A DNA stretch of 64,000 nucleotides, taken from contig NZ_CP126115.1 of NCBI RefSeq assembly GCF_030123505.1, forward strand, positions 1,626,001-1,690,000. The letters run 5' to 3'. Numbering within the stretch: the first letter of the stretch is position 1; each line of letters opens with the position of its first letter. Below are positions 1 through 64,000 of this stretch, one piece after another. The translations under genes and the position numbers were made by a program. A model generated the notes under the pieces. That model was not told the DNA's origin. It made no database searches and worked only from the letters and a program-made list of their open reading frames with translations. This stretch comes from Neobacillus sp. YX16. GTDB lineage: Bacteria > Bacillota > Bacilli > Bacillales > Cytobacillaceae.

Positions 1-308
1 AAGCACTTGGTGGGGCTATTATCCATCCATCGATATCTGCATTACAGGTTGCAGAGATGGCTTCAATAAATAATCGCGTTTTTCGAACGGTTGGATCACC
101 TCTAATCCTGCCATCCCATCATACTTGTATGCTGAAACCAGTTAATCGGGTAGATTTCCAAGTAACGGTTGATCATCTTACTTTACTTCATAAAGATGTA
201 AAATCAATTCAATTCAGGGTGCCAGATGAAAAAATTCGCTTTGCTCGTTTTCGTCCATTTCCTTTTTGGAAGAGGGTCCATGATTCATTTATATCGGATT
301 CCGATTAA
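1..308 (+). CDS. nadK: NAD kinase, C-terminal part (truncated by window edge)
   Basis: This is the 3' end of an ATP-NAD kinase, which phosphorylates NAD to NADP in the cytosol. The reading frame is open from base 3 and gives a conserved C-terminal stretch ([10 protein letters not shown], then [10 protein letters not shown]) typical of the Ppn-type NAD kinase fold, followed by a final beta-rich region. The ATG at 57 is internal, not the start. The gene lies 26 bases upstream of a pseudouridine synthase, the same neighbour order as yjbN-yjbO in B. subtilis. Only about 100 residues are visible, so catalytic motifs near the N-terminus cannot be checked. Confidence 0.85.
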
Positions 309-334
309 TCCTAATAGCTGGAGGAAAAAACATC

Positions 335-1234
335 ATGATATCAGGTTTTCAACTTCAGTGGGAAGTTAATAAACAGCAAGCAGGCCGAATGATTAAGGAA
401 TTCTTGAAAGAAGAAGAGATATCTCGAATTGCTCTAACGGATATTAAATTTAATGGCGGGAAAATTCTGGTGAATGACATTGAAGTGAATGTTCGTTATG
501 TGTTAAAAGAGGGTGAATTCTTAACCGTTATTTTTCCTCCTGAAAACCCAAGTGCAGGGGCAGCAGGGGAAAAAATCCCATTGGAGATTCTTTTTGAAGA
601 CCAATATTTACTGATTGTTAACAAACCTGCTGGCATGAGTACCATTCCATCGCGAGAACATCCCACAGGAAGTCTGGCTAACGCCTTGATAGGATACTAT
701 GAAGAAATTGGAATAAGAGCTACCTCTCATATTGTCACCCGTTTGGATAGAGATACTTCTGGTATTGTCTTAATTGCAAAGCATCGCCATGTTCATCATC
801 TACTAAGCAAACAACAGAAAAATGGTAATATAAAAAGAACATATGAAGCACTTGCAGAGGGTAATCTTGTACTCGAAGAAGGTTCAATTGAGGAGCCGAT
901 TGGAAGAAAGTTGGACAGTATTATTGAAAGAGAGGTACGGAGTGACGGGCAATATGCGTGCACCCATTACAAGGTACTTAATAGATATAAAGAGTTTACA
1001 CATGTTGAATTACAGCTAAAGACTGGTCGAACACATCAAATTAGGGTTCACATGTCTTTTATTGGGCACCCCTTATTGGGAGATGACCTATACGGGGGTA
1101 ACCAAACGCTGATTAATCGGCAGGCACTACATTGTAAAAAGATTCATTTTCCTCACCCATTTAGTGGCCAGGATATGAATTTCACATTAAACCTTCCTGA
1201 AGATTTGAATGTATTAATAAAGGCTGACTCCTAG
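335..1234 (+). CDS. RluA/RluD-family pseudouridine synthase (YjbO-like)
   Basis: Converts specific uridines in RNA to pseudouridine. The 299-residue protein has an S4-like N-terminal RNA-binding segment followed by the catalytic domain. The signature RLDRDTSG carries the catalytic aspartate, and the later GRTHQIRVH block is also characteristic of the RluA family. The ATG at 335 has a good ribosome site (GGAGGA, about 7 bases upstream). It probably shares a transcript with nadK. Whether its target is 23S rRNA or tRNA cannot be told from sequence. The stop codon lies inside the downstream terminator hairpin. Confidence 0.9.
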   Translation: MISGFQLQWEVNKQQAGRMIKEFLKEEEISRIALTDIKFNGGKILVNDIEVNVRYVLKEGEFLTVIFPPENPSAGAAGEKIPLEILFEDQYLLIVNKPAGMSTIPSREHPTGSLANALIGYYEEIGIRATSHIVTRLDRDTSGIVLIAKHRHVHHLLSKQQKNGNIKRTYEALAEGNLVLEEGSIEEPIGRKLDSIIEREVRSDGQYACTHYKVLNRYKEFTHVELQLKTGRTHQIRVHMSFIGHPLLGDDLYGGNQTLINRQALHCKKIHFPHPFSGQDMNFTLNLPEDLNVLIKADS

Positions 1235-1249
1235 AATGTCAGCCTTTTT
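1220..1249 (+). terminator. Rho-independent terminator overlapping the stop codon
   Basis: A 9-bp stem (AAGGCTGAC / GTCAGCCTT) with a 9-base loop and a T-run follows the pseudouridine synthase. The gene's TAG (1232-1234) lies in the loop, so the terminator is embedded in the end of the gene. Confidence 0.85.
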
Positions 1250-1309
1250 GCGTTTTTTGGTGATTTCCTAGGAAATTTGTCGATGTTGATAGGATTATTT
1301 ACCCTATTT

Positions 1310-2050
1310 TTAAGCAAAGTCTTTAAATTTTTCTCCTATGTATGGCATAGTAGAATCTACAGAAACTATTTCCAACTCTGGGTACCGGAGGGCAGTTAAC
1401 TTACCCCCAAAAACAGCTCCAGTATCAATATTATAGGTATTATTAATAACTCTTGGTTCTCTTACCGGTGTGTGACCATAAACGATTAAAGGCTTACCAG
1501 CATACTGCTTAGCCCAATCTCTTCTTACAGGAGAACCATCTGGGTTTTTCTCACCTGTAATATCTCCATAAAGGACAAACGTCTTCACTTTAGAGTTTGT
1601 TTTGCCGATAAATTCTTCTTTGATCCCAGCGTGGGCAATAACTAGCTTATCTTGATCTACTATTAAATGAAGCGGCGATTTTTCATAGAGTTCGATGAAT
1701 TTCCTTTTAGTGGTTTGCTGTTCTTTTCGTGGCAGTGATTTGAATTCTGCTACAGTTGTTTCAAGCCCATGGGTTTCCTGAACCTTATTCCCAAGAAAGT
1801 AACGATACAGTTTATTACAATGGTTTCCAGGTGTGTAAAATGCCTTTTTCTGCTCTATTACCAGTCGCCATACTATTTCAGCAACCTTTAGAGAAGATGG
1901 ACCGCGATCCGTTAAATCGCCAACAAAACCTAACAGCCTGTTTTCGGGATGAGACGGGATTCCATCACTCCACTGGTAACCCAACTTCTTAGTTAAAGCT
2001 TCAAATTCTGGCAAACAGCCATGTATATCTCCGATGATATCAATTTTCAT
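1310..2050 (-). CDS. prpE: Bis(5'-nucleosyl)-tetraphosphatase PrpE
   Basis: A PPP-family metallophosphatase that hydrolyses diadenosine tetraphosphate. In B. subtilis, PrpE is linked to spore germination. The metal-binding motifs are present in order: GDIHG (residues 7-11), GDLTDRGP and GNH, then two further His blocks (HAGI, YGHTP). The start is placed at 2050, where the protein begins [11 protein letters not shown] behind a GGGGG ribosome site; an upstream in-frame extension has no homology-like content. It is divergent from the antiporter gene with a 72-base shared promoter region. The order yjbO-prpE-yjbQ matches B. subtilis. Confidence 0.9.
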
Positions 2051-2122
2051 GGAATATTCCCCCTTATTTTTATTTTTTGTTTGTTTAGTGATTTTTATAA
2101 AAAGAAATGAAGGAGGCCATTT

Positions 2123-3970
2123 ATGGAACAACATGCTTCTGTAATATCTTTACTGGTGGTAGTGACGGTTGCTTTTGTAACCCCAATTTTACTACACCGA
2201 TTAAAATTATATTTTATCCCGGTTGTAGTTGCAGAAATAATTATGGGACTTGTGATTGGGAAAAGCGGCTTCAATGTAGTTCATGAAGATATGTGGTTAT
2301 CAACACTTTCGACACTTGGCTTTATTTTCCTCATGTTTCTTAGTGGATTAGAAATTGATTTTACTGCCTTCACAGGAGGGAAGAAACAAAATACACTTCC
2401 AAATGGTAAAAAGGAACCGAACACCTTCTTGGCCTCATTTATCATTTTTATTGGTATATTTATTATTTCCCTGTTGTTATCCTATTTGTTTGTATTTGCA
2501 GGTTTTATAGACAACGCATTTTTAATGACGCTCATAATATCAACGATATCCCTAGGGGTTGTGGTTCCGACTTTAAAAGAAGCACACCTGATGAAATCCA
2601 ACATTGGCCAAATCATACTATTGGTTGCAGTGGTGGCTGATTTAGTGACCATGATCCTCTTGGCCATATTTGTGTCAATTTATGATCCAGGACAAGGGAA
2701 TACATGGCTTCTGCTTATATTGTTTGCTGCTGGTGTTGTTTTGTATTTTGTTGGTAAACGTTTTAAAAATCGTCCCTTGCTTGAATCATTGTCAAAAGGG
2801 ACTGTACAAATCGGAACCCGTGCAGTATTTATGCTCATTATAGTATTAGTTGGACTCTCAGAAACAGTAGGTGCAGAAAATATCCTAGGAGCTTTCCTGG
2901 CAGGCGTATTGGTATCTCTTCTATCTCCAAATCAAGAACTAATCCATAAACTAGATTCCTTTGGTTATGGTTTCTTAATACCAATCTTTTTTGTAATGAT
3001 TGGTGTGGAACTAGATGTTTGGTCTTTATTTGCGGATAGAAAGCTTTTGTTATTAATACCGCTTTTATTATTAGGACTTCTGCTATCAAAGATAGTCCCA
3101 GTATATCTATTGAAAATCTGGTATGATACAAAAACAGTGCTTGCATCGGGTTTCTTACTTACGTCTACACTATCGTTAGTAATTGCAGCGGCGACAATTG
3201 GAGAGCGTATGGAGGTCATTACTCCGGAGATGAGTGGAACCCTTATTCTCGTTGCCGTCATCACTTCCATTTTTACACCGATAGCCTTTAAGAAATTGTT
3301 CCCAAAAGAAGTGGGTGCCAATCCAAAAGTAAGAATTGCATTTTTAGGTGCAAACCAAGTTACGCTTCCTGTTTCAAGGGAACTAAAATCAGGTTTATAT
3401 GAACCAACCCTCTATCATACAAGAATGGACAAATCAGATAAACTTATCTCTAATTCATTATTTGATATCGTTGAGATTTTTGATTATTCGTTAGAAACAA
3501 TTGAAACGAATAAGATTTTTCAAACGGATATTGTTGTCATTTCCACTGGCCAGGATCAGACAAATGCAAGCTTAGCATTGAAGGCTAAGGAAATGGGTGT
3601 TTCCAGGGTAATTGTTCGTATTGAAAGTCCCGAATTTGAGCAAAGTCTGAGAGAAAATGAAATTGAAGTTTTCTCATCCTTCATGTCAACGAAAACATTG
3701 TTGCGGGCATTAATTGAAACACCAAGTGTAATGAACATATTAACCAATCAAGAAAGCTCGCTTTATGAAATAAGAATGCAAAATGAGCAGTACGACGGAA
3801 TGACGCTAAGAAGGTTTCCGTTTACAGGAGATGTTATTTTTGTTCGTATATTTCGAGGAAAGGATTCGATTGTACCACATGGTGATACGGAACTGCTCCT
3901 AAATGATCGTTTGATTGTAACGGGGTCAAAAGAGTATGTAGATGAGCTAAAAAGGGAATTAGAATTCTAA
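2123..3970 (+). CDS. CPA2 monovalent cation:proton antiporter with RCK domain (YjbQ-like)
   Basis: An integral membrane cation/H+ antiporter of the CPA2 (KefB/YjbQ) family, probably K+/H+. Residues about 1-390 form a series of hydrophobic helices with the conserved FLSGLEIDF and FLAGVLVS type segments. Residues about 395-520 look like a TrkA-N/RCK nucleotide-sensing domain, and about 535-615 like a TrkA-C domain ending in a typical [13 protein letters not shown] motif. Length (615 residues) matches the family. The start has a perfect GGAGG seven bases upstream. It is transcribed divergently from prpE. Confidence 0.88.
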
Positions 3971-4028
3971 GGGAGGAATATCCTTGAGAAAAGCTGATAC
4001 TTTTCATTTGTTAATAAATAGTGTAAAC

Positions 4029-4058
4029 TTAGTACCAAGTACTAATAACTAATATAAT
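4029..4058 (+). promoter_or_regulatory. FapR operator overlapping the fabI promoter
   Basis: TTAGTACCAAGTACTAA at 4029-4045 is a 17-base inverted repeat matching the known FapR box (TTAGTA-N5-TACTAA). A TATAAT -10 box lies at 4053-4058, so the operator covers the -35 region. FapR is the malonyl-CoA-responsive repressor of fatty acid synthesis genes in Bacillus, and fabI is a known member of its regulon. Confidence 0.9.
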
Positions 4059-4084
4059 GCATGGAGTGGGAGGACTTTTTCTAT

Positions 4085-4855
4085 ATGAATCTTTCTTTAA
4101 CTGGAAAAACATATGTAGTAATGGGGGTAGCAAATAAACGTAGTATCGCATGGGGAATCGCTCGGTCACTAAACAATGCTGGTGCACGTTTGATCTTTAC
4201 CTATGCAGGGGAAAGGCTTGAAGGCAGCGTCCGTGAATTAGCTGAATCATTAGAAGCAGAAGGAACTCTTGTGCTTCCTTGTGATGTTACCAAAGATGAA
4301 GATGTGGCTAAATGCTTTGCTGATATTAAGGAAGCTGTAGGTACCATCCATGGTGTTGCACACTGTATTGCATTTGCTAACAAAGAAGAATTAAACGGGG
4401 AATATATGAACACTACAAGGGAAGGATTCTTGTTGGCTCATAATATTAGTTCTTATTCTCTAACTGCTGTAGCAAAAGAGGCTCGGGGATTAATGACAGA
4501 AGGCGGAAGTATCGTCACATTAACATATCTAGGCGGAGAACGAGTTATACAGAATTATAATGTAATGGGTGTTGCAAAGGCTTCTCTTGATGCAAGCGTT
4601 CGTTATTTGGCTGAAGATTTAGGCAGGGAAGGGATTCGTGTCAATTCAATCTCGGCAGGACCGATTAGAACCCTATCAGCAAAAGGTATTAGTGATTTTA
4701 ATCTAATTACAAAAGTGATTGAAGAAAAAGCACCTTTACGTAGAGCTACAACGCCAGAAGAAGTCGGTGATACTGCACTATTCCTATTCAGTGATCTTTC
4801 TCGAGGAATCACGGGTGAGAATATTCACGTTGATTCAGGATTTCACATTTTATAA
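4085..4855 (+). CDS. fabI: Enoyl-[acyl-carrier-protein] reductase (NADH) FabI
   Basis: Catalyses the last reduction in each round of type II fatty acid elongation. It is an SDR-fold protein of 256 residues starting MNLSLTGKTYVVMGVANKRSIAWG, the typical FabI nucleotide-binding start. The catalytic Tyr-x6-Lys pair is visible in NYNVMGVAKAS, and the C-terminal GENIHVDSG is conserved. The ATG at 4085 is chosen over an in-frame ATG at 4061 because GGGAGGA (4068-4074) serves it and the protein then matches family starts. A FapR box lies in its promoter and a strong terminator follows, so it is a single-gene unit. Confidence 0.95.
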   Translation: MNLSLTGKTYVVMGVANKRSIAWGIARSLNNAGARLIFTYAGERLEGSVRELAESLEAEGTLVLPCDVTKDEDVAKCFADIKEAVGTIHGVAHCIAFANKEELNGEYMNTTREGFLLAHNISSYSLTAVAKEARGLMTEGGSIVTLTYLGGERVIQNYNVMGVAKASLDASVRYLAEDLGREGIRVNSISAGPIRTLSAKGISDFNLITKVIEEKAPLRRATTPEEVGDTALFLFSDLSRGITGENIHVDSGFHIL

Positions 4856-4859
4856 TGGT

Positions 4860-4890
4860 AATGCCCGCTATTTAGTTAGTGGGCATTTTT
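4860..4890 (+). terminator. Terminator of fabI
   Basis: AATGCCCGCT / AGTGGGCATT hairpin (one G-T pair) followed by a T-run, four bases after the fabI stop codon. Confidence 0.88.
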
Positions 4891-4969
4891 CTATTCTAAT
4901 TTCCATGAACTAGTATAGGCAAACTGCATACATATAGAGTGTAGGGCTAGGTAAATGGAGGTGAATTGG

Positions 4970-5599
4970 ATGGAGAAAAAGGAAAAACGTGGACCGATAC
5001 TTTATGTTTCACAGACGTTTTTAAATACACCTGTAAAAAACAATCAGGAAATTTTTACAACCAGGCAGGAGGTTCAGCTGCCAATTGAAGAACCACTGCT
5101 AGAGGAGGAAAGCAACAAGGAAAGCAACAAGGAAAGCAAGAAGGAAAGCAACAAGGAAAGCAAGAAGGAAAGCAACAAGGAAAGCAACAAGGAAAGCAAC
5201 AAGGAAAGCAAGAAGGAAAGCAACAAGGAAAGCAAGAAGGAAAGCAAGAAAAAGTTCTTTGAAGTTTCACTTGCAAAGACAGAATTACCTAAAGAGCCTA
5301 AAGATAAAGAAGCGGTGCAGAACCACAGTATTCCACCAAAACAAGAAAAACCCCGTACATTTAACAAAGTAAAAGGCTTTAGAGAAATGAACCTTATGGA
5401 GCGTTTAGAATACCTTGAAAATTTCCCTAAAGCATTGCCGCCAGTTCCTTGCGTCTTTTATACCGAAGAAAAGAATTTACAAGGATATTTAGTTGAATAT
5501 AATGAACAGGATGTAACGATTCGCTTTCCAAATCAAACAACTGAGACCATTTCTTTAAAAAACTTAAAAGATGTCATGATGATTGGCATAAACAGGTAA
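4970..5599 (+). CDS. cotO: CotO-family spore coat protein with Ser/Glu/Lys repeat insert
   Basis: A probable spore coat protein of the CotO family, judged from the N-terminal GPILYVSQTF, the C-terminal domain (residues about 135-209, with FREMNLMERLEYLENFP) and its place between fabI and a CotY/CotZ-type gene, as in B. subtilis. The start at 4970 follows a GGAGGTG ribosome site; the in-frame ATG at 4955 overlaps that site. Residues about 47-94 are a highly charged repeat of Lys-Glu-Ser-Asn / Lys-Glu-Ser-Lys units encoded by 12-base direct repeats. The repeat separates the two conserved ends and is likely variable in length. It acts on the forming spore coat. Confidence 0.85.
   Translation: MEKKEKRGPILYVSQTFLNTPVKNNQEIFTTRQEVQLPIEEPLLEEESNKESNKESKKESNKESKKESNKESNKESNKESKKESNKESKKESKKKFFEVSLAKTELPKEPKDKEAVQNHSIPPKQEKPRTFNKVKGFREMNLMERLEYLENFPKALPPVPCVFYTEEKNLQGYLVEYNEQDVTIRFPNQTTETISLKNLKDVMMIGINR
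5110..5250 (+). repeat. 12-base tandem repeats inside cotO
   Basis: About twelve copies of a 12-base unit of the form GGAAAGCAACAA or GGAAAGCAAGAA, differing at one position. They encode four-residue KESN/KESK units, keep the frame, and would be prone to slippage. Confidence 0.95.
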
Positions 5600-5607
5600 A
5601 CAAAAAA

Positions 5608-5631
5608 AGCCAGCCGGGTTATCGACTGGCT
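5608..5631. terminator. Bidirectional terminator between cotO and the CotY/Z gene
   Basis: Stem AGCCAGCC / GACTGGCT (one mismatch) with A-rich sequence on the left and T-rich sequence on the right, between two convergent genes. Confidence 0.7.
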
Positions 5632-5649
5632 CATTTTATTACAAAGAAA

Positions 5650-6162
5650 TTAGTCACATAGACCAAGGTCTACATCAGCAATACATTGTATAGCACAGAA
5701 ACAATTTAAATCAACTGTAATACAGTCATTGCTGGCACGGAAGCGTTCAACTTGACAAACTCTTTCTAGGTTAATACAACATCTGTCTCCGCCGGCTACT
5801 AGGTTAATTGGGATAAAGTTCCCGCCTTCTCTGCGCCCTGGAATGAGAACACGAAGTGTTGCACAACAATTATCAAATATATCTTCTACGCGAAAGAAAA
5901 TTGATACACATGCATTGCCTTCGCCGCTAAAGAACGCGTGGAATGGTGAACCATCAGCGTTTTTTAATACAAAAACACGAGTATCTGCACGATCTCTTCT
6001 TGCTGGTGACACTAGTGAACCAAGTGGTTCCAAGAAACAACTTGGACAATCTACACAATCATCATCTAGTACAGCATTATCCTGGATATCTTTTATAGCA
6101 CGAACAACATCACATACACAGCCATTGCTGCTCCGTGAGTCACTATTTCCGCCACAACCCAT
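5650..6162 (-). CDS. CotY/CotZ/ExsY-family cysteine-rich spore outer coat protein
   Basis: A cysteine-rich structural protein of the spore crust/outer coat (CotY-CotZ in B. subtilis, ExsY/CotY in the B. cereus exosporium). Its 170 residues include many Cys pairs, with a conserved core reading RVFVLKNADGSPFHAFF and a Cys-rich C-terminus ending near DVDLGLCD. Proteins of this family self-assemble into disulfide-linked lattices. It starts MGCGG behind a GGAGGAG site. It lies convergent with cotO and next to a YjcA-like gene, matching the yjcA-cot cluster of B. subtilis. CotY and CotZ cannot be told apart here. Confidence 0.9.
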   Translation of the reverse strand: MGCGGNSDSRSSNGCVCDVVRAIKDIQDNAVLDDDCVDCPSCFLEPLGSLVSPARRDRADTRVFVLKNADGSPFHAFFSGEGNACVSIFFRVEDIFDNCCATLRVLIPGRREGGNFIPINLVAGGDRCCINLERVCQVERFRASNDCITVDLNCFCAIQCIADVDLGLCD

Positions 6163-6285
6163 TAATTACTCCTCCTATCCGTGATATATCTTACATTACT
6201 AACATATTTAAACAGGACCAATTGGGTAACGGACAAACGCCTTTTTAAGTAAAATTAGGCTAATTAAATGGAAAGGAAAGAAAAA

Positions 6286-6636
6286 ATGAACATTGATTTT
6301 TTAACTTTTATTATATTAGGATTAGCCTGCTTTCGATTAACAAGGCTTATTGTTTTTGACAAAATAACTGAATTTCTTAGGCAGCCCTTTTTTGATGAAA
6401 TAGCAGAAGAAAATGAAGATGGTACAGTAGAGGTGTATTATCTTCCGAAGAGGACACCTATTAAAAAATTTATTGGGGAGCTGCTAAGCTGTTATTGGTG
6501 TACGGGCGTGTGGATTTCAGCAGCAGTTATAACTGGGTACCTTTTTTTCCCGGCCCTATTTGTACCAATTATTCTCGTATTTGCAGTTGCGGGTTTGGCA
6601 GCAATTTTGGAATCTGTTGTTCAGCTTTGGATATAA
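6286..6636 (+). CDS. DUF1360 membrane protein (YjcA-like, sporulation)
   Basis: A small membrane protein of the DUF1360/YjcA family. Residues 1-18 form a first hydrophobic segment, then comes a charged loop (FDEIAEENEDG...), then the conserved LLSCYWCTGVWIS with a Cys-x2-Cys pair, and two C-terminal hydrophobic helices. In B. subtilis, yjcA is expressed in the mother cell during sporulation next to the cot cluster; the same neighbourhood is seen here. The start at 6286 uses the GGAAAGG at 6270-6276; the in-frame ATG at 6268 overlaps that site. Molecular function is unknown. Confidence 0.8.
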   Translation: MNIDFLTFIILGLACFRLTRLIVFDKITEFLRQPFFDEIAEENEDGTVEVYYLPKRTPIKKFIGELLSCYWCTGVWISAAVITGYLFFPALFVPIILVFAVAGLAAILESVVQLWI

Positions 6637-6733
6637 GAGAAATAAGCTAAAATGGTTGTCCGCCCGAGACAAGTTCTATATTTCTAACATATCTTATTAG
6701 TAGTAAAAATAACGATATGGGAGTGGTAATAGG

Positions 6734-6835
6734 GTGAATATAGATAATAAGAAAACGCAATTAACAAAAACTACTCAAACGAAGAAAACGACTAAGAAAA
6801 AAGGCTGCGGCTGCGGTAAAAAAACTCAAAGATAA
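6734..6835 (+). CDS. Small Lys/Thr-rich peptide ending in a Gly-Cys-Gly-Cys-Gly motif
   Basis: A 33-codon reading frame with a GTG start that reads NIDNKKTQLTKTT..., then KKKGCGCGKKTQR before a TAA at 6833. A GGGAG sequence lies about 10-12 bases upstream, and a strong terminator begins 5 bases after the stop, so it looks like an independent unit. It sits between spore coat genes and the spoVA operon. The very basic, low-complexity composition with two Cys resembles small spore-associated proteins, but I do not recognise a named family. Weak start codon and size keep confidence moderate. Confidence 0.6.
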   Translation: MNIDNKKTQLTKTTQTKKTTKKKGCGCGKKTQR

Positions 6836-6839
6836 ACTT

Positions 6840-6870
6840 AACTGCCAGAATTTATGGCAGTTTTTTTTTT
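6840..6870 (+). terminator. Terminator of the small GCGCG peptide gene
   Basis: Perfect 8-bp stem AACTGCCA / TGGCAGTT with a 7-base loop and ten T residues. Confidence 0.9.
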
Positions 6871-6986
6871 GTCCACTAGAAAACTAAAAAACAAAAGTTA
6901 CCGTATTCAAGTCATAATTTTTGTCAATCTCGAAAAAACTATATTGGAGTGATATTTCTACAATTCGGATAAGGGAAGGAAATAAG

Positions 6987-7451
6987 ATGGTCTACATAAT
7001 TCGGCTAATGTTATTTTTATCTATATTTTTAATGAGCTCTTGTAGTCAGGGACAAAATGAGAAGGATAGCCAACTGGCTCTCATGAAAACGACCAATCCT
7101 AACCCGACTGTTACTGAGAATAAGGGCCAGGACAAAGCAGAAAAAATTGAGAAGGAAGTAGAAAGTTTCGATGAAATTTATGATGTTGCAGTTGTGAAAG
7201 GGAAGAAGGATACACTTGTTGTATATAAAGTGAAGCATATGCAACGATTCAATATGAAAAAAATCGAAAAGAATTTAAACAAAACACTAGAAAAAAAGCA
7301 TCCGAAGGAAAACTTTACAGTGTCGAGTGACTATAAGATATTTTTAGAAGTTGTGCGCCTAGTTGAGAGGAAAAACAATGGAACTCTTTCTGATAAGCAG
7401 GCAGAAAAACGTTTTAACGAAATCGTTAAAATGACATCAGATATGAAGTAA
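6987..7451 (+). CDS. YhcN/YlaJ-like sporulation lipoprotein
   Basis: A secreted lipoprotein likely anchored in a spore membrane. The first 18 residues are a hydrophobic signal peptide ending in a lipobox (LMSSC, Cys19), followed by a Lys/Glu-rich linker and a mixed alpha/beta domain (residues about 55-155, with YDVAVVKGKKDTLVVYKV). The ATG at 6987 behind GGAAGGAA is preferred over an in-frame upstream ATG at 6921, because it places the signal peptide at the N-terminus. It lies 16 bases before spoVAC and is probably the first gene of that forespore operon. Family assignment is by architecture and context. Confidence 0.72.
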   Translation: MVYIIRLMLFLSIFLMSSCSQGQNEKDSQLALMKTTNPNPTVTENKGQDKAEKIEKEVESFDEIYDVAVVKGKKDTLVVYKVKHMQRFNMKKIEKNLNKTLEKKHPKENFTVSSDYKIFLEVVRLVERKNNGTLSDKQAEKRFNEIVKMTSDMK

Positions 7452-7467
7452 GAAGGGATGAATATCA

Positions 7468-7944
7468 ATGGCGAGCAAGCAGAAAAATATGACACCCCAG
7501 CAGCAAAAATATCAGCAGCTCCAGCAGAAACATGAACTTAAACGACCTGTCCTAAAGAATTGTATAAAGGCATTTTGGGTGGGTGGTTTAATATGCGCTG
7601 TGGGGCAAGCAATAAGTTATTTTTACATTTACTTTTTCCATTTCACAGAACAGAATGTTGGTAATCCGACAGTAGCAACAATGGTATTCCTGTCAATGCT
7701 GCTAACAGGATTCGGCGTCTACGATCGCCTCGGACAGTTTGCTGGTGCTGGAAGTGCGGTGCCTGTCACTGGATTTGGGAATGCAGTTATTTCTGCTGCA
7801 ATAGAGCACCGAACTGAAGGCTTTGTTTTAGGTGTTGGCGGGAATATGTTCAAGCTTGCTGGCTCAGTCATTCTATTCGGAGTGTTCTCTGCGTTTGTTG
7901 TTGCACTAATTAAAACGCTGCTGGGAATGTGGGGGGTTTTGTAA
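7468..7944 (+). CDS. spoVAC: Stage V sporulation protein AC
   Basis: A polytopic inner spore membrane protein of the SpoVA channel, which moves Ca-dipicolinate into the forespore and out during germination; SpoVAC has been described as a mechanosensitive channel. It has a Gln/Lys-rich cytosolic N-terminus (residues 1-30) and about four hydrophobic helices. The conserved GFGVYDRLGQFAGAGSAVPVTGFGN motif region is shared with SpoVAE. It has a GGGATG-type ribosome site and runs directly into spoVAD with no gap. Confidence 0.95.
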   Translation: MASKQKNMTPQQQKYQQLQQKHELKRPVLKNCIKAFWVGGLICAVGQAISYFYIYFFHFTEQNVGNPTVATMVFLSMLLTGFGVYDRLGQFAGAGSAVPVTGFGNAVISAAIEHRTEGFVLGVGGNMFKLAGSVILFGVFSAFVVALIKTLLGMWGVL

Positions 7945-8970
7945 TTGTTAAAAGGGCATCAATCTTGGGTTTTTAATAACCGGCCAATGATATCAGCAAC
8001 AGGTGTTTCCGGCGGCCCCTTTGAGGCAAATGGAAATTTAGCCAATGACTTTGATATCCTTCATGAGGATTTATGGATGGGGATGGATTCCTACGAGAAG
8101 GCACAAAGAGTTCTACTGGAAGAGGCAGTAAGAACCACATTAGCGAAAGCGAAAATAGAGAAAGAACAAGTTGAATTTTTATTTGCTGGAGACCTTATTA
8201 ATCAAATAACTCCTACTAGTTTTGCGGCAAGAACCATGCAAATTCCTTATTTCGGACTTTTTGGAGCTTGCTCAACTTCAATGGAAGGATTAGCATTAGC
8301 ATCTTTTGTTGTCAATTACCAAGGGGCAAGAAATGTGTTAACTGGAGCCTCAAGCCATAATGCTGCTACTGAAAAACAATTTCGTTATCCAACTGAGTAT
8401 GGAGGACAGAAGCCTCCTACGGCACAATGGACAGTTACAGGTGCTGGGGTTGGCCTGATTACACAAAATAGCCCTGGACAACAGCTGCCTGTTACCACCT
8501 CAGCAACGATTGGAAGGGTAATCGATATGGGATTGTCTGATCCTTTTAATATGGGAGGAGCCATGGCGCCTGCGGCGGCAGATACCATCATGGCCCATTT
8601 TCGCGATATGGAACTAGACCCCTCTTACTATGATTTAATTATTACAGGTGACTTGGGCAGAATTGGACATGACACCGCATTTGAATTACTTGGGAAGAGT
8701 GGGCTTAAATTAGAACGGAAACAATTTCAAGATTGTGGTCTATTACTTTATAAGGATGATCAGCCGGTTCAAGCTGGGGGGAGCGGTGCGGGTTGTTCAG
8801 CTGTTGTTTTATATGGCCATATACTAAACCAGATGCAAAAGGGAAGGTATAAGCGGATATTAGTAGTTGCAACTGGAGCGCTTTTGTCACCGCTTAGTTT
8901 TCAACAAAAAGAATCGATTCCATGTATCGCTCATGCGGTGGCCATTGAAATGAATGAAGAGGGAAGGTAA
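7945..8970 (+). CDS. spoVAD: Stage V sporulation protein AD
   Basis: Dipicolinic-acid-binding subunit of the SpoVA complex, with a thiolase-like fold (341 residues). Family features include the N-terminal [13 protein letters not shown], the GACSTSMEG segment and the [11 protein letters not shown] block near the C-terminus. Translation starts at a TTG placed immediately after the spoVAC stop codon, behind a G-rich site (GGGGGG), which implies translational coupling. It is the middle gene of the spoVAC-AD-AEb unit, expressed in the forespore in relatives. Confidence 0.95.
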
Positions 8971-8975
8971 TACGG

Positions 8976-9332
8976 ATGTTAGCAATGTTTTTTTGGGCAT
9001 TTGTGGTTGGGGGATTCATTTGTGTGATCGGACAGCTTCTATTTGACGTTGCTAAGCTTACACCTGGCCATACACTAAGCTTGCTTGTAGTGGCAGGTGC
9101 CATATTAGATGGATTCGGGCTGTATGAACCACTAGTGGATTTTGCCGGTGCAGGTGCAACTATCCCTATCACAAGCTTTGGTAATTCCTTAGTCCATGGT
9201 GCCTTACAGGACGCAGAAGTTCATGGACTGATTGGAGTTTTAACTGGCATGTTTCAGGTTACCAGTTCTGGTATCTCAGCGGCAATTATTTTTGGATTTA
9301 TTGGGGCCTTAATCTTTAAACCAAAGGGTTAA
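8976..9332 (+). CDS. spoVAE: Stage V sporulation protein AEb
   Basis: A small membrane subunit of the SpoVA dipicolinate channel (118 residues, about four hydrophobic segments). It shares with SpoVAC the conserved block [27 protein letters not shown]. It starts 6 bases after spoVAD behind GAAGGT. The reduced operon (AC-AD-AEb, without AA, AB, AEa or AF) is a form found in several Bacillus species that carry more than one spoVA locus, so another operon may exist elsewhere in the genome. Confidence 0.93.
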
Positions 9333-9371
9333 AAAAATTTCAGAGGTTGTCAGTATCGTGTCGCCTAGTAC

Positions 9372-9397
9372 ACTTTGAAGCTGTTTCTCATATGTTA
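9372..9397 (+). promoter_or_regulatory. Candidate sigma-K promoter of yjcZ
   Basis: CATATGTTA at 9389-9397 fits the sigma-K -10 consensus CATA-N3-TA, with AC at 9372-9373 and a 15-base spacer fitting the short -35 element. It lies 33 bases upstream of the YjcZ-type gene, which is a late mother-cell gene in B. subtilis. Confidence 0.55.
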
Positions 9398-9429
9398 TTA
9401 ATGAGACTTACAAAGTGAGGTGACACTTT

Positions 9430-9555
9430 ATGTTTGGTGGATATGGTGGATATGGCGGCTGTGGCTACGGCGGTGGATATGGCGGCGGTTCAACTTTTGT
9501 TTTAATCGTCGTATTATTCATTCTTTTAATCATCGTGGGCGCAAGCTTCTTTTAA
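9430..9555 (+). CDS. yjcZ: YjcZ-family small sporulation protein
   Basis: A 41-residue protein with a Gly/Tyr-rich N-terminal half ([20 protein letters not shown]) and a single C-terminal hydrophobic helix ([15 protein letters not shown]) ending ASFF, which is the exact layout of the YjcZ family of spore-associated peptides. It has a GAGGTG ribosome site and a sigma-K-like promoter upstream. A longer frame starting at 9420 is out of frame with this gene and is only its shadow. Function is unknown; the family is often present in several copies. Confidence 0.9.
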
Positions 9556-9602
9556 TCAATGTCGGTGCAAGCTTTTATTATAAAACTGCAAAGCTTGCGG
9601 CG

Positions 9603-9641
9603 AAAGAAAGGTTGGCCATATCAGTGGCCAGCCTTTTCTTT
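9603..9641 (+). terminator. Terminator of yjcZ
   Basis: Long stem (AAAGAAAGGTTGGCC, loop ATATCAGT, GGCCAGCCTTTTCTTT) with a T-rich 3' arm. Confidence 0.85.
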
Positions 9642-9644
9642 TGG

Positions 9645-9768
9645 TGTCTAGCTCCAGCGCCTAGGGGCTCGGGGTCATAAGCCAATCCGTCAAGAAGGTT
9701 AAAGAACAACCTTCTAGCCAGCTCGTCTTATGCCTGTCCCCCCTGGACAAGGCGCTTCCGCTTTTCTT
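9645..9768 (+). repeat. Dispersed intergenic repeat, family A, copy 1
   Basis: Begins TGTCTAGCTCCAGCGCC and ends GACAAGGCGCTTCCGCTTTT, with an internal hairpin (GAAGGTT / AACCTTC). The reverse complement of both ends recurs at 62311-62432. It carries no gene. The ends can pair (GGCGCT near both ends), giving an imperfect palindrome. Confidence 0.8.
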
Positions 9769-9840
9769 AGTCATTCTTTTCACGTTTTAAACCTTCCTTC
9801 ATACAATAAGAGTAGCCTATGAAGGAGCGTGATTTTTACC

Positions 9841-10095
9841 ATGGATAATGGTTTCTTTAAAAATGTTGAAAAGAAAACAGGCGTTAATATGAAAGATATT
9901 CTTGAATTAGCGAATTCCTTACAAAATGCGAATTTTAAAGATGAAAAAACCGTTCGCAATGTTATCCGCCGCGTTTCGCAAATTGCAAACAAGCCAGTAA
10001 ATAAAGAAACGGAAGATAAAATTGTGCAATCTATCGTAAACGATGGAAAACAACTCGATTTCAATACAATTTCAAAGATGATTAATAAAAAATAA
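9841..10095 (+). CDS. spoVIF: Stage VI sporulation protein F (SpoVIF/YjcC-like)
   Basis: A small (84-residue) soluble protein of the SpoVIF family, needed in B. subtilis for spore coat assembly through control of GerE-dependent genes. It reads MDNGFFKNVEKKTGVNMKDI with a helical remainder ending KMINKK. The ATG at 9841 is used; AAGGAG lies 13 bases upstream, a somewhat long spacing, and a GTG at 9829 is too close to that site. The spoVIF-yjcD convergent order matches B. subtilis. Confidence 0.88.
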   Translation: MDNGFFKNVEKKTGVNMKDILELANSLQNANFKDEKTVRNVIRRVSQIANKPVNKETEDKIVQSIVNDGKQLDFNTISKMINKK

Positions 10096-10097
10096 GT

Positions 10098-10135
10098 AAA
10101 AGAGACCTCTTTCCTTGATGGAAAAAGGTCTTCTT
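10098..10135. terminator. Bidirectional terminator between spoVIF and yjcD
   Basis: Stem AAAGA-GACCTCTTTCC / GGAAAAAGGTC-TTCTTT between convergent genes, T-rich on both strands at the appropriate ends. Confidence 0.75.
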
Positions 10136-10137
10136 TG

Positions 10138-12423
10138 TTATTTTTTATTTTTTTTTGTTAAAGGTGTTAAAAAACGGGAAGGATTAGCCTTTTTACCTCT
10201 TCGATTCTGGGGAACAGAGAGAAGTAGCTCAAACTTTGCTCGTGTCATCGCTACATAAAAAAGTCTTCTTTCTTCCTCTAGTGCTGCAAAGTCGCCATTT
10301 CTTGAGCCTTCTAAAGCGTAATCATGCGGCAGGCTGCCATCGACCGCTCCAATGATATATACGTTTTTGTATTCTAATCCCTTTGCCCGATGGATGGTAC
10401 TTAGACTAATGGCGTCAGGAAAATGCTTACTTAAATTTTTAATTTCTTTGTTCATCGCGGACATATGCTCCGCATGTGATAGGAAGGCTTGAATACTCGT
10501 AAAGCTTTTTGCTGCAACCTTTAAATCCTTTAAATCATCGGAGCCTTTATCTTGCTGACTCGATTCATTTCCTCGTTTTTTCAAAAAGTCAAGAAAACCT
10601 AATTCCTTTTCAATGATTTCGATTGATTTAAGCGGGGAGGCAAATTTCAACGAGCGAATGTGCTGCACGGCCTTTTTTAATTTTTTTTCTTGAAAAGCAT
10701 GTTTTGTTTTTAAATGGGAAAGCGCCTCCAGATAGGTACAATCTTTTAGTATGCTTTCAGCCTTAATATCCTTTAGTGCATGCTGACTCAGATATAGAGC
10801 AGGAAAAATATTAGCTAATGCCTGATTGTCATCTTCATCTAAGCTTATTTTTATAAATGAAAGAACGCTTTTTACAATGTGTCGTTCATAAAAAGCCTCT
10901 GAATCTAAATCAATTTTAAAAGGCAGGTTTGAACTTGCTAAACGTTCAAATACCGCTCGTGACCCTGCATTGGTCCGATACAAAATCGCAAAATCAGTTG
11001 GTTTTGCTCCATGCACAATTTTCTCTTGGATGTCGGTTACAATCATCGTTGCTTCTTCCTCTTCATCAAAAGGAAAGAAGAGGATAGGGGAGGTACCAGA
11101 TTCAAATTGTGCTTTCATTTTCTTAAATCTTCTAACCTTGTTCTTCATGATCATCTCATTGGCAGCAGAGACAATTTCATGGGATGAACGGTAGTTTTGC
11201 TCCAGTGAAACTAATTTTGCATATGGAAAGTCCTTTTCAAACTCTAACAGATAACTAGGGTCGCTGCCTCGGAAGGAATAGATGGCCTGATCGTCGTCCC
11301 CTACGGCACAAACATTTTTATTCTTGTCTGAGAGCAGCTTTATCAGTTCATATTGGACCTTATTAATATCTTGAAATTCATCAATAAGAAAATAATGAAA
11401 GCGATTCTGGTAAAGTTCAAGCAGCGATGGTCTGGTGCTCAGCAGCTGATAGCAGCCAATCAGCATATCGTCAAAATCAAATAAGCCTTTTTGTGCTTTA
11501 TATTCCTCATATTTCTTATAAAGAAAGGCAGCTTTTTCTTCCCAATCTGTCAGCGGCTTCACTTCATGAGGAAATAGAAGTGAATTCTTCCAAAAGCCAA
11601 TTTGCTGTAGGGCTAAATCATAGGCGAATTCCTTCTCAGATAAATCGATTTCCTTCCCAGCCTCTTTCAAAATCTTATCGCGCTGCCACTCCTTCTTCAA
11701 CAGACGTTCTCCGGACCAATTACTCCCCTCATGAAACATAAGAATACGATAAAAAATACTATGGAAGGTGCCGGTCACCAGGTTATTTATTTGTCCCTTA
11801 TTAATCTGCGGATAAGTAATCAAACGATTTTTCATTTCACCAGCAGCTTTTGAGGTAAATGTGACGAGCATGATGGTGCGCGGGTCAATTTTTTTTACAT
11901 TTAACATATAAGCGGTACGCGCTGTGAGTACTCGTGTTTTCCCGCTGCCTGCACCAGCAAGGACTAATAATGAGCCTTCAGTTTCCACAACAGCTGCTGC
12001 TTGACTTTTATCGAGTATAACTCCATTTGTGGCCAGTTCTCTTAGATAGGAGTCATGATCAAGGTGGTTTGCACCTTCGGTTTTTATAAAGGGCAGGGAG
12101 CATTTGATAGTTTTTGATGGACGGAATAAGCTGGTACTTTTAGATGTTTCAATAATGGTTCTTCCTTGGGGGATACGAAATCCATTTCGCTCCACCATAA
12201 TCGGTTCCATTTCTTCAATTACTGGTTCTGGACATGAAGTTTCAGGAGATTTAATATGATAAAAATAAGGTTGTTCCAGTATACCAAGAAATAACCGTAC
12301 CTTTTCCTGACAGACAGGGCAGGATAACTCACCGTTTTTTCCCTGCAAATATATTAATTGATATTGTTCTCGGGCTACTTGGTCAAGAACAATCCTTTGA
12401 TTTTGATGCATAGCAGTTTTCAT
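10138..12423 (-). CDS. UvrD/Rep-family DNA helicase (YjcD-like)
   Basis: An ATP-dependent superfamily 1A DNA helicase of 761 residues. An N-terminal zinc-ribbon/CoiA-like segment (Cys-x2-Cys at residues about 35-38 and aromatic PYFYH) precedes the motor. The helicase motifs are visible: Walker A GAGSGKT (157-163), motif II DEFQD, motif III GDDDQAIYSFRGS, motif IV QNYRSS, and motifs V-VI ISTIHRAKGLE and VAMTRAK. The distinct N-terminal extension separates it from PcrA. It is the first of four minus-strand genes in the same order as yjcD-F-G-H of B. subtilis. Its biological role is not established. Confidence 0.9.
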   Translation of the reverse strand: MKTAMHQNQRIVLDQVAREQYQLIYLQGKNGELSCPVCQEKVRLFLGILEQPYFYHIKSPETSCPEPVIEEMEPIMVERNGFRIPQGRTIIETSKSTSLFRPSKTIKCSLPFIKTEGANHLDHDSYLRELATNGVILDKSQAAAVVETEGSLLVLAGAGSGKTRVLTARTAYMLNVKKIDPRTIMLVTFTSKAAGEMKNRLITYPQINKGQINNLVTGTFHSIFYRILMFHEGSNWSGERLLKKEWQRDKILKEAGKEIDLSEKEFAYDLALQQIGFWKNSLLFPHEVKPLTDWEEKAAFLYKKYEEYKAQKGLFDFDDMLIGCYQLLSTRPSLLELYQNRFHYFLIDEFQDINKVQYELIKLLSDKNKNVCAVGDDDQAIYSFRGSDPSYLLEFEKDFPYAKLVSLEQNYRSSHEIVSAANEMIMKNKVRRFKKMKAQFESGTSPILFFPFDEEEEATMIVTDIQEKIVHGAKPTDFAILYRTNAGSRAVFERLASSNLPFKIDLDSEAFYERHIVKSVLSFIKISLDEDDNQALANIFPALYLSQHALKDIKAESILKDCTYLEALSHLKTKHAFQEKKLKKAVQHIRSLKFASPLKSIEIIEKELGFLDFLKKRGNESSQQDKGSDDLKDLKVAAKSFTSIQAFLSHAEHMSAMNKEIKNLSKHFPDAISLSTIHRAKGLEYKNVYIIGAVDGSLPHDYALEGSRNGDFAALEEERRLFYVAMTRAKFELLLSVPQNRRGKKANPSRFLTPLTKKNKK

Positions 12424-12510
12424 TATTCAGCCTCTTTTTTCAAAAATACGACAAACTCTATCATAGCAAAACTAGTTACTATCGAAAAGTGCCCATCTAT
12501 TCAAGAAATG

Positions 12511-12542
12511 AAAAAAGCACTTGCCACTTAAGGGCAAGCGCT
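12511..12542 (-). terminator. Terminator downstream of the GNAT gene (minus strand)
   Basis: AGCACTTGCC / GGCAAGCGCT stem at 12516-12542, with an A-run on the plus strand that is the T-run of the minus-strand transcript. It closes the unit ending with the yjcF-like gene. Confidence 0.8.
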
Positions 12543-12547
12543 TGAAA

Positions 12548-12970
12548 TTAAATTTTTTTTATCATGGTTTTATGAGGAATCCCAGCGTCTAGAAATTCTT
12601 CGGAAACAACCTCATAACCGAGACCAGCGTAAAATGGGATAGCGTGTGTTTGAGCATTTAACTTTAATTTATGTAGTTCATTTTCGAGAGCATAAGCTTC
12701 AATTTCACTCATAATGGCTTTTCCAGCGCCAGTTTTTCTAGCTTCCTTTAATACACAAATTCGTTCTACCTTCCCAAAACCATCTATAACACGAAAGCGG
12801 CCAGCTGCAATCGGTGAGCCTTCCAGGTAGGAAACGAAATGTACAGCGTCTTCCTCATATTGATCAATTTCTTCTTCGGCAGGGACATTTTGCTCGTCAA
12901 TAAAGACAGTTCTTCTGACACAAAAAGCATCTTCAAGTTCTTTTTCATTTTCTACAACTTTTACATTCAC
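12548..12970 (-). CDS. GNAT-family N-acetyltransferase (YjcF-like)
   Basis: A GCN5-related acetyltransferase of 140 residues. It starts MNVKVVENEKELEDAFCVRRTVFIDEQNVPAEEEID, a block typical of the YjcF/ElaA-like subgroup, and contains the acetyl-CoA-binding segment RICVLKEARKTGAGKAIMSEIE. Substrate is unknown. It begins 6 bases after the 2H-phosphoesterase gene stop on the minus strand, so the two are co-transcribed. A terminator follows immediately. Confidence 0.85.
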   Translation of the reverse strand: MNVKVVENEKELEDAFCVRRTVFIDEQNVPAEEEIDQYEEDAVHFVSYLEGSPIAAGRFRVIDGFGKVERICVLKEARKTGAGKAIMSEIEAYALENELHKLKLNAQTHAIPFYAGLGYEVVSEEFLDAGIPHKTMIKKI

Positions 12971-12976
12971 AGTTGA

Positions 12977-13489
12977 TTATTCCTTTCCTAGGCGAAATGT
13001 TTCGTAAACCGTCCAAGAACCATTTTCTAACTGATAGAGTAAATGGAAGCGGTCAACACTTTCTTCATGATCAAATCTTTTCATTCTTAATGAGCCATAA
13101 ACATCTGAATGCTCATCATTTGAAAGCTCTTGACCAATCGTAATATGTGGAACGAAAGCATATTCTAAATTTTGCTCACTAAATTCTTGATTGATTTCAT
13201 GATGTAATAAATTTAACTCTTCGGTTGGCTCTACTTTAAAGTAGATAACATTATTTACGGGCTGAAAAGAGCTGATTTTTGTTGTTTTTAATGTAAACGT
13301 ATTAGTATTGCTTGCTATTTGCCTTAATTTATCAGCAAAGTAAACAACATCCTCTTCCTTTGCTTCAAATGAATTTTTCAACGTTAGGTGTGGAGTGATG
13401 AGTGAATAATGCGGGTCATAACGCTTACGATAGGAATTAGCTAAATCTTGTAGTTTTTTTGATGGAAAAATAACAACTCCAAATTTCAT
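12977..13489 (-). CDS. 2H phosphoesterase superfamily protein (YjcG-like)
   Basis: A 170-residue protein of the 2H phosphoesterase/LigT-like superfamily. Two His-x-Thr/Ile-type motifs are visible (HLTL and HITI), which form the catalytic pair in this family. The start at 13489 ([12 protein letters not shown]) is chosen because GGAGGT lies 8-9 bases upstream; an in-frame extension to 13570 has no family features. Substrate is unknown, probably a cyclic phosphate or RNA end. It lies between the esterase and GNAT genes as in B. subtilis. Confidence 0.88.
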
Positions 13490-13586
13490 ATGTGTAACCT
13501 CCATATAAACAAGAATTTTTCTTAAATCGGTGCAGTCATGGACCTTCCTGCTATTATAGCAAATATTCAAAAAATATGAAATGACC

Positions 13587-14309
13587 TTAAAACATCATCT
13601 TTAAGGCTCTTTTTAAATCAGGCTGCCAAAATGTCCATGTATGGTCGCCGTCGAATTCATCATAAAAATATGTAAAGGCCTTGTTTGTTAAGATTTCTGA
13701 CAGCTTCCGGTTTGGATTTAGGAAGTCGCTTTTTTTGCCATTAGTGGTTTGGACTTCGGTTTCCTGATTTCCAACAATATGATATATCTCTAAAAGCTCA
13801 GCTTTGGTAAAGCTTTCGACCAATCCAAACACTTCATCTTCAACAAGCGGTGATTGTAGAAGCACTTTTCCAAAAGTATGAGGATATTGGAGAGCGGTCA
13901 TTAACGATACTGTAGCTCCAAGTGAATCACCGATTAGCGCCCTTGTTGAGCCCATCTGATAAGTTGGAAATTCTTTATCTAGGAATGGAACTAATTCATG
14001 TGCTAAAAAGCGAATGTAATGTTGATTTTGTTCTCCAGCAGGGTGGTATTTCCTGCGGCGATCCTCCACATTCTTATAGGGTATCCCAACGATGATTAAA
14101 TTTTCAATTTCTCGCTCAAAAAGATACTCATCTGCTAATCGTCCAATTCTGCCAAGTTGAAAATAATCTCTGCCATCCTGGGCGATTAACAGTGAGTATT
14201 TATATAATGGTGAGAAATTTGCTGGCAAATAGATGAGAAGCTGTATTTCTTCTCCAAGCTCATTACTTTTAATTGTATGTTCTTTTATCGTGCCTTTTGG
14301 TATCTCCAT
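13587..14309 (-). CDS. Alpha/beta hydrolase, esterase family (YjcH-like)
   Basis: A 240-residue esterase of the Fes/IroE/YjcH type with an alpha/beta-hydrolase fold. The nucleophile elbow GDSLGA carries the serine, and HTWTFW near the C-terminus supplies the histidine. In siderophore esterases related to this group, the substrate is a ferric trilactone, but no siderophore genes are nearby, so the substrate is open. It lies about 100 bases before the YjcG-like gene on the same strand and is likely the first gene of that run. Confidence 0.85.
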
Positions 14310-14404
14310 GCGACAATTCCCCCAATGTTCGATAGATACAACTGCATTTTATCATAACTATAGCGGAAATGCTCAAGGGGAAAAGAAGGTTATTAGGGGG
14401 AGTC

Positions 14405-14629
14405 TTAGTGTAGGAAAGAATCGTTTGCGCGAGTATTTGGCATTAAGGATAAAATATTTTCCCGGCGAAAGGTGCGAACCTGTTTACGGAGCAAACAATA
14501 CGCGCGGATGTACTCATCATTCACTTCTTTCACAAGTAATTTTCGTTGAGATATCTGCTGGTCGCAAGATAGGTAAATCATCTCTAACGGAATATTTTCC
14601 TCTATAGCACGTAACAAAAGCCCATCCAT
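14405..14629 (-). CDS. Small WYL-domain-like protein
   Basis: A 74-residue protein starting MDGLLLRAIEENIPLEMIYLSCDQQISQR and containing VNDEYIRAYCLLRKQVRTFRRENILSL, which resembles an isolated WYL-type beta-barrel as found in small Bacillus proteins; WYL domains usually bind nucleic acid or nucleotides. The ATG at 14629 sits behind AAAGGCGGG, so it is preferred to an in-frame start at 14677. It lies alone between yjcH and the tRNA. Assignment is by pattern only. Confidence 0.65.
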   Translation of the reverse strand: MDGLLLRAIEENIPLEMIYLSCDQQISQRKLLVKEVNDEYIRAYCLLRKQVRTFRRENILSLMPNTRANDSFLH

Positions 14630-14777
14630 GTATATCCCGCCTTTCTGATATTGTATACTATTATTATATCCGAACATTCGTTCTTTATTCGAATATTTTT
14701 TGGTATGTATGTTCCTTTTTAAAAACTGTTGACTTTTTATGAGATTTTACTATAATTATATTTGTAGCTTAATAAGA

Positions 14778-14850
14778 GATCTGTTAGCTCAGCTGGGAGA
14801 GCGCAACCTTGACAGGGTTGAGGTCGGGGGTTCGAACCCCTCACAGGTCA
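14778..14850 (+). tRNA. tRNA-Val (anticodon GAC)
   Basis: A complete 73-base cloverleaf: acceptor GATCTGT / ACAGGTC with discriminator A, D-arm GCTC / GAGC, anticodon stem CAACC / GGTTG with loop TTGACAG (anticodon GAC), T-stem GGGGG / CCCTC with loop TTCGAAC. The 3' CCA is not encoded. The 3' half is repeated at 32864-32906. Confidence 0.95.
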
Positions 14851-14851
14851 T
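14809..14851 (+). repeat. Left direct repeat (attL-like) in the tRNA-Val 3' half
   Basis: Bases from the anticodon loop through one base past the tRNA end match 32864-32906 at 41 of 43 positions in the same orientation. The intact tRNA at the left end and a partial 3' copy at the right end are the expected geometry for integration at a tRNA 3' end. Confidence 0.7.
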
Positions 14852-14861
14852 TCATACAGAG

Positions 14862-14892
14862 CCTTGGTAACCATTGTGTTATCAAGGTTTTT
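14862..14892 (+). terminator. Terminator of the tRNA-Val
   Basis: CCTTGGTAAC / GTTATCAAGG hairpin (one G-T pair), loop of six, then TTTTT. It differs from the hairpin that follows the tRNA fragment at 32908. Confidence 0.8.
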
Positions 14893-15224
14893 CCTATATA
14901 ACAGGAAATTTAGTTTAGTAATACAGATGATTTGATGGCAGAATCTATTACCTCTAAAATTCAACATAATCATAATTACCCCTTCTTCAACTCCCTCAAG
15001 GACTTCTTCATCTCAACTCTTTTTTCTAACCGAATTAGTATCTTTAAAAAAATTTCCTTTTAAGGGGCCAGTTGTAATAAAGGATCTTTCATAAAATCAA
15101 AAAGCCCTTTCTATTTTATTGGAAATATAATTTTTGCGGTTTAAGTGCAAAAAAAATAATGATAGTGCCAAGAAATTTTGCATATTGTTTTCACAAATAG
15201 TTCACAAATAGGTGTTTTTAATAT
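14893..15224. other. Non-coding stretch between the tRNA-Val and the sigma-54 promoter
   Basis: I see no gene on either strand. It holds AT-rich sequence and a short direct repeat (TTCACAAATAG twice, around 15190-15212) just upstream of the sigma-54 promoter. Such a repeat could belong to an activator site but proves nothing on its own. Confidence 0.4.
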
Positions 15225-15240
15225 TGGCACAGTAATTGCA
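15225..15240 (+). promoter_or_regulatory. Sigma-54 (SigL) promoter upstream of pdxS
   Basis: TGGCAC-AGTAA-TTGCA matches the sigma-54 consensus exactly, with GG (15226-15227) and GC (15238-15239) ten bases apart. It faces pdxS, whose ATG is about 160 bases downstream of the expected start of transcription. An enhancer-binding activator would be required; none is encoded in this window. Confidence 0.75.
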
Positions 15241-15410
15241 AGTTTATAAGTGAAAATTAAATTTGGATAAATATGTATTGTATCCATTTTTTGATGGGGG
15301 TGAAAGGGGAAAATTCTATACAAATATAAAAGAACATAACAAATGAACTAAATGAGATTTTCCTTTTAAAAGAAATTGATACGTTCATAATCATCAAAGG
15401 GGGATTACCA

Positions 15411-16292
15411 ATGAAAACAGGTACGGATCGTGTAAAAAGAGGCATGGCTGAAATGCAAAAGGGCGGCGTCATAATGGATGTTGTGAATGCTGAGCAAGCA
15501 AAAATAGCAGAGGAAGCAGGAGCGGTAGCTGTAATGGCCTTGGAGCGCGTTCCTTCTGATATCCGTGCAGCTGGCGGAGTAGCAAGAATGGCAGATCCAC
15601 GAATTACAGAAGAAGTTATGAAGGCAGTTTCCATTCCGGTTATGGCAAAAGCACGTATCGGACACATCGTTGAAGCCCGGGTTCTTGAAGCAATGGGTGT
15701 TGATTATATTGATGAGAGCGAAGTTTTAACACCGGCTGATGAAGAGTACCATCTAAATAAAAAAGTTTACACTGTTCCTTTTGTTTGTGGTTGCCGTGAT
15801 CTAGGAGAAGCAGCTCGCCGTATTGGTGAAGGTGCATCCATGCTTCGTACAAAAGGAGAGCCGGGAACTGGTAATATCGTAGAAGCTGTTCGTCATATCC
15901 GTAAGGTAAATGCACAAGTTCGTAAAGTCTCTACAATGAGTGAAGATGAATTGATGACAGAGGCTAAGCTACTTGGAGCTCCTTATGAACTTCTTCTAGA
16001 GATTAAGCGTATTGGACGCCTGCCTGTAGTAAACTTTGCAGCTGGTGGAGTAGCAACGCCTGCTGATGCTGCGCTTATGATGCAGTTAGGTGCTGATGGA
16101 GTATTTGTTGGTTCTGGAATCTTCAAATCTGATAACCCAGCAAAATTCGCTAGAGCTATTGTGGAAGCAACAACCCACTACCAGGATTATCAACTAATTG
16201 CAGAGATTTCAAAAAATCTTGGAATTGCAATGAAAGGTATTGAGATTTCAACTCTGTCTCCTGAAGCGCGTATGCAGGAACGTGGTTGGTAA
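15411..16292 (+). CDS. pdxS: Pyridoxal 5'-phosphate synthase lyase subunit PdxS (without PdxT)
   Basis: Makes PLP from ribose 5-phosphate, glyceraldehyde 3-phosphate and ammonia. The (beta/alpha)8 protein of 293 residues is full length; both catalytic lysines are present (Lys80 in VMAKARIGH, Lys148 in [10 protein letters not shown]). The start has AAAGGGGG seven bases upstream. Its usual glutaminase partner pdxT is absent from this window, so this copy either borrows PdxT from another locus or uses free ammonia. It stands behind a sigma-54 promoter and upstream of an operon with three PLP-dependent enzymes (two aminotransferases and KamA), which suggests a cofactor-supply role. Confidence 0.93.
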
Positions 16293-16381
16293 AAATTTTA
16301 AAAGGATTTTAACATACAAGGGAGAATAAATTATTTATGTTGTAGAGGTCTAAAAAATAGTTGTAAGCTCTTTATTGGTAG

Positions 16382-16395
16382 TGAAAGCGCTTTAA
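16382..16395 (+). promoter_or_regulatory. Candidate CcpA cre site
   Basis: TGAAAGCGCTTTAA resembles the cre consensus (TGWAANCGNTNWCA), with one departure near the 3' end. It lies 27 bases upstream of the -35 box at 16423, so carbon catabolite control of the DUF3870 promoter is possible. Confidence 0.55.
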
Positions 16396-16422
16396 CTTTT
16401 TTAAAAATTTAAAATATTCACA

Positions 16423-16451
16423 TTGACATTGTTTATTCTAACCCGTATACT
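16423..16451 (+). promoter_or_regulatory. Strong sigma-A promoter of the DUF3870 gene
   Basis: TTGACA (16423-16428), 17-base spacer, TATACT (16446-16451). It points to the DUF3870 gene at 16498. Confidence 0.85.
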
Positions 16452-16461
16452 CGTGTTAGAA
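16436..16461. promoter_or_regulatory. Palindrome covering the -10 box (operator candidate)
   Basis: TTCTAAC (16436-16442) and GTTAGAA (16455-16461) are perfect inverted arms; the symmetry extends inward through CG / CG (one mismatch). The -10 box lies at the centre, so a bound dimeric repressor would block the promoter. Confidence 0.65.
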
Positions 16462-16497
16462 AGGTGTTCAGTGGGTTTTTGAAGGGTGGATTAGGGC

Positions 16498-16827
16498 ATG
16501 CAAACACTGGAAACGGTGATTGTTACAGGATATGCAAAAGCTCCACAGGGAACTTCCATGTATGAAATGTATAAGCATGCGGGAATTGTCCTCGAAGTGG
16601 ATCTGAAAGATCATAAGATTATCGGAGCTGAATTCACATTCGTAACTGAACTAACAAAAAATTATTTTCAAAAACTGCTGATAGGCTACTGTCTTCAAGA
16701 CGGTGTTGAGCAGCTGATTAAACGAATTCAAAGTTTTTATTTTGCTCCATCCCAGCAAGCGATCATTGTGGCTCTTCAAGCTGCAGTTCAACGTTACTGG
16801 GATAATGTGAAGCAAATGAATACATAA
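16498..16827 (+). CDS. DUF3870 domain protein
   Basis: A 109-residue soluble protein of the DUF3870 family (MQTLETVIVTGYAKAPQGTS..., with the conserved FVTELTKNYFQKLLIGYCL middle). Function is unknown. It has its own strong promoter with an embedded palindrome and a cre-like site, and its own long terminator, so it is a separate unit. The location between pdxS and the lysine catabolic operon suggests a link to that pathway, perhaps regulatory or as a small-molecule-binding protein; this is inference from position only. Confidence 0.75.
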   Translation: MQTLETVIVTGYAKAPQGTSMYEMYKHAGIVLEVDLKDHKIIGAEFTFVTELTKNYFQKLLIGYCLQDGVEQLIKRIQSFYFAPSQQAIIVALQAAVQRYWDNVKQMNT

Positions 16828-16876
16828 CGTTTGGTTATAATAAAGTGGGAAGATGACCTCTTCCCATGGTCTTATT

Positions 16877-16962
16877 AAAACCGGGCAAACATGAACTCTG
16901 TATAAGGAATGTTCGTTGAAACGACATTCTTTATAGAGATTTATGTTTTGCTCGGTTTTTTT
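16877..16962 (+). terminator. Long composite hairpin terminator
   Basis: Outer stem AAAACCGGGCAAACAT (16877-16892) with ATGTTTTGCTCGGTTTT (16943-16959), enclosing an inner long stem (CTCTGTATAAGGAATGT paired with ACATTCTTTATAGAG), followed by a T-run. It is unusually large (about 85 bases) for a simple terminator. Confidence 0.75.
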
Positions 16963-16965
16963 ATT

Positions 16966-16980
16966 TTACCGAACGGTTAA
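16966..16980. promoter_or_regulatory. Inverted repeat upstream of the catabolic operon
   Basis: TTACCGAACGGTTAA holds the arms ACCG / CGGT around two bases, about 40 bases upstream of the first CoA-transferase gene. The form resembles TetR-type operators found near acyl-CoA catabolic genes. No clear sigma-A promoter is seen beside it. Confidence 0.4.
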
Positions 16981-17018
16981 CACCCGCAAAAGTCGATGGA
17001 AAGGCAGGGATAAAAAAC

Positions 17019-17675
17019 ATGAGCAAGCTGATTACATGCGAAGAAGCTGTAAAAAAGGTTAAAAGCGGCTCTCGAATTATGGTAGGTGGATTTGGACTTG
17101 TAGGAAGTCCGCTTAGTTTAATAGCCGCTTTGGCTCAGTCGGAAGTGAAAGACTTAGAGATTATTAGTAATAACCTTGGTGAACCAGGTAGAGGTCTTGG
17201 AGTTTTAGTCCGGCAAAAGCAAGTAAAAAAAGCAATAGGTTCGTATTTTACATCCAATCCAGAAGTAGTTAAAGCTTATCAGGATAAAGAATTAGAAGTG
17301 GAGCTTCTCCCACAAGGAACGATGTCTGAAGCCATTCGAGCGGGCGGTGCGGGATTAGGAGGGTTTTATACACCAGTCAGCGTAGGAACGAAAATCGCTG
17401 AAAACAAAGAAGAGCGTACCCTTAATGGTAAAAAGTATGTATTTCAAGAGCCTCTTAAAGCCAATTTTTCTTTAATTAAAGCGAAAAAGGCAGATCAATT
17501 AGGAAATCTCATATACAACAAATCGGCAAGAAACTTTAATCCGATGATGGCAACAGCTGGGGATGTGGTTATTGCAGAGGTGGACGAGATTGTGGAGGTT
17601 GGCCAAATTTCTCCTGAAGAAATTGTGACCCCTCATTTATACGTTGATTATATAGTTGTGAAGGGCGGTAACTAG
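17019..17675 (+). CDS. 3-oxoacid CoA-transferase subunit A (YodS-like)
   Basis: The A subunit of a family I CoA-transferase (218 residues), which moves CoA between a CoA ester and a keto acid. Typical features are the early GGFGLVGSPLSLI glycine-rich turn and a C-terminal EVDEIVEVGQISPEEIVTPHLYVDYIV. It is the first gene of a tight operon; the B subunit begins one base after its stop. B. subtilis YodS/YodR sit with yodT and kamA in the same way. In this context, the substrate is probably 3-keto-6-acetamidohexanoate or acetoacetate rather than a generic fatty acid. Confidence 0.88.
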   Translation: MSKLITCEEAVKKVKSGSRIMVGGFGLVGSPLSLIAALAQSEVKDLEIISNNLGEPGRGLGVLVRQKQVKKAIGSYFTSNPEVVKAYQDKELEVELLPQGTMSEAIRAGGAGLGGFYTPVSVGTKIAENKEERTLNGKKYVFQEPLKANFSLIKAKKADQLGNLIYNKSARNFNPMMATAGDVVIAEVDEIVEVGQISPEEIVTPHLYVDYIVVKGGN

Positions 17676-17676
17676 C

Positions 17677-18339
17677 TTGAATATGAAACAATACATTGCT
17701 GCAAGAGCTGCAAAGGAATTGAAGGATGGCGATATCGTCAATTTGGGGATAGGGATTCCAACATTGGTGGCTGATTATATTCCATCAGATGTTAAAGTTT
17801 TTTTACACTCGGAAAACGGCATTCTTGGAGTAGGTCCTACGCCAGATCAAGAGCATATTGACCAAAATCTTGTCAATGCAGGGAAACTGCCTGTCACAGT
17901 ATTGGAAGGATCATCCTTTTTTGATAGTGCTTCCTCTTTTGCGATGATTCGCGGAGGGCATGTAAGCGTTTCAATCCTAGGCGTGTTGCAAATTGATCAA
18001 GTGGGGCGGATTGCCAACTGGGCCGTACCAGGAAAAAGTGTTCTTGGTGTAGGCGGGGCGATGGATTTATTGGAAGGCTCCAAAAAGGTCATTGTAACAA
18101 CGATGCATACTTCTAACCAAGGAGATTCAAAAATCGTCAAGGATTTAACTTATCCGGTCACATCGGAACGAATAGTGGATTTAATTATTACCGATTTGGC
18201 GGTGTTCGCTGTAAAGGAAGATGGACTTCATCTTATTGAGCTTTCCCCTGGAGTATCCCTTGAGGAAATTCAACAGAAAACGGACGCACCCTTCCAAATT
18301 GCTGAATCTTTCAATAAAGGCAAAGAGGTGAATGTATAG
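17677..18339 (+). CDS. 3-oxoacid CoA-transferase subunit B (YodR-like)
   Basis: The catalytic B subunit of the CoA-transferase (220 residues). The active-site glutamate is in the SENG motif (LHSENGILGVG), and GGHVSVSILGVLQID is also conserved. The start is a TTG at 17677, about 8 bases from AGGGCGG; an ATG at 17683 is the alternative. It overlaps the thiolase start by one base, so translation of subunits A, B and thiolase is likely coupled. With subunit A, it should form the alpha/beta heteromer needed to activate or release keto acids as CoA esters. Confidence 0.9.
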   Translation: MNMKQYIAARAAKELKDGDIVNLGIGIPTLVADYIPSDVKVFLHSENGILGVGPTPDQEHIDQNLVNAGKLPVTVLEGSSFFDSASSFAMIRGGHVSVSILGVLQIDQVGRIANWAVPGKSVLGVGGAMDLLEGSKKVIVTTMHTSNQGDSKIVKDLTYPVTSERIVDLIITDLAVFAVKEDGLHLIELSPGVSLEEIQQKTDAPFQIAESFNKGKEVNV

Positions 18340-19529
18340 TGGTTGTAATTGTAAATGCATTTAGGACTGCTATCGGAAGCTTCGGTGGGTCACTGGCAGA
18401 TACGCCTCCGGAAGTGCTCGTATCCCTCATCATGAAAAATAATCTTTCTGCTTCCGGTTACGGTGCCAATATTGTCGATGAAGTCATCGTCGGACAAACA
18501 AAGCAGAGTGCGCATGCTCCGAATATTGCAAGAGTCGCGGCATTACAGGCCTATTTTCCAGTATCTATTCCTGCTTATACTGTTCACCGTCAGTGCGGTT
18601 CGGGCATGCAGGCCGTCATTAACGGAGCGATGTCCATTTTGACTGGTCAGGCGGAAGTCGTTATAGCAGGAGGTGTCGAAAACATGTCACAAGCGCCTCA
18701 TTATACGCTTGGCACTCGAATCGGCCACAAGATGGGAGATATGACGCTGTATGATTCAAATACGGAGAGTCAGCCAAAATCGCAGCCAGAGGAGATATAC
18801 GGTCGTTTCACGATGGGGCAAACAGCTGAGTGGCTGGCTGAAAAATATAACATTACCCGCCGTGAACAAGATGAATTTGCTTTCACGAGTCAGCAGAAAA
18901 CGAAACGTGCAATTGAAATGGGCCACTTTGAAGAAGAAATCATACCTGTTCCGGTAAAGGAAGGAAAAAAGGGGATCCGACACTTTGCGATAGATGAGTA
19001 CCCAAGATTGACGGACATTGAAAAGTTAGGAACACTAAGTTCTGTGTTTCAAAAGGATGGTACGGTAACAGCCGGAAACTCATCCGGAAGAAATGATGGA
19101 GCTTCGATGCTGCTGTTGATGTCGGAAGAAAAAGCGATACAACTTGGAGTGGTCCCGATGGCAAGGATTCGTTCCTTTGCTGCAGCGGGTGTATCACCAA
19201 AAGATATGGGAATCGGTCCGGTTCCTGCATCCCAGATTGCGTTGAAAAAAGCGGGTCTTCGTTTGGAAGATATCGATTTGATTGAATTAAATGAAGCATT
19301 CGCTGCTCAAAGTCTTGCTTGTTTAAAAGAATGGGACATAAAAGGAGACAACGTGAATGTAAACGGAGGGGCGATTGCCTTAGGCCATCCACTTGGGTGC
19401 TCCGGTGCGAGAATCGTCACTACATTATGCCATGAGCTTGAAAAACAAAAACGGCAATATGGCCTTGCGACGATTTGTGTGGCAGGTGGATTAGGACTGG
19501 CAATGGTGGTGGAAAGATGGATGGAATAA
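18339..19529 (+). CDS. Thiolase family protein (acetyl-CoA acyltransferase)
   Basis: A 396-residue thiolase. The nucleophilic Cys is in [10 protein letters not shown], the histidine sites in LNEAFAAQ and [16 protein letters not shown], and the second Cys in TICVAGGLG. It starts with GTG, overlapping the preceding stop by one base. Thiolases cut 3-ketoacyl-CoA with CoA into acetyl-CoA and a shortened acyl-CoA. Next to a CoA-transferase and KamA, the likely substrates are acetoacetyl-CoA and/or 3-keto-6-acetamidohexanoyl-CoA; the sequence alone does not decide. The local base composition is GC-richer than flanking core genes. Confidence 0.92.
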
Positions 19530-20902
19530 ATAAAGACTACGTGTTTCATCGTGATTTAAAAAAGGAGTACCCGATTATTACCCACGGTGTAGGAGTCTAT
19601 CTCATAGATGAGAACGGGAAAAAATATTTGGATGCTTGCTCGGGAGCGGTTGCAGCCAACTTGGGCCATGGGATTACTTCTATAGGAGAGGCCATGGCAG
19701 AACAAGCAAAAAAAGCAGCTTTCGTTCATACAATGCGCTTTGAGACGAAAGCGTTGCATGAACTGGCTGAAACAATCGGAAAAATGGCTCCAGACCATTT
19801 AAATAAAGTGTATTTTACAACAGGAGGCTCCGAAGCAAATGAAAGTGCTTTGAAGCTGGCGAGGCAATATCATAGGGACGCCGGCAGACCCCAAAAACAC
19901 ATTGTGATCGGGCGATGGCAATCGTACCACGGTAACACTATCGGTTCTTTATCAGCAGGAGGAGATGTTAAAAGAAGGCATGCATACACTCCTAATCTTT
20001 TAAACTATGCCCATGTCTATTCTCCGTACTGCCACCGATGTCCATACGATCGTCAAAAAGATGATTGTCTCTCTAAACAAAACTGGACATGTGTAACGGA
20101 TATTGAAAGAACCATTTTTGAGCTTGGTCCTGAGAACGTGTCGGCATTTATTGCCGAACCGATTGTTGGAAGCCAGCAAGGTGCTGTTCCACCGCCGCCG
20201 GGGTATTTTGAGAAAGTTCGAGAGCTGTGTGATCATTACGAAATCGTCTTAATTATCGATGAAGTGATGACTGGATTTGGCCGTACTGGTACCAACTTCG
20301 CGACAGAACAGATTGGAATCAAGCCTGATATAATCACATTCGGAAAAGGGGTATCAGCGGGATATGCTCCGCTCGCCGGAATGATCGTTCATAATCGGTT
20401 AATCGATGGGCTCATTCAAAACAGCGACGGGAAATTCATTCACGGTTACACATATAGTGGGCATCCTGTTGCTGTTGCAGCCGGTCTTGCTGCATTGGAC
20501 GTATATAAGCGAGATATGGTGCTGGAAAACGTCAAAAAACAAGGTACCTACCTTGTCAAACGTCTTATGGAGCTGAAGCAAAAACATTCTTATATATCTG
20601 ATGTTCGGGGCAGAGGGCTTTTAATAGGTATGGAGCTTGTGAAGGATCCTGGGCAGGATCTGTTGTTCGATCCATCTGAAAAAGCTGCTGAAAGATTGAA
20701 TGGAATTGCGATGGAACTCGGTGCGGTTTTTTATCCCGGTTCCGGTTCAATTGACGGTACAAAGGGGGAGCACCTCATCATCAGCCCTCCTTTAAATGTT
20801 ACGAGAGCAGAAATTGATGAGATTGTAAGAATTTTAGATGAATCATTCACGATATTCAAAGGTCAATTAAGAAAGGATGAGATTTATGAAATTACAAAAT
20901 AA
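19517..20902 (+). CDS. Class III PLP aminotransferase (YodT-like)
   Basis: A class III (omega) aminotransferase of 461 residues. The PLP lysine is Lys277 in [11 protein letters not shown], with the Asp of [14 protein letters not shown] coordinating the cofactor. A Cys-rich segment, residues about 172-192 (YCHRCPYD...CLSK...TC), is seen in this YodT-like subgroup. The start is the ATG at 19517, inside the last codons of the thiolase gene (13-base overlap). It is the best candidate to remove the 3-amino group of beta-lysine or its acetyl derivative. Its partner acceptor is probably 2-oxoglutarate, regenerated by the glutamate dehydrogenase downstream. Confidence 0.87.
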
Positions 20903-22181
20903 AACAGCAGAGATTAAAGAAAAAGCACAAAAACATTTATCACCGGTTATGACAAGGGTAACGGAGCTTGTCATTGAAAAAGCGCATGGCGCCAAATTTT
21001 GGACGACAGACGGAAAGGAGTATATCGATTTCGTTTCAGGAGTGGCTGTCAATGCAGTCGGGCATACGAACAGGAAAATGGTGGAGGCCATTAAAAAGCA
21101 AGCTGAAGCCTTGATTCATCTTGGATTGAACTATGGTTATTATGAAACGGCAGCGAATTTGGCGGAAAAGCTTGCTCATATCACACCAGGAAATCTAGAC
21201 ACTGTCTTTTTCTCCAATTCGGGAGCTGAAGCTATTGACGGTGCACTTAAACTAGCAAAGGCGGCCACAGGCAGGCCCGCCATCATTGCTTTTGAAGGAT
21301 CGTTTCATGGCCGTACATTAGGAGCAACAGCCATTACTGCATCAAGCTCTAAATACCGTCGTTATTATGAACCGATTTTAGGTGAGGTGTATCACGTTCC
21401 ATATCCGTATCCCAGCCAGCTGAAAAACATTAGAGAAGAAGAAGCTGAAGAGTATTGCTTGAATCAGCTTCAAAAGTTGTTCGATTTACGGGTGGATCCT
21501 TCACGAGTAGCGGCCATCATCATTGAACCTGTAATGGGTGAAGGCGGCTATTATCCAGCACCGCCAAGCTTTTTGCAGGAGTTAAGAAAGATTTCAGAGG
21601 AACACGGCATTTTGCTTATCTTTGACGAAGTACAAACAGGATTTGGCAGGACAGGCAAAATGTTCGCGGCAGAACATGCGAATGTGACTCCTGATATTTT
21701 AGTACTGGCAAAAGCCCTTTCCGGCGGCATGCCTCTTGGTGCCATTGTAGCATGTCGTGAGCTTCATGAAAAATGGCCGACGGCCGGTCATGGTTCGACA
21801 TTTGGAGGAAATCCAGTTTCTTGTGCTGCGGCATTGGCAAACATAGAGGTCATTGAGGAAGAGAAGTTAGTAGAACGCAGTGCTAAACTCGGTGCCGAGA
21901 TTGTCGGCCGACTTCATAACTCAGTAGGACATTTACCGGGCATTGTTGAAGTTCGAGGAGTCGGCATGATGATCGGTATCGAATTCGATTCGGAATCTGC
22001 TGCTTTCTTAGTACCGAAAATTAAATCGAAAGCACTTGAAAATGGATTGCTCATTATGAACTGTGGTGTAAGCGGGCAAACAATCCGATTAATGCTGCCT
22101 CTTAATATTCAAGAAGACGTGCTAGATATAGGATTAACGATTTTAGAAGATGTGATAACAGAAACAATATCCGGAAACTAA
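20886..22181 (+). CDS. 4-aminobutyrate-type class III aminotransferase
   Basis: A second class III aminotransferase (431 residues), closer to GABA transaminase than its neighbour. The glycine-rich NSGAEAIDGALKLA, the FDEVQTGFGRTG block and Lys276 in VLAKALSGGMPLGA are all present. The ATG at 20886 has AAAGGA eight bases upstream and is preferred to ATG 20877; it overlaps the upstream gene by 17 bases. Followed by an aldehyde dehydrogenase, it forms a GabT-GabD-like pair that would turn 4-aminobutyrate into succinate semialdehyde and then succinate. Ornithine or acetylornithine cannot be excluded as substrate. Confidence 0.85.
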   Translation: MKLQNKTAEIKEKAQKHLSPVMTRVTELVIEKAHGAKFWTTDGKEYIDFVSGVAVNAVGHTNRKMVEAIKKQAEALIHLGLNYGYYETAANLAEKLAHITPGNLDTVFFSNSGAEAIDGALKLAKAATGRPAIIAFEGSFHGRTLGATAITASSSKYRRYYEPILGEVYHVPYPYPSQLKNIREEEAEEYCLNQLQKLFDLRVDPSRVAAIIIEPVMGEGGYYPAPPSFLQELRKISEEHGILLIFDEVQTGFGRTGKMFAAEHANVTPDILVLAKALSGGMPLGAIVACRELHEKWPTAGHGSTFGGNPVSCAAALANIEVIEEEKLVERSAKLGAEIVGRLHNSVGHLPGIVEVRGVGMMIGIEFDSESAAFLVPKIKSKALENGLLIMNCGVSGQTIRLMLPLNIQEDVLDIGLTILEDVITETISGN

Positions 22182-22222
22182 TTTTCGATTCCTCGGAATA
22201 CAACGAAAAAGGAGGTCAAGTT

Positions 22223-23683
22223 ATGTCTAGTCAAATCAAAACAGATATTCTTCAGGGAGATCTTTATATAAATGGAAAATGGGTAACTGCCCCTGATCAG
22301 TCCTACTTTGAAAGCTTAAATCCGGCAACGGGGGAACTTGTCGGCATATGTGCGGCCGCCACAACGGAGCAAGTGGATGAGGCTGTCGCAAAAGCGAATG
22401 TAGCCTATTCACAATGGAAGATCACCCCCATTCCTGAACGAGCGGCTTATTTAACGAAAGCAGCCCAATTGTTTGAAAGACGAAAAGAGGAACTTGCTAG
22501 TGTCATGACAATGGAGATGGGAAAAGTGCTGCCAGAGTCTATAGGCGAAGTTGGAGTGGTCATCGCGACTGCTCAATATATGGCAGGTGAGGGACGACGC
22601 CTGTTTGGAGAAACGGTCCCGACCAGCTTCCCAGACCGGAACGTAAGAATGGTTCGTGAACCTCTTGGAGTTACGGCGTGCATTACCCCCTGGAACTTCC
22701 CAGTTGCGCTTGCTTCTTACAAAATCTTTTCAGCCCTGATTTCTGGTAATACCGTCGTATGGAAGCCTGCTTCAGAGGTTGCGCTATCGGCAAAGATATT
22801 TGTGGAAGTGTTAGATGAAGCCGGATTGCCAGCAGGGGTTGTGAACTTAATTACCGGTTCAGGAAGAACAGTTGGTCAAACACTCGCAGAGCATTCAGAT
22901 GTTAAAATCATTTCGTTTACGGGCTCAACAGAAGTCGGACAAAAGCTAGCTGAAATGAGCAGTAAAACGTTAAAACGTATTTCATTGGAATTAGGTGGGA
23001 AAAATGCAGTGATCGTCTTGAAGGACGCAGACTTGGACAAGGCGGCAGACGGAATCGTAAAATCAGCGTTTACGACAACTGGTCAGCGCTGTACAGCGGC
23101 AAGTCGAGTAATCGTTGAGCGTCCAGTAAAGGAACTGCTCGTACAAAAAGTAGTTGAATTAACAAAGTCTCTGAAAATAGGAAATGGACTTGAAGAAGGG
23201 AAACAAGTGGGCCCTCTCGTAAATGAAGACCAGCTTCATACAGTCGAAAAATATGTAAAAACAGCGATTGAAGAAGGTGGGCAAATTGTGTCAGGTGGGC
23301 AGCGTGTCAAAGAATTAGGCGGTTATTACTATCAGCCGACAATCATTGAGAATGTGAAACCAAATGATACCATTGCACAGGAAGAAATTTTTGGCCCTGT
23401 TCTTGCCATCATTGAAGTAGATTCATATGAAGAAGCCATAGAGGTAAATAACGGGACTATTTATGGTCTATCAACTTCCATTTATACTGAGAGCCTTCAT
23501 TATGCGAACCGTGCTGCAAAGGAAGCGGTAAGCGGACTTGTCTATATTAATAACGGAACATCCAATGCCGAGATGGGAGTGGCGTTTGGGGGTATGAAAA
23601 TGTCCGGAAACGGTCACCGTGAAGTTTCCCATCATGTATTTGATGTCATGACAGAGTGGAAGTCGATTTATACAAATTATTAA
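22223..23683 (+). CDS. NAD(P)+-dependent aldehyde dehydrogenase (succinate-semialdehyde type)
   Basis: An ALDH-superfamily enzyme of 486 residues with the catalytic Cys290 (TTGQRCTAAS) and general base Glu256 (SLELGGK), plus the TPWNFP cofactor motif. It sits behind a perfect AAAGGAGGT ribosome site, 41 bases after the GABA-type aminotransferase. In this position, its most likely substrate is succinate semialdehyde, though glutarate or other omega-aldehydes are possible. It has the GC-richer composition of the cluster (33 of 60 bases G or C in the line 22621-22680). Confidence 0.9.
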   Translation: MSSQIKTDILQGDLYINGKWVTAPDQSYFESLNPATGELVGICAAATTEQVDEAVAKANVAYSQWKITPIPERAAYLTKAAQLFERRKEELASVMTMEMGKVLPESIGEVGVVIATAQYMAGEGRRLFGETVPTSFPDRNVRMVREPLGVTACITPWNFPVALASYKIFSALISGNTVVWKPASEVALSAKIFVEVLDEAGLPAGVVNLITGSGRTVGQTLAEHSDVKIISFTGSTEVGQKLAEMSSKTLKRISLELGGKNAVIVLKDADLDKAADGIVKSAFTTTGQRCTAASRVIVERPVKELLVQKVVELTKSLKIGNGLEEGKQVGPLVNEDQLHTVEKYVKTAIEEGGQIVSGGQRVKELGGYYYQPTIIENVKPNDTIAQEEIFGPVLAIIEVDSYEEAIEVNNGTIYGLSTSIYTESLHYANRAAKEAVSGLVYINNGTSNAEMGVAFGGMKMSGNGHREVSHHVFDVMTEWKSIYTNY

Positions 23684-23760
23684 CTAACTCTGATGTATTA
23701 ATCACCAGGGAAGTTCAGGGCTCTTTTTTTGATAACTTCATATATCCGAGGGAGGAGAAT

Positions 23761-25281
23761 ATGAGAAAACATCGTATCGGTATCGCATTCTTTTACCATG
23801 AATCCCACAGTTTCAGCCCGATGAAGACTGAAATCGAACAGTTTCGCAATGAAGGCTACTTTATTGGCGATGAAATTTATGATGCCTATATGGGCACTAA
23901 AACGGAAGTGGGCGGGTTTTTGGATGTAATGAAACAAGAAAGGGATGTAGAAATCGTACCACTGCTTTGTGCGGCAGCGGTCCCATCGGGCGTAGTATCA
24001 GCAGAAGCCTATTCTATCATCGAAGAGCAAATGATGGAGTCAATCCGGGAGGCTGGACGGCTGGACGGCTTATTGCTGGCACTGCATGGGGCAATGGTCG
24101 TGGAGGACCTATTTGATCCGGAAGAGCATTTACTAGGAAAAATTCGTGAGCTTATCGGACCGAGTGTCCCGATTGCGACAACACTGGATATGCACGCTAA
24201 TTTAAGTGGAAAAATGATTCATTATACACCACTTCATTTTGGATTTAAAACATATCCACATGTTGATATGTATGAACAAGGAGTTCATGCTTCAATGGCT
24301 TTATTGAAGCAATTAAAGGAAGGTGTGCATTATTATGCTTCTTTTGAAAAATTGCCGATGATGCCTCCCTCTATCAATATGAGAACTGCAGAAGGACCGA
24401 TGCACAAAATGATAGAGTGGGCGAAACAAGCCGAAGAGGAAGAAGAAATTTATAATGTGTCCGTATTTGGTGGCTTTCCTTACTCGGATATTCCTATGGT
24501 CGGTGCAAGTGTACTGGTTGTTTCGCTCAATCCACAAAAAGGAAAAGAGACAGCCCAAAAGATGGCTTCCTTGTTCTGGAGTGTAAGAGAAGAATTTATC
24601 ATGAATTTGCCCGGTGTAAAAGAAGGGCTCGATTTGGCGATGTCGATTGAAGATGACAAACCGGTCGTGCTGGCGGACATCTCGGATAATCCTTTAAGCT
24701 GCGGGAGCGGGGATACAACAGAGCTGCTTCGGGAAATGGTGAAGCTGGATATTCCGGATACATTGTTTGGCGGGCTCTACGATCCCGAATCGATCGAGCT
24801 TTGTCGTAAAGCAGGGGTAGGAAAAAAGGTATGGCTGTCCCTTGGCGGGAAAGTATCTCCTGAATTTGGGGAAACCGTTCAGGTCGAAGCAACGGTCGTG
24901 GCACTATCAGACGGTATTTTTCACAATTCTGGGCCCTTCAATCAGCATTTAAGAGTCGATTTAAAGGGGGCGGCTCACATTCGCGTTGGCAAGATGGATA
25001 TACTCCTCATTGGAAGGCCGATGTCAGCGAATGATCCGGAAATGTTTCGTCATATTGGCCTTGAGCCGCAGGCAAAGAGAATTCTTGGGTTAAAGGCTAA
25101 AAATCATTTTCGGGCAGCGTTTGAGCCGATTGTTGGCCGTATCATTTATGTGGATGCACCTGGTGTTGCATCCAATCGTTTAACAACTTTTACGTATCGT
25201 TACATTCCTAAGCCAATTTGGCCGCTGGATGATATCGAATATGAAGTAGAACTAAGGGGGAAAGAAAAATGGAAACATTGA
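23761..25281 (+). CDS. M81 family metallopeptidase (MlrC-like)
   Basis: A 506-residue protein of the MlrC/DUF1485 type. Metal-binding histidines are likely in FYHESHSFSP (residues about 15-24) and TLDMHANLSGK; a C-terminal DUF1485_C-like region follows, with DISDNPLSCGSGDTTELL. The start at 23761 lies behind GGGAGGAG; the upstream in-frame extension is not conserved-looking. The founding member, MlrC, cleaves a linear peptide in microcystin breakdown, and other members are probably amidohydrolases. In a lysine operon that lacks the M20-type deacetylase YodQ, it could be the amidase that removes an acetyl group. That role is inference. Confidence 0.85.
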   Translation: MRKHRIGIAFFYHESHSFSPMKTEIEQFRNEGYFIGDEIYDAYMGTKTEVGGFLDVMKQERDVEIVPLLCAAAVPSGVVSAEAYSIIEEQMMESIREAGRLDGLLLALHGAMVVEDLFDPEEHLLGKIRELIGPSVPIATTLDMHANLSGKMIHYTPLHFGFKTYPHVDMYEQGVHASMALLKQLKEGVHYYASFEKLPMMPPSINMRTAEGPMHKMIEWAKQAEEEEEIYNVSVFGGFPYSDIPMVGASVLVVSLNPQKGKETAQKMASLFWSVREEFIMNLPGVKEGLDLAMSIEDDKPVVLADISDNPLSCGSGDTTELLREMVKLDIPDTLFGGLYDPESIELCRKAGVGKKVWLSLGGKVSPEFGETVQVEATVVALSDGIFHNSGPFNQHLRVDLKGAAHIRVGKMDILLIGRPMSANDPEMFRHIGLEPQAKRILGLKAKNHFRAAFEPIVGRIIYVDAPGVASNRLTTFTYRYIPKPIWPLDDIEYEVELRGKEKWKH

Positions 25282-25748
25282 ACAAAACCTATTATGTCGA
25301 AGTACCAGCTTCATTGAATCCAGAACAGCTAAAAATGATGATGGAGCTTGAGCAAGATGCGTTTCCGGGATTAGGAGCAGTAGATGAACAAGCCCTTGTC
25401 CCACTTACACGCTACGGGAAACTCATTCAATACCGGCAGCAAAATGATCCAAGACCGATTGCGATTTGCGAAGTGATGAGAGCTTACAATGATATTCATA
25501 AAGCCTACATTTTTGGGTTTTATGTCCGCTCCGACCAGCAAGGGAAAGGAATCGGGAAATTATTTTTACAGGCAATTTATCCGATTCTAAAGCAAGATGG
25601 TTTTCGTAAGGTTTGCTTAACGGTCAGTACTAAAAACAAGGCAGCCGTCAAGTTATATGAAAAATTAGGGTTTGTCATAAAAGAGACAAGATTCGATGAA
25701 TTTGGCGAAGGGGAAAATCGCTATTATATGGAATACCTCATTTCTTAA
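25269..25748 (+). CDS. GNAT acetyltransferase (candidate beta-lysine N6-acetyltransferase)
   Basis: A GNAT enzyme of 159 residues with the acetyl-CoA-binding motif RSDQQGKGIGKLF and a typical C-terminal NKAAVKLYEKLGF. It overlaps the M81 gene by 13 bases and precedes kamA by 71 bases. B. subtilis YodP and archaeal AblB, neighbours of kamA or ablA, are beta-lysine acetyltransferases, so this gene is the positional counterpart. It is clearly shorter than AblB-type proteins (about 220-280 residues as I recall them), so it may be a different GNAT recruited to the same step or one acting on another amine. Confidence 0.8.
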   Translation: METLNKTYYVEVPASLNPEQLKMMMELEQDAFPGLGAVDEQALVPLTRYGKLIQYRQQNDPRPIAICEVMRAYNDIHKAYIFGFYVRSDQQGKGIGKLFLQAIYPILKQDGFRKVCLTVSTKNKAAVKLYEKLGFVIKETRFDEFGEGENRYYMEYLIS

Positions 25749-25819
25749 TATAGTAATGATCAGAGGAGAATTCATAAAAAATGGTCAATAAAAAAATAGG
25801 CTAATTTTAGGAGGAGTTT

Positions 25820-27232
25820 ATGATGAGAAACACTTTATTCAAACCAAAAAGACATTGGAAAGAAATCGAGCTTTGGAAGGATGTTACAGAGGAGCAATGG
25901 AACGATTGGGTTTGGCAGCTGACGAATACTATCAAAAATTTAGAAGACTTAAAGAAAGTAGTTAACTTAACACCAGAAGAAGAGGAAGGGGTTTTAATCT
26001 CAACAAAAACAATCCCATTAAACATCACGCCATATTATGCTTCCCTTATGGATCAGGATGATCCAAGATGTCCGGTTCGAATGCAGTCTGTTCCGATTTC
26101 TGCGGAATTGAATAAAACAAGATATGATTTAGAAGATCCCCTTCACGAAGATGAAGACTCACCAGTACCTGGGTTAACACATCGTTATCCGGATCGCGTG
26201 TTGTTCTTAGTAACAAATCAATGCTCCATGTACTGCCGTTACTGTACTAGAAGACGTTTCTCCGGACAAATCGGAATGGGCGTGCCAAAGAAACAGTTAG
26301 ACACAGCGATAAATTATATTGCATCAAATCCGCAAATCAGAGATGTGTTAATTTCCGGAGGAGACGGGCTCCTTATTAATGACAATATTGTAGAATATAT
26401 TTTAAAGAATTTACGTGAGATTCCGCATGTAGAAATTATTCGTATTGGTACAAGAGCACCTGTCGTTTTCCCACAGCGTATTACTGAAAATCTTTGTAAT
26501 ATCTTGAAAAAGTATCATCCAGTTTGGTTGAATACACATTTCAATACATCTATTGAAATTACGGAAGAATCGAAGCGTGCATGTGAGATGCTTGCAAATG
26601 TTGGTGTACCTGTTGGTAACCAGTCTGTTATTTTGGCAGGCATTAACGACAGTGTACCGATCATGAAACAGCTTATGCATGACCTTGTTAAAATTCGTGT
26701 TCGTCCATATTATATTTACCAATGTGATTTATCAGAAGGGATTGGCCATTTCCGTGCACCAATCAGCAAAGGATTGGAAATTATGGAAGGACTTCGCGGT
26801 CATACATCGGGTTATGCCGTTCCGACATTTATTGTTGATGCCCCAGGTGGAGGAGGCAAAATTCCATTGCAGCCGAACTATATCATTTCTCAAAGTTCTA
26901 ATAAAGTCGTATTACGTAACTTTGAAGGTGTCATTACATCTTATCCAGAACCAACAAATTATCAGTCAGGCAGTGCAGAGGATTACTACAAAAAGGTATA
27001 TCCTGAAGTGTTTGAAAAGTTTGAAAGTAATGGTGTTCTATCCATTATTGATGATACGAAATTTAACCTTACACCTGAAGGATTAAAACGGTTAGATCGC
27101 CGCAAAACGTATAAGGAAAATACTGAGCATAGTTCATTAAAAGATAAACGTGACAAACGTGACGAGTTAAAAGAGAAAAAATTCCAATCGCAAATGAAGA
27201 AATATGAAACAGTGGGAGCAAAGGAGGAATAA
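25820..27232 (+). CDS. kamA: L-lysine 2,3-aminomutase KamA
   Basis: A radical SAM, PLP-dependent enzyme that converts L-lysine to L-beta-lysine. All signatures are present: iron-sulfur cluster motif Cys-x3-Cys-x2-Cys (Cys135, Cys139, Cys142), the GGDGLL SAM-binding turn, and PLP Lys347 in APGGGGKIPL. The 470-residue length matches B. subtilis KamA. Two ATG codons in tandem (25820, 25823) follow AGGAGGAG. Two sample lines of this gene have 33-38% G+C by hand count, much lower than the genes just upstream (45-58%), suggesting a separate origin. The C-terminal 40 residues are a Lys/Glu/Asp-rich tail. Confidence 0.97.
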   Translation: MMRNTLFKPKRHWKEIELWKDVTEEQWNDWVWQLTNTIKNLEDLKKVVNLTPEEEEGVLISTKTIPLNITPYYASLMDQDDPRCPVRMQSVPISAELNKTRYDLEDPLHEDEDSPVPGLTHRYPDRVLFLVTNQCSMYCRYCTRRRFSGQIGMGVPKKQLDTAINYIASNPQIRDVLISGGDGLLINDNIVEYILKNLREIPHVEIIRIGTRAPVVFPQRITENLCNILKKYHPVWLNTHFNTSIEITEESKRACEMLANVGVPVGNQSVILAGINDSVPIMKQLMHDLVKIRVRPYYIYQCDLSEGIGHFRAPISKGLEIMEGLRGHTSGYAVPTFIVDAPGGGGKIPLQPNYIISQSSNKVVLRNFEGVITSYPEPTNYQSGSAEDYYKKVYPEVFEKFESNGVLSIIDDTKFNLTPEGLKRLDRRKTYKENTEHSSLKDKRDKRDELKEKKFQSQMKKYETVGAKEE

Positions 27233-27234
27233 TT

Positions 27235-27513
27235 TTGATTTGTCAATGGTGCGAATCTGACACAGCACGTGAAACAAGCAACACAGTGTATTGGGAACTT
27301 CCAGATGGAACAAATGCGATCGAAATTAAGGACACACCATCCATTCATTGCTTGGAATGCGGTATGACCTATCAAACAGATAATACGGTGAAAGAAATTG
27401 AGGATCATCTATTTTTAATCGATTGCTCAAAGCTCGATAAAAGTATGAAGTATGATACACTTATGGCTGCTCCACGCTTATTGAAGCGAAACTACTTTGA
27501 TTTTTCGAAATAA
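27235..27513 (+). CDS. yokU: YokU-family zinc-ribbon protein
   Basis: A 92-residue protein with two Cys-x2-Cys knuckles (ICQWC and HCLEC), a likely zinc ribbon, starting with TTG behind AAGGAGG and two bases after the kamA stop. In B. subtilis, yokU is likewise the gene following kamA. It is also distantly similar to YgiT-type zinc domains. Its function is unknown; tight coupling with kamA suggests a role tied to the aminomutase, for example in cluster assembly or regulation. AT-rich like kamA. Confidence 0.85.
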   Translation: MICQWCESDTARETSNTVYWELPDGTNAIEIKDTPSIHCLECGMTYQTDNTVKEIEDHLFLIDCSKLDKSMKYDTLMAAPRLLKRNYFDFSK

Positions 27514-27524
27514 TTAGAAAACCG

Positions 27525-27617
27525 TCTCTCGTTTTTCGATATCAAGCGAGAGATGAATTTTATTCTTATGGACAATTTATCCCCATCATCCTCATGAAGG
27601 GATAAATTGCCCATAAG
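27525..27617 (+). other. Two hairpins at the end of the catabolic operon
   Basis: TCTCTCG / CGAGAGA at 27525-27553 and a longer inverted repeat at 27565-27617 (CTTATGG...CAATTTATCCC paired with GGGATAAATTG...CCATAAG). Neither has a good T-run. They may attenuate or stabilise the operon transcript. The remaining bases to 27806 are non-coding; the lysine riboswitch core was looked for and not seen. Confidence 0.55.
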
Positions 27618-27806
27618 AAATAGAAAGGATACAACCAATCAGTAGGGATAACATAATTCAACTGATTGAGGTTTATTTATTTTGATTATTTGTATGCGTT
27701 TTCTTGTCAGCTAAGTACCTACATCGAAAAAGCAGATGGATAATGAACATCTGTTTTCTAAAAAGTTAGATAGATGCTTATCGTACAAAAATGAAGGAGG
27801 ACAAGA

Positions 27807-29309
27807 ATGGAAGCACTCAAAAGCTATAAAAACGACCAAAGTAATCAGAAGGTTCAGAATAGTGAAGAAAGTAAAGGGCATATTAAACGCAATCTAAAGG
27901 CACGTCACATGACGATGATTGCTATTGGAGGGTCAATCGGAACAGGGTTATTTTTAGCGACAGGGTCATCCATTCAAACAGCTGGACCTGGTGGAGCGCT
28001 AATAGCTTATGGAGTTATCGGCATCATGGTCTACTTTTTGATGACAAGTCTCGGAGAAATGGCTACCTTAATGCCGGTTTCGGGATCCTTTTCAACATAT
28101 GGCAGCCGTTTTGTCGATCCGGCATTTGGTTTTGCGCTCGGTTGGAACTATTGGTTCAACTGGGCTGTTACACTTGCGGTTGAAATAGTTGCATCAGCTA
28201 TTATTATGAAGTTCTGGTTTCCGGATGTACCGAGCATCGTGTGGAGTACTCTGTTTTTAGGTCTAATCTTTTTATTGAATGCACTGTCGGTTAAAAGTTA
28301 CGGAGAATCCGAGTATTGGTTCTCCTTAATAAAAGTAGTAACAATCATCGTTTTCATTGGAGTCGGTTTGCTCACCATTTTCGGGATTCTGGGCGGACAG
28401 TTTATCGGGTTTAAAAACTTTACAGTAGGACATGCTCCTGTTAATGGCGGCCTTTTGTCCGTTTTAAGTATTTTTTTAATCGCAGGTTTTTCATTTCAAG
28501 GAACGGAGCTCGTGGGGATTGCTGCAGGAGAAAGTGAAGCGCCAGAGAAAAACGTACCAAAGGCGATTCGACAAGTATTTTGGCGTATTCTACTATTTTA
28601 CATCGTTGCCATTGCTGTCATTGGCCTAATTATTCCTTATACAAGTCCTGACCTGTTGGGTAGGGATGTCGACAACATCGCTGTCAGCCCTTTTACCCTT
28701 GTATTTGAGAAAGTGGGCATTGCATTTGCGGCATCTGTGATGAATGCTGTCATTTTGACATCGGTCTTATCGGCAGGTACTTCCGGTTTATATGCATCGA
28801 CACGCATGCTTTGGTCCATGGCAAAGGACGGTCAGGCACCTAAATTTTTACAAAATGTAAATGATCGCGGGATTCCGATGAATGCCCTTGTCATGACGAC
28901 GATTATCGGAGGCTTGGCCTTTTTAACGTCCATTTTTGGAGATCAAGTGTATACATGGTTATTAAATGCGTCAGGCTTAACTGGATTTATTGCATGGCTT
29001 GGAATTGCAGTCAGCCACTATCGTTTTAGAAAAGCATATATGGCCCAGGGCAGGGACTTAAATGATTTGAAATTTAAAGCGAAATGGTTCCCGCTTGGTC
29101 CGATTCTCGCTTTTGCGATGTGTGTTATTGTCATTTTTGGTCAAAATTATCAAGCTTTTTTAACTAGTGAGATTGATTGGTATGGCGTAGCCGTGTCCTA
29201 TATTGGTTTACCAATCTTTTTGGGATTATGGCTCGGGTATAAACTCGTTCATAAAACGAAGGTCGTTCCACTAAAGGAATGTTCTTTTGATGAGATGTCA
29301 TCTAAATAG
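27807..29309 (+). CDS. APC-family amino acid permease (LysP/YbgF type)
   Basis: A 12-helix amino acid:proton symporter of 500 residues. The N-terminal signature RNLKARHMTMIAIGGSIGTGLF marks the amino acid transporter group that includes LysP, GabP and YbgF. It starts behind AAGGAGGAC. Next to kamA and a GABA-type aminotransferase, the probable substrate is lysine, beta-lysine or GABA. It is GC-rich like the catabolic genes upstream (32 of 60 in the line 28501-28560). Transcribed in the same direction as the operon but separated by about 290 bases. Confidence 0.88.
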   Translation: MEALKSYKNDQSNQKVQNSEESKGHIKRNLKARHMTMIAIGGSIGTGLFLATGSSIQTAGPGGALIAYGVIGIMVYFLMTSLGEMATLMPVSGSFSTYGSRFVDPAFGFALGWNYWFNWAVTLAVEIVASAIIMKFWFPDVPSIVWSTLFLGLIFLLNALSVKSYGESEYWFSLIKVVTIIVFIGVGLLTIFGILGGQFIGFKNFTVGHAPVNGGLLSVLSIFLIAGFSFQGTELVGIAAGESEAPEKNVPKAIRQVFWRILLFYIVAIAVIGLIIPYTSPDLLGRDVDNIAVSPFTLVFEKVGIAFAASVMNAVILTSVLSAGTSGLYASTRMLWSMAKDGQAPKFLQNVNDRGIPMNALVMTTIIGGLAFLTSIFGDQVYTWLLNASGLTGFIAWLGIAVSHYRFRKAYMAQGRDLNDLKFKAKWFPLGPILAFAMCVIVIFGQNYQAFLTSEIDWYGVAVSYIGLPIFLGLWLGYKLVHKTKVVPLKECSFDEMSSK

Positions 29310-29430
29310 AGATACCGTGATTCGTTTTGCTCCGCCACTCATGATTAGCCAAGAGGAATTTAATTTGGCCGATTGAACGAATTCAAAAAGTGTTGTTTTA
29401 GATTTCCAACTAACACAGTAGGGGTGCCAT

Positions 29431-30717
29431 ATGGGAGAAGTAGGGGTAACAGAGCGCAATACAGAACAAAAGTCAGATGAGTCTTTGAACCTTTTAACAT
29501 CAACACAGATTGTGATAAAAGAAGCCTTAGATAAATTAGGTTATACAGATGATATGTACCAACTATTAAAAGAACCATTGAGAATGCTCACTGTTCGTAT
29601 GCCTGTTAGAATGGATGACGGGTCGACTAAAATATTCACTGGATATCGTGCGCAGCATAATGATGCTGTTGGACCGACAAAAGGCGGAGTTCGTTTTCAT
29701 CCAGAAGTAGACGAGGACGAAGTTAAGGCATTGTCGATGTGGATGAGTTTAAAATGCGGCATCGTCGACCTACCATATGGAGGCGGAAAAGGCGGTATTA
29801 TTTGCGACCCAAGAACGATGTCAATGGGAGAACTAGAGCGGCTTAGCAGAGCTTATGTTCGGGCAATCAGCCAAATTGTAGGACCTACAAAGGACATACC
29901 TGCTCCAGATGTATATACAAACTCACAAATTATGGCGTGGATGATGGATGAATACAGCAGGCTTCGTGAATACGATTCGCCTGGATTCATTACAGGGAAA
30001 CCACTTGTACTTGGCGGCTCGCATGGCCGTGAAAAGGCTACCGCACAAGGAGTTGTCATATGCATTGAGGAAGCTGCAAAAAAACGTAGAATTACGATCA
30101 AAGGAGCTCGGGTGGTCGTTCAAGGGTTTGGTAATGCAGGGAGCTTTTTAGCAAAATTTATGCATGATGCAGATGCAAAGGTCATTGGGATATCTGATGC
30201 TTATGGTGCGCTTTATGATCCAGATGGTTTGGATATTAATTACTTATTAGATCGTAGAGATAGCTTTGGAACGGTAACAACATTGTTTGATAACACGATT
30301 ACAAATGAAGAGTTACTCGAGCTTGACTGTGATATTCTAGTTCCAGCTGCAATTTCCAACCAGATTACCACAGCTAATGCACATAATATCAAAGCTTCGA
30401 TTGTTGTCGAGGCAGCTAACGGCCCAACAACCCTAGAAGGGACTAAAATACTTTCTGATAGAGGAATTCTGTTAGTGCCGGATGTTTTAGCTAGTTCAGG
30501 AGGAGTAACTGTTTCCTATTTTGAATGGGTTCAAAACAACCAAGGCTACTATTGGAGTGAAGAAGAAGTTAATGAAAAGCTTCGTAAGGTGCTCGTCCAA
30601 TCGTTTAATAATGTTTATGAAACATCCGAGCGACGGAATATTAATATGCGTTTAGCCGCATATATGGTAGGTGTTCGTAAAATGTCTGAAGCATCAAGGT
30701 TTAGAGGCTGGGTATAA
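29431..30717 (+). CDS. NAD-specific glutamate dehydrogenase (RocG/GudB family)
   Basis: Catalyses oxidative deamination of glutamate to 2-oxoglutarate and ammonia. The 428-residue sequence closely resembles B. subtilis RocG/GudB from memory, including PTKGGVRFHPEV, the catalytic-lysine block GGGKGGI, and the C-terminal RLAAYMVGVRK...SRFRGWV. At the end of a transamination pathway, it would recycle glutamate and deliver ammonia and NADH. Whether it is the housekeeping copy or a second gene dedicated to lysine use cannot be seen here. A perfect terminator follows, into which a group II intron has inserted. Confidence 0.93.
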   Translation: MGEVGVTERNTEQKSDESLNLLTSTQIVIKEALDKLGYTDDMYQLLKEPLRMLTVRMPVRMDDGSTKIFTGYRAQHNDAVGPTKGGVRFHPEVDEDEVKALSMWMSLKCGIVDLPYGGGKGGIICDPRTMSMGELERLSRAYVRAISQIVGPTKDIPAPDVYTNSQIMAWMMDEYSRLREYDSPGFITGKPLVLGGSHGREKATAQGVVICIEEAAKKRRITIKGARVVVQGFGNAGSFLAKFMHDADAKVIGISDAYGALYDPDGLDINYLLDRRDSFGTVTTLFDNTITNEELLELDCDILVPAAISNQITTANAHNIKASIVVEAANGPTTLEGTKILSDRGILLVPDVLASSGGVTVSYFEWVQNNQGYYWSEEEVNEKLRKVLVQSFNNVYETSERRNINMRLAAYMVGVRKMSEASRFRGWV

Positions 30718-30753
30718 ATTCTATAAGCTGATAGCTAGATTTCCCTTAGAAAC

Positions 30754-30789
30754 AAAAAAGATCTTGCATATCTATGCAAGATCTTTTTG
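30754..30789 (+). terminator. Glutamate dehydrogenase terminator, target of the group II intron
   Basis: AAAAAGATCTTGCATA / TATGCAAGATCTTTTT, a perfect 16-bp stem with a two-base loop. The intron starts three bases later at 30792. Confidence 0.92.
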
Positions 30790-30791
30790 TT

Positions 30792-32677
30792 GTGCGCCCG
30801 GCATGGGTGCAGTCTCTAGGGTGAAAGTCCCGAACCATGAAGGCAGTAGTAATGGTTAGCCTAACGCAAGGGTGTCCGCGGTGACGCGGAATCTGAAGGA
30901 AGCGAGCGGCAAACCTCCGGTCTGAGGAACACGAACTTCATATAAGGCTAGGTATCATTGGATGAGTTTGCAACACAAAACAAAGTCCTTACTGCCGAAG
31001 GTGGTACAGAGTAAATGAAGCAGATAGATGGAGGGAAAGACTGTACTCTTACCCGGGGAGATCTGATTGATAAGCCAAGTACACTTGGTAAACTATCTAG
31101 CAATGGATAGCTGAACAATCAGAAGTCAGCAGAAGTCATAGTACCATTCTTACTCGAGAAAGAATGGGAAGGACTGAACTATTAAGAAAGAATGAAGTCT
31201 GCACATTCGGTGATTGCATTGAACACAGACAATCCGAAAGGACCTACCTAAAGGAGGAAGCGGTGAATCCGTTGGGGACTCTAGGAGGGTGGAGCAAAAG
31301 TCGGCATAAACAGAACCTTCATTCACGTAGAAAGGATAACATCATGTTAATGGAACTAATTCTATCACGGGAAAATCTCTTAACTGCCCTAAAAAGGGTA
31401 GAGCAGAACAAAGGAAGTCACGGCATAGATGGAATGTCCGTAAAATTCCTACGACGACATCTCTATGAAAACTGGGATTCCCTTCGGGAAACTTTGAGAA
31501 CAGGTAACTATCAACCTTCTCCTGTTCGCCGTGTCGAAATCCCGAAACCAGGCGGAGGGATAAGGCTTTTAGGCATACCGACTGTGACAGACCGTTTCAT
31601 CCAACAGGCAATCGCCCAAGTATTAACCTCAATCTTTGATCCAACATTTTCTGAAAACAGCTATGGTTTCCGACCTAACAGGAGCGCCCATAATGCGGTA
31701 AGAAAGGCAAAGGGTTATATCAAAGAAGGTTACCGCTGGGTAATTGATATGGACTTAGAGAAATTCTTTGATAAGGTTAATCATGACATACTGATGGGAA
31801 TACTCGCTAAGAGAATTGAAGACCGCATTCTTCTCAAACTAATCAGGAAATACCTTCAATCAGGTGTAATGCTTAATGGGGTCGTACAATCAACGGAGGA
31901 AGGTACTCCGCAAGGGGGACCTCTCAGTCCACTACTTTCAAACATAATTCTTGATAAATTAGATAAAGAATTGGAAGCCAGAGGGCATAAGTTTGTCCGT
32001 TATGCGGATGACTGCAACATTTATGTTAAGTCATTAAAAGCAGGGGAACGTGTGATGGAATCCATTACGACGATTATTGAGCAGAAACTAAAATTGAAGG
32101 TAAACAGGGATAAGTCGGCAATCGACCGTCCGTGGAAACGGAAATTTCTTGGTTTCAGTTTCACATTTAATAAAGAACCGAAGGTGCGAATAGCGAAACA
32201 AAGCATTAAACGCTTTAAGACGAAGATTCGAGAAATTACCTCTCGGTCAAAACCTATCCCACTTGAGGTAAGAATTGAAATGTTAAACCGCTATCTTACA
32301 GGATGGTGCGGGTACTTCGCTTTAGCGGACACTCCAAGCAAATTCAAAGAATTTGATGAATGGATAAGAAGAAGGCTAAGAATGTGCGAATGGAAACAGT
32401 GGAAGAAATCTAAAACTAGAGTTAGAAAACTGATTGGTTTAGGCGTCCCTGGTTACAAGGCGCACGAATGGGGCAACTCCAGAAAGAAATACTGGAGAAT
32501 CGCCTGTAGCCCAATATTACACAAAACCCTCGATAACTCATATTGGAGTCAACGAGGGTTGAAAAGTCTATATAACCGTTATGAAACTTTACGTCAATCT
32601 TAATAGAACCGCCGTATACCGAACGGTACGTACGGTGGTGTGAGAGGTCGGGGGTTAGTCACCCCCTCCTACTCGAT
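30792..32677 (+). mobile_element. Group IIC intron, apparently complete
   Basis: The 5' end GTGCG (30792) matches the group II boundary, and the catalytic domain V hairpin lies at about 32606-32645 (AACCGCCGTATACC... with its GTACGTACGGTGGT partner). Domain VI (GGGGGTTAGTCACCCCC) and the end near CCTACTCGAT follow. It encodes a class C-type reverse transcriptase. Insertion directly behind a terminator stem is the known habit of IIC introns. The 3' boundary is estimated by eye. Confidence 0.9.
31344..32603 (+). CDS. ltrA: Group II intron reverse transcriptase/maturase (class C)
   Basis: A 419-residue intron-encoded protein resembling the thermostable GsI-IIC enzyme in length and sequence pattern. 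It has RT motifs (EIPKPGGG, SYGFRPNRSAHNAV, the VIDMDLEKFFDKVNHD block, TPQGGPLSPLLSNI and the catalytic YADD), followed by a maturase X domain (residues about 300-400) and no HNH endonuclease domain. It has no frameshift or stop. The ATG at 31344 lies behind GAAAGGA; an in-frame extension to 31164 runs through intron domain structure and is not expected to be translated. It supports splicing and retrohoming of the intron. Confidence 0.95.
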   Translation: MLMELILSRENLLTALKRVEQNKGSHGIDGMSVKFLRRHLYENWDSLRETLRTGNYQPSPVRRVEIPKPGGGIRLLGIPTVTDRFIQQAIAQVLTSIFDPTFSENSYGFRPNRSAHNAVRKAKGYIKEGYRWVIDMDLEKFFDKVNHDILMGILAKRIEDRILLKLIRKYLQSGVMLNGVVQSTEEGTPQGGPLSPLLSNIILDKLDKELEARGHKFVRYADDCNIYVKSLKAGERVMESITTIIEQKLKLKVNRDKSAIDRPWKRKFLGFSFTFNKEPKVRIAKQSIKRFKTKIREITSRSKPIPLEVRIEMLNRYLTGWCGYFALADTPSKFKEFDEWIRRRLRMCEWKQWKKSKTRVRKLIGLGVPGYKAHEWGNSRKKYWRIACSPILHKTLDNSYWSQRGLKSLYNRYETLRQS

Positions 32678-32727
32678 TTTTCAAATAGAAAAGTGTTTTA
32701 ATGGCCTGTGGAAACACCTAGTGGAAG

Positions 32728-32769
32728 TTGGTGGCAGACTGGTGTCAAAACGAAACATACTGCCACCAA
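32728..32769. repeat. Inverted repeat between the intron and the tRNA fragment
   Basis: TTGGTGGCAG (32728-32737) and CTGCCACCAA (32760-32769), perfect 10-bp arms with a 22-base spacer; the match continues with a one-base bulge. No gene lies in 32678-32863. It could be a terminator remnant, a site of a lost element or a recombinase site. Confidence 0.6.
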
Positions 32770-32863
32770 TTCCATCTGTATAAATCATAATAAGGAAAAA
32801 TAAAAGCCTATTATATCAATGTTTTCAAACTAAAGCTGTTATAATCTGATTCGCTTTTCAATA

Positions 32864-32906
32864 TTGACAGGGTTGAGGTCGGGTGTTCGAACCCATCACA
32901 GGTCAT
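32864..32906 (+). pseudogene. tRNA-Val 3' fragment (attR-like direct repeat)
   Basis: Repeats 14809-14851 at 41 of 43 positions, from the anticodon loop to one base past the tRNA end. Both differences break T-stem pairs (T-stem GGGTG with CCATC). No acceptor 5' strand or D-arm precedes it, so it cannot fold as a tRNA. It is followed by a strong terminator, as a tRNA gene would be. Confidence 0.85.
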
Positions 32907-32907
32907 C

Positions 32908-32945
32908 AAAAATCCTAACATCATGTAGATGTTAGGATTTTTTTT
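32908..32945 (+). terminator. Terminator behind the tRNA fragment
   Basis: Perfect 15-bp stem AAAAATCCTAACATC / GATGTTAGGATTTTT with a T-run. Its placement two bases after the fragment suggests it was the original tRNA-Val terminator. Confidence 0.85.
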
Positions 32946-32951
32946 ATTTTT

Positions 32952-32981
32952 AGGGTCAGTCTCCACAGCGACTGACCCTTT
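32952..32981 (+). terminator. Second hairpin, terminator-like
   Basis: AGGGTCAGTC / GACTGACCCT perfect stem with an 8-base loop and a short T-run, six bases after the previous terminator. It may insulate the downstream lia-like genes. Confidence 0.6.
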
Positions 32982-33081
32982 CTACGTCTCTAGCCCTATT
33001 TGAAAATCAAGCTCAGGCTCAATTATATGAAATAAAGAAAAAAGGTAAGATGATATCAAGAAAACAAAGGAGGAAAACAAA

Positions 33082-33429
33082 ATGAAAAAATTTGGTTTAG
33101 TTTTAGCAGGTGGTATTGCAGCCATCATCTTACTTTCTACACTTGGTCCGATGGTGGGGTTATTAATAAGTTTGGCGATTTTATATTTCATCTATAAACA
33201 GTTTATAAAAGCAGAATCAACCGGAGGAAAAATTGCACTTGGGATTATCGGGGTTATTTTTCTAATGGCTTCTATCTCTAATGCACCTGCCATTATCGGT
33301 CTTGTGGCTGCCTACATTCTTTACCTTGTTTATAAAAACTGGAATTCCAGCAAACACACTGTAATCAATGAAGAATCTGATCCATTTGTAAATTTTGAAA
33401 AGCAATGGAATGAAATAAAAAACTATTAA
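33082..33429 (+). CDS. LiaI-like small membrane protein
   Basis: A 115-residue protein with three or four hydrophobic segments (residues about 5-40 and 50-85) and a short charged C-terminal tail. It lies 19 bases before a PspA/LiaH-like gene. In Bacillus, LiaI is a membrane anchor that recruits LiaH to damaged membrane, and the pairing here matches. The sequence itself is not diagnostic, so the call rests on context and topology. Ribosome site AAAGGAGG, eight bases upstream. No LiaRS-type kinase pair is adjacent. Confidence 0.65.
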   Translation: MKKFGLVLAGGIAAIILLSTLGPMVGLLISLAILYFIYKQFIKAESTGGKIALGIIGVIFLMASISNAPAIIGLVAAYILYLVYKNWNSSKHTVINEESDPFVNFEKQWNEIKNY

Positions 33430-33448
33430 TCGAAGGAGAGAAAATAAA

Positions 33449-34081
33449 ATGACAAACCTTTTCACAAGAATTAAAAATACGATAACTGCAGACTTAAGTG
33501 AGGCACTTGATCAAAAAGAAAAACAAAATCCAATTGTATTACTTAATCAATACCTTCGCCAATGCGAACAGGAAACCGAAAAAGTTGCAAAATTCTTGGA
33601 GCGTCAATCCGCACTGAAGGAGGAGTTTACAAAAGAGCTGTACCATGCGGAGCAGTTAGCTGAAAAAAGGAAATATCAAGCTGAAATTGCTTCAAAGGCT
33701 GGTGAAACTGAGCTTTATCAATTTGCCTCTGAGGAGCACCAACTATATTCTAATCGCGCAGAGAGATTAAGAGCATCGCTCGAGCAAGTAAAAGGTCAGC
33801 TTGCTGAATTAGAAAGAAAGCACGGAGATATGAAGAACAAACTAAAGGATATGCAGCTTCGTCGGATGGAGCTGATGGGACGTGAAAACGTAACAAGAGC
33901 GAACCATCAAATCAATCAAGTTTTAGAAACGAACACATACTCAGATAAATCATACTCACGTTTCGAAGAAATTGAAAATTACATTGACCGACTCGAAAAT
34001 CAAGTCAATCGTTCATATAATCAAACAACGATTGACACACGTATAGAACAATTAGAAAAGGAAATAAACCATTCTAATTAG
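33449..34081 (+). CDS. PspA/IM30 (LiaH-like) envelope stress protein
   Basis: A peripheral membrane, ESCRT-III-like coiled-coil protein (210 residues) of the PspA/Vipp1 family. It begins MTNLFTRIKNTITADLSEALDQKEKQNPIVLLNQYLR, the typical amphipathic helix and first hairpin, and is predicted to be almost wholly helical. PspA proteins form oligomers that stabilise stressed membranes. It is probably co-transcribed with the preceding LiaI-like gene. The assignment between LiaH and PspA (ydjF) types is uncertain. A clear terminator follows. Confidence 0.87.
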   Translation: MTNLFTRIKNTITADLSEALDQKEKQNPIVLLNQYLRQCEQETEKVAKFLERQSALKEEFTKELYHAEQLAEKRKYQAEIASKAGETELYQFASEEHQLYSNRAERLRASLEQVKGQLAELERKHGDMKNKLKDMQLRRMELMGRENVTRANHQINQVLETNTYSDKSYSRFEEIENYIDRLENQVNRSYNQTTIDTRIEQLEKEINHSN

Positions 34082-34095
34082 AAATAGCTCAAAGC

Positions 34096-34128
34096 AAAAC
34101 GCATGGATTAATGGATCCATGCGTTTTT
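34096..34128. terminator. Bidirectional terminator after the PspA-like gene
   Basis: AAAACGCATGGAT / ATCCATGCGTTTTT stem between two convergent genes. Confidence 0.85.
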
Positions 34129-34132
34129 GCAA

Positions 34133-34678
34133 TTATTGACTTTGTTTATTTATCCACTTTATGTAATTGTCCATCACCGTATCAATAAACTGAACAGTTG
34201 GCTCATGAACAAGTTTTCCAGATTCGTCGAGCTTTTCATGAACAGCTCCAATAAATACTTCATTTCCCGGCAGTGTTAACGCAGAAATTCCAGGAGAATT
34301 TAAAATCTGTCGTAAATGCATTTGTGCACGGGCGGTTCCTAATGCCCCAGGGGAACTGCCGACAATCATGACAGGTTTGTTCACCATTACTTTATCAACA
34401 CGGGAAAACCAATCAATTGCATTTTTTAAAAAGGCAGGAATAGAGTGGTTATACTCAGGTGTAACAAAAAGAACACCGTCACTATCTGCCACTTTTTTCT
34501 TAATCTCCATTACGATTTCTGGTGGTGTCAGCTCATCATCTTGATTATACATCGGCAGCTTTTCAATAGGCAAAATTTCAATCTCTGCAGTCGTTTGATA
34601 GCGATTTTGCATGTATTCAGCTAATTTTTTGTTAACAGATTCCTTCCTATTACTACCCACAAGTGCTACGATTTTCAC
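34133..34678 (-). CDS. NADPH-dependent FMN reductase family protein
   Basis: A flavodoxin-fold oxidoreductase of 181 residues. Recognisable parts are the N-terminal VGSNRKESVNKKL phosphate-binding loop, VTPEYNHSIPAFLKNAIDW, which is a hallmark of the family, and GSSPGALGTARAQMHLRQIL. It reduces FMN or quinone/azo substrates with NAD(P)H. Related Bacillus proteins are YhdA/Azr. It stands alone on the minus strand, starting behind GGAGAG. Confidence 0.9.
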   Translation of the reverse strand: MKIVALVGSNRKESVNKKLAEYMQNRYQTTAEIEILPIEKLPMYNQDDELTPPEIVMEIKKKVADSDGVLFVTPEYNHSIPAFLKNAIDWFSRVDKVMVNKPVMIVGSSPGALGTARAQMHLRQILNSPGISALTLPGNEVFIGAVHEKLDESGKLVHEPTVQFIDTVMDNYIKWINKQSQ

Positions 34679-34855
34679 TCATATCTCTCCTTTCATGTCA
34701 GTATAAATATTATCACTAAAATGATTGTAAATCATATTCAGAGGCTCAGGGAAAACGTAATGGTGCCAAAGCATTAGAAAAAATGAAACCTTACTCCTAA
34801 TTTATCGTATAATTAATAGGAAGATTTTACATAATTTGAGACAGGGGTGTTATGA

Positions 34856-35527
34856 ATGGAAAATCCAACAGAGATCATTACAAAAGAACAAAAGCCTTCA
34901 TTATTAGGAATGTTTACGAATCCGGGTGAACAATTTGAGAGAATTAAGCAGTCTCCAAAAATCTGGGTGCCGCTGCTAATTGTAAGTATCCTTTACGCAA
35001 TCGGTATGACTTTAATGGCGCTATCGATGGATGCCTCAATCTTTATTGAGCAGGGGATTCCGGAGGATCAAGTTGACCTGGTACTAGGTGTTACAAAAGT
35101 CACCGTTGCCATAACAGGTATCCTTACACCCATTATCGGTGTTCTTATTGGCAGCGCAATCCACTTAATTATTACCAAGATTGCTAGTTCACCAGTAACA
35201 TTTAAACAATTATTTTCAATGAATACGTATATCGCGGTAATCGGTGCTGCGGGAATCATTCTAAATACAGGTATTAGATATGCAATTGGCGGTAACCCAG
35301 AAATATATGTTACTAGTTTAGCAGGGTTGCTAAATCAAGAAAAAGTTGAATTTTTAGGTTCATTTGAGGTTTTTGCAATCTGGACTATGATTGTAACAGC
35401 TATGGGACTTCATAAAACAGCACAATTATCTAAAGGACTTGCATGGACAATTGCGATTGTATTCTTCTTAATCGGAATTGGCTTTACCTTAATCGGCAGT
35501 CTGCTGCAAGGAGCGCCGATGCAATAA
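34856..35527 (+). CDS. yknW: Yip1-domain membrane protein (YknW-like)
   Basis: A 223-residue membrane protein with a Yip1-type domain of about five hydrophobic segments. The N-terminus is cytosolic (KEQKPSLLGMFTNPGEQFERIKQSPK). It is followed without gap by a membrane-fusion-type adaptor, an ABC ATPase and a MacB-like permease, which is the YknWXYZ arrangement of B. subtilis that protects against the toxic peptide SDP. There YknW interacts with the complex and modulates its assembly. Named by operon position and domain type. Confidence 0.82.
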   Translation: MENPTEIITKEQKPSLLGMFTNPGEQFERIKQSPKIWVPLLIVSILYAIGMTLMALSMDASIFIEQGIPEDQVDLVLGVTKVTVAITGILTPIIGVLIGSAIHLIITKIASSPVTFKQLFSMNTYIAVIGAAGIILNTGIRYAIGGNPEIYVTSLAGLLNQEKVEFLGSFEVFAIWTMIVTAMGLHKTAQLSKGLAWTIAIVFFLIGIGFTLIGSLLQGAPMQ

Positions 35528-36654
35528 TGAAAAAGAAAACATGGATTATGATTAGTGTAATCAGTCTGGTCATCATCATGATTTCTGTCAGTGTTTACCG
35601 GGAGGTTTTTGCAAAAGGACCTTCCGTTGAAACTACTGAAATGAAGGAGGAGGAAATTTCCTCCCTTTTAATGATTCCAGGTACAGTAAAACTTGAAGAG
35701 GAACAAATCATTTATGCATCTCCTGAAAAAGGAGAACTTAAAGAGCTGCTAGTAGTAGAAGGGCAGGAAGTAAAGAAAGGCACGGTAGTAGCAAGGCTTC
35801 AAAATCCTCAGTTAGATTTGGAAATGGAGCAAAATAAGCTGTCTATCGAATCAGCTAATCTAAAAATAAATCAACTTGATAAACAATTGAAGCTTTTAAA
35901 GGATAAAGAAAAAACTCTTGCAGATCAGGTGGGGAAAGAGGAAGCAAAAAAACAGCTTGACCCTGAATATCAGCAAATAGAGATGGATAAGAAGCTGGCA
36001 AATTTAGAATTAAAGCAAACAAATCTTCAAAAGGAAATGATTGATAAACGTCTAAGTGAATTGGAAATTAACAGTACAATAGATGGTGTCGTACTATCCG
36101 TTAATAAACCAGATTCATTCTCTCTTGAAAACAGCATGGCTGAGCCTATCGTACATATTGGTAAACTTGATGCAATGATAGCAACGGGTCTGTTATCTGA
36201 ATATGACACATTGAAAGTAAACAGCGGACAGAAAGTGATTTTCCGTTCCGATGCTGTCCCTGATCAAGAGTGGCAGGGAGAAATAATCAAGATTTCTCTT
36301 CTTCCTGAACAAAATCAAACCGCTCTCCAAAGTGGGAGTCAGGCTGTACAGTATCCAGTAACGATGAAGATTACAGGAGATAGTAAAGCATTAAAACCAG
36401 GATTCCAAATCATAATGGAAATTGAAACAGACAAAAAACAAGCAAATGTACTTTCCATAGATGCACTGCATGATGATGGGGAACAGCCGTATGTTTTTAC
36501 GGTTAAGGACGGCAAGGCAAGTAAGAAAAATGTTAAAACAGGCATCACATCGGGAGCGAAAATTGAAATTTTAGAAGGATTATCAAAAGAAGACGAAATT
36601 ATTATTAATGGGCCAGATTCAATTAAGGACGGTATGGAAGTGACCCTAAAATGA
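35527..36654 (+). CDS. yknX: Efflux periplasmic-adaptor-like subunit (YknX-like)
   Basis: A 375-residue HlyD/MacA-family adaptor. One N-terminal membrane anchor (residues about 6-24) is followed by the biotinyl-lipoyl half-motif, a long coiled coil (about residues 100-185), the second half, and beta-barrel domains ending GMEVTLK. The ATG overlaps the preceding stop by one base (TAATG). In Gram-positive bacteria, such adaptors dock to MacB-type transporters on the outer face of the membrane. The next gene starts within its stop codon (ATGA). Confidence 0.88.
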   Translation: MKKKTWIMISVISLVIIMISVSVYREVFAKGPSVETTEMKEEEISSLLMIPGTVKLEEEQIIYASPEKGELKELLVVEGQEVKKGTVVARLQNPQLDLEMEQNKLSIESANLKINQLDKQLKLLKDKEKTLADQVGKEEAKKQLDPEYQQIEMDKKLANLELKQTNLQKEMIDKRLSELEINSTIDGVVLSVNKPDSFSLENSMAEPIVHIGKLDAMIATGLLSEYDTLKVNSGQKVIFRSDAVPDQEWQGEIIKISLLPEQNQTALQSGSQAVQYPVTMKITGDSKALKPGFQIIMEIETDKKQANVLSIDALHDDGEQPYVFTVKDGKASKKNVKTGITSGAKIEILEGLSKEDEIIINGPDSIKDGMEVTLK

Positions 36655-37346
36655 TCGAGCTTGAATCCATTACAAAAACTTATTTACTTGGCAAAGAAAG
36701 CGTTAATGTATTAAATAATATTAATTTGAAAATAGAACAAGGTGAGTTCGTCGCTATCATGGGTCCCTCAGGTTCAGGAAAATCAACTTTAATGAATATG
36801 ATAGGCTGTTTGGATAAACCAACTACTGGGAAATACACTCTAAGTGAAGAAAATGTTTCTTATTATAGTGATAATGAACTTGCAAGGGTTAGGAATCAAT
36901 CGATTGGATTTGTATTTCAGCAATTTCATTTATTACCACGTTTATCAGCATTGAAAAATGTAGAGCTTCCGATGATTTATGCCGGTGTATCCAAATCTGA
37001 ACGTCAGACAAGAGCAGTAGAAGCATTAAGTAAAGTGGGATTATCTGACCGTATGGATCACCTCCCAAATGCCTTATCCGGCGGACAAAAGCAGCGCGTC
37101 GCAATCGCGAGAGCAATTGTTAATAAACCAAAAATCATTCTAGCTGATGAGCCAACGGGTGCACTTGATTCAAAGACAAGCATCGATATTATGGAGCAAT
37201 TCAGGGAATTAAATGAAGAAGAAGGCGTTACGGTAATCGTTGTTACCCATGAACCTGAAGTGGCAGCGTATTCGAATCGAACGATATACGTTCGAGATGG
37301 TATGATTCAGCTGCCTCCTGCTTCCATTAAGGGGGTGTCTGAATGA
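36651..37346 (+). CDS. yknY: ABC transporter ATP-binding protein (YknY/MacB-type)
   Basis: A 231-residue ABC ATPase of the LolD/MacB/YknY subfamily. Walker A GPSGSGKST (about residues 38-46), Q-loop, signature LSGGQKQR, Walker B ILADEPTGALD and the H-loop histidine VVTHEPE are all intact. Its ends overlap both neighbours by four bases (ATGA junctions), indicating translational coupling. It powers the YknZ-like permease. Confidence 0.92.
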   Translation: MIELESITKTYLLGKESVNVLNNINLKIEQGEFVAIMGPSGSGKSTLMNMIGCLDKPTTGKYTLSEENVSYYSDNELARVRNQSIGFVFQQFHLLPRLSALKNVELPMIYAGVSKSERQTRAVEALSKVGLSDRMDHLPNALSGGQKQRVAIARAIVNKPKIILADEPTGALDSKTSIDIMEQFRELNEEEGVTVIVVTHEPEVAAYSNRTIYVRDGMIQLPPASIKGVSE

Positions 37347-38536
37347 GTTTTATGGAAAACCTGTTAATGGCATTAAGCTCGCTAAAGGCTCATAAAATGC
37401 GCAGTATTTTAACCATGCTCGGAATAATAATTGGTGTCGGAGCAGTAATCATTGTAGTGGTAATTGGTCAGGGCGGAGAAGCGATGCTTAAAACACAAAT
37501 TACCGGTCCAGGAAACACCGTAGAACTGTTTTATCAGCCTTCTGATGAAGAAATCCGATCGAATCCAAACATTTTCCTGCAGGCTCCGTTTAAACAGGAG
37601 GATATTCGGGCTCTTGACCAAATACAAGAGATTAAAAGCATTGTCGCTACTAGCACTCAAATGTCATCTGTTAGATTTCAGCAGGAAACCGCTGATGTGT
37701 CTTCCACAGGTATTAATCAAGCCTATTTAAAATTGAATGAAATGAATGTTGGAAAAGGGAGAAGTTTTTCCACTTCAGATTTTATAGGCGGCCGTCGAGT
37801 AGGGTTAGTCAGTCATGTGATTCAAGAGGAATTATTTAAAGGTGATAATCCTGTTGGAAAAGTTATCAAGGTGGCAAATCAGCCGATTGAAATCATTGGT
37901 GTTTTAGAAAAACCGACAGGTCTTTTATCGTTTAGTTCAATGGAGGTTTATCTTCCCTTCCAAACATGGCGGACAATTTATGGCAGCAGTGATTATACCC
38001 AGGTTACTCTGCAAGCTGACTCGACTGACGAGTTACAAATTGCAGGTAAAAAGGCTGCAAGACTATTAAACAATATGCATAATACAGAAGATTCCTACCA
38101 AGTCCTTAACATGGAAGAAATCGCAGCAGGGATTGGGCAGATTACAAGAATCATGACCTTAATTATTGGAAGCATTGCTGGTATTTCGTTGTTCGTTGGC
38201 GGTATTGGTGTTATGAATATTATGCTCGTTTCTGTAACGGAGCGTACGAGAGAAATTGGAATTCGAATGGCGCTTGGTGCTACTAGAGGCCAGGTTTTAA
38301 CTCAATTTCTTATTGAATCGATGACGCTGACACTAATCGGGGGAATTCTCGGAATTTTTCTTGGCTGGGGAAGTGCTAGTATTGTCAGTTTCTTTGCGGG
38401 ATGGCCATCCTTGATTTCGTGGCAGGTAGTGTTAGGCGGTGTGATCTTTTCAATGGTGATTGGGGTTGTGTTCGGACTCCTTCCAGCAAATAAGGCTTCA
38501 AAATTAGACCCTATTGAATCACTTAGGTATGAATAA
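37343..38536 (+). CDS. yknZ: MacB-like ABC transporter permease (YknZ-like)
   Basis: A 397-residue type VII ABC permease. One N-terminal membrane helix (MLGIIIGVGAVIIVVVIG) is followed by a large extracellular MacB_PCD domain (residues about 45-265) and three C-terminal helices with the family motif IGIRMALGATRGQVLTQFLIES. With the adaptor and ATPase upstream it forms a four-gene efflux/defence system (yknW-X-Y-Z type). Substrate is unknown; the B. subtilis counterpart acts against an antimicrobial peptide. Confidence 0.9.
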   Translation: MSFMENLLMALSSLKAHKMRSILTMLGIIIGVGAVIIVVVIGQGGEAMLKTQITGPGNTVELFYQPSDEEIRSNPNIFLQAPFKQEDIRALDQIQEIKSIVATSTQMSSVRFQQETADVSSTGINQAYLKLNEMNVGKGRSFSTSDFIGGRRVGLVSHVIQEELFKGDNPVGKVIKVANQPIEIIGVLEKPTGLLSFSSMEVYLPFQTWRTIYGSSDYTQVTLQADSTDELQIAGKKAARLLNNMHNTEDSYQVLNMEEIAAGIGQITRIMTLIIGSIAGISLFVGGIGVMNIMLVSVTERTREIGIRMALGATRGQVLTQFLIESMTLTLIGGILGIFLGWGSASIVSFFAGWPSLISWQVVLGGVIFSMVIGVVFGLLPANKASKLDPIESLRYE

Positions 38537-38543
38537 AATTTAT

Positions 38544-38572
38544 TTGAATATTCAGTAAACATAGACTATAAT
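38544..38572 (+). promoter_or_regulatory. Sigma-A promoter of the orphan trpB
   Basis: TTGAAT (38544-38549), 17-base spacer, TATAAT (38567-38572), 54 bases upstream of the trpB start codon. No T-box, TRAP or leader-peptide structure is visible in the short leader. Confidence 0.7.
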
Positions 38573-38625
38573 AATTTCATCTCAAGATATGAGAAAAATA
38601 ATAGTAGTAGGGAGACGAGCTGAGT

Positions 38626-39792
38626 ATGGAAAAAGTTAGTGTAGATAGTAGAGGCTATTTTGGTGAGTTTGGTGGTAGTTTTGTTCCTGAGGAGCTTCAG
38701 CTTGTACTGAACGAGATGGAAGCACAATTTTTAAAGTATAAAGATGATCCGGATTTCATCGAGGAATTCAACTATTACCTCAAGGAATATGTGGGGCGTG
38801 AAAACCCGCTGACCTATGCAGAAAATTTAACGAGACAAATGGGCGGAGCAAAAATCTATCTTAAACGAGAAGATTTAAACCATACTGGTGCTCACAAAAT
38901 AAATAATGCAATCGGACAAATCTTATTGGCAAAAAGAATGGGTGCAAAACGAATTATAGCTGAAACAGGAGCTGGCCAGCATGGTGTTGCAACAGCTACT
39001 GCGTGTGCCATGTTTGGAATGGAATGTATTATTTATATGGGAAAGCTTGACACGGAGCGTCAGGCGCTTAATGTCTTTAGAATGGAACTGTTAGGAGCAA
39101 AGGTTATCCCGGTGGAGAAGGGGCAGGGTCGTTTAAAGGATGCAGTCGATGAAGCTTTAGCAGACTTAGTTCAAAACTATCAAAATACCTTTTATTTATT
39201 AGGATCAGCTGTAGGTCCTCATCCATACCCATCCATGGTTAAACACTTTCAAGCTATTATAAGTGAAGAATCAAAGCGCCAAATCATTGAAAAAGAAGGA
39301 AGGCTGCCAACTGCGGTTATTGCCTGCACTGGCGGCGGCAGCAATGCTATTGGTGCATTTGCCCATTATATTGATGAAAAATACGTACGTTTAATTGGAG
39401 TGGAGCCGGAAGAAGCACCAACCTTAACAAAAGGAACCCCAGCAATTATTCATGGTTTTAAATGTTTGACGTTATTAGATGAAAATGGTAATCCCCAGCC
39501 CACCTATTCGATTGCAGCCGGATTGGATTATCCAGGAGTTGGTCCAGAGCATAGTCAATTGAAAACAACCGGGAGAGCTGAATATGTTACGGTTACAGGA
39601 CAGGAAGCATTAGACGCATTTCTGCTGCTAAGTAAAACGGAGGGGATTATTCCTGCGTTAGAGAGCTCCCACGCCGTTGCTTATGCTGTAAAACTAGCAA
39701 AGGAATTACCGAAAGATGATGTATTGGTTGTCAACCTATCAGGTCGTGGTGACAAAGATGTCGAGCAGGTTTTTAATATGTTAAAAAAATAA
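38626..39792 (+). CDS. trpB: Tryptophan synthase beta chain, stand-alone
   Basis: A PLP enzyme that condenses indole with serine to tryptophan. The 388-residue protein has Lys91 (HTGAHKINN) as PLP lysine, the [12 protein letters not shown] block, the [10 protein letters not shown] phosphate-binding loop, the HPYPSM stretch and C-terminal GRGDKD. It is of the TrpB1 type that normally pairs with TrpA, yet no other trp gene is adjacent; it has its own promoter and terminator. It could be a second copy that salvages free indole, or the only copy displaced from the operon. Confidence 0.92.
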
Positions 39793-39805
39793 TAATTGTG
39801 ACTAG

Positions 39806-39832
39806 GACGTATCAATCATGATGCGTCTTTTT
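39806..39832 (+). terminator. Terminator of trpB
   Basis: GACGTATCA / TGATGCGTC hairpin (one G-T pair) followed by TTTTT. Confidence 0.85.
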
Positions 39833-39941
39833 GTTTTTTAATTGAACAATAGAAGAATGCGCTTGTAAATCCTTTGTAAAAGTGAGAATCTTGTCACGAG
39901 GAAATATATATTTTAAAATACTCCCAACAGGAGTGGAGAAG

Positions 39942-41624
39942 ATGATTAAGAAAAAAATACGCCATATTCAACGTTATCGAGACATCGTTTATGCTTTTAC
40001 AAAGTATGGTTTTGGGTTTGTTATGAAAGAGTTAGGGCTTCTTGATTTGTTATCAGTTCCAAAGAGAGTATTTGTTGAAGGAAACCAATCACGGAATAGC
40101 AGAACAACAGGTGAACGAATTCGGATGTTTCTCGAGGAACTTGGTCCAACTTTTGTGAAAATTGGCCAAATTGCCAGCACTAGACCGGATATTATCCCAG
40201 CCGATATCCTTCAAGAACTGGTAAAGCTTCAGGACAATGTTTCTCTTTTTTCATTTGATGAAGTGATAAGAATCGTAGAAGAGGAAATGGCAGATTCTCT
40301 CGAAAATTCATTTGCAGAATTTAGTGAGACACCGTTAGCTGCAGCATCTATTGGGCAAGTCCACCATGCAGTTTTGCATACAGGAGAGCGTGTTGCTGTT
40401 AAAATTCAACGTCCCAATATTATGAGAGTAATTGATACAGATTTAGAAATCCTGCAGGATCTCGCCAGATTAGCGGAAAGCAGGATTGATTGGGTTGAAA
40501 GGTATCAAATTCGGACGATTATAGAAGAATTATCAAGGTCGCTTCGTGAAGAATTGGATTATGAAAATGAAGGCAGAAACGCAGAAAAAATCGTAAAACA
40601 ATTTATTAATGATTCCAAGGTCCATATTCCCAAGGTATATTGGGAATACAGTACGAAGAAGATTTTGACGATGGAGTACATTGATGGGGTTAAATTAAAT
40701 GAGATTGAAAAGCTTCAACAAGAGGGATACGACACAAAAGTATTAGGTGAGAAAATAGTAAATGCTATTTTTCATCAGATCCTAATCGATGGATTTTTCC
40801 ATGGAGATCCTCATCCAGGTAATATCGTTGCCCTGCCAGGCCAAGTGATTGCATTTATGGATTTCGGGATGGTGGGGCGAATAACTCCTGAAATGAGAGC
40901 TCACATTGCCTCTTTTGTCATTGCACTAATGCGGAAAAACACTTCAGAAGTAGTGAAGGCAATCACGAACATGGGGCTTGTACCAGATGAAGTAAATGTA
41001 AAACAGTTACATTCAGATGTAGATAAGCTTCGCGAAAAGTACCTTGATGTTCCTTTTAGTCAGATGAGTATTGGAAATGCTGTAAATGAACTCCTTTCTG
41101 TTGCTTACCGTCATAAAATTATGATTCCCACAGATTTAACGATATTAGGAAAAACGCTGCTGACATTAGAGGGGACCGTTGAAAAGCTAAACCACGAAAT
41201 AAGTATTTTAGCAGTGGCCGAACCATTTGGGAAGCAATTACTAATGGATCGCTTTAAGCCAAAAAACATGGCAGAATTTGCATGGTCAAATTTCACAGAA
41301 TATGGGGATATCCTTCATGAATTCCCAAAAACGATAAAAGATTTTACCTCCGTTATGAAAAAAGGCAAAATGAAGATTGAAATATCCACTCCTGAAATAG
41401 AGCCAGTCCTTCATAAACTTAATCGTATAAGTAACAGGCTTTCGTTTAGTCTTGTATTGCTGTCCTTTAGTATTATTTTGGTAGGAGTAATTATTGGTGC
41501 CTCGTTATCAGGACAAACATCCATTCTGTTAGACAAACTGCCAGTAATAGAAATAGGTTTTGGTATTGCTACAACATTGTTCCTGCTGCTTATATATTCT
41601 ATCTTTAAATCAGGAAGGTTTTAA
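39942..41624 (+). CDS. AarF/UbiB (ABC1/ADCK) family atypical kinase
   Basis: A 560-residue protein of the UbiB/AarF family of atypical kinases, linked to quinone lipid homeostasis. It contains the family's N-terminal region with the KxGQ motif (FVKIGQIASTRPD), the Ala-rich loop AAASIGQVHHA, the lysine VAVKIQRP, the catalytic block FFHGDPHPGNI and the DFG-like DFGMVG. Two C-terminal membrane helices end the protein (about residues 500-555). The ATG at 39942 lies behind AGGAGTGGAG; an in-frame ATG at 39882 would add a less plausible extension. Confidence 0.9.
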   Translation: MIKKKIRHIQRYRDIVYAFTKYGFGFVMKELGLLDLLSVPKRVFVEGNQSRNSRTTGERIRMFLEELGPTFVKIGQIASTRPDIIPADILQELVKLQDNVSLFSFDEVIRIVEEEMADSLENSFAEFSETPLAAASIGQVHHAVLHTGERVAVKIQRPNIMRVIDTDLEILQDLARLAESRIDWVERYQIRTIIEELSRSLREELDYENEGRNAEKIVKQFINDSKVHIPKVYWEYSTKKILTMEYIDGVKLNEIEKLQQEGYDTKVLGEKIVNAIFHQILIDGFFHGDPHPGNIVALPGQVIAFMDFGMVGRITPEMRAHIASFVIALMRKNTSEVVKAITNMGLVPDEVNVKQLHSDVDKLREKYLDVPFSQMSIGNAVNELLSVAYRHKIMIPTDLTILGKTLLTLEGTVEKLNHEISILAVAEPFGKQLLMDRFKPKNMAEFAWSNFTEYGDILHEFPKTIKDFTSVMKKGKMKIEISTPEIEPVLHKLNRISNRLSFSLVLLSFSIILVGVIIGASLSGQTSILLDKLPVIEIGFGIATTLFLLLIYSIFKSGRF

Positions 41625-41652
41625 CAAAGAAACTTCACATTATTTCTAGTAG

Positions 41653-41682
41653 AATACCTGACCAATTGGCCGGGTATTTTTC
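41653..41682 (+). terminator. Terminator of the AarF-like gene
   Basis: AATACCTGACC / GGCCGGGTATT imperfect stem with loop AATT and a T-run. Confidence 0.75.
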
Positions 41683-41744
41683 TTATGAAGAAGAATATAA
41701 TAAATCATACAATGGAGAGATAATTGAAACAAAAGGGGCGGAAT

Positions 41745-42389
41745 ATGTATAAGAGGAGAGTAAATTATTATTTTAGTTATAGCAGATCTACCTATATATC
41801 TATTAGTTATAGCAGATCTACCTATATATCTATCTATAAAAGATTATTCTATATCTTCTGTGGTGCTTCGCTTGTCGCCATATCTTTGCAGTTGTTTTTA
41901 GTGAAAAATAATGTAATTGATGGCGGTATCGTAGGAGTAAGCATCATTCTCTCGCATATTTCTAGTATTGAGATTGGCTTGGCTCTGTTACTGCTAAATA
42001 CTCCTTTTTTCTTTTTAGGCTATTCTTACCTGGGAAAAAGATTTCTAATTCTAAGTCTTTTTGCTATTTCTGTGCTTTCAATAGGTACCCATGTTCTAGA
42101 ACCATTTCCTTCCATAACGAATAATCCATTTCTAGTAATACTCTTGGGAGGCGTGATTTTAGGATTGGGTGTAGGAATCGTCATCCGCTATGGAGGGTCC
42201 TTAGATGGTACGGAGGTTTTGGCCATTCTATTGAGTAAACGAACCCCTTTTTCTATTGGACAAATTGTTATGTTTTTTAACTTGTTCATTTTTAGCAGTT
42301 CTATTTATATATTCGGATTTAAGGAGGCTATTTTTTCATTAGCTGCGTTTTTCTTAGCCTATAAAACAATTGATTTATTAATTAAGTAA
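41745..42389 (+). CDS. YitT-family membrane protein, short form
   Basis: A 214-residue membrane protein resembling the YitT_membrane domain (GGIVGVSIILS, GLGVGIVIRYGGSLDGTEVLAILLSKR). It has about five or six helices. Canonical YitT proteins (about 280 residues) continue into a cytosolic DUF2179 domain, which is missing here: the frame ends after the last helix. Near the N-terminus a 30-base perfect duplication repeats ten residues (SYSRSTYISI twice). The ATG at 41745 behind AAAGGGG is preferred to a TTG at 41724. Function of the family is unknown. Confidence 0.8.
   Translation: MYKRRVNYYFSYSRSTYISISYSRSTYISIYKRLFYIFCGASLVAISLQLFLVKNNVIDGGIVGVSIILSHISSIEIGLALLLLNTPFFFLGYSYLGKRFLILSLFAISVLSIGTHVLEPFPSITNNPFLVILLGGVILGLGVGIVIRYGGSLDGTEVLAILLSKRTPFSIGQIVMFFNLFIFSSSIYIFGFKEAIFSLAAFFLAYKTIDLLIK
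41773..41833 (+). repeat. 30-base tandem duplication in the YitT-like gene
   Basis: Two perfect 30-base copies (41773-41802, 41803-41832) starting TTAGTTATAGCAGATCTACC. The duplication keeps the frame and adds ten residues. Confidence 0.97.
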
Positions 42390-42429
42390 TATATCGAGAG
42401 AATCCAAATCAGTGGGTTCTCTCGATATA
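42390..42429 (+). terminator. Hairpin after the YitT-like gene
   Basis: TATATCGAGAGAATCC / GGGTTCTCTCGATATA strong stem (one G-T pair), starting in the last bases of the gene. It lacks a good T-run but is the likely end of the transcript. Confidence 0.6.
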
Positions 42430-42539
42430 ATATTTTGGATTCTTAGCATTTTTGTGAATATCATTAAAGATTCATATTTTAATAAAATTAAATGTATTAA
42501 GATTCAAATAGGTAATATCATTTTTTCGGGGGGATGAAG

Positions 42540-43319
42540 ATGAATACTAGAGATTTATTTAGTTTGCAAGAAAAAACAGCTATTGTAACCGGTGGGGGAA
42601 GAGGACTTGGTGAACAAATTGCAGTGGCCTATGGTGATGCTGGAGCAAATGTAGTCATTTGCTCGAGAAATCTAGAAGCTTGCCAGCAAATTAGTGAAGT
42701 CCTAAAGGCAAAAGGGGTTCGTTCACTTGCATTAAAATGTGATGTTTCTAACCCAGAAGAAATTCAATATGTAGTAGACGAGACCATGAAAGAGTTTGGA
42801 AGGATTGATATTTTAGTCAATAATAGCGGTGTAAGCTGGGGAGCTCCTGCACTAGAAATGCCAGAAGATAAATGGGATAAAGTGATGAATATTAACCTTA
42901 AAGCCGTATTTTTATTTTCGCAGGCAGTCGGGAGAATTATGAAGGAGCAGCGTTCTGGTAAAATTATAAATATAGCTTCCATAGCTGGATTTGGAGGACA
43001 AGATCCAACTGTGATGGATGCAATTGGCTATTCAACTAGCAAAGGAGCAGTCATTACTTTTACAAAGGATTTGGCAGTAAAACTGGCACCCTATAACGTT
43101 CATGTTAATGCCATCGCACCAGGATTTTTCCCTGCCAAAATGGCAAAAGTGGTCATCGATTATTCAGGAAAAAAGATTCTCGAGAGAACTCCTGCAGGAA
43201 GATTTGGCTCAGATGATGATATGAAAGGTCCGGCATTATTTTTAGCTTCTGATGCTTCTAATTATGTGTACGGTCATGTTCTAGTTGTAGATGGCGGGAC
43301 AAGTGCTAGTGTTCAATAA
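42540..43319 (+). CDS. SDR family oxidoreductase (candidate PhaB or gluconate dehydrogenase type)
   Basis: A classical short-chain dehydrogenase of 259 residues: cofactor motif TGGGRGLGEQ (residues about 18-27), NNSG, catalytic Ser in NIASIAG, and Tyr-x3-Lys in YSTSKGAV. The start at 42540 has GGGGGG six bases upstream. Lying beside a PHA locus, it could act as acetoacetyl-CoA reductase, but the DPTVMDAIGYSTSKG segment resembles gluconate 5-dehydrogenase-type SDRs, and it is separated from the other pha genes by an opposed hydrolase gene. Substrate is therefore open. Confidence 0.8.
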   Translation: MNTRDLFSLQEKTAIVTGGGRGLGEQIAVAYGDAGANVVICSRNLEACQQISEVLKAKGVRSLALKCDVSNPEEIQYVVDETMKEFGRIDILVNNSGVSWGAPALEMPEDKWDKVMNINLKAVFLFSQAVGRIMKEQRSGKIINIASIAGFGGQDPTVMDAIGYSTSKGAVITFTKDLAVKLAPYNVHVNAIAPGFFPAKMAKVVIDYSGKKILERTPAGRFGSDDDMKGPALFLASDASNYVYGHVLVVDGGTSASVQ

Positions 43320-43321
43320 CA

Positions 43322-43356
43322 AAAAGAATGCCCAGTTATTAATTGGGCATTCTTTT
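43322..43356. terminator. Bidirectional terminator
   Basis: AAAAGAATGCCCA / TGGGCATTCTTTT perfect stem between convergent genes. Confidence 0.9.
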
Positions 43357-43363
43357 ATGGTTT

Positions 43364-44167
43364 CTATAGGTTGTTTAAAAACTCAATCACTCGATTATTC
43401 ACTATATCATTCGCTTCAGTTACATAAATGTGACCTGCTCCATTAATGGTAAGGAATTCGGCATTTGGTATTTTTTCAGCTAGAGTTACACCATTTTCAT
43501 ATGGAACTAATTTATCCGCATCACCATGTATCACCAATACAGGTACTTTTATTTCGTCAATTTCATTGTAGGTGTCATGAGCAAGACACGCTTGAAGCTG
43601 CAGCATATAGGCATATGGAAGGACAGGTATCTCGATCCTCTTTTGAATATCTTCAGCGACTTGGTCTCTATGATTTTCGATGAATGATTGACTGTAGAGG
43701 ATTGGTGCAGTTGCCCATGCCATTTCTTCTGGTGTGGCTGTAGAAGATGCCCTAGACAGCATCAGCATGGAAACATCAGCACTAGGTTGAACATGTTCTT
43801 CCCCACCTGATGTTGTACAGCCGAGGATGAGGGACTTAATTCGCTCTGGGTATTTCAATGCAAGTCTTTGAGCAATCATTCCTCCCATTGAAATTCCGTA
43901 AACATGAGCGGACTCTACACCGGCTGCATCTAGAACGGCTCTTGCATCCTCAGCCATTAATTCAATTGAATAGGGAGAATTTGGTTTCCCACTTAGTCCA
44001 ACCCCGCGATTATCAAATACTATTACTTTATATTGTTCACTCAAAACCGGGATTGATCGAAACCACGATTTAGAAGTGAGTGATAATCCCATGATTAATA
44101 GCAGTGGTTCACCCTCACCATGGACTTCATAATATAAATCAATACCATTAGCCTTCGTTATAGGCAT
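43364..44167 (-). CDS. Alpha/beta fold hydrolase flanking the PHA locus
   Basis: A 267-residue alpha/beta hydrolase with the oxyanion segment LLLIMGLSLTSKSW, the DNRGVGLS turn, the nucleophile elbow GISMGGM and the C-terminal acid/His region (HGDADKLVP and GAGHIYV). The ATG at 44167 has AAGGAG nine bases upstream; an in-frame TTG at 44176 is less likely. It is divergent from the first pha gene and shares its 250-base upstream region. Possible roles include PHB or oligomer hydrolysis, but nothing in the sequence proves it. Confidence 0.82.
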   Translation of the reverse strand: MPITKANGIDLYYEVHGEGEPLLLIMGLSLTSKSWFRSIPVLSEQYKVIVFDNRGVGLSGKPNSPYSIELMAEDARAVLDAAGVESAHVYGISMGGMIAQRLALKYPERIKSLILGCTTSGGEEHVQPSADVSMLMLSRASSTATPEEMAWATAPILYSQSFIENHRDQVAEDIQKRIEIPVLPYAYMLQLQACLAHDTYNEIDEIKVPVLVIHGDADKLVPYENGVTLAEKIPNAEFLTINGAGHIYVTEANDIVNNRVIEFLNNL

Positions 44168-44322
44168 ACTCAACAACTCCTTTTTTTACTAGATATTGCC
44201 ATTTATATGATTATTAATAAAACTAAAGAACCTAAAGATTCACCAAAAAATGTCCAACTCTTGTATACGAAAATATTATTTTATTTTGATTAAATGGAAA
44301 AGTCTAAATATAACCTAGTAAA

Positions 44323-44350
44323 TTGTCGATACAAATTGCTATAATATAAT
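44323..44350 (+). promoter_or_regulatory. Probable sigma-A promoter of the pha operon
   Basis: TTGTCG (44323-44328), 16-base spacer, TATAAT (44345-44350), 65 bases before the first pha gene. Confidence 0.5.
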
Positions 44351-44379
44351 GAACAAGGATTAAAGCAGTTACAGATAGA

Positions 44380-44402
44380 TTCTAACATAGTAACACGTTA
44401 GA
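44380..44402. promoter_or_regulatory. Inverted repeat in the pha leader
   Basis: TCTAAC (44381-44386) and GTTAGA (44397-44402) with a 10-base spacer, between promoter and first start codon. The arms match those of the palindrome at 16436-16461, though spacing differs by two bases. Confidence 0.4.
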
Positions 44403-44415
44403 TAAAGGGGCATTT

Positions 44416-44856
44416 ATGGAAACAAGACATCAGGATCCTGCATCTTTTTACAAATACCTAGAAAAAGAGTGTAATAAGCGGATTCATATATATACCAATT
44501 GTTCAACCTTTACACATGCTTTTGGAAAAGCAATCGAAAACCACTTAGATCATGTAGTGATTCAACAAAAGGTAATCAACAATTGGTTAACTATACTTGA
44601 TATTCCACCGAAAGATGATTTTGCTAATCTTGCACAAAGAAAAGTAGATTGTGAGGATAAGATAGATCATCTTGATGAAACACTTTTTATGTTAAATAGG
44701 GGTTTGAAAAAGGACAATTCTGAGTTAAAAGAGCTTAGTAAATCTTTAAGTGACTTGCTTTGGTTAATTGAAAATGAAGTGAAGAACTTAAAGGTTAACA
44801 AAATAAAAATATTAAAGACTGAACTAGAAGATTTGAAAATGTTATTTAATGACTAA
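44416..44856 (+). CDS. PhaR-like protein (first pha gene)
   Basis: A 146-residue mostly helical protein. The segment LDIPPKDDFANLAQRKVDCEDKIDHLDETL closely parallels LNIPTRNDLVNIASLTIQTEEKIESLEEQI in the PhaR two genes downstream, so it is a shorter PhaR paralogue with a coiled-coil C-terminal part. It begins behind AAAGGGG. PhaR is the obligatory partner of class IV PHA synthase in Bacillus; this copy could be a granule-bound regulator or a second synthase partner. It starts the pha operon. Confidence 0.7.
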   Translation: METRHQDPASFYKYLEKECNKRIHIYTNCSTFTHAFGKAIENHLDHVVIQQKVINNWLTILDIPPKDDFANLAQRKVDCEDKIDHLDETLFMLNRGLKKDNSELKELSKSLSDLLWLIENEVKNLKVNKIKILKTELEDLKMLFND

Positions 44857-44876
44857 ACATTTGGAGGAGAAACAAT

Positions 44877-45482
44877 ATGTCTATTAGAAATGAATCAGAA
44901 GTGGAAAATCAATCTAACCAGGATAATCAGCTTTCAAGTTTTGAATTAATGTGGAAAGCTGCCTTTGAAGAAGTAGATGAATGGGCTGGCCGCTTAAACC
45001 ATCATGATGATTTATTCTTAAATGCTACTAAACAATATGTTGAGAGTATTAAAAGAAATCAGGAAAATAGTAAAGCTATTACGGAGCAATTTAAGAAAGA
45101 GCTTCTTGAGTGGGAAAAATATGCTCGTGAGGAATTACTTATGACCACGACAACTATTCAACATTTTTTCCCTGTTAAATCTTATGAAGAGATCAACCAA
45201 GTTGTTGATGACATTCAGAATAAAACTACTTCTTTATTATCTACACCAATTCGTTCTTTAACGAATGGCCAAGCTCTTGATAAGTACTTAGACAGTGTCC
45301 AACAATATATTTCTTTTAGAAAGAAAGGTAGAGAGAAATATATTGAAGGTGTTAAGAGTACAACCAATGTTTTATATGAAAATCAAAAAATATTCGTGAA
45401 TCTTTTTGAAAATCAGGTAAAGTCTGCACTTTTACCCTTTCAGCAATATATGAAGACTACTACGGAGTCAAATAAATCATAA
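44877..45482 (+). CDS. Phasin-like helical protein of the pha operon
   Basis: A 201-residue soluble, strongly helical protein (SSFELMWKAAFEEVDEWAGRL..., ending LFENQVKSALLPFQQYMKTT). It has no enzyme motif. Position between two PhaR-like genes and the amphipathic heptad pattern suggest a phasin that coats PHA granules (PhaP-like) or a PhaQ-like companion. Sequence similarity to a specific family is not certain. GGAGGAG ribosome site, 20 bases after the previous gene. Confidence 0.6.
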   Translation: MSIRNESEVENQSNQDNQLSSFELMWKAAFEEVDEWAGRLNHHDDLFLNATKQYVESIKRNQENSKAITEQFKKELLEWEKYAREELLMTTTTIQHFFPVKSYEEINQVVDDIQNKTTSLLSTPIRSLTNGQALDKYLDSVQQYISFRKKGREKYIEGVKSTTNVLYENQKIFVNLFENQVKSALLPFQQYMKTTTESNKS

Positions 45483-45501
45483 CTTTATTGAGGTGAACAA
45501 G

Positions 45502-46068
45502 ATGTCGACAAAAAAGCCGTATGACCCATTTGAGTCTTTCAAAAGTTACAGTGGAATTTTGGAAAAACAGATAAATGATTTTATTTTTCTTTGGTCAAAT
45601 AACAATGAATTTGTCAAAATGGCAAATACAGGGACAGAGGCAAACTCCCGATACCTTGAAGCCTATAGAAAGAATCAAGAGGCACTAGCAGGTGTACTCA
45701 ATATTCCTACTAGAAATGACTTGGTCAATATAGCTTCTTTAACCATTCAAACCGAAGAAAAAATTGAATCTCTTGAGGAACAAATTTGGGACTTACAGGA
45801 TACCTTGAAGTCTCAAAGCAAGGATATTGAAACTGTTGTTGAGGTTTCAAAAGAAATAATTAAATTAACCAAACAACTAAAAACAGAGTTAGTGAAAACG
45901 AAAAAGGAACTAGCAGATTCCAAGAATCTACAAAGTGAACTACAAGAGATAAGGTTCGAGCTAAATAAATTAAATAATCTTAAAGATGAAGTAGAGATAC
46001 TTAAAGGTCACGCGGAAAAAGACAATCCAAAAGAACTCGTCTTAACAGGTGCAGATTCTACAAAATAA
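45502..46068 (+). CDS. phaR: PHA synthase subunit PhaR
   Basis: The regulatory/structural subunit of the class IV PHA synthase PhaRC. The 188-residue protein has the Bacillus PhaR pattern: an N-terminal FESFKSYSGILEKQINDFIFLWSNN, the conserved LNIPTRNDLVNIASL and a long coiled coil (about residues 85-170). The ATG at 45502 is six bases from GAGGTG; a GTG at 45493 overlaps that site. It is 183 bases upstream of phaC, with a dispersed palindromic repeat inserted between them. Confidence 0.85.
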   Translation: MSTKKPYDPFESFKSYSGILEKQINDFIFLWSNNNEFVKMANTGTEANSRYLEAYRKNQEALAGVLNIPTRNDLVNIASLTIQTEEKIESLEEQIWDLQDTLKSQSKDIETVVEVSKEIIKLTKQLKTELVKTKKELADSKNLQSELQEIRFELNKLNNLKDEVEILKGHAEKDNPKELVLTGADSTK

Positions 46069-46070
46069 TT

Positions 46071-46222
46071 GCTGTGTTAACGGTTAATGATTTTAGAACT
46101 TTGTTGATTTGTGCGGAAAGCGAAGCGCCTCGGGACAGGCAGAGACCGCCTGTCCCTGCGGTGATTATTCGAAGAAGCATTCCTTATTGGAGCACAAATC
46201 AACAGTCTAATTTAACACAGCC
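46071..46222. repeat. Dispersed palindromic repeat, family B, copy 1 (between phaR and phaC)
   Basis: Perfect terminal inverted repeats GCTGTGTTAA (46071-46080) / TTAACACAGC (46212-46221). Inside lie GTTGATTTGTGC / GCACAAATCAAC and a GGGACAGGC / GCCTGTCCC hairpin. Related copies are at 58561-58694 and 62133-62499. It encodes nothing. Confidence 0.85.
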
Positions 46223-46250
46223 AATTAATTAAGTAAGGAGGGCTAAAGAA

Positions 46251-47318
46251 GTGGCAGTAGAATCACCTTTTACGGATTTATTTCCACCGTTGGATTATGA
46301 GAAAGAAATGAGACGCTGGAAGCACGTTTTTCAAGTATTAAATGAGGCGGAGCCGAAGATTGGTCATACACCAAGGACAGAGGTTTGGAGAAAAAATAAA
46401 TCAGTCTTATGGTATTACCCGGCAAAACAAAAAAAGTATGGAATTCCATTATTTTTCGTTTATTCTTTGTTTAACAAACCCTATATACTTGATATCGCCC
46501 CAAAGGCAAGTGTAATTGAGGGACTTACAAACCGTGGATATGATGTGTATTTGCTAGACTGGGGTACACCAGGCTATGAAGATAAGAATATTGGTCTTGA
46601 TACATACATTCAAAAGTATTTAAGAACAGCAGTTAAGCGTGCTATTCGCCATTCTGGCGCGGAAGAATTAACACTCGTCGGTTATTGCTTAGGTGGGACA
46701 ATCGCTTCTATATACGCTTCGATTGCTGAAGAGAACATTAAAAACTTGATTGTTGCAACAGTACCAATCGACTTTTCTACACTTGTTGGTCCAGATAAAT
46801 GGGCGGAAGGACTTAAGGATGGAGATTTTAATGTTGATCGCTTTATAGATGTTTATGGGGTTATCCCGGCATCCTATGTGGAAGCAATGTTTCGTGCAGT
46901 ATCTGCTCCTGTTTATTTTAGTCACTATACAATGCTTTTAAATCGGGCTCATGATCCAAAATATGTGGATAAATGGCGCAGGATGAACAAATGGACTACT
47001 GATCAGGTTCCATTTGCAGGGGAGGCTTTTAGACAATTAGCGAATGATCTTTTTAAGGGGAACAAGCTTGTTAAAGGCGAATTAATGATTGGAAATAAAA
47101 ATGTAGATTTGAAAAATATTAAATCAAATTTGTTCGTTATTTCCTCAACGAATGATAATTTAGTTTTGGAACCGCAAAGTTTGCCGATTATGGATTTAGT
47201 TTCGAGCGAGGATAAAACGTATAAACTGGTTGAGGCAGGCCATGTTTCCTTAGCTTTAACAGGATTGTTTGCAGTAGTTGTCGATGAGTGGGCTTCAGCT
47301 CGTTCGAATCCAATTTAA
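46251..47318 (+). CDS. phaC: Class IV poly(3-hydroxyalkanoate) synthase subunit PhaC
   Basis: Polymerises 3-hydroxyacyl-CoA into PHB granules with PhaR. The 355-residue alpha/beta-hydrolase-fold protein has the lipase-like box GYCLGG with nucleophile Cys146, Asp302 (STNDNLV) and His331 (EAGHVS) as the catalytic triad; length and motifs fit class III/IV PhaC. It starts with GTG behind AAGGAGGG. It ends the pha operon; a perfect hairpin terminator follows. Confidence 0.95.
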   Translation: MAVESPFTDLFPPLDYEKEMRRWKHVFQVLNEAEPKIGHTPRTEVWRKNKSVLWYYPAKQKKYGIPLFFVYSLFNKPYILDIAPKASVIEGLTNRGYDVYLLDWGTPGYEDKNIGLDTYIQKYLRTAVKRAIRHSGAEELTLVGYCLGGTIASIYASIAEENIKNLIVATVPIDFSTLVGPDKWAEGLKDGDFNVDRFIDVYGVIPASYVEAMFRAVSAPVYFSHYTMLLNRAHDPKYVDKWRRMNKWTTDQVPFAGEAFRQLANDLFKGNKLVKGELMIGNKNVDLKNIKSNLFVISSTNDNLVLEPQSLPIMDLVSSEDKTYKLVEAGHVSLALTGLFAVVVDEWASARSNPI

Positions 47319-47367
47319 ATTTTTGTACTATAGGTGAGTACAAGATTATATAATGGTTAAAGGAAGA

Positions 47368-47390
47368 AAGGGAAGGAGTATCCTTCCCTT
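47368..47390. terminator. Hairpin terminator after phaC
   Basis: AAGGGAAGGA / TCCTTCCCTT perfect stem with a 3-base loop; it overlaps the end of the convergent hydrolase gene. Confidence 0.75.
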
Positions 47391-48159
47391 AACTTGCCTT
47401 TTTATGTTTATTTAAAAAGCTGCGAAGTACCTCATTAAAGGATTCTTTTGCCTCGAGTTTAGCTACATGTCCTGTATTTCTAAATATGACAAACTCAGAG
47501 TGTCTAATCTGTTTATGCATCATTAATTGTATCCAAGCAGGAGTAACTGAGTCATATTGACCGCCAATAATTAAAGTTGGAACTTTTATCTTTGATAGCA
47601 GACATAAATTATTTACCTCTAGACATGCTTTCATTGAAGGAAGGTAATATTCACGATTGGGCTGATAGAATTTTTTGAATTTCTCAACGTTTTCTGCTGT
47701 CCATGAGTAGAGACAAATTCGTGCTGCCATATTTTTTTGCTCCTCGAGTGAACGTGACTCTGTTTTTATCTTACGGAATTTCAAAAATAACTCTCCAAAA
47801 TGTTTTGGTGCATAATGAAATGTGCTTACGAGCACGAGGGACCTGCACATGTCTGGTGCCTGACGATAGATTTCTTGTGCAACCATCCCGCCCATGGATA
47901 ACCCACAGATATGTGCACTTTTAAGCCCAAGACCCTTCAACAAACAAATAACATCGTGTGCAAAGTTTGGAATACTAATTTCCTCATTTGTAAGGTACTC
48001 ACCGTGTCCCCGTAAATCTGGAATAATTAAATCATACTTTTCTGCAAACTCAAACTGGCTGGACCAGCCTTCCTTTACTTCACCAAGCCCATGAATAAAA
48101 ACCAATGGTTCACCAGCGCCCATTCGTAAATAGGGAATTCCAGAAAATAACTCACCCAA
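47389..48159 (-). CDS. Alpha/beta fold hydrolase downstream of phaC
   Basis: A 256-residue alpha/beta hydrolase: VFIHGLGEVKEGW oxyanion region, PDLRGHGEY, nucleophile elbow GLSMGGM, acid GGQYDSVTP and NTGHVAKLE histidine block. It resembles MhpC/MenH-like hydrolases. It converges on phaC with a shared terminator. Like the hydrolase upstream of the operon, it may act on PHA oligomers or thioesters, but this is only positional inference. Confidence 0.82.
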   Translation of the reverse strand: MGELFSGIPYLRMGAGEPLVFIHGLGEVKEGWSSQFEFAEKYDLIIPDLRGHGEYLTNEEISIPNFAHDVICLLKGLGLKSAHICGLSMGGMVAQEIYRQAPDMCRSLVLVSTFHYAPKHFGELFLKFRKIKTESRSLEEQKNMAARICLYSWTAENVEKFKKFYQPNREYYLPSMKACLEVNNLCLLSKIKVPTLIIGGQYDSVTPAWIQLMMHKQIRHSEFVIFRNTGHVAKLEAKESFNEVLRSFLNKHKKAS

Positions 48160-48305
48160 ATAAACTACCTCCTATGGTTTAACATAATAATCTTTTTGGC
48201 CATAATTCGGATAGTGTAAACAGGGATAATGTAGTAATTAACATATTATATATAATTTCATTTCTTATTATTACCAATAGGTGTAAATTACATATATGTG
48301 GACAA

Positions 48306-48337
48306 AAAAGGACAATCGACTTGACGATTGTCCTTTT
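48306..48337. terminator. Terminator hairpin downstream of the PepSY gene
   Basis: AAAAGGACAATCG / CGATTGTCCTTTT perfect stem, six bases beyond the minus-strand PepSY gene; the A-run serves that gene. The region 48160-48300 holds no gene that I can see. Confidence 0.85.
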
Positions 48338-48342
48338 AAAAA

Positions 48343-48882
48343 TTATCCATCTATCCCGCTATCATCGCTTCCTCTACCCTTGTCATCATCATCGTCATCG
48401 TATCGATCATCTCCGCTGTCATCATCAAACTTTACTCTTGTGATTTTCCCGGTTTCAGCATCGACTCGAATGTCAACCTCGCCCCGATCCGACTGAATCT
48501 CAAATTTATATTCGAGTCTGCCATGTTCCATTTCTTTTTCAACCTCGGTAATTTTCCCATTTACTTCATTGGTTGCGATTTTTGCAGCTTCATCAACTGA
48601 GATTGCTGAAGTGTTAGATTGAGAAGCCGTAGACTTACTGCTGTCATCATCATTATCATCATCTATCTTGTAAAATGTTTGACCGTGTTCTGTTTCTAGC
48701 TCCAACTCCTGACCTGCTTTGAGTTCAGGTAAGTTTTGTGTATCAAGATTGATGACGGCTGATTTATCATCTAAATGATTAGAATCATCTGGACGAGTAT
48801 TATTGTTTGATGCACCTACTGCAAATGCCCCTCCCAAAACTAGTAACGATGATACAACACCTATTAATACTTTATTTTTCAT
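48343..48882 (-). CDS. Secreted PepSY-domain protein
   Basis: A 179-residue exported protein. Residues 1-25 are a signal peptide (KNKVLIGVVSSLLVLGGAFAVGA). The region about 90-150 is a PepSY domain (ISVDEAAKIATNEVNGKITEVEKE...YKFEIQSDRGEVDIRVDAETGKI), and the C-terminus is very acidic, almost all Asp/Gly, possibly metal-binding. PepSY domains are thought to inhibit proteases or sense the envelope. It is the last gene of a unit with a second PepSY protein, a histidine kinase and a response regulator. Confidence 0.85.
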   Translation of the reverse strand: MKNKVLIGVVSSLLVLGGAFAVGASNNNTRPDDSNHLDDKSAVINLDTQNLPELKAGQELELETEHGQTFYKIDDDNDDDSSKSTASQSNTSAISVDEAAKIATNEVNGKITEVEKEMEHGRLEYKFEIQSDRGEVDIRVDAETGKITRVKFDDDSGDDRYDDDDDDKGRGSDDSGIDG

Positions 48883-49001
48883 TTTCTTTTCCTCCTCTTT
48901 GTTATTACCTTTCTACACCTTCAGTATATCCACCAAAAATGAGAGTAAAAGGATAGGAACATTAGAAATCAATGAGAAAAATAATAGTTTCCAGCGACTT
49001 A

Positions 49002-49763
49002 TCAATCATCGTCATCCTCATCGCCTTTTTTCTTCTGTGTACTTTCATGGTCATCCCTGCCTATTGACATTACTTCTCCTGTAATAGCATGAATTTGAAC
49101 GATTGCTTCACGATCATCGGATGTTTCTATCTTTATAAGGTAGTAGGTTTGGTTATTTTCCGTTTCTAGCCAAATATCATCAACCTCTCCCTGAACCTGT
49201 GTACGTGCAATTTCAACTGCCTCTTTTTCTGTCAAAGCTTTAGGCTGTTGAGTTATTGAGAATGAGGTAGAAGAGAGGATGCTGCCTGAAACAGCATCGA
49301 CTGTAAGTGTAGTCTGCTTTTCTTTGTCATGCACAATGGCCTTATAAAATAAATCAGAGCCGTTATCTATTTTTTCTAATGAAGCGATTGTTCCATTTAC
49401 TATCTCGGAAAGGATAATTTCCTTAATTCTCTCTTCTGATAACTCAACCTTTTGTGGAGGTGTTTGTGATGGCGTAGGCTTTGACGTTTCAGTTTGTGTG
49501 AAGGATAAAACCTTTCCGCTAGAGGAATCTAATTTAATAGTGTAATGATGATTTTGTTTTTCTAGTTCTATATGATATTGTTGTTTGTCTAATTTTATGG
49601 ATGAAACACTTCCTTGGTAGCGCTCTTGAACGAGCTTCTCGGCATCCTGTTCTGTTAACATGTCAGCAGAGGGTGTAAGTTTCCCAAATTGCTGAAAGCT
49701 GACAACAACAATAATAAGGAGTATGGAACTTATGGCAACCCAAAACCAAGATATCCTTTTCAA
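49002..49763 (-). CDS. Membrane-anchored protein with repeated PepSY domains
   Basis: A 253-residue protein with an N-terminal membrane anchor (residues about 5-25) and three PepSY-like repeats (about 35-85, 108-165, 175-235), each with a '(E/D)AexiA...G.v..i.le' start and 'D..sG.vls' end. The tail is acidic (DDHES...GDEDDDD). It follows the histidine kinase gene by 22 bases on the minus strand and is likely an accessory of that two-component system, perhaps sensing the cell surface. Confidence 0.82.
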   Translation of the reverse strand: MKRISWFWVAISSILLIIVVVSFQQFGKLTPSADMLTEQDAEKLVQERYQGSVSSIKLDKQQYHIELEKQNHHYTIKLDSSSGKVLSFTQTETSKPTPSQTPPQKVELSEERIKEIILSEIVNGTIASLEKIDNGSDLFYKAIVHDKEKQTTLTVDAVSGSILSSTSFSITQQPKALTEKEAVEIARTQVQGEVDDIWLETENNQTYYLIKIETSDDREAIVQIHAITGEVMSIGRDDHESTQKKKGDEDDDD

Positions 49764-49785
49764 TTAAATTCACCACCTTATCCAT

Positions 49786-51189
49786 TTATTTTCTTATATA
49801 AAAATGAGAAAGTGATGAGAATTTCGACGATTTTTCAAATTTTTTTATCAGAAGAGTGGCAGTAGTTCCAATTCCAGCCTTACTGTCCAGTTGTACTTCG
49901 ATTCCAATTGCATCGGCAATTTCCTTGGCAATCGATAAACCTAGGCCAGAACCGCCTTGTTTTCTGCTTCTTGCTTTATCTACCCGGTAAAACCTGTCAA
50001 ATACCTTTGGAAGTTCGCTTTCTTGGATGCCAATACCGTGATCAATAATTTTGATATATACCTCATCGTTCTCTTTCCCTAGTTCGACTGAGATACTTTC
50101 ATCACTATATTTCCTTGCATTGTCTAAAAATATAAACAAAAGCTGCTTGAGTTTTTTTTCATCGGTTTCAATCATTAAGGGAGCTTCGTTCACCACTGCA
50201 AATTTAATATCACGATTATAAGCGTTCTTGAATACACTTACAGTTTGCTTTAGTAACTGATTGAGATTCACCTGGTTAAGCTCAATTTTCCACTGTTCAT
50301 GGTGCCATGCTAACATCAACAGCTGCTCGGTCATTTCCATCATACGGAGCGCTTCAGAGTGTATGGCTTCAATCGATTCTGTGAAAAGCTGTGGTTCCTT
50401 TAAGCCCCTTCTTTTTAAAAGGCTTGTGTAACTCTCTATTATAGTCAAAGGGGTTTTAAGTTCATGCGATGCATTTGAAACAAACTGCTCCTGTTTTTCA
50501 AAGTTCATTTCTAAAAGCTCAATCATATGGTTAAAGGTTTGACCCATTTGAAAAAGCTCATCTTTCGAATTACCTTCCAGCTTAATGGTTTTAAATCTAC
50601 CGCTTTTCCTAATTTCTGTCATTGTTTTAATCATAGATGTGACGGGACTTGTAATAAAGTTGCTAAGAAATCGGCTGGAAATGAATACAGGAATCAATGC
50701 AAGCAGTGTAACCAAGATTAAGACTAGACGGAGAATGGACAAAATATTAGTTGCGGTTTCCATACTTTTGGTAATTTGAAGATTGGCAACACTGCCGTCT
50801 TGTAAGATGATGGGCATTGATTCAAAGGTATAGTGTCGTTTCTCATATTCTATCTTTTTGCTGACTTCACTACTATAAAATACTGATTCTCTCTCACTTA
50901 GATTTTGCTCGCCAGCACTCGTATACGCAGGTGAATTTTTGTTATCCTCAGTCACAATTTGAATCATTCCGTTTATTGGAACGTAGGATCTAAGAATGGC
51001 GTTATCGGGAACTTTTCCTAGTGATTCCCCGAAATTATCGGATACTTTTTCCATCTCCTTATGTGCAGTGGCAAGCTCGCTATCGAGAATTAAGCTGCTG
51101 AAGGTATAATAAACAGTAATATTTATTATCATGAGCAGCAGGGCAAACAAAAAGGCTGTATAAAGGTTTATTTTATTTCGAAGTTTCAT
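49786..51189 (-). CDS. Sensor histidine kinase (PepSY-associated)
   Basis: A 467-residue membrane sensor kinase: two transmembrane helices (about 10-30 and 165-185) around an extracellular sensor, HAMP (about 190-240), HisKA with SHELKTPLT as phosphorylation site, and HATPase with N, G1 (DHGIGI) and G2 (GSGLGLSIAK) boxes. The start at 51189 (MKLRNKINLYTAF) overlaps the response regulator stop by four bases; a longer in-frame extension to 51327 runs back through the regulator gene and is rejected. Confidence 0.9.
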   Translation of the reverse strand: MKLRNKINLYTAFLFALLLMIINITVYYTFSSLILDSELATAHKEMEKVSDNFGESLGKVPDNAILRSYVPINGMIQIVTEDNKNSPAYTSAGEQNLSERESVFYSSEVSKKIEYEKRHYTFESMPIILQDGSVANLQITKSMETATNILSILRLVLILVTLLALIPVFISSRFLSNFITSPVTSMIKTMTEIRKSGRFKTIKLEGNSKDELFQMGQTFNHMIELLEMNFEKQEQFVSNASHELKTPLTIIESYTSLLKRRGLKEPQLFTESIEAIHSEALRMMEMTEQLLMLAWHHEQWKIELNQVNLNQLLKQTVSVFKNAYNRDIKFAVVNEAPLMIETDEKKLKQLLFIFLDNARKYSDESISVELGKENDEVYIKIIDHGIGIQESELPKVFDRFYRVDKARSRKQGGSGLGLSIAKEIADAIGIEVQLDSKAGIGTTATLLIKKFEKSSKFSSLSHFYIRK

Positions 51190-51890
51190 TTTGCATCCTT
51201 CATGACATAGCCTATGCCTCGAACAGTATGAATTAATGAGGGTAAAGAAGGTAGGTCTATTTTTTTTCTTACATATCGGATATAGACATCCACTACATTC
51301 GTATCGCCAAAAAAGTCGTATCCCCACACTGCCTCTAAAATTTGGTCCCTGCTCAACACCTGACGTTTATGGATCATTAGATAAACTAGTAAATCAAATT
51401 CTCTTGGAGTCAATTCGATAGGTTCTCCAGCCCTTAACACTTCTCTAGATTTTTGATCAATACTTAAATCGGCAAAACGCAACAGAATATTGTCTTCATC
51501 CTGATGGTTTTCAACTTGCTTTATTCTTAATGCAGCACGGATTCTCGCTAAGAGTTCTTCAATTTGAAAAGGCTTTGTAATATAATCATTGGCTCCTAGG
51601 TCAAGACCAGACACTTTGTCCTCAACAGAACTTTTTGCTGTTAAGAGAATGACTGGTGTAAGGAGGTCATTTTTTCTGATTCGCCTAAGAAGTTCAATCC
51701 CGCTTAAGCCTGGCAGCATGACATCCAATAAGATTAAATCCCAGTTCCCAGTACGATAGGCCTCTAATGCCTCGAGACCATCTATTACCTTTGTTACAGA
51801 ATAGCCTTCATATTCAAGCTCAATCTCTAAAACTCGGGCTATCTTTTCTTCATCCTCAACAACTAGAATGGTTCCTTTTTTAGTTGACAT
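51186..51890 (-). CDS. OmpR/PhoB-family response regulator
   Basis: A 234-residue regulator: receiver domain with acidic pocket (VVEDEEK), phosphoacceptor Asp in LLDVMLPG, and Lys in TKPF; then a winged-helix DNA-binding domain (LTPREFDLLVYL...VDVYIRYVRKKI...RGIGY). It is the first gene of the minus-strand unit regulator-kinase-PepSY-PepSY. Target genes probably include its own operon. It is divergent from the ABC transporter at 52063, which may be a target. Confidence 0.92.
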   Translation of the reverse strand: MSTKKGTILVVEDEEKIARVLEIELEYEGYSVTKVIDGLEALEAYRTGNWDLILLDVMLPGLSGIELLRRIRKNDLLTPVILLTAKSSVEDKVSGLDLGANDYITKPFQIEELLARIRAALRIKQVENHQDEDNILLRFADLSIDQKSREVLRAGEPIELTPREFDLLVYLMIHKRQVLSRDQILEAVWGYDFFGDTNVVDVYIRYVRKKIDLPSLPSLIHTVRGIGYVMKDAK

Positions 51891-52062
51891 TTGTACTCAC
51901 CTCTAGAATTATATCTTCATACTATTCGGCTCACTTTTGATAAAAACCTTTCGAACATATGGTCAATCTTTAATTCTAGTCTAAAAAAAGATTAATTTTT
52001 TGTGAACGAATAATCTTTATTAATCGTAATAAAGAGGGATGAAGCTTTAGGGGGGAGAAATT

Positions 52063-52965
52063 TTGACAAATATAATAGAAATTAATCAAGTAAGCAAACA
52101 ATTTAATAATCGGATGATATTAAAAGATGTCTCTTTTACAATTAAAGAAGGAACAATAAATGGCCTGCTTGGGCCAAATGGAGCAGGGAAAACCACAATC
52201 ATCCGATTATTAAATGGAGTCATTGAGGCCACAACGGGATTGATGAAGGTGATGGATTTTGACCCACAGCTTCATGGAGATGAAATTAGAAAAAGAGTTG
52301 GAATTGTAACTGAAAGTGCAAGTCTTTATCATGATATGACCGCCTGGGACAATCTTGTCTTCTTTTCAAAAATATATGGTAAATACGATACAAAGCGAAT
52401 CACACATTTGCTTGAACAGTTCGATATGCTGGGATTTAAGGATCAATTAGTGGGTAGCTTTTCTACAGGAATGAAGAAGAGAATCTCACTAGCTAAAGCT
52501 TTATTGCATAATCCAAAACTTCTTTTTCTTGATGAGCCGACCAACGGGTTAGATCCTGAAGGGATTAATGAAGTGATCCATTATTTACGCAAAGTGAATC
52601 AAGAGGAAGGGGTTACCATCTTAATTTGCTCACATGTTCTGCACCAACTTGAAACAATCTGCGATTCCTATTTGTTTCTGAATAAGGGCAGGATAGTAGA
52701 AAAAGGAGCAAAGAAGGAATTAGAGGAAAAATATTTAAAGGAAATTAGGTTATTAGTAGAAACGGGTCTTAAGCCCATTAATAGCCAATCCTACAAGGGG
52801 TACACATTTAGTAGGATAGGGTCTAATCAATTGGAATTTATACTTCCATCTAAGAATGAGATTACACCTTTATTAGCCAATATTCTAAGTGAAACATGGG
52901 TTCATAATTGTGAAATAACCAATAGAAGTCTTGAGGCGCTATATTTTAATATTAGGGGGGAATAG
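52063..52965 (+). CDS. ABC transporter ATP-binding protein
   Basis: A 300-residue ABC-2-type ATPase with Walker A GPNGAGKTT, signature FSTGMKKR (an LSGGQ variant with Thr), Walker B LLFLDEPTNGLDP and a C-terminal accessory region. It starts with TTG behind GGGGGAG. It is divergent from the response regulator and followed three bases later by its permease. A substrate cannot be inferred; exporters of this type often handle lantibiotics, Na+ or lipids. Confidence 0.88.
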   Translation: MTNIIEINQVSKQFNNRMILKDVSFTIKEGTINGLLGPNGAGKTTIIRLLNGVIEATTGLMKVMDFDPQLHGDEIRKRVGIVTESASLYHDMTAWDNLVFFSKIYGKYDTKRITHLLEQFDMLGFKDQLVGSFSTGMKKRISLAKALLHNPKLLFLDEPTNGLDPEGINEVIHYLRKVNQEEGVTILICSHVLHQLETICDSYLFLNKGRIVEKGAKKELEEKYLKEIRLLVETGLKPINSQSYKGYTFSRIGSNQLEFILPSKNEITPLLANILSETWVHNCEITNRSLEALYFNIRGE

Positions 52966-52968
52966 AGG

Positions 52969-53811
52969 TTGAATAAAACTACAATCCTAACAATTGCCCG
53001 AAAAGATATGAAAGCAACGTTTTCATCCAAGAAAGTTTGGGTTCCGATGATAATTGTAGCAGTAATGCTATGCATTATTGTTCCAGCTTTTATTGCCTAT
53101 TTTGGAATTCACTTTGATTTGCTTGGTACCTCTACTAAAGATATCGAAAAACCGATAAATGCATTTATTAAAGACTTTCCAAATGAGGAGATGCGGAATA
53201 CTCTAATCGCATTGCCGACAATTGACTTTAAATTTGTTTATTTCTTCTTAACCTTTATGATGATACCTTTTTTCTTAATGGTAGCTATTATTAATTCAAT
53301 GGTTACTTCATCAAATAGTTTTGTAGGGGAGAAGGAAAGAAATACGTTAGAGACATTGTTATTTGCACCTATTTCAATTAAAGACTTGTTTCTAGGTAAA
53401 GTAGTAGCATCCCTAATTCCAACCTTAGGTATCTCATTTGCTTCCTTTATCATTAGTTTGATAGTTGTTAATGTCATTACGTATCCGTATTTTAAAGTAA
53501 TCTTATATTTTAACTCTACTTGGATGATATTAATGTTTTGGGTTATTCCAATATTAGTACTGTTTAATATTATCTTGAATGTCTTGATCTCGGCCAAAGT
53601 TAAAACGTTTCAGGAAGCCCAGCAATTCGGCGGACTGCTTGTGTTCCCAATCGTTGGAATCATCATAAGCCAAGCAAGTGGAATGTTCTTCTTAAGCCCA
53701 TTCACACTATTCCTAATAGGCGCTGCTTTACTAATAGGCAATCTATTCCTAATAAAACTGGTCACTAAATTTAGTAACCGAAATACATTATTTCAAAGTC
53801 AAATCCACTAA
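52969..53811 (+). CDS. ABC-2 type transporter permease (Na+ export/NatB-like)
   Basis: A 280-residue membrane protein with about six helices and an extracellular loop between the first two. The segment FVGEKERNTLETLLFAPISIKDLFLGK is typical of NatB/YhaP-type ABC-2 permeases. It starts with TTG shortly after the ATPase gene and forms the transporter with it. It ends before a strong terminator. Confidence 0.85.
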   Translation: MNKTTILTIARKDMKATFSSKKVWVPMIIVAVMLCIIVPAFIAYFGIHFDLLGTSTKDIEKPINAFIKDFPNEEMRNTLIALPTIDFKFVYFFLTFMMIPFFLMVAIINSMVTSSNSFVGEKERNTLETLLFAPISIKDLFLGKVVASLIPTLGISFASFIISLIVVNVITYPYFKVILYFNSTWMILMFWVIPILVLFNIILNVLISAKVKTFQEAQQFGGLLVFPIVGIIISQASGMFFLSPFTLFLIGAALLIGNLFLIKLVTKFSNRNTLFQSQIH

Positions 53812-53814
53812 CAC

Positions 53815-53853
53815 AAAAAGACAATGTCTACCTGAGGTGGACACTGTCTTTTT
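53815..53853 (+). terminator. Terminator of the ABC pair
   Basis: AAAAAGACAATGTC... paired with ...GACACTGTCTTTTT, then T-rich sequence. The following 100 bases hold short direct and inverted repeats built on ACTAAGGTGA / AAAAGGT. Confidence 0.75.
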
Positions 53854-53949
53854 ATGGTGCCTGTCACTTAGTAGAGAATGCTTTTGGTTTTCACTAAGGT
53901 GAAACCTAAAAGGTTTTGTCTAAGGTGACACCAAAAGGTGTTCACTAAA

Positions 53950-54636
53950 TTAATGAAAACGATAGCCAGATCCCCAAACGGTTTCTATGTATTCAGGGTT
54001 GGAGGGGTCGTGTTCAATTTTTTCTCTTATTTTACGGATGTGGACGGTGACGGTCGAGACGTCTCCATTGCTATCGTAACCCCATATTCTTTCAAAGAGA
54101 TGGTCTTTGCTGAAGACCTGGTCTGGGTTTAGTGCTAAAAAGGTGAGAACATCAAATTCCTTTGTTGTTAAGGTAATTTCTTTGGTATTTACAAAGACAC
54201 GCCTCGAGGATCGATCAATGAATAAACCACGGATGTATATTCCTTGCGATTCAGTAGTTTGTTTCATTGATAATCTCTCATATCGGGATAGATGTGCTTT
54301 CACTCTCGCAACCATTTCATTTGGACTGAAGGGCTTGACTAAATAATCATCTGCACCCAGCCCCAGACCTCTAATCTTATCAATTTCTTCTTTTTTTGCT
54401 GTCACCATAATGATAGGGATATCTTTAATACTTCTTATTTTCTTACAAATTTCAAAACCGTCGATGTTTGGCAGCATAACGTCTAGCAGAATTAAATCGT
54501 AATCTTGTGTTAATGCTTTTTGGAGACCAATATCTCCAGTATGGACCATTTCTGTTTGGAAGCCGTTGATTTCTAAATAATCCTGTTCTAATTCAGCAAT
54601 ACTTTTTTCATCTTCAATAATCAGAATCTTTTTCAT
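53950..54636 (-). CDS. OmpR-family response regulator (ABC-transporter-linked)
   Basis: A 228-residue regulator with receiver motifs IIEDEKS, LLDVMLPN and VKPF, and a winged-helix effector domain (LTTKEFDVLTFL...VSTVTVHIRKIREKI). It is the last gene of a five-gene minus-strand unit and overlaps the kinase gene by four bases. By arrangement, it should control the adjacent ABC transporter in response to an envelope signal. Confidence 0.92.
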   Translation of the reverse strand: MKKILIIEDEKSIAELEQDYLEINGFQTEMVHTGDIGLQKALTQDYDLILLDVMLPNIDGFEICKKIRSIKDIPIIMVTAKKEEIDKIRGLGLGADDYLVKPFSPNEMVARVKAHLSRYERLSMKQTTESQGIYIRGLFIDRSSRRVFVNTKEITLTTKEFDVLTFLALNPDQVFSKDHLFERIWGYDSNGDVSTVTVHIRKIREKIEHDPSNPEYIETVWGSGYRFH

Positions 54637-56105
54637 GATGTGGCCTCCTCGGAACAGGTCTGATGCGGCAAAATAATGGTAATTTTTGTTCCTACTGTTA
54701 AAGTACTATCTAAATTTATCATACCGTTATGTTCTTCAATAATCATTTTTGCGATGGAAAGTCCTAAACCACTGCCCCCGGTTAATTTATTTCTCGATTG
54801 TTCAGCTCGGTAAAACTGATTAAAGATGAAGGGAATTGACTCTTCTGGTATACCAGGTCCATTATCAGTAATGGAAACCTCTACCGTTTCGTCGGTAGAA
54901 TGCATAGATATTATTAATTCCTTTTTATCCTTATCCATGTACTTTAAGCTATTGTTAATAATATTTGCCAGACCTCGTTTAAACTTTTCACGATCAGCAA
55001 AAACATGATAATGACCCTGAGGGGCAAATTGGAAATTTAACTCTACATTCTGCTTTCTAAGGTCAAAGCTTAACTCCTCGAAATAATCACTTAGATAATC
55101 TTTTATATCAATTCTTTCAAATTCAAAGGGAACCTTGCCTAAATCCAGCTTTGAGAATAAGAATAATTCATCAATTAAATGGTCCATGTCCACTGCTTTT
55201 GTATAAATGGTTTGAATATAGCGTGTTCTCTTTTCAGGTGTGTCTGCCACTCCATCACGGATTCCTTCAATATACCCTTTAATGGAGGTAATCGGCGTTT
55301 TTAAATCATGAGAAATATGGGCAATTAATTCCTTCCGGTTATCCTCATATTGTTTTTGGATTTCATGTGACTCCTTTAATTGAATCCGCATTTCTTCAAA
55401 TGCTTGTGTTAACTGACCAATCTCATCATTCCTAGCCGCTGTAATGGAATGCTGGAGGTTGCCGCTTTTTATAAAATGAGCTGCTTTCTTTAATTGATTG
55501 ATTGGGTTGATAATACTTTTAGACACAAAGTAGGTTAAAAATCCATTAGTCGCAATTAATATCAATAAACATAAACCGAATAGGATTGGGAAAAAGGTTC
55601 TTACAAACTGATTCCAAGGGCTTGCGTCTCTCATTAAGAAGAGTGAGACCTCGCTGCCATCCTGCAGATAGAAATCATGCTGCTTCACGGCAAACGTCTG
55701 CTCACCTATTTCTTCTAAGCTGCGGAAGCTTCTTTCTGTACCAAACTCCGGCAGCTTCTCTGTATGGACTTTTTCTAGCTCATCTGTAAGATAGAATATC
55801 TCATCGTTTTTACGGACAATTAAACCAGAATCGATTTCACTAAGTTCAGTGTTTAGGGATTCCAAATATTCCTTACTCATCATTTTCATTGGGTTGACGG
55901 CAGACTTTTCTTTTAATTCTAGAAACAGCAATGTATCCTCTTGTTTTGTTTTGTGGTAATTGTGGCTTTCTGGTAAGAAATTGGCCATTTCACGGATATC
56001 TCCGAGAAACACCATCATTAACAGAAAAGAGGTAATTATAAACATAATGATTGGTACCGTGATCATCGCAATATTTGATAATATCAGACGAAGTTTGATA
56101 GACAT
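54633..56105 (-). CDS. Sensor histidine kinase (ABC-transporter-linked)
   Basis: A 490-residue kinase with two membrane helices (about 10-35 and 165-190) enclosing an extracellular sensor of about 130 residues, then HAMP, HisKA with SHDLKTPITS as phosphosite and a complete HATPase domain (DNGPGIPEE, GGSGLGLSIAK). The ATG at 56105 is used; an in-frame GTG at 56114 lies inside the GAAGGGTG ribosome site. The large sensor domain differs from intramembrane BceS-type kinases, so direct signal sensing is likely. Confidence 0.9.
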   Translation of the reverse strand: MSIKLRLILSNIAMITVPIIMFIITSFLLMMVFLGDIREMANFLPESHNYHKTKQEDTLLFLELKEKSAVNPMKMMSKEYLESLNTELSEIDSGLIVRKNDEIFYLTDELEKVHTEKLPEFGTERSFRSLEEIGEQTFAVKQHDFYLQDGSEVSLFLMRDASPWNQFVRTFFPILFGLCLLILIATNGFLTYFVSKSIINPINQLKKAAHFIKSGNLQHSITAARNDEIGQLTQAFEEMRIQLKESHEIQKQYEDNRKELIAHISHDLKTPITSIKGYIEGIRDGVADTPEKRTRYIQTIYTKAVDMDHLIDELFLFSKLDLGKVPFEFERIDIKDYLSDYFEELSFDLRKQNVELNFQFAPQGHYHVFADREKFKRGLANIINNSLKYMDKDKKELIISMHSTDETVEVSITDNGPGIPEESIPFIFNQFYRAEQSRNKLTGGSGLGLSIAKMIIEEHNGMINLDSTLTVGTKITIILPHQTCSEEATS

Positions 56106-56121
56106 AGGTAGCACCCTTCGG

Positions 56122-56859
56122 TTAGGCTTCTTTTCTATTAAACATATAATAGCCTACTGAAAAAAACAATGCGAAAGATGAGCACAAATACGTGACAGTT
56201 TGCAAAATCCATCGAAGTGAAACATCGCTAAGCCACTGCATATACCAATCTAAATAGGTAGATGGCAGTAAGTATAAGGAAGAAGGGAGAACATAAGGAA
56301 TAAACATCATGATTAGATAAAGGCCAATCATGCTAGATATAGCAAGAACACTAGACTGGACCAAAAGTGCCACCATAACAGCAAATGCCGTTAGAACGAT
56401 AAGGGGGAGCCAGGATACAATAAAAGCTCCAAGACTAGAAGGAATATTGGTCAAGTTGAAGACTTTATCAAAAACTACGCTGCTTATCATCACGGCCAGC
56501 CATTCTAATAAAAGAACAATTAAGTTAAAAATACTAATAGCGATAACTTTGGAAAGGAAAAGCTCCATTCGACTAATGGGTCTAACCTGAAATAAGGTTC
56601 CGCGTTCTCTTTCTCCCGTAAATAAATCTGTTGCGGAGATAAAAATAAATAAAGGAATAAAAATGGTGACAAATAAATCTAATAATGTAAAATTGATATT
56701 TTCAGCTGGTAAAGCCATCCAATCGGTTAAAAAAAGATTATTAACAAGAAGCTTAGTCAGGACAGGAATAAGCACAGAAGCAAGTAGAAACAGTTTGGTG
56801 CTTTTTTTTGACAGCAGCTTTTGCATTTCATTTAAACTATTTGCTCGGATTGTGTTCAT
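56122..56859 (-). CDS. ABC-2 type transporter permease
   Basis: A 245-residue membrane protein with six predicted helices. The motif FTGERERGTLFQVRPISRMELFLSKV is typical of ABC-2 (YhaP/NosY-like) permeases. Its start overlaps the ATPase gene by four bases (minus strand). Works with the ATPase encoded just upstream; the kinase and regulator follow. Confidence 0.85.
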   Translation of the reverse strand: MNTIRANSLNEMQKLLSKKSTKLFLLASVLIPVLTKLLVNNLFLTDWMALPAENINFTLLDLFVTIFIPLFIFISATDLFTGERERGTLFQVRPISRMELFLSKVIAISIFNLIVLLLEWLAVMISSVVFDKVFNLTNIPSSLGAFIVSWLPLIVLTAFAVMVALLVQSSVLAISSMIGLYLIMMFIPYVLPSSLYLLPSTYLDWYMQWLSDVSLRWILQTVTYLCSSFALFFSVGYYMFNRKEA

Positions 56860-57569
56860 CTCCCTGCCGCTCCAATCTTCTTGACATAGACATCCTCTAA
56901 TGGCTCGCTGCCGGCTTCATAAAATGATGCTGCGCCCTGGATGAGAAAACAAAAACGATTACATAATTTCTCTAATTCTGAAATATGGTGACTTGAAATT
57001 ACAAGGGTTACACCGGAATGGATTGAAATCTCCTGGATTGTCTTTCTTAACAATAGCAAACCATCAATATCTAAGCCGTTCGTCGGTTCATCTAAAACAA
57101 TTAATCGCGGCTTCGAGATAAGTGCTGAGGCAATTCCAAAACGCTGCTTCATTCCCATAGAAAAGGAGGATATTTTCTCGTTTTTATAAGGCGTTAAACC
57201 AGTCTGTTGCAATACTTTTTCAATATCTGTATCAGTAATACCAGAATACAAGCGAGAAATCATTTTTAGATTTTTATAGGGTGACATGTTTTCATAAGCA
57301 ACAGCTGGCCCTATTAACGCACCCACAGGTCGTATCGCTTCTTTGTAATTACTTTGAAGTTCAACACCAAACAATTCAACTTTTCCACTATCTGGTGAAG
57401 TTAGACCGGTCAAGCATTTTAATAAGGTTGTTTTACCGGCCCCATTTGGACCAAGGATTCCTACTATTTCCCCTTGGTCAATGGTTAGATCGATATTCTG
57501 TATGCCTCTGCCGTTTGAGAATTGCTTCGTCAATCCAGTAATAACCACTGCTTTTTCCAAAATTGTCAC
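56856..57569 (-). CDS. ABC transporter ATP-binding protein
   Basis: A 237-residue ABC ATPase: Walker A GPNGAGKTT, signature FSMGMKQR (degenerate LSGGQ, as in lantibiotic-immunity/ABC-2 exporters), Walker B LIVLDEPTNGLDI and the switch His in ISSHHISE. It is coupled to the permease by a four-base overlap. Together with the exported protein upstream and the two-component system downstream, it makes a five-gene envelope response unit. Confidence 0.9.
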   Translation of the reverse strand: MTILEKAVVITGLTKQFSNGRGIQNIDLTIDQGEIVGILGPNGAGKTTLLKCLTGLTSPDSGKVELFGVELQSNYKEAIRPVGALIGPAVAYENMSPYKNLKMISRLYSGITDTDIEKVLQQTGLTPYKNEKISSFSMGMKQRFGIASALISKPRLIVLDEPTNGLDIDGLLLLRKTIQEISIHSGVTLVISSHHISELEKLCNRFCFLIQGAASFYEAGSEPLEDVYVKKIGAAGR

Positions 57570-57593
57570 CCTCTATCAATTACTTATATTAAT

Positions 57594-58442
57594 TTACTTT
57601 TTACCATGATTGAACTCGACTACCTTGTCGGCAGGAATTTCAACAGGAGTCACTGTAGTTTGGTTGTAATCAGAAGCATTTAAATTAATATCTAGAACTA
57701 ATTCATGGCTGGCACCCTGTTTATCTTTGCCTGTTACGACTACTTTGACTGTCTGTTGTTCAATATAATTTTCCTTGTTCACTTGTGCAGTAAGTTTGAC
57801 TTGCTTGACCGTAATATCATGATCTAATTCAGGAACTTTTGCCTTAATGTGAAAATCTGAGCTTTCAGTTTCATTATTGTCTTGAATCATAACAGCATGT
57901 TTAATCATCAACGTACTTAACGCATTCGCGGTTAGAGGAATTTCTTTTCCTGTTAATTCTAGCTCAATTACATGATGACCATTTTGCTTATCAGCGACTG
58001 TAATTTGTTGTTGAAGATTTTTAGTCATAACATCGATTAGATTTTCTACATCATCTTTTAATTCAACACTATTACTGTGATGTGGATTATTAGAGGTTTC
58101 CATTTTGTAAATTGTATCCAGTCCATCCTTCATTAAAAACCAATTTCCATCCTGCTTATACATGTTCATTTTACTAACTTCCGTTTCATTAGCTAAACGA
58201 GTAGAGATGGAGTTTACCTGATTTACAGAATCTGACTTGAAAATGGACTCAGATGATAATATAGCCTTTTTGTTGTCCTCAAGTTTAAGATTAAAATTTA
58301 ACGTTGCACTTTCAGCAGAATGAGTTTTCTTTAAAGCTTCCTTGTAAAGGTCGTAACCAGATGTATTTGCTGAAATCGAATAAACACTGCCTAACATAAG
58401 CGTTCCACTTATCCCGATAACCGCTAAAATCTTCTTATTCAT
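57594..58442 (-). CDS. Exported protein of the ABC/two-component unit
   Basis: A 282-residue secreted protein with an N-terminal signal peptide (KKILAVIGISGTLMLGSVYSISA, residues about 3-26). The mature part is rich in Lys, Asn and beta-strand patterns (LNFNLKLEDNKKAILSSESIF...), similar in style to LolA/MucB-like lipid-binding domains, but I cannot name the family. The ATG at 58442 behind GGAGG is used. It is the first gene of the unit; it may sense or bind the transported compound. Confidence 0.7.
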   Translation of the reverse strand: MNKKILAVIGISGTLMLGSVYSISANTSGYDLYKEALKKTHSAESATLNFNLKLEDNKKAILSSESIFKSDSVNQVNSISTRLANETEVSKMNMYKQDGNWFLMKDGLDTIYKMETSNNPHHSNSVELKDDVENLIDVMTKNLQQQITVADKQNGHHVIELELTGKEIPLTANALSTLMIKHAVMIQDNNETESSDFHIKAKVPELDHDITVKQVKLTAQVNKENYIEQQTVKVVVTGKDKQGASHELVLDINLNASDYNQTTVTPVEIPADKVVEFNHGKK

Positions 58443-58560
58443 ATACTTATCCTCCAATCATTATTTTGTTACATGCTTAGTGTAATCGGGAGTTATAAAA
58501 GCAATCTAAACAAACTATTAAATTTTTCTTAAATAAAAGCTAATTATTGAATATGGCACT

Positions 58561-58694
58561 CTGTTGATTGGATCGGAAGGCACGAGACTCCTGCGGGAGG
58601 ACGGGGCAGGGGGAGACCCCGCAGGCGCATTAGCGCCGAGGAGGCTCCCCGGACCGCCCGCGGACAGCGAAGTGCCTGGAGAGGAAATCAACAG
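58561..58694. repeat. Dispersed palindromic repeat, family B, copy 2
   Basis: Ends CTGTTGATT / AAATCAACAG; interior is strikingly GC-rich (CGGGAGGACGGGGCAGGGGG, GGAGGCTCCCCGGACCGCCC) compared with the AT-rich surroundings. Related to 46071-46222 and 62133-62499. Confidence 0.85.
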
Positions 58695-58811
58695 ACAAAT
58701 TAAAAGCAGTAAAAAGGGTGGAAAAAATTTCTTTTAATAATAATAAATATAATGTTTGAATTTTTAGATAATTAACAGTATAATAAGAAAAAGCTCAAGG
58801 AGTTGATTTCC

Positions 58812-59006
58812 ATGGAAAAGAGATTATTAAATTCACCGCAACAAACAGATGAAAACAACGATTCTGCAATTGCTGAAATGTTTTTAAACCATGCCTTGAT
58901 TGAATTTAGAAGAGATGTGCTCCGTAAGGAAATCGACTTCTCCTTACAAGAAAGAAATAAGGAAGCTTTCCTCAAGTTATCTGAGGAACTTAAGAAAATT
59001 TCATAG
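58812..59006 (+). CDS. IDEAL-domain small protein
   Basis: A 64-residue protein (MEKRLLNSPQQTDENNDSAIAEMFLNHALIEFRRDVLRKEIDFSLQERNKEAFLKLSEELKKI), which fits the IDEAL domain: a short helical domain found in Bacillus proteins. The ATG at 58812 has AAGGAG nine bases upstream; an in-frame TTG at 58803 is less likely. Single-gene unit closed by a hairpin terminator. Its function is unknown; IDEAL domains occur on ComK-inhibiting and other regulatory proteins. Confidence 0.8.
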   Translation: MEKRLLNSPQQTDENNDSAIAEMFLNHALIEFRRDVLRKEIDFSLQERNKEAFLKLSEELKKIS

Positions 59007-59039
59007 CAAAAGTTATTTAACAGACTTTATTGATATTGG

Positions 59040-59073
59040 AAGCCCTTTTCTCAACCGAAAGGGCTTCTTTTGT
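59040..59073 (+). terminator. Terminator of the IDEAL-domain gene
   Basis: AAGCCCTTT / AAAGGGCTT perfect stem followed by TCTTTTG. Confidence 0.85.
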
Positions 59074-59153
59074 TTTTAAAATTCATGTATGATGGATAAA
59101 AAGCTGAAACTAATAAAGAAATGAATTGTCTGAAGGGAAATGGGTGAACATCA

Positions 59154-59744
59154 GTGATTTTCATGGTGGATAATTATGATTCTTTTACCTTTAACTTAGT
59201 TCAATACCTAGGGGAATTAGGAGAAGAATTAGTCGTAAAGCGTAACGACCAAACAACCATAGATGAAATTAGAACGCTCGATCCTGAGTTTTTAATGATA
59301 TCTCCAGGTCCAGGCAATCCTAATGAGGCAGGAATTAGTCTAGAGGCTATTAAAGCATTCTCAGGGGTTATTCCAATCTTGGGGGTCTGCCTTGGGCACC
59401 AAGCTATTGCTCAGGCCTACATGGGTGATGTTGTTTCTGCGGAGCAATTAATGCATGGAAAAACCTCTGATATTTACCATGATGAAAAAACACTATTTAG
59501 AGGTTTGCCGAATCCATTTCCGGCAACGAGGTATCACTCCTTGATAGTGAAAAGGGAGACCCTGCCTAACTGTTTTGAGATATCTGCTTGGACGAAGAAT
59601 GGGGAAATTATGGCGATACGTCATAAAATACTTCCAATTGAAGGTGTTCAGTTTCACCCTGAATCGATATTAACGACTGGGGGAAAAGAGATTCTAAAAA
59701 ACTTTGTCCAATACTATGGAAAATTAAAAGCCATTCAGGTTTAG
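59154..59744 (+). CDS. pabA: Anthranilate/aminodeoxychorismate synthase glutaminase subunit, stand-alone
   Basis: A class I glutamine amidotransferase of 196 residues that feeds ammonia to a chorismate-using partner (PabB or TrpE). The triad is complete: Cys79 (GVCLGHQA) and the C-terminal His-x-Glu (FHPES). The N-terminus [22 protein letters not shown] is the amphibolic PabA/TrpG type seen in Bacillus, where one subunit serves folate and tryptophan. A GTG start is used. No pabB, pabC or trpE is adjacent, unlike the B. subtilis pab operon. Confidence 0.92.
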
Positions 59745-59766
59745 AAGCTTAATATAGTGAAAAAAA

Positions 59767-59789
59767 CGGTGCCATGGTTTATGGCACCG
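59767..59789 (-). terminator. Hairpin between pabA and the coiled-coil gene
   Basis: CGGTGCCAT / ATGGCACCG perfect stem with a 5-base loop; the A-run on its left is a T-run for minus-strand transcription. Confidence 0.8.
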
Positions 59790-59793
59790 GAAT

Positions 59794-60375
59794 CTACTTT
59801 TGTTTTTCTCCTTTTTTATTGTTCATTAAATAAAAGGTAATGGGCTGGTCTGAACCAGTCATTAAATTATAGACATAAGAAGAGGTAATTTTATATCCTT
59901 CATCAATTTTTTCTGCAAGGTAGTTGGTTCGTTCAAAAAGGATTGAGCGAATATGATTTATTTGACGAAATATTTTCTCAGTCAATGCTTCCTGCTGGTC
60001 CAGCCGATTTAATACCCCCGTTTGAAACTCTTCTTGCTTACTAATTTTTTCGGATAATTGTTTTTGCAGTTCTTCTTGTGTTTTCAATAAATGGATAATT
60101 AATTCTTCATATTCTGTGTGTTTTTGATTACTAGATCTAAGTTCATTTAATTGATTAGCTACTTTATCCCAATTATTTGCTTGTACAACCTCTTGATTGA
60201 GAAACTGCTGTTTCATTTCATGTATTTCACGAAGTAATAAAACATTCGCGTTGGACTGTTCGTCTATTACTTCTGAAAGATAGTCCCTCCTCATCATCTT
60301 TTGGTTTGGTTCAGGTATTTTCTTTTTATTCTTATAGACTCTCGGATGTTTGCGATTGTTAATATATAATCCCAT
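59794..60375 (-). CDS. Coiled-coil protein of unknown function
   Basis: A 193-residue protein, hydrophilic, with a basic N-terminus (INNRKHPRVYKNKKK) and a long heptad-rich coiled coil from about residue 30 to 160. The C-terminal 30 residues are different (NLMTGSDQPITFYLMNNKKG). No signal peptide or membrane helix. I do not recognise the family. It is a single gene with its own terminator, transcribed towards pabA. Confidence 0.6.
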   Translation of the reverse strand: MGLYINNRKHPRVYKNKKKIPEPNQKMMRRDYLSEVIDEQSNANVLLLREIHEMKQQFLNQEVVQANNWDKVANQLNELRSSNQKHTEYEELIIHLLKTQEELQKQLSEKISKQEEFQTGVLNRLDQQEALTEKIFRQINHIRSILFERTNYLAEKIDEGYKITSSYVYNLMTGSDQPITFYLMNNKKGEKQK

Positions 60376-60533
60376 TTATTGCACCCCTAATCATCAGTGA
60401 ATATATTATTTTATGCATGAATTGTTAAATATGGGAAATTTTTATAATAAAAACAGGAAAAATGTGTTTCTATGAGGAATTAAATTTAGTAAATTATAAT
60501 ATAAGAGCATAAAGGGAAGTCCTGTTTCTTGGA

Positions 60534-60593
60534 TAAGACTTTAGTCTTAGATAAAAATAATTCTCGGGATTGTGTAAGTCTGTAGACATACAC
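60534..60593. promoter_or_regulatory. Two palindromes upstream of the YiiX-like gene
   Basis: TAAGACTTTAGTCTTA (60534-60549) is perfect; GTGTAAGTCT-GT-AGACATACAC (60572-60593) has one mismatch. Both contain AGTCT/AGACT cores 22 bases apart. The rest of 60376-60630 is AT-rich and non-coding. Confidence 0.5.
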
Positions 60594-60675
60594 GTTAAAA
60601 TAAAATAAATGATATTCATAAAGGGATATAATGAGAGAAATCCCTTCCTATAGAAACATAAAGGGGGAATATAGG

Positions 60676-61278
60676 TTGAGGAAGGTTTACGTACTTCTTA
60701 CTGATACTGGGACGGTTTTAACAAAAATGATTAAACTATATACGAAGAAGCCGCATAATCATGCCTCCATCGCTTTAGATGACCAATTGTGGGATGTCTA
60801 TAGTTTTGGAAGAAAAAGACCTCGCAATCCTTTCCTAGCTGGTTTTGTCAGAGAAAATATCCGTGGTGGAATATTTCGCAATGCTGATTGTGCCATCTAT
60901 TGTTGTACAATATCAGAAAAGCAGTATGATGCGATTTGTCGTAAAATTAAGGAAATTGAGAAAAATAAGGGTGAATATCGCTATAATCTTTTAGGTCTAT
61001 TCGCTGTTATGTTCAATTGGGAATTAGATCGGAAAAATGCTTTCTTTTGTTCCCATTTTGTCGCAGCTTTACTTGAGGAATCAGGAGTGAAAATCAATAA
61101 ACAAAAGCCGCTTTCACTTGTTACTCCAGATGACATAAAAGAATCTGCCTCATTAGAATTAGTCTATGAAGGAAAATTGTCAGCCTATTTTGAAGAGGCA
61201 GATGAACATGATATTAACGAGTTATCCCATCAACAATATTATCCCGATTTCAGTACTGATAGAATAGAAGTTATCTAG
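60676..61278 (+). CDS. YiiX/YebB-like NlpC/P60-superfamily cysteine peptidase
   Basis: A 200-residue papain-like (NlpC/P60, YiiX group) protein. The permuted active site shows as an early His in HNHASIALD and a later Cys in AFFCSHFVAALLE, as in the YiiX-like family. No signal peptide is seen, so the substrate is likely cytosolic or membrane-linked. A TTG at 60676 behind AAAGGGGG is chosen; an ATG at 60631 (with AAAGGG five bases upstream) is a real alternative that adds 15 residues. Two palindromes lie upstream. Confidence 0.75.
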   Translation: MRKVYVLLTDTGTVLTKMIKLYTKKPHNHASIALDDQLWDVYSFGRKRPRNPFLAGFVRENIRGGIFRNADCAIYCCTISEKQYDAICRKIKEIEKNKGEYRYNLLGLFAVMFNWELDRKNAFFCSHFVAALLEESGVKINKQKPLSLVTPDDIKESASLELVYEGKLSAYFEEADEHDINELSHQQYYPDFSTDRIEVI

Positions 61279-61281
61279 GTA

Positions 61282-61327
61282 AAATAAGAGAAGACGTGTC
61301 TTTATAAATACACGTCTTCTCTTATTT
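61282..61327. terminator. Strong bidirectional terminator
   Basis: AAATAAGAGAAGACGTGT / ACACGTCTTCTCTTATTT, an 18-bp perfect stem shared by convergent genes and overlapping the end of the YczE-like gene. Confidence 0.92.
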
Positions 61328-61946
61328 GTTTATTCTTATTTTTAAACACTTCAATTAAGCTATTAAAAAGGCTCAAAGACCGTTGGAATACTGGACTTTG
61401 GATAAATGTATAGAGGAAAGTCGCAATAAATACAGGTCCTCCTAATATAAAACCAATAAGCAAGACAAAACTCTCAACCAGGATACGTGCTTGACTGACG
61501 GATAATTTAGTTTTATTTGAGATTGAAAGCATAAAACCATCTCGTGGTCCGGCACCAAGCCCTGCTGCAACATACATTCCCCCGCCAATACCAGCAATGA
61601 CTATGGCACAGAATATTATAAGATAATCGACCCAAGAATTAGTTGGCTCAGGTAAAATATCTAACCATAGAAAAAAGTCCATAATCGGCCCAATTAAAAG
61701 GGCATTTAAGAAAGTCCCGATTCTAATATAATTTCTTGCTGTAAAAAAAGAGATGATAACCAGTAATAGCCCGCAGACTACTCCCCAAGTCCCTATAGTA
61801 AGTCCGAAATGTTGATATAATGCGACATTTAAGACCTCCCAGGGATGTAAACCAACATGTTGAACCTTAACGGCAATCGCATTACCCAAGCCAAAAAAGG
61901 TCAATCCCAATATAAATATTACATACTGAATCGCTTTCACCCGCAC
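61302..61946 (-). CDS. YczE/YyaS-like membrane protein
   Basis: A 214-residue membrane protein with five or six helices, of the YczE/YyaS group related to the YitT membrane domain. Conserved parts are GLTFFGLGNAIAVKV...GLHPWEVLNVAL and GLGAGPRDGFMLSI. YczE is needed in B. subtilis for activity of certain secondary-metabolite synthesis proteins, but in general the family function is unknown. Starts with ATG behind GGAGGTAACG. Single-gene minus-strand unit. Confidence 0.85.
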   Translation of the reverse strand: MRVKAIQYVIFILGLTFFGLGNAIAVKVQHVGLHPWEVLNVALYQHFGLTIGTWGVVCGLLLVIISFFTARNYIRIGTFLNALLIGPIMDFFLWLDILPEPTNSWVDYLIIFCAIVIAGIGGGMYVAAGLGAGPRDGFMLSISNKTKLSVSQARILVESFVLLIGFILGGPVFIATFLYTFIQSPVFQRSLSLFNSLIEVFKNKNKQIREDVYL

Positions 61947-62098
61947 GTTACCTCCAAATATAAACTGTCAATATTCTAAATCTTAAAAGATGTTGATTTG
62001 ATAATCAATCATTTTCAGAATTTTAGAGTTAAAAGAATTTTCAAACGTGCAATTCATTCTTCTATAAAGACAATATTAATCATATATATTTATTAATT

Positions 62099-62126
62099 AA
62101 AAGACCTTCAGCATTGGAGGTCTTTT
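62099..62126 (+). terminator. Hairpin in the long intergenic region
   Basis: AAAAGACCT / AGGTCTTTT stem with a 10-base loop and T-run. No gene is seen directly upstream on the plus strand, so it may be the end of an unannotated RNA or a relic. Confidence 0.55.
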
Positions 62127-62132
62127 ACCCTT

Positions 62133-62499
62133 GGCTGTGTTAAAGGAAACTGTTGATTTTGAACCCTGTTGATTTATGCGGAAGGCGCGAGACTCCTCGA
62201 AAATGCTATCGCATTTCCTTCGTGCGTGGGCAGATTCGAGGATGAAAATCAGTGTCCTGCAGGATGATGGGACAGGGGAGACCCCGCTTATCTCTTAGCG
62301 CCGAGGAGTAGGAAAAGCGGAAGCGCCTTGTACAGCCCCGACAAGCGCTGGAGGGCCTAACGATGAAGTCGTTCTTTGACTTCAACGTTGGGACCGAAGC
62401 GACTCGAGGGGCTAGGCGCTGCAGCTAGACAGGCTTCCCGAACCGCCTGCGGAAAGCGAAGCGCATGGAGCACAAATCAACTGGCCATATAACACAGCC
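62133..62499. repeat. Dispersed palindromic repeat, family B, copy 3, interrupted by family A
   Basis: Ends GGCTGTGTTAA (62133-62143) / TAACACAGCC (62490-62499), with the internal GTTGATTTATGCGG...GCACAAATCAAC and the GAGACTCC...GGAGACCCCGC motifs also found at 58561-58694. The right half is separated from the left by a complete family A element. Confidence 0.85.
62311..62432 (-). repeat. Dispersed intergenic repeat, family A, copy 2 (nested)
   Basis: Reverse-complement match of the ends of 9645-9768: it begins GGAAAAGCGGAAGCGCCTTG and ends GGCGCTGCAGCTAGACA. The internal hairpin sequence differs (TGAAGTC...GACTTCA). Confidence 0.85.
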
Positions 62500-62527
62500 T
62501 TACATTTAAAATGAAAGAGGGATACCA

Positions 62528-62977
62528 ATGCCTAGCGAACTGCAACAAATAGAATTAGCTATCCCCATAACCGTGATTTGGGACTTCATTAGAGATGCAA
62601 ATAATTGGGCGCCGCTTGTGCCTGGTTATATACAGCATGAACAAATGAATGACAACATAATAACGTGGGATTTTAAAAGTGACCTTGGCATAATGAAAAA
62701 AAAGGTAAGTCTGGTTATTGATATTAAAGAGTGGAACGAACCGAATAGAGTAAGCTTTGAATTAAGGCGTACGAATGAAAAGTATATTGGTGAAGGTTAT
62801 TTTGAAGCACAAGCACTCAATAAAAATAAAACAAGGTTGACAGCATTTCTTGAAATTAATGCGAGTGGAGCACTAGGTTCATTGGCAAATTCGCTTTTTA
62901 AAAATGCGATTCCAATATCAACGGATGAAGTGGCCTCAGCCATCTCTTTAAAACTGGAAGAATTCAACAAAAGGTGA
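62528..62977 (+). CDS. SRPBCC (CoxG/polyketide cyclase-like) family protein
   Basis: A 149-residue START/SRPBCC-fold protein: early IPITVIWDFIRDANNWAPLVPGY, a beta-rich middle, and a C-terminal helix (SLANSLFKNAIPISTDEVASAISLKLEEF). The fold binds hydrophobic ligands in a deep cavity; CoxG-like members attach to membranes. GAGGG ribosome site about eight bases upstream. It stands alone before ppc and has its own terminator. Confidence 0.82.
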   Translation: MPSELQQIELAIPITVIWDFIRDANNWAPLVPGYIQHEQMNDNIITWDFKSDLGIMKKKVSLVIDIKEWNEPNRVSFELRRTNEKYIGEGYFEAQALNKNKTRLTAFLEINASGALGSLANSLFKNAIPISTDEVASAISLKLEEFNKR

Positions 62978-62988
62978 TAAATTGCAGT

Positions 62989-63022
62989 AACAATTCGAAA
63001 AAAATTCGGGTTGTTTTTTTTT
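62989..63022 (+). terminator. Terminator of the SRPBCC gene
   Basis: AACAATTCGAA / TTCGGGTTGTT stem (two G-T pairs) followed by a long T-run. Confidence 0.82.
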
Positions 63023-63037
63023 ATTATTTAAAAAATT

Positions 63038-63066
63038 TATAACATGAGGCCAAAAGATATGTTATA
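63038..63066. promoter_or_regulatory. Palindrome upstream of ppc
   Basis: TATAACAT (63038-63045) / ATGTTATA (63059-63066), perfect 8-bp arms with a 13-base spacer, about 50 bases before the ppc start and overlapping a likely -10 region. Operator candidate. Confidence 0.45.
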
Positions 63067-63116
63067 TTAATAAATAAAAAATTTAGTCAATTAACTAGTA
63101 CAGGGAAGGTGAAAGC

Positions 63117-64000
63117 ATGAATACAGAATTGAAGATGAACGACAGCAGTCTTCCACTTCGCCGCGATGTTAAATTACTTGGGCAAATACTTGGTGAAATC
63201 CTTGTCAATCATGGTGGAACTGAACTATTAGATAAAGTGGAAAAAATAAGAATGACGTGTAAAACACTTAGAATCCATTTTAATCAAGACATTTATACTG
63301 AATTAAAACAAGAGATTACAAACCTCAGCAGCCCAATGAGAAAACAAGTCATTCGAGCCTTTTCGATGTATTTTCATTTGATAAACATAGCTGAACAAAA
63401 TCACCGAATTCGTAGAAAAAGACAATATCATTTGCAGGACGATTCAATTGTTCAACCCGATTCTATTGAGAGTGCGATTCTTTCTTTAAAGGAAAACAAT
63501 ATTGATGAAAATATGATTCAGGAAGTCCTTAACAAAATGTCACTTGAGTTGGTTATTACAGCGCACCCTACAGAAGCAGCGAAGCGTTCTATATTAGAAA
63601 TTCAACAACGTATTGCCGTTATATTAAAGAAGCTCGACCATCCATTATTAACAACAAGAGAACGTCTCAAGTTAGAAGAAAGTTTGTTTAATGAAGTAAC
63701 AATTCTCTGGCAGACAGATGAACTTCGCCATACTAAGCCGACGGTATTGGATGAGGTCCGAAATGGACTTTATTATTTTGATCAGACATTATTTGAAGTC
63801 CTTCCAGAAATCCATCGGGAAGTAGAAGATTGCTTAGAGAAAAACTTTTCTACTAAAAATTGGGATGTTCCTAATTTTCTTAAATTTGGATCATGGATTG
63901 GCGGCGACAGGGACGGTAATCCAAACGTTACTCCAGAGGTCACATGGGAGACGTTACATAAGCAGCGGAAGCTTGTCTTAAGAAAATATAAAAATGTCCT
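63117..64000 (+). CDS. ppc: Phosphoenolpyruvate carboxylase, N-terminal part (cut by window edge)
   Basis: Carboxylates PEP to oxaloacetate to refill the TCA cycle. The visible 294 residues carry the family signatures: catalytic His150 in VITAHPTEA with its Arg (KRSILEIQ) and the GGDRDGNPNVT motif near the window end. The ATG at 63117 lies behind GGGAAGG. About two thirds of the protein is missing beyond 64000. PEP carboxylase is not universal in Bacillus; most rely on pyruvate carboxylase. Confidence 0.95.
   Translation, partial: MNTELKMNDSSLPLRRDVKLLGQILGEILVNHGGTELLDKVEKIRMTCKTLRIHFNQDIYTELKQEITNLSSPMRKQVIRAFSMYFHLINIAEQNHRIRRKRQYHLQDDSIVQPDSIESAILSLKENNIDENMIQEVLNKMSLELVITAHPTEAAKRSILEIQQRIAVILKKLDHPLLTTRERLKLEESLFNEVTILWQTDELRHTKPTVLDEVRNGLYYFDQTLFEVLPEIHREVEDCLEKNFSTKNWDVPNFLKFGSWIGGDRDGNPNVTPEVTWETLHKQRKLVLRKYKNV

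Follow-up and report, generated by a model that had tools for sequence, protein, structure and literature searches.

The window analyzed here, a stretch of 64,000 nucleotides of the Neobacillus sp. YX16 genome, contains a run of genes at 17019-27513 that a sequence-only reading had described as ten tightly packed genes of a candidate lysine-to-succinate operon, comprising KamA, a GNAT, a deacetylase, a YodT-like and a second aminotransferase, an aldehyde dehydrogenase, a CoA-transferase and a thiolase. An open reading frame check of the window confirmed that all ten frames are open on the + strand and placed exactly, and profile searches supported the families. The operon and its flanking features are as follows (scores in bits, with model cut-offs where given):

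16498..16827, + strand: DUF3870 protein, 109 aa, a conserved upstream partner of the operon
16830..16966, + strand: leader RNA with a conserved two-helix hairpin and a terminator hairpin, a candidate attenuator
17019..17675, + strand: CoTA, 3-oxoacid CoA-transferase subunit A (TIGR02429, 243.4, cut-off 128.5)
17677..18339, + strand: CoTB, 3-oxoacid CoA-transferase subunit B, with SENG motif (TIGR02428, 303.1, cut-off 243.55)
18339..19529, + strand: thiolase (TIGR01930, 461.3, cut-off 240.55)
19517..20902, + strand: AT1, class III aminotransferase, YodT-like (frame opens at 19475 with TTG)
20886..22181, + strand: AT2, class III aminotransferase, proposed GABA transaminase (frame opens at 20877)
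22223..23683, + strand: ALDH, aldehyde dehydrogenase, proposed succinate-semialdehyde dehydrogenase (PF00171, 550.9)
23761..25281, + strand: M81 (MlrC-like) hydrolase, proposed deacetylase (PF07364 and PF07171)
25269..25748, + strand: GNAT acetyltransferase, 159 aa, proposed beta-lysine N6-acetyltransferase (PF00583)
25820..27232, + strand: KamA, lysine 2,3-aminomutase (TIGR03820, 632.8, cut-off 525.4)
27235..27513, + strand: YokU (TIGR03829, 138.9, cut-off 90.85)
27807..29309, + strand: amino acid permease (PF00324), downstream neighbour in 20/28 type I loci (defined below)
29431..30717, + strand: glutamate dehydrogenase (PF00208, PF02812), downstream neighbour in 5/28 type I loci

Calculated from likely ATG starts read off the translations (19517 for AT1, 20886 for AT2, with 20877 also possible, and 23761 for M81), the intergenic gaps are, in gene order, 1, -1, -13, -17, 41, 77, -13, 71 and 2 bases, and the gene after YokU starts 293 bases further on. 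KamA is the sole operon enzyme to pass an equivalog model for its proposed reaction, and a family scan of the operon found none of the KamDE, Kdd, Kce and Kal proteins of lysine fermentation. No description of the gene set was found in the literature searched, where most subscription papers lay out of reach.

The set is conserved. Among 81 sampled KamA loci, 28 were of the window kind (type I), 52 had the classical Bacillus arrangement (type II, with the gene order yodT-yodR-yodS-yodQ-yodP-kamR-kamA-yokU), and none was mixed. AT2, M81 and GNAT were each present in 28/28 type I loci, and CoTA, CoTB, thiolase, AT1 and ALDH each in 27/28, the exception being L014, located at the end of a contig and with split frames. 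The arrangement of the type I genes is not due to chance. In the context survey of 61 loci, 8 without a KamA row were left out and the remaining contexts were judged by eye. In both the window and the classical operon, KamA and YokU come with an aminotransferase of the YodT type, a 3-oxoacid CoA-transferase and a single acetyltransferase and amidohydrolase. The window kind differs in having a small GNAT for YodP, M81 for the M20 enzyme YodQ, a CoA-transferase from a different clade and a preceding leader RNA, and it regularly includes thiolase, GABA-type aminotransferase and ALDH (thiolase: 0/52 type II operons). It has no KamR; this sigma54 activator is adjacent to KamA in 0/28 type I but 51/52 type II loci.

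At 4.22 Mb the same genome carries a classical KamA operon that includes both YodQ and YodP, so that the earlier statement that YodQ is absent holds for the window operon but not for the genome. Two further equivalences drawn from the sequence had to be abandoned. The GNAT, taken for a YodP counterpart, has no match to TIGR03827 (AblB/YodP) in the profile search, which rules that identity out, and this family is located in the second locus (4220158-4220943 of G000, the genome studied here). The CoA-transferase, equated with YodR/YodS, belongs to a different clade: type I and type II enzymes form separate clades and a single one is rejected (AU p 0.0174), and the tree thereby rules out orthology, with long branches in play (L202 and L205, of which L202 joins type II; the drawn root is the midpoint). 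Where operons are broken up, their pieces stay within the genome, the thiolase excepted. KamA is unlinked from the rest of the set in genomes G177, G216, G171 and G211, and in both G171 and G211 the set lies in three pieces, KamA-YokU, CoTA-CoTB and AT1-AT2-ALDH-M81-GNAT, with the CoTB of the split set being the only one found in the genome.

A BKACE, the chain-cleaving enzyme that the sequence-only reading had noted as missing, is absent from the whole genome as well, with 0 matches to PF05853 in a search that did match one control genome. Among 199 genomes of the order, 97/108 KamA-bearing ones had no BKACE; of the 11 overlaps, read off lists, only G272 has both genes close together on one contig, at a locus (L209) whose gene sizes and order suggest a fermentation cluster, and no acetyl route relying on BKACE was seen in the order. 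The CoA-transferase and thiolase are the best reading of the cleavage step, acting on substrates and with a CoA donor that we infer, and this offers a possible answer to how KamA-bearing Bacillaceae cut the carbon chain without BKACE. Both subunits of the CoA-transferase are assigned to the 3-oxoacid subfamily, scoring above both cut-offs, and the SENG motif, whose Glu we take to be catalytic in CoTB, is present in 26/27 copies nearest to the window protein. In the tree, the type I enzyme branches on the side of presumed acetoacetate-type pairs. Two more adjacent CoA-transferase/thiolase pairs lie elsewhere in the genome, both presumably serving acetoacetate, and the type I thiolase clade excludes their thiolases (SH-aLRT 98, quick tree).

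For the window thiolase, no equivalog model passed among the 25 families listed of 47. L158-L160 lack the gene in their type I set, and in G216 it is truncated and was not picked up by the genome search; together with its absence from type II operons, this means that no dedicated thiolase is required, and that the type I enzyme is either dispensable or provided from elsewhere. KamA operons contain thiolases of two unrelated clades, that of the window and that of L106, and a common origin of the two finds no support in a quick tree with SH-aLRT values alone (one row is 32% filled, and L219 and L228 are the same gene twice). Both share the motif CxAGG, which holds the second catalytic Cys; at the HMG position, L106 has His and the 6 type I rows listed have Thr, Ser or Asn, a residue that may mark chain-length specificity and to which we gave no weight. 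The G242 and G211 thiolases nearest the window clade sit among genes resembling those of acyl-CoA degradation rather than kam genes, a judgement made by eye on the starts of the sequences.

The M81 protein shares with the MlrC microcystinase its fold family and all five active-site residues: in an alignment to 7ylq, E14, H109, D143, H145 and H167 (numbered from the ATG at 23761) match those given in the accessible part of PMC9506587. It differs from MlrC in its score on the equivalog NF041767 (188.4, cut-off 999), its operon context and the fusion of its homologues to GNAT domains. All four M81 motifs are kept in 25/27 copies. GNAT and M81 are coupled, with 9 M81-GNAT fusions among the 120 homologues listed, and the fused GNAT is 46-60% identical to that of the window in 3 proteins (P0072, P0075 and P0080). 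Across the 199 genomes, KamA is present in 8/8 genomes with a close M81 (at least 55%; Fisher p 0.008, a test that overstates independence because these eight come from few genera) and in 5/11 with a distant one (p 0.55). The pair also alternates with YodP and YodQ between operons. At the genome level, AblB exceeded its cut-off in 0/5 single-KamA genomes with the M81-GNAT set (G171, G211, G242, G177 and G216) and was present above cut-off in the remaining 7/12 genomes tested. The fusions, the five genomes without AblB and the retention of dispersed pieces argue that GNAT and M81 most likely stand in for YodP and YodQ, which would give a role to an M81 clade.

The aminotransferase AT1 scores 482 on NF005685 (cut-off 485) and 463.7 on the YodT model NF005375 (cut-off 535), on which the genome's own YodT reaches 732.8; it is 40.7% identical to the YodT of the type II operon in the same genome, and we propose from its sequence that it may be an N6-acetyl-beta-lysine transaminase. 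AT2 scores 554 on NF005993 (cut-off 574) and up to 406 bits, below cut-off, on GABA transaminase models, and its nearest solved structures are PuuE and some GabT. For the ALDH, no equivalog passed among the 25 families listed of 45.

Given these families, KamA would convert lysine to beta-lysine and the GNAT would acetylate its N6, thereby keeping the later keto acid from cyclising. AT1 would yield 3-keto-6-acetamidohexanoate, the CoA-transferase would form its CoA ester, and the thiolase would cut this 3-keto-6-acetamidohexanoyl-CoA to acetyl-CoA and 4-acetamidobutyryl-CoA, whose CoA would pass to the next keto acid or another acceptor. M81 would then deacetylate 4-acetamidobutyrate (or its CoA ester) to GABA, which AT2 and ALDH would turn into succinate. 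We infer each substrate, the order of the steps and the CoA donor; by analogy, 4-acetamidobutyryl-CoA is chemically plausible in the last role. In the beta-ketoadipate pathway, PcaIJ activates a 3-keto acid and the product of the thiolase PcaF can be the CoA donor; the proposed scheme follows the same logic, although the window thiolase falls below the PcaF cut-off (378.8, cut-off 597). The beta-lysine pathway of Pseudomonas B4, studied by Barker's group, reportedly runs through the same intermediates (N6-acetyl-beta-lysine, 3-keto-6-acetamidohexanoate, 4-acetamidobutyryl-CoA, GABA and succinate semialdehyde); it differs in an acetyl-CoA-dependent cleavage to acetoacetate, while the window genome is without BKACE. 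The operon would supply candidates for a number of steps in breaking down lysine, including the N6-acetyl-beta-lysine transaminase and the 4-acetamidobutyrate/-CoA deacetylase, which to our knowledge have been described biochemically with no genes assigned.

Overall, a catabolic reading of the operon is well supported, and we consider it probable that it serves aerobic lysine use via the acetylated route, parallel to the classical KamA operon of the genome. Two reports, each available in part, sit poorly with a plain lysine-feeding role for the classical operon: wild-type B. thuringiensis HD73 cannot take its nitrogen from lysine (PMC4428206), and KamA of B. subtilis is produced during sporulation only (PMC6522883). 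The gene set would fit equally well if CoA were attached before transamination, i.e., if the CoA-transferase activated N6-acetyl-beta-lysine and AT1 were an acyl-CoA beta-transaminase forming the 3-ketoacyl-CoA for the thiolase, a route that avoids a free beta-keto acid prone to decarboxylation and has a precedent in Kat, a thioester-only acyl-CoA beta-transaminase of variant lysine fermentation (PMC3149608, in the portion available). We regard this order as unlikely, since the CoA-transferase subunits belong to the 3-oxoacid subfamily and Kat is HemL-like by its description there, whereas AT1 is YodT-like. An unrecognised cleavage enzyme other than BKACE might instead release acetoacetate and 4-acetamidobutyryl-CoA, leaving the CoA-transferase and thiolase only to turn acetoacetate into acetyl-CoA, a division of labour also described for lysine fermentation in that portion of PMC3149608 and in keeping with the position of the window CoA-transferase beside presumed acetoacetate-type ones. 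This appears distinctly unlikely given the lack of BKACE in the genome, the two other CoA-transferase/thiolase pairs and the separation of their thiolases from the type I clade; as all ten genes have another likely role, such an enzyme would have to lie outside the operon. Very improbably, the N6-acetyl-beta-lysine formed by KamA and GNAT serves as a compatible solute, as it does in methanogens according to the accessible part of the source, or as a spore metabolite, as sporulation-only KamA in B. subtilis might suggest, with the other genes recycling it: two aminotransferases, CoA-transferase, thiolase, ALDH, amidohydrolase and the adjacent amino acid permease point to catabolism, and kamA of B. 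thuringiensis is controlled by sigma54 and KamR besides sigma-K (PMC4428206, same part).

Upstream of the proposed catabolic operon, the leader hairpin (16830-16888) shares bases of its 3' strand with the 5' arm of a terminator hairpin, which carries a T run; this places a candidate attenuator-like regulatory RNA ahead of a lysine operon. In a cmsearch of 60 of 238 sources, the leader model matched seven times in the sense orientation, each time at a type I leader; three further hits, at E 0.02-0.3, were reverse-strand echoes. The leader of L026 looks alike by eye and is unmatched by the model, and no leader was found at L040, L158-L160 or L196-L199. No Rfam family reached its gathering score, the 8 matches at E<=5 all being far below it. 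We tentatively suggest as a possible wider picture that a self-priming CoA-transferase/thiolase loop replaces BKACE in cleaving 3-keto-6-acetamidohexanoate, that classical Bacillus operons do likewise with a thiolase from elsewhere, that GNAT and M81, sometimes fused, form a second, unrelated acetyl on/off pair, and that the operon is switched by an attenuator RNA of a new class, whose reader might be DUF3870 or a metabolite of the lysine pathway. No support was found for DUF3870 as an RNA-binding protein, and in the literature searched it was named only in work on another family. Its single cysteine is not conserved, and its AlphaFold model weakly resembles the IscU/SufU fold.

The ten tightly packed genes described in the sequence-only reading were recovered as ORFs exactly at 17019-27513 on the + strand, with neighbors overlapping or at most 77 bases apart. 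Family scans assigned them to CoA-transferase subunits A and B (CoTA, CoTB), a thiolase, two class III aminotransferases (AT1, AT2), an aldehyde dehydrogenase (ALDH), an M81/MlrC-like hydrolase (M81), a 159-aa GNAT, KamA, and YokU, of which only CoA-transferase A/B, thiolase (as subfamilies), KamA, and YokU scored above curated NCBIfam cut-offs for such names. Since the 25 families shown for each aminotransferase and for the ALDH included no equivalog above its cut-off, the substrates of these three enzymes are putative. The predicted active sites were conserved: the SENG motif of CoTB was intact, and present in 26 of the 27 copies nearest to it, and the window thiolase retained NEAF, GHP, and the two cysteines. 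Five M81 residues aligned with MlrC residues important for activity, whose mutation nearly abolished it (PMC9506587, in excerpt), and 25/27 copies carried the full set of four M81 motifs.

Next, we compared KamA loci, using the best 80 named loci plus the window, a sample close to the query (closest KamA relatives among the matches listed: Neobacillus and kin, 99%). These comprised 28 window-like loci (type I), 52 classical Bacillus kam/yod loci (type II), no mixed locus, and one, L025, that was neither. All 28 type I loci carried M81 and GNAT and none carried YodP, YodQ, or KamR, while thiolase occurred in 27/28 type I vs. 0/52 type II loci. YokU was called in 21 of the 28, a longer opposite-strand ORF being picked instead in several others. 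The operon appears to be a variant of the known Bacillus KamA operon, and the variant set itself may be new as far as our literature search shows: no account of the gene set was found in the literature searched, and papers on the pathway intermediates are, by their titles, apparently metabolomics or multi-omics studies.

KamA matched the YX16 genome twice, at 1651820 (window) and at 4216868-4218265 (83%), the latter within a further operon:

G000:C1:4216868-4224512 (L083), second, classical KamA operon: KamA, KamR, AblB/YodP, ALDH, YodQ, CoTB, CoTA, YodT

Here AblB/YodP scored 290.9 bits (cut-off 205.1), YodQ 693.5 (NF005373, cut-off 428), and YodT 732.8 (NF005375, cut-off 535). The earlier statement that YodQ is not present is therefore true of the window operon only, and the genome encodes two parallel lysine routes.

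Most likely, GNAT and M81 replace YodP and YodQ. M81 with ≥55% identity to that of the window was found in 8/199 genomes, all eight with KamA (p = 0.008, for genomes stemming from few genera); distant M81 (31–35%) in 11 other genomes showed no KamA link (KamA in 5/11, p = 0.55). Among 12 chosen genomes, AblB was above cut-off in seven and not found above it in G171, G211, G242, G177, and G216, which are the five with the M81-GNAT set and a single KamA; G000 (YX16), G306, and G332 have two KamA and both kinds, AblB and M81-GNAT. Of 7998 candidates scored, 509 reached E ≤ 1e-100, and 9 of the 120 M81 homologs listed from these were M81-GNAT fusions. The GNAT half was 46–60% identical to the window GNAT in P0072, P0075, and P0080 and without significant similarity to it in P0112, P0113, P0114, P0117, P0118, and P0119, which suggests that the fusion may have arisen twice, separately. 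One of these six is annotated Leucobacter. An acetylase and a deacetylase in one chain would make sense if each acts on another intermediate, early and late.

A CoA-transferase tree of 39 of the 96 pairs found, picked for spread, placed type I and type II in one clade each (100/99), and forcing them together was rejected (AU p = 0.0174). Type I fell on the side of the thiolase-neighboring pairs L203, L204, L208, and L008; L202, an odd pair, branched on the side of type II. In a quick-method thiolase tree (39 rows), type I formed one clade, apart from L086 and L087 (beside the genome's other CoA-transferases) and from L106. Because the trees separate type I from type II CoA-transferases and the type I thiolases from that of L106, both enzymes would, as we read it, have been recruited more than once to KamA operons. 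The second catalytic cysteine of the thiolase lies in CxAGG in 27/27 type I copies vs. CxGGG in 9/9 genome paralogs. In L106 itself (107-4353), a classical type II KamA operon, CoTB and YodQ flank a thiolase that belongs to another clade.

The absence of a beta-keto acid cleavage enzyme (BKACE), noted earlier for the operon, extended to the whole YX16 genome (0 matches). Among 14 control genomes only Deinobacterium chartae matched, so that B. subtilis, one of the controls, also seems to lack BKACE. Across 199 genomes of the order, KamA was found in 108 and BKACE in 32 (odds ratio for co-occurrence 0.38, p = 0.019). Comparing the two lists gave both in 11: G153, G168, G190, G197, G230, G272, G273, G294, G306, G307, and G311. 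The two were close on one contig in G272 only; in G306, a type I genome, BKACE is far from both KamA loci. The G272 cluster (L209, 8119-13296) is a lysine cluster with BKACE, fermentation-like by gene sizes and order, its KamA in two ORF pieces. In a wider class sample (n = 151), BKACE occurred in 41 genomes and KamA (E ≤ 1e-150) in 59, many KamA lying in surroundings that are fermentation-like as judged by gene sizes.

Related loci also showed the set breaking up. It was complete in L154/L155 and lacked KamA in L156/L157, where KamA lies elsewhere beside KamR; L158 (G242) lacked thiolase. L159/L160 (G171, G211) retained only AT1-AT2-ALDH-M81-GNAT. KamA (YokU seen alongside in L199) and CoTA-CoTB (60–65% to those of the window) lie elsewhere in these genomes, in which no CoTB beyond that pair was found. 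That the set breaks up yet stays in the genome supports one pathway that includes the CoA-transferase. Thiolase, absent in L158–L160 and truncated in G216, is the least constant member.

Taken together, we consider a catabolic route with CoA-transferase/thiolase cleavage probable. In its simplest reading, free 3-keto-6-acetamidohexanoate would receive CoA by transfer and undergo thiolysis, followed by deacetylation, transamination, and finally oxidation. The proposed loop, in which 4-acetamidobutyryl-CoA would prime the next turn, is a tentative part of this scheme; PcaIJ/PcaF follow the same logic, in that the thiolase product can donate CoA. Another CoA donor is possible, as is deacetylation at the CoA-ester level, for which a deacetylase-thiolesterase reportedly known from Pseudomonas work would be a precedent. 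CoA activation before transamination has a precedent in Kat (PMC3149608, in excerpt) and is unlikely. As for the physiological role of such operons, two facts on the classical kind count against plain feeding: according to excerpts, lysine does not serve wild-type B. thuringiensis HD73 as a nitrogen source (PMC4428206) and B. subtilis makes KamA in sporulation only (PMC6522883).

KamR, which acts with sigma54 on kamA in B. thuringiensis (an excerpt of PMC4428206), adjoins 51/52 type II loci, where type I has a leader RNA:

16830-16966, + strand, conserved attenuator-like leader RNA between the DUF3870 gene and CoTA

This leader is strongly conserved and not in Rfam. It contains a hairpin in which ATAAAGTG and CATGGTCTTATT are invariant. 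A pattern matched it at 25/28 type I loci (window included) and at L154–L157, but not at L014 (upstream part missing), L026, or L040. Among the fetched loci searched, the RNA occurred at type I leaders only. Across 18 leaders, 97.0% of cells pair (slid controls 39–57%) and in four pairs both partners change, a number reached in 2/500 shuffles, for which the mean was 1.1; RNAalifold found the terminator too, with compensatory changes. This is support rather than proof, as the structure was derived from these same rows, which are closely related to one another. The basal helix joins alignment columns 4–7 and 50–53, and columns 51–53 are common to the 5′ arm of the terminator; if antiterminator and terminator are mutually exclusive, the leader would be an attenuator. 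Elsewhere in the window, a group II intron (30875-32603; Rfam D1D4 pieces 30875-31174, reverse transcriptase-like ORF 31164-32603) directly follows the glutamate dehydrogenase gene.
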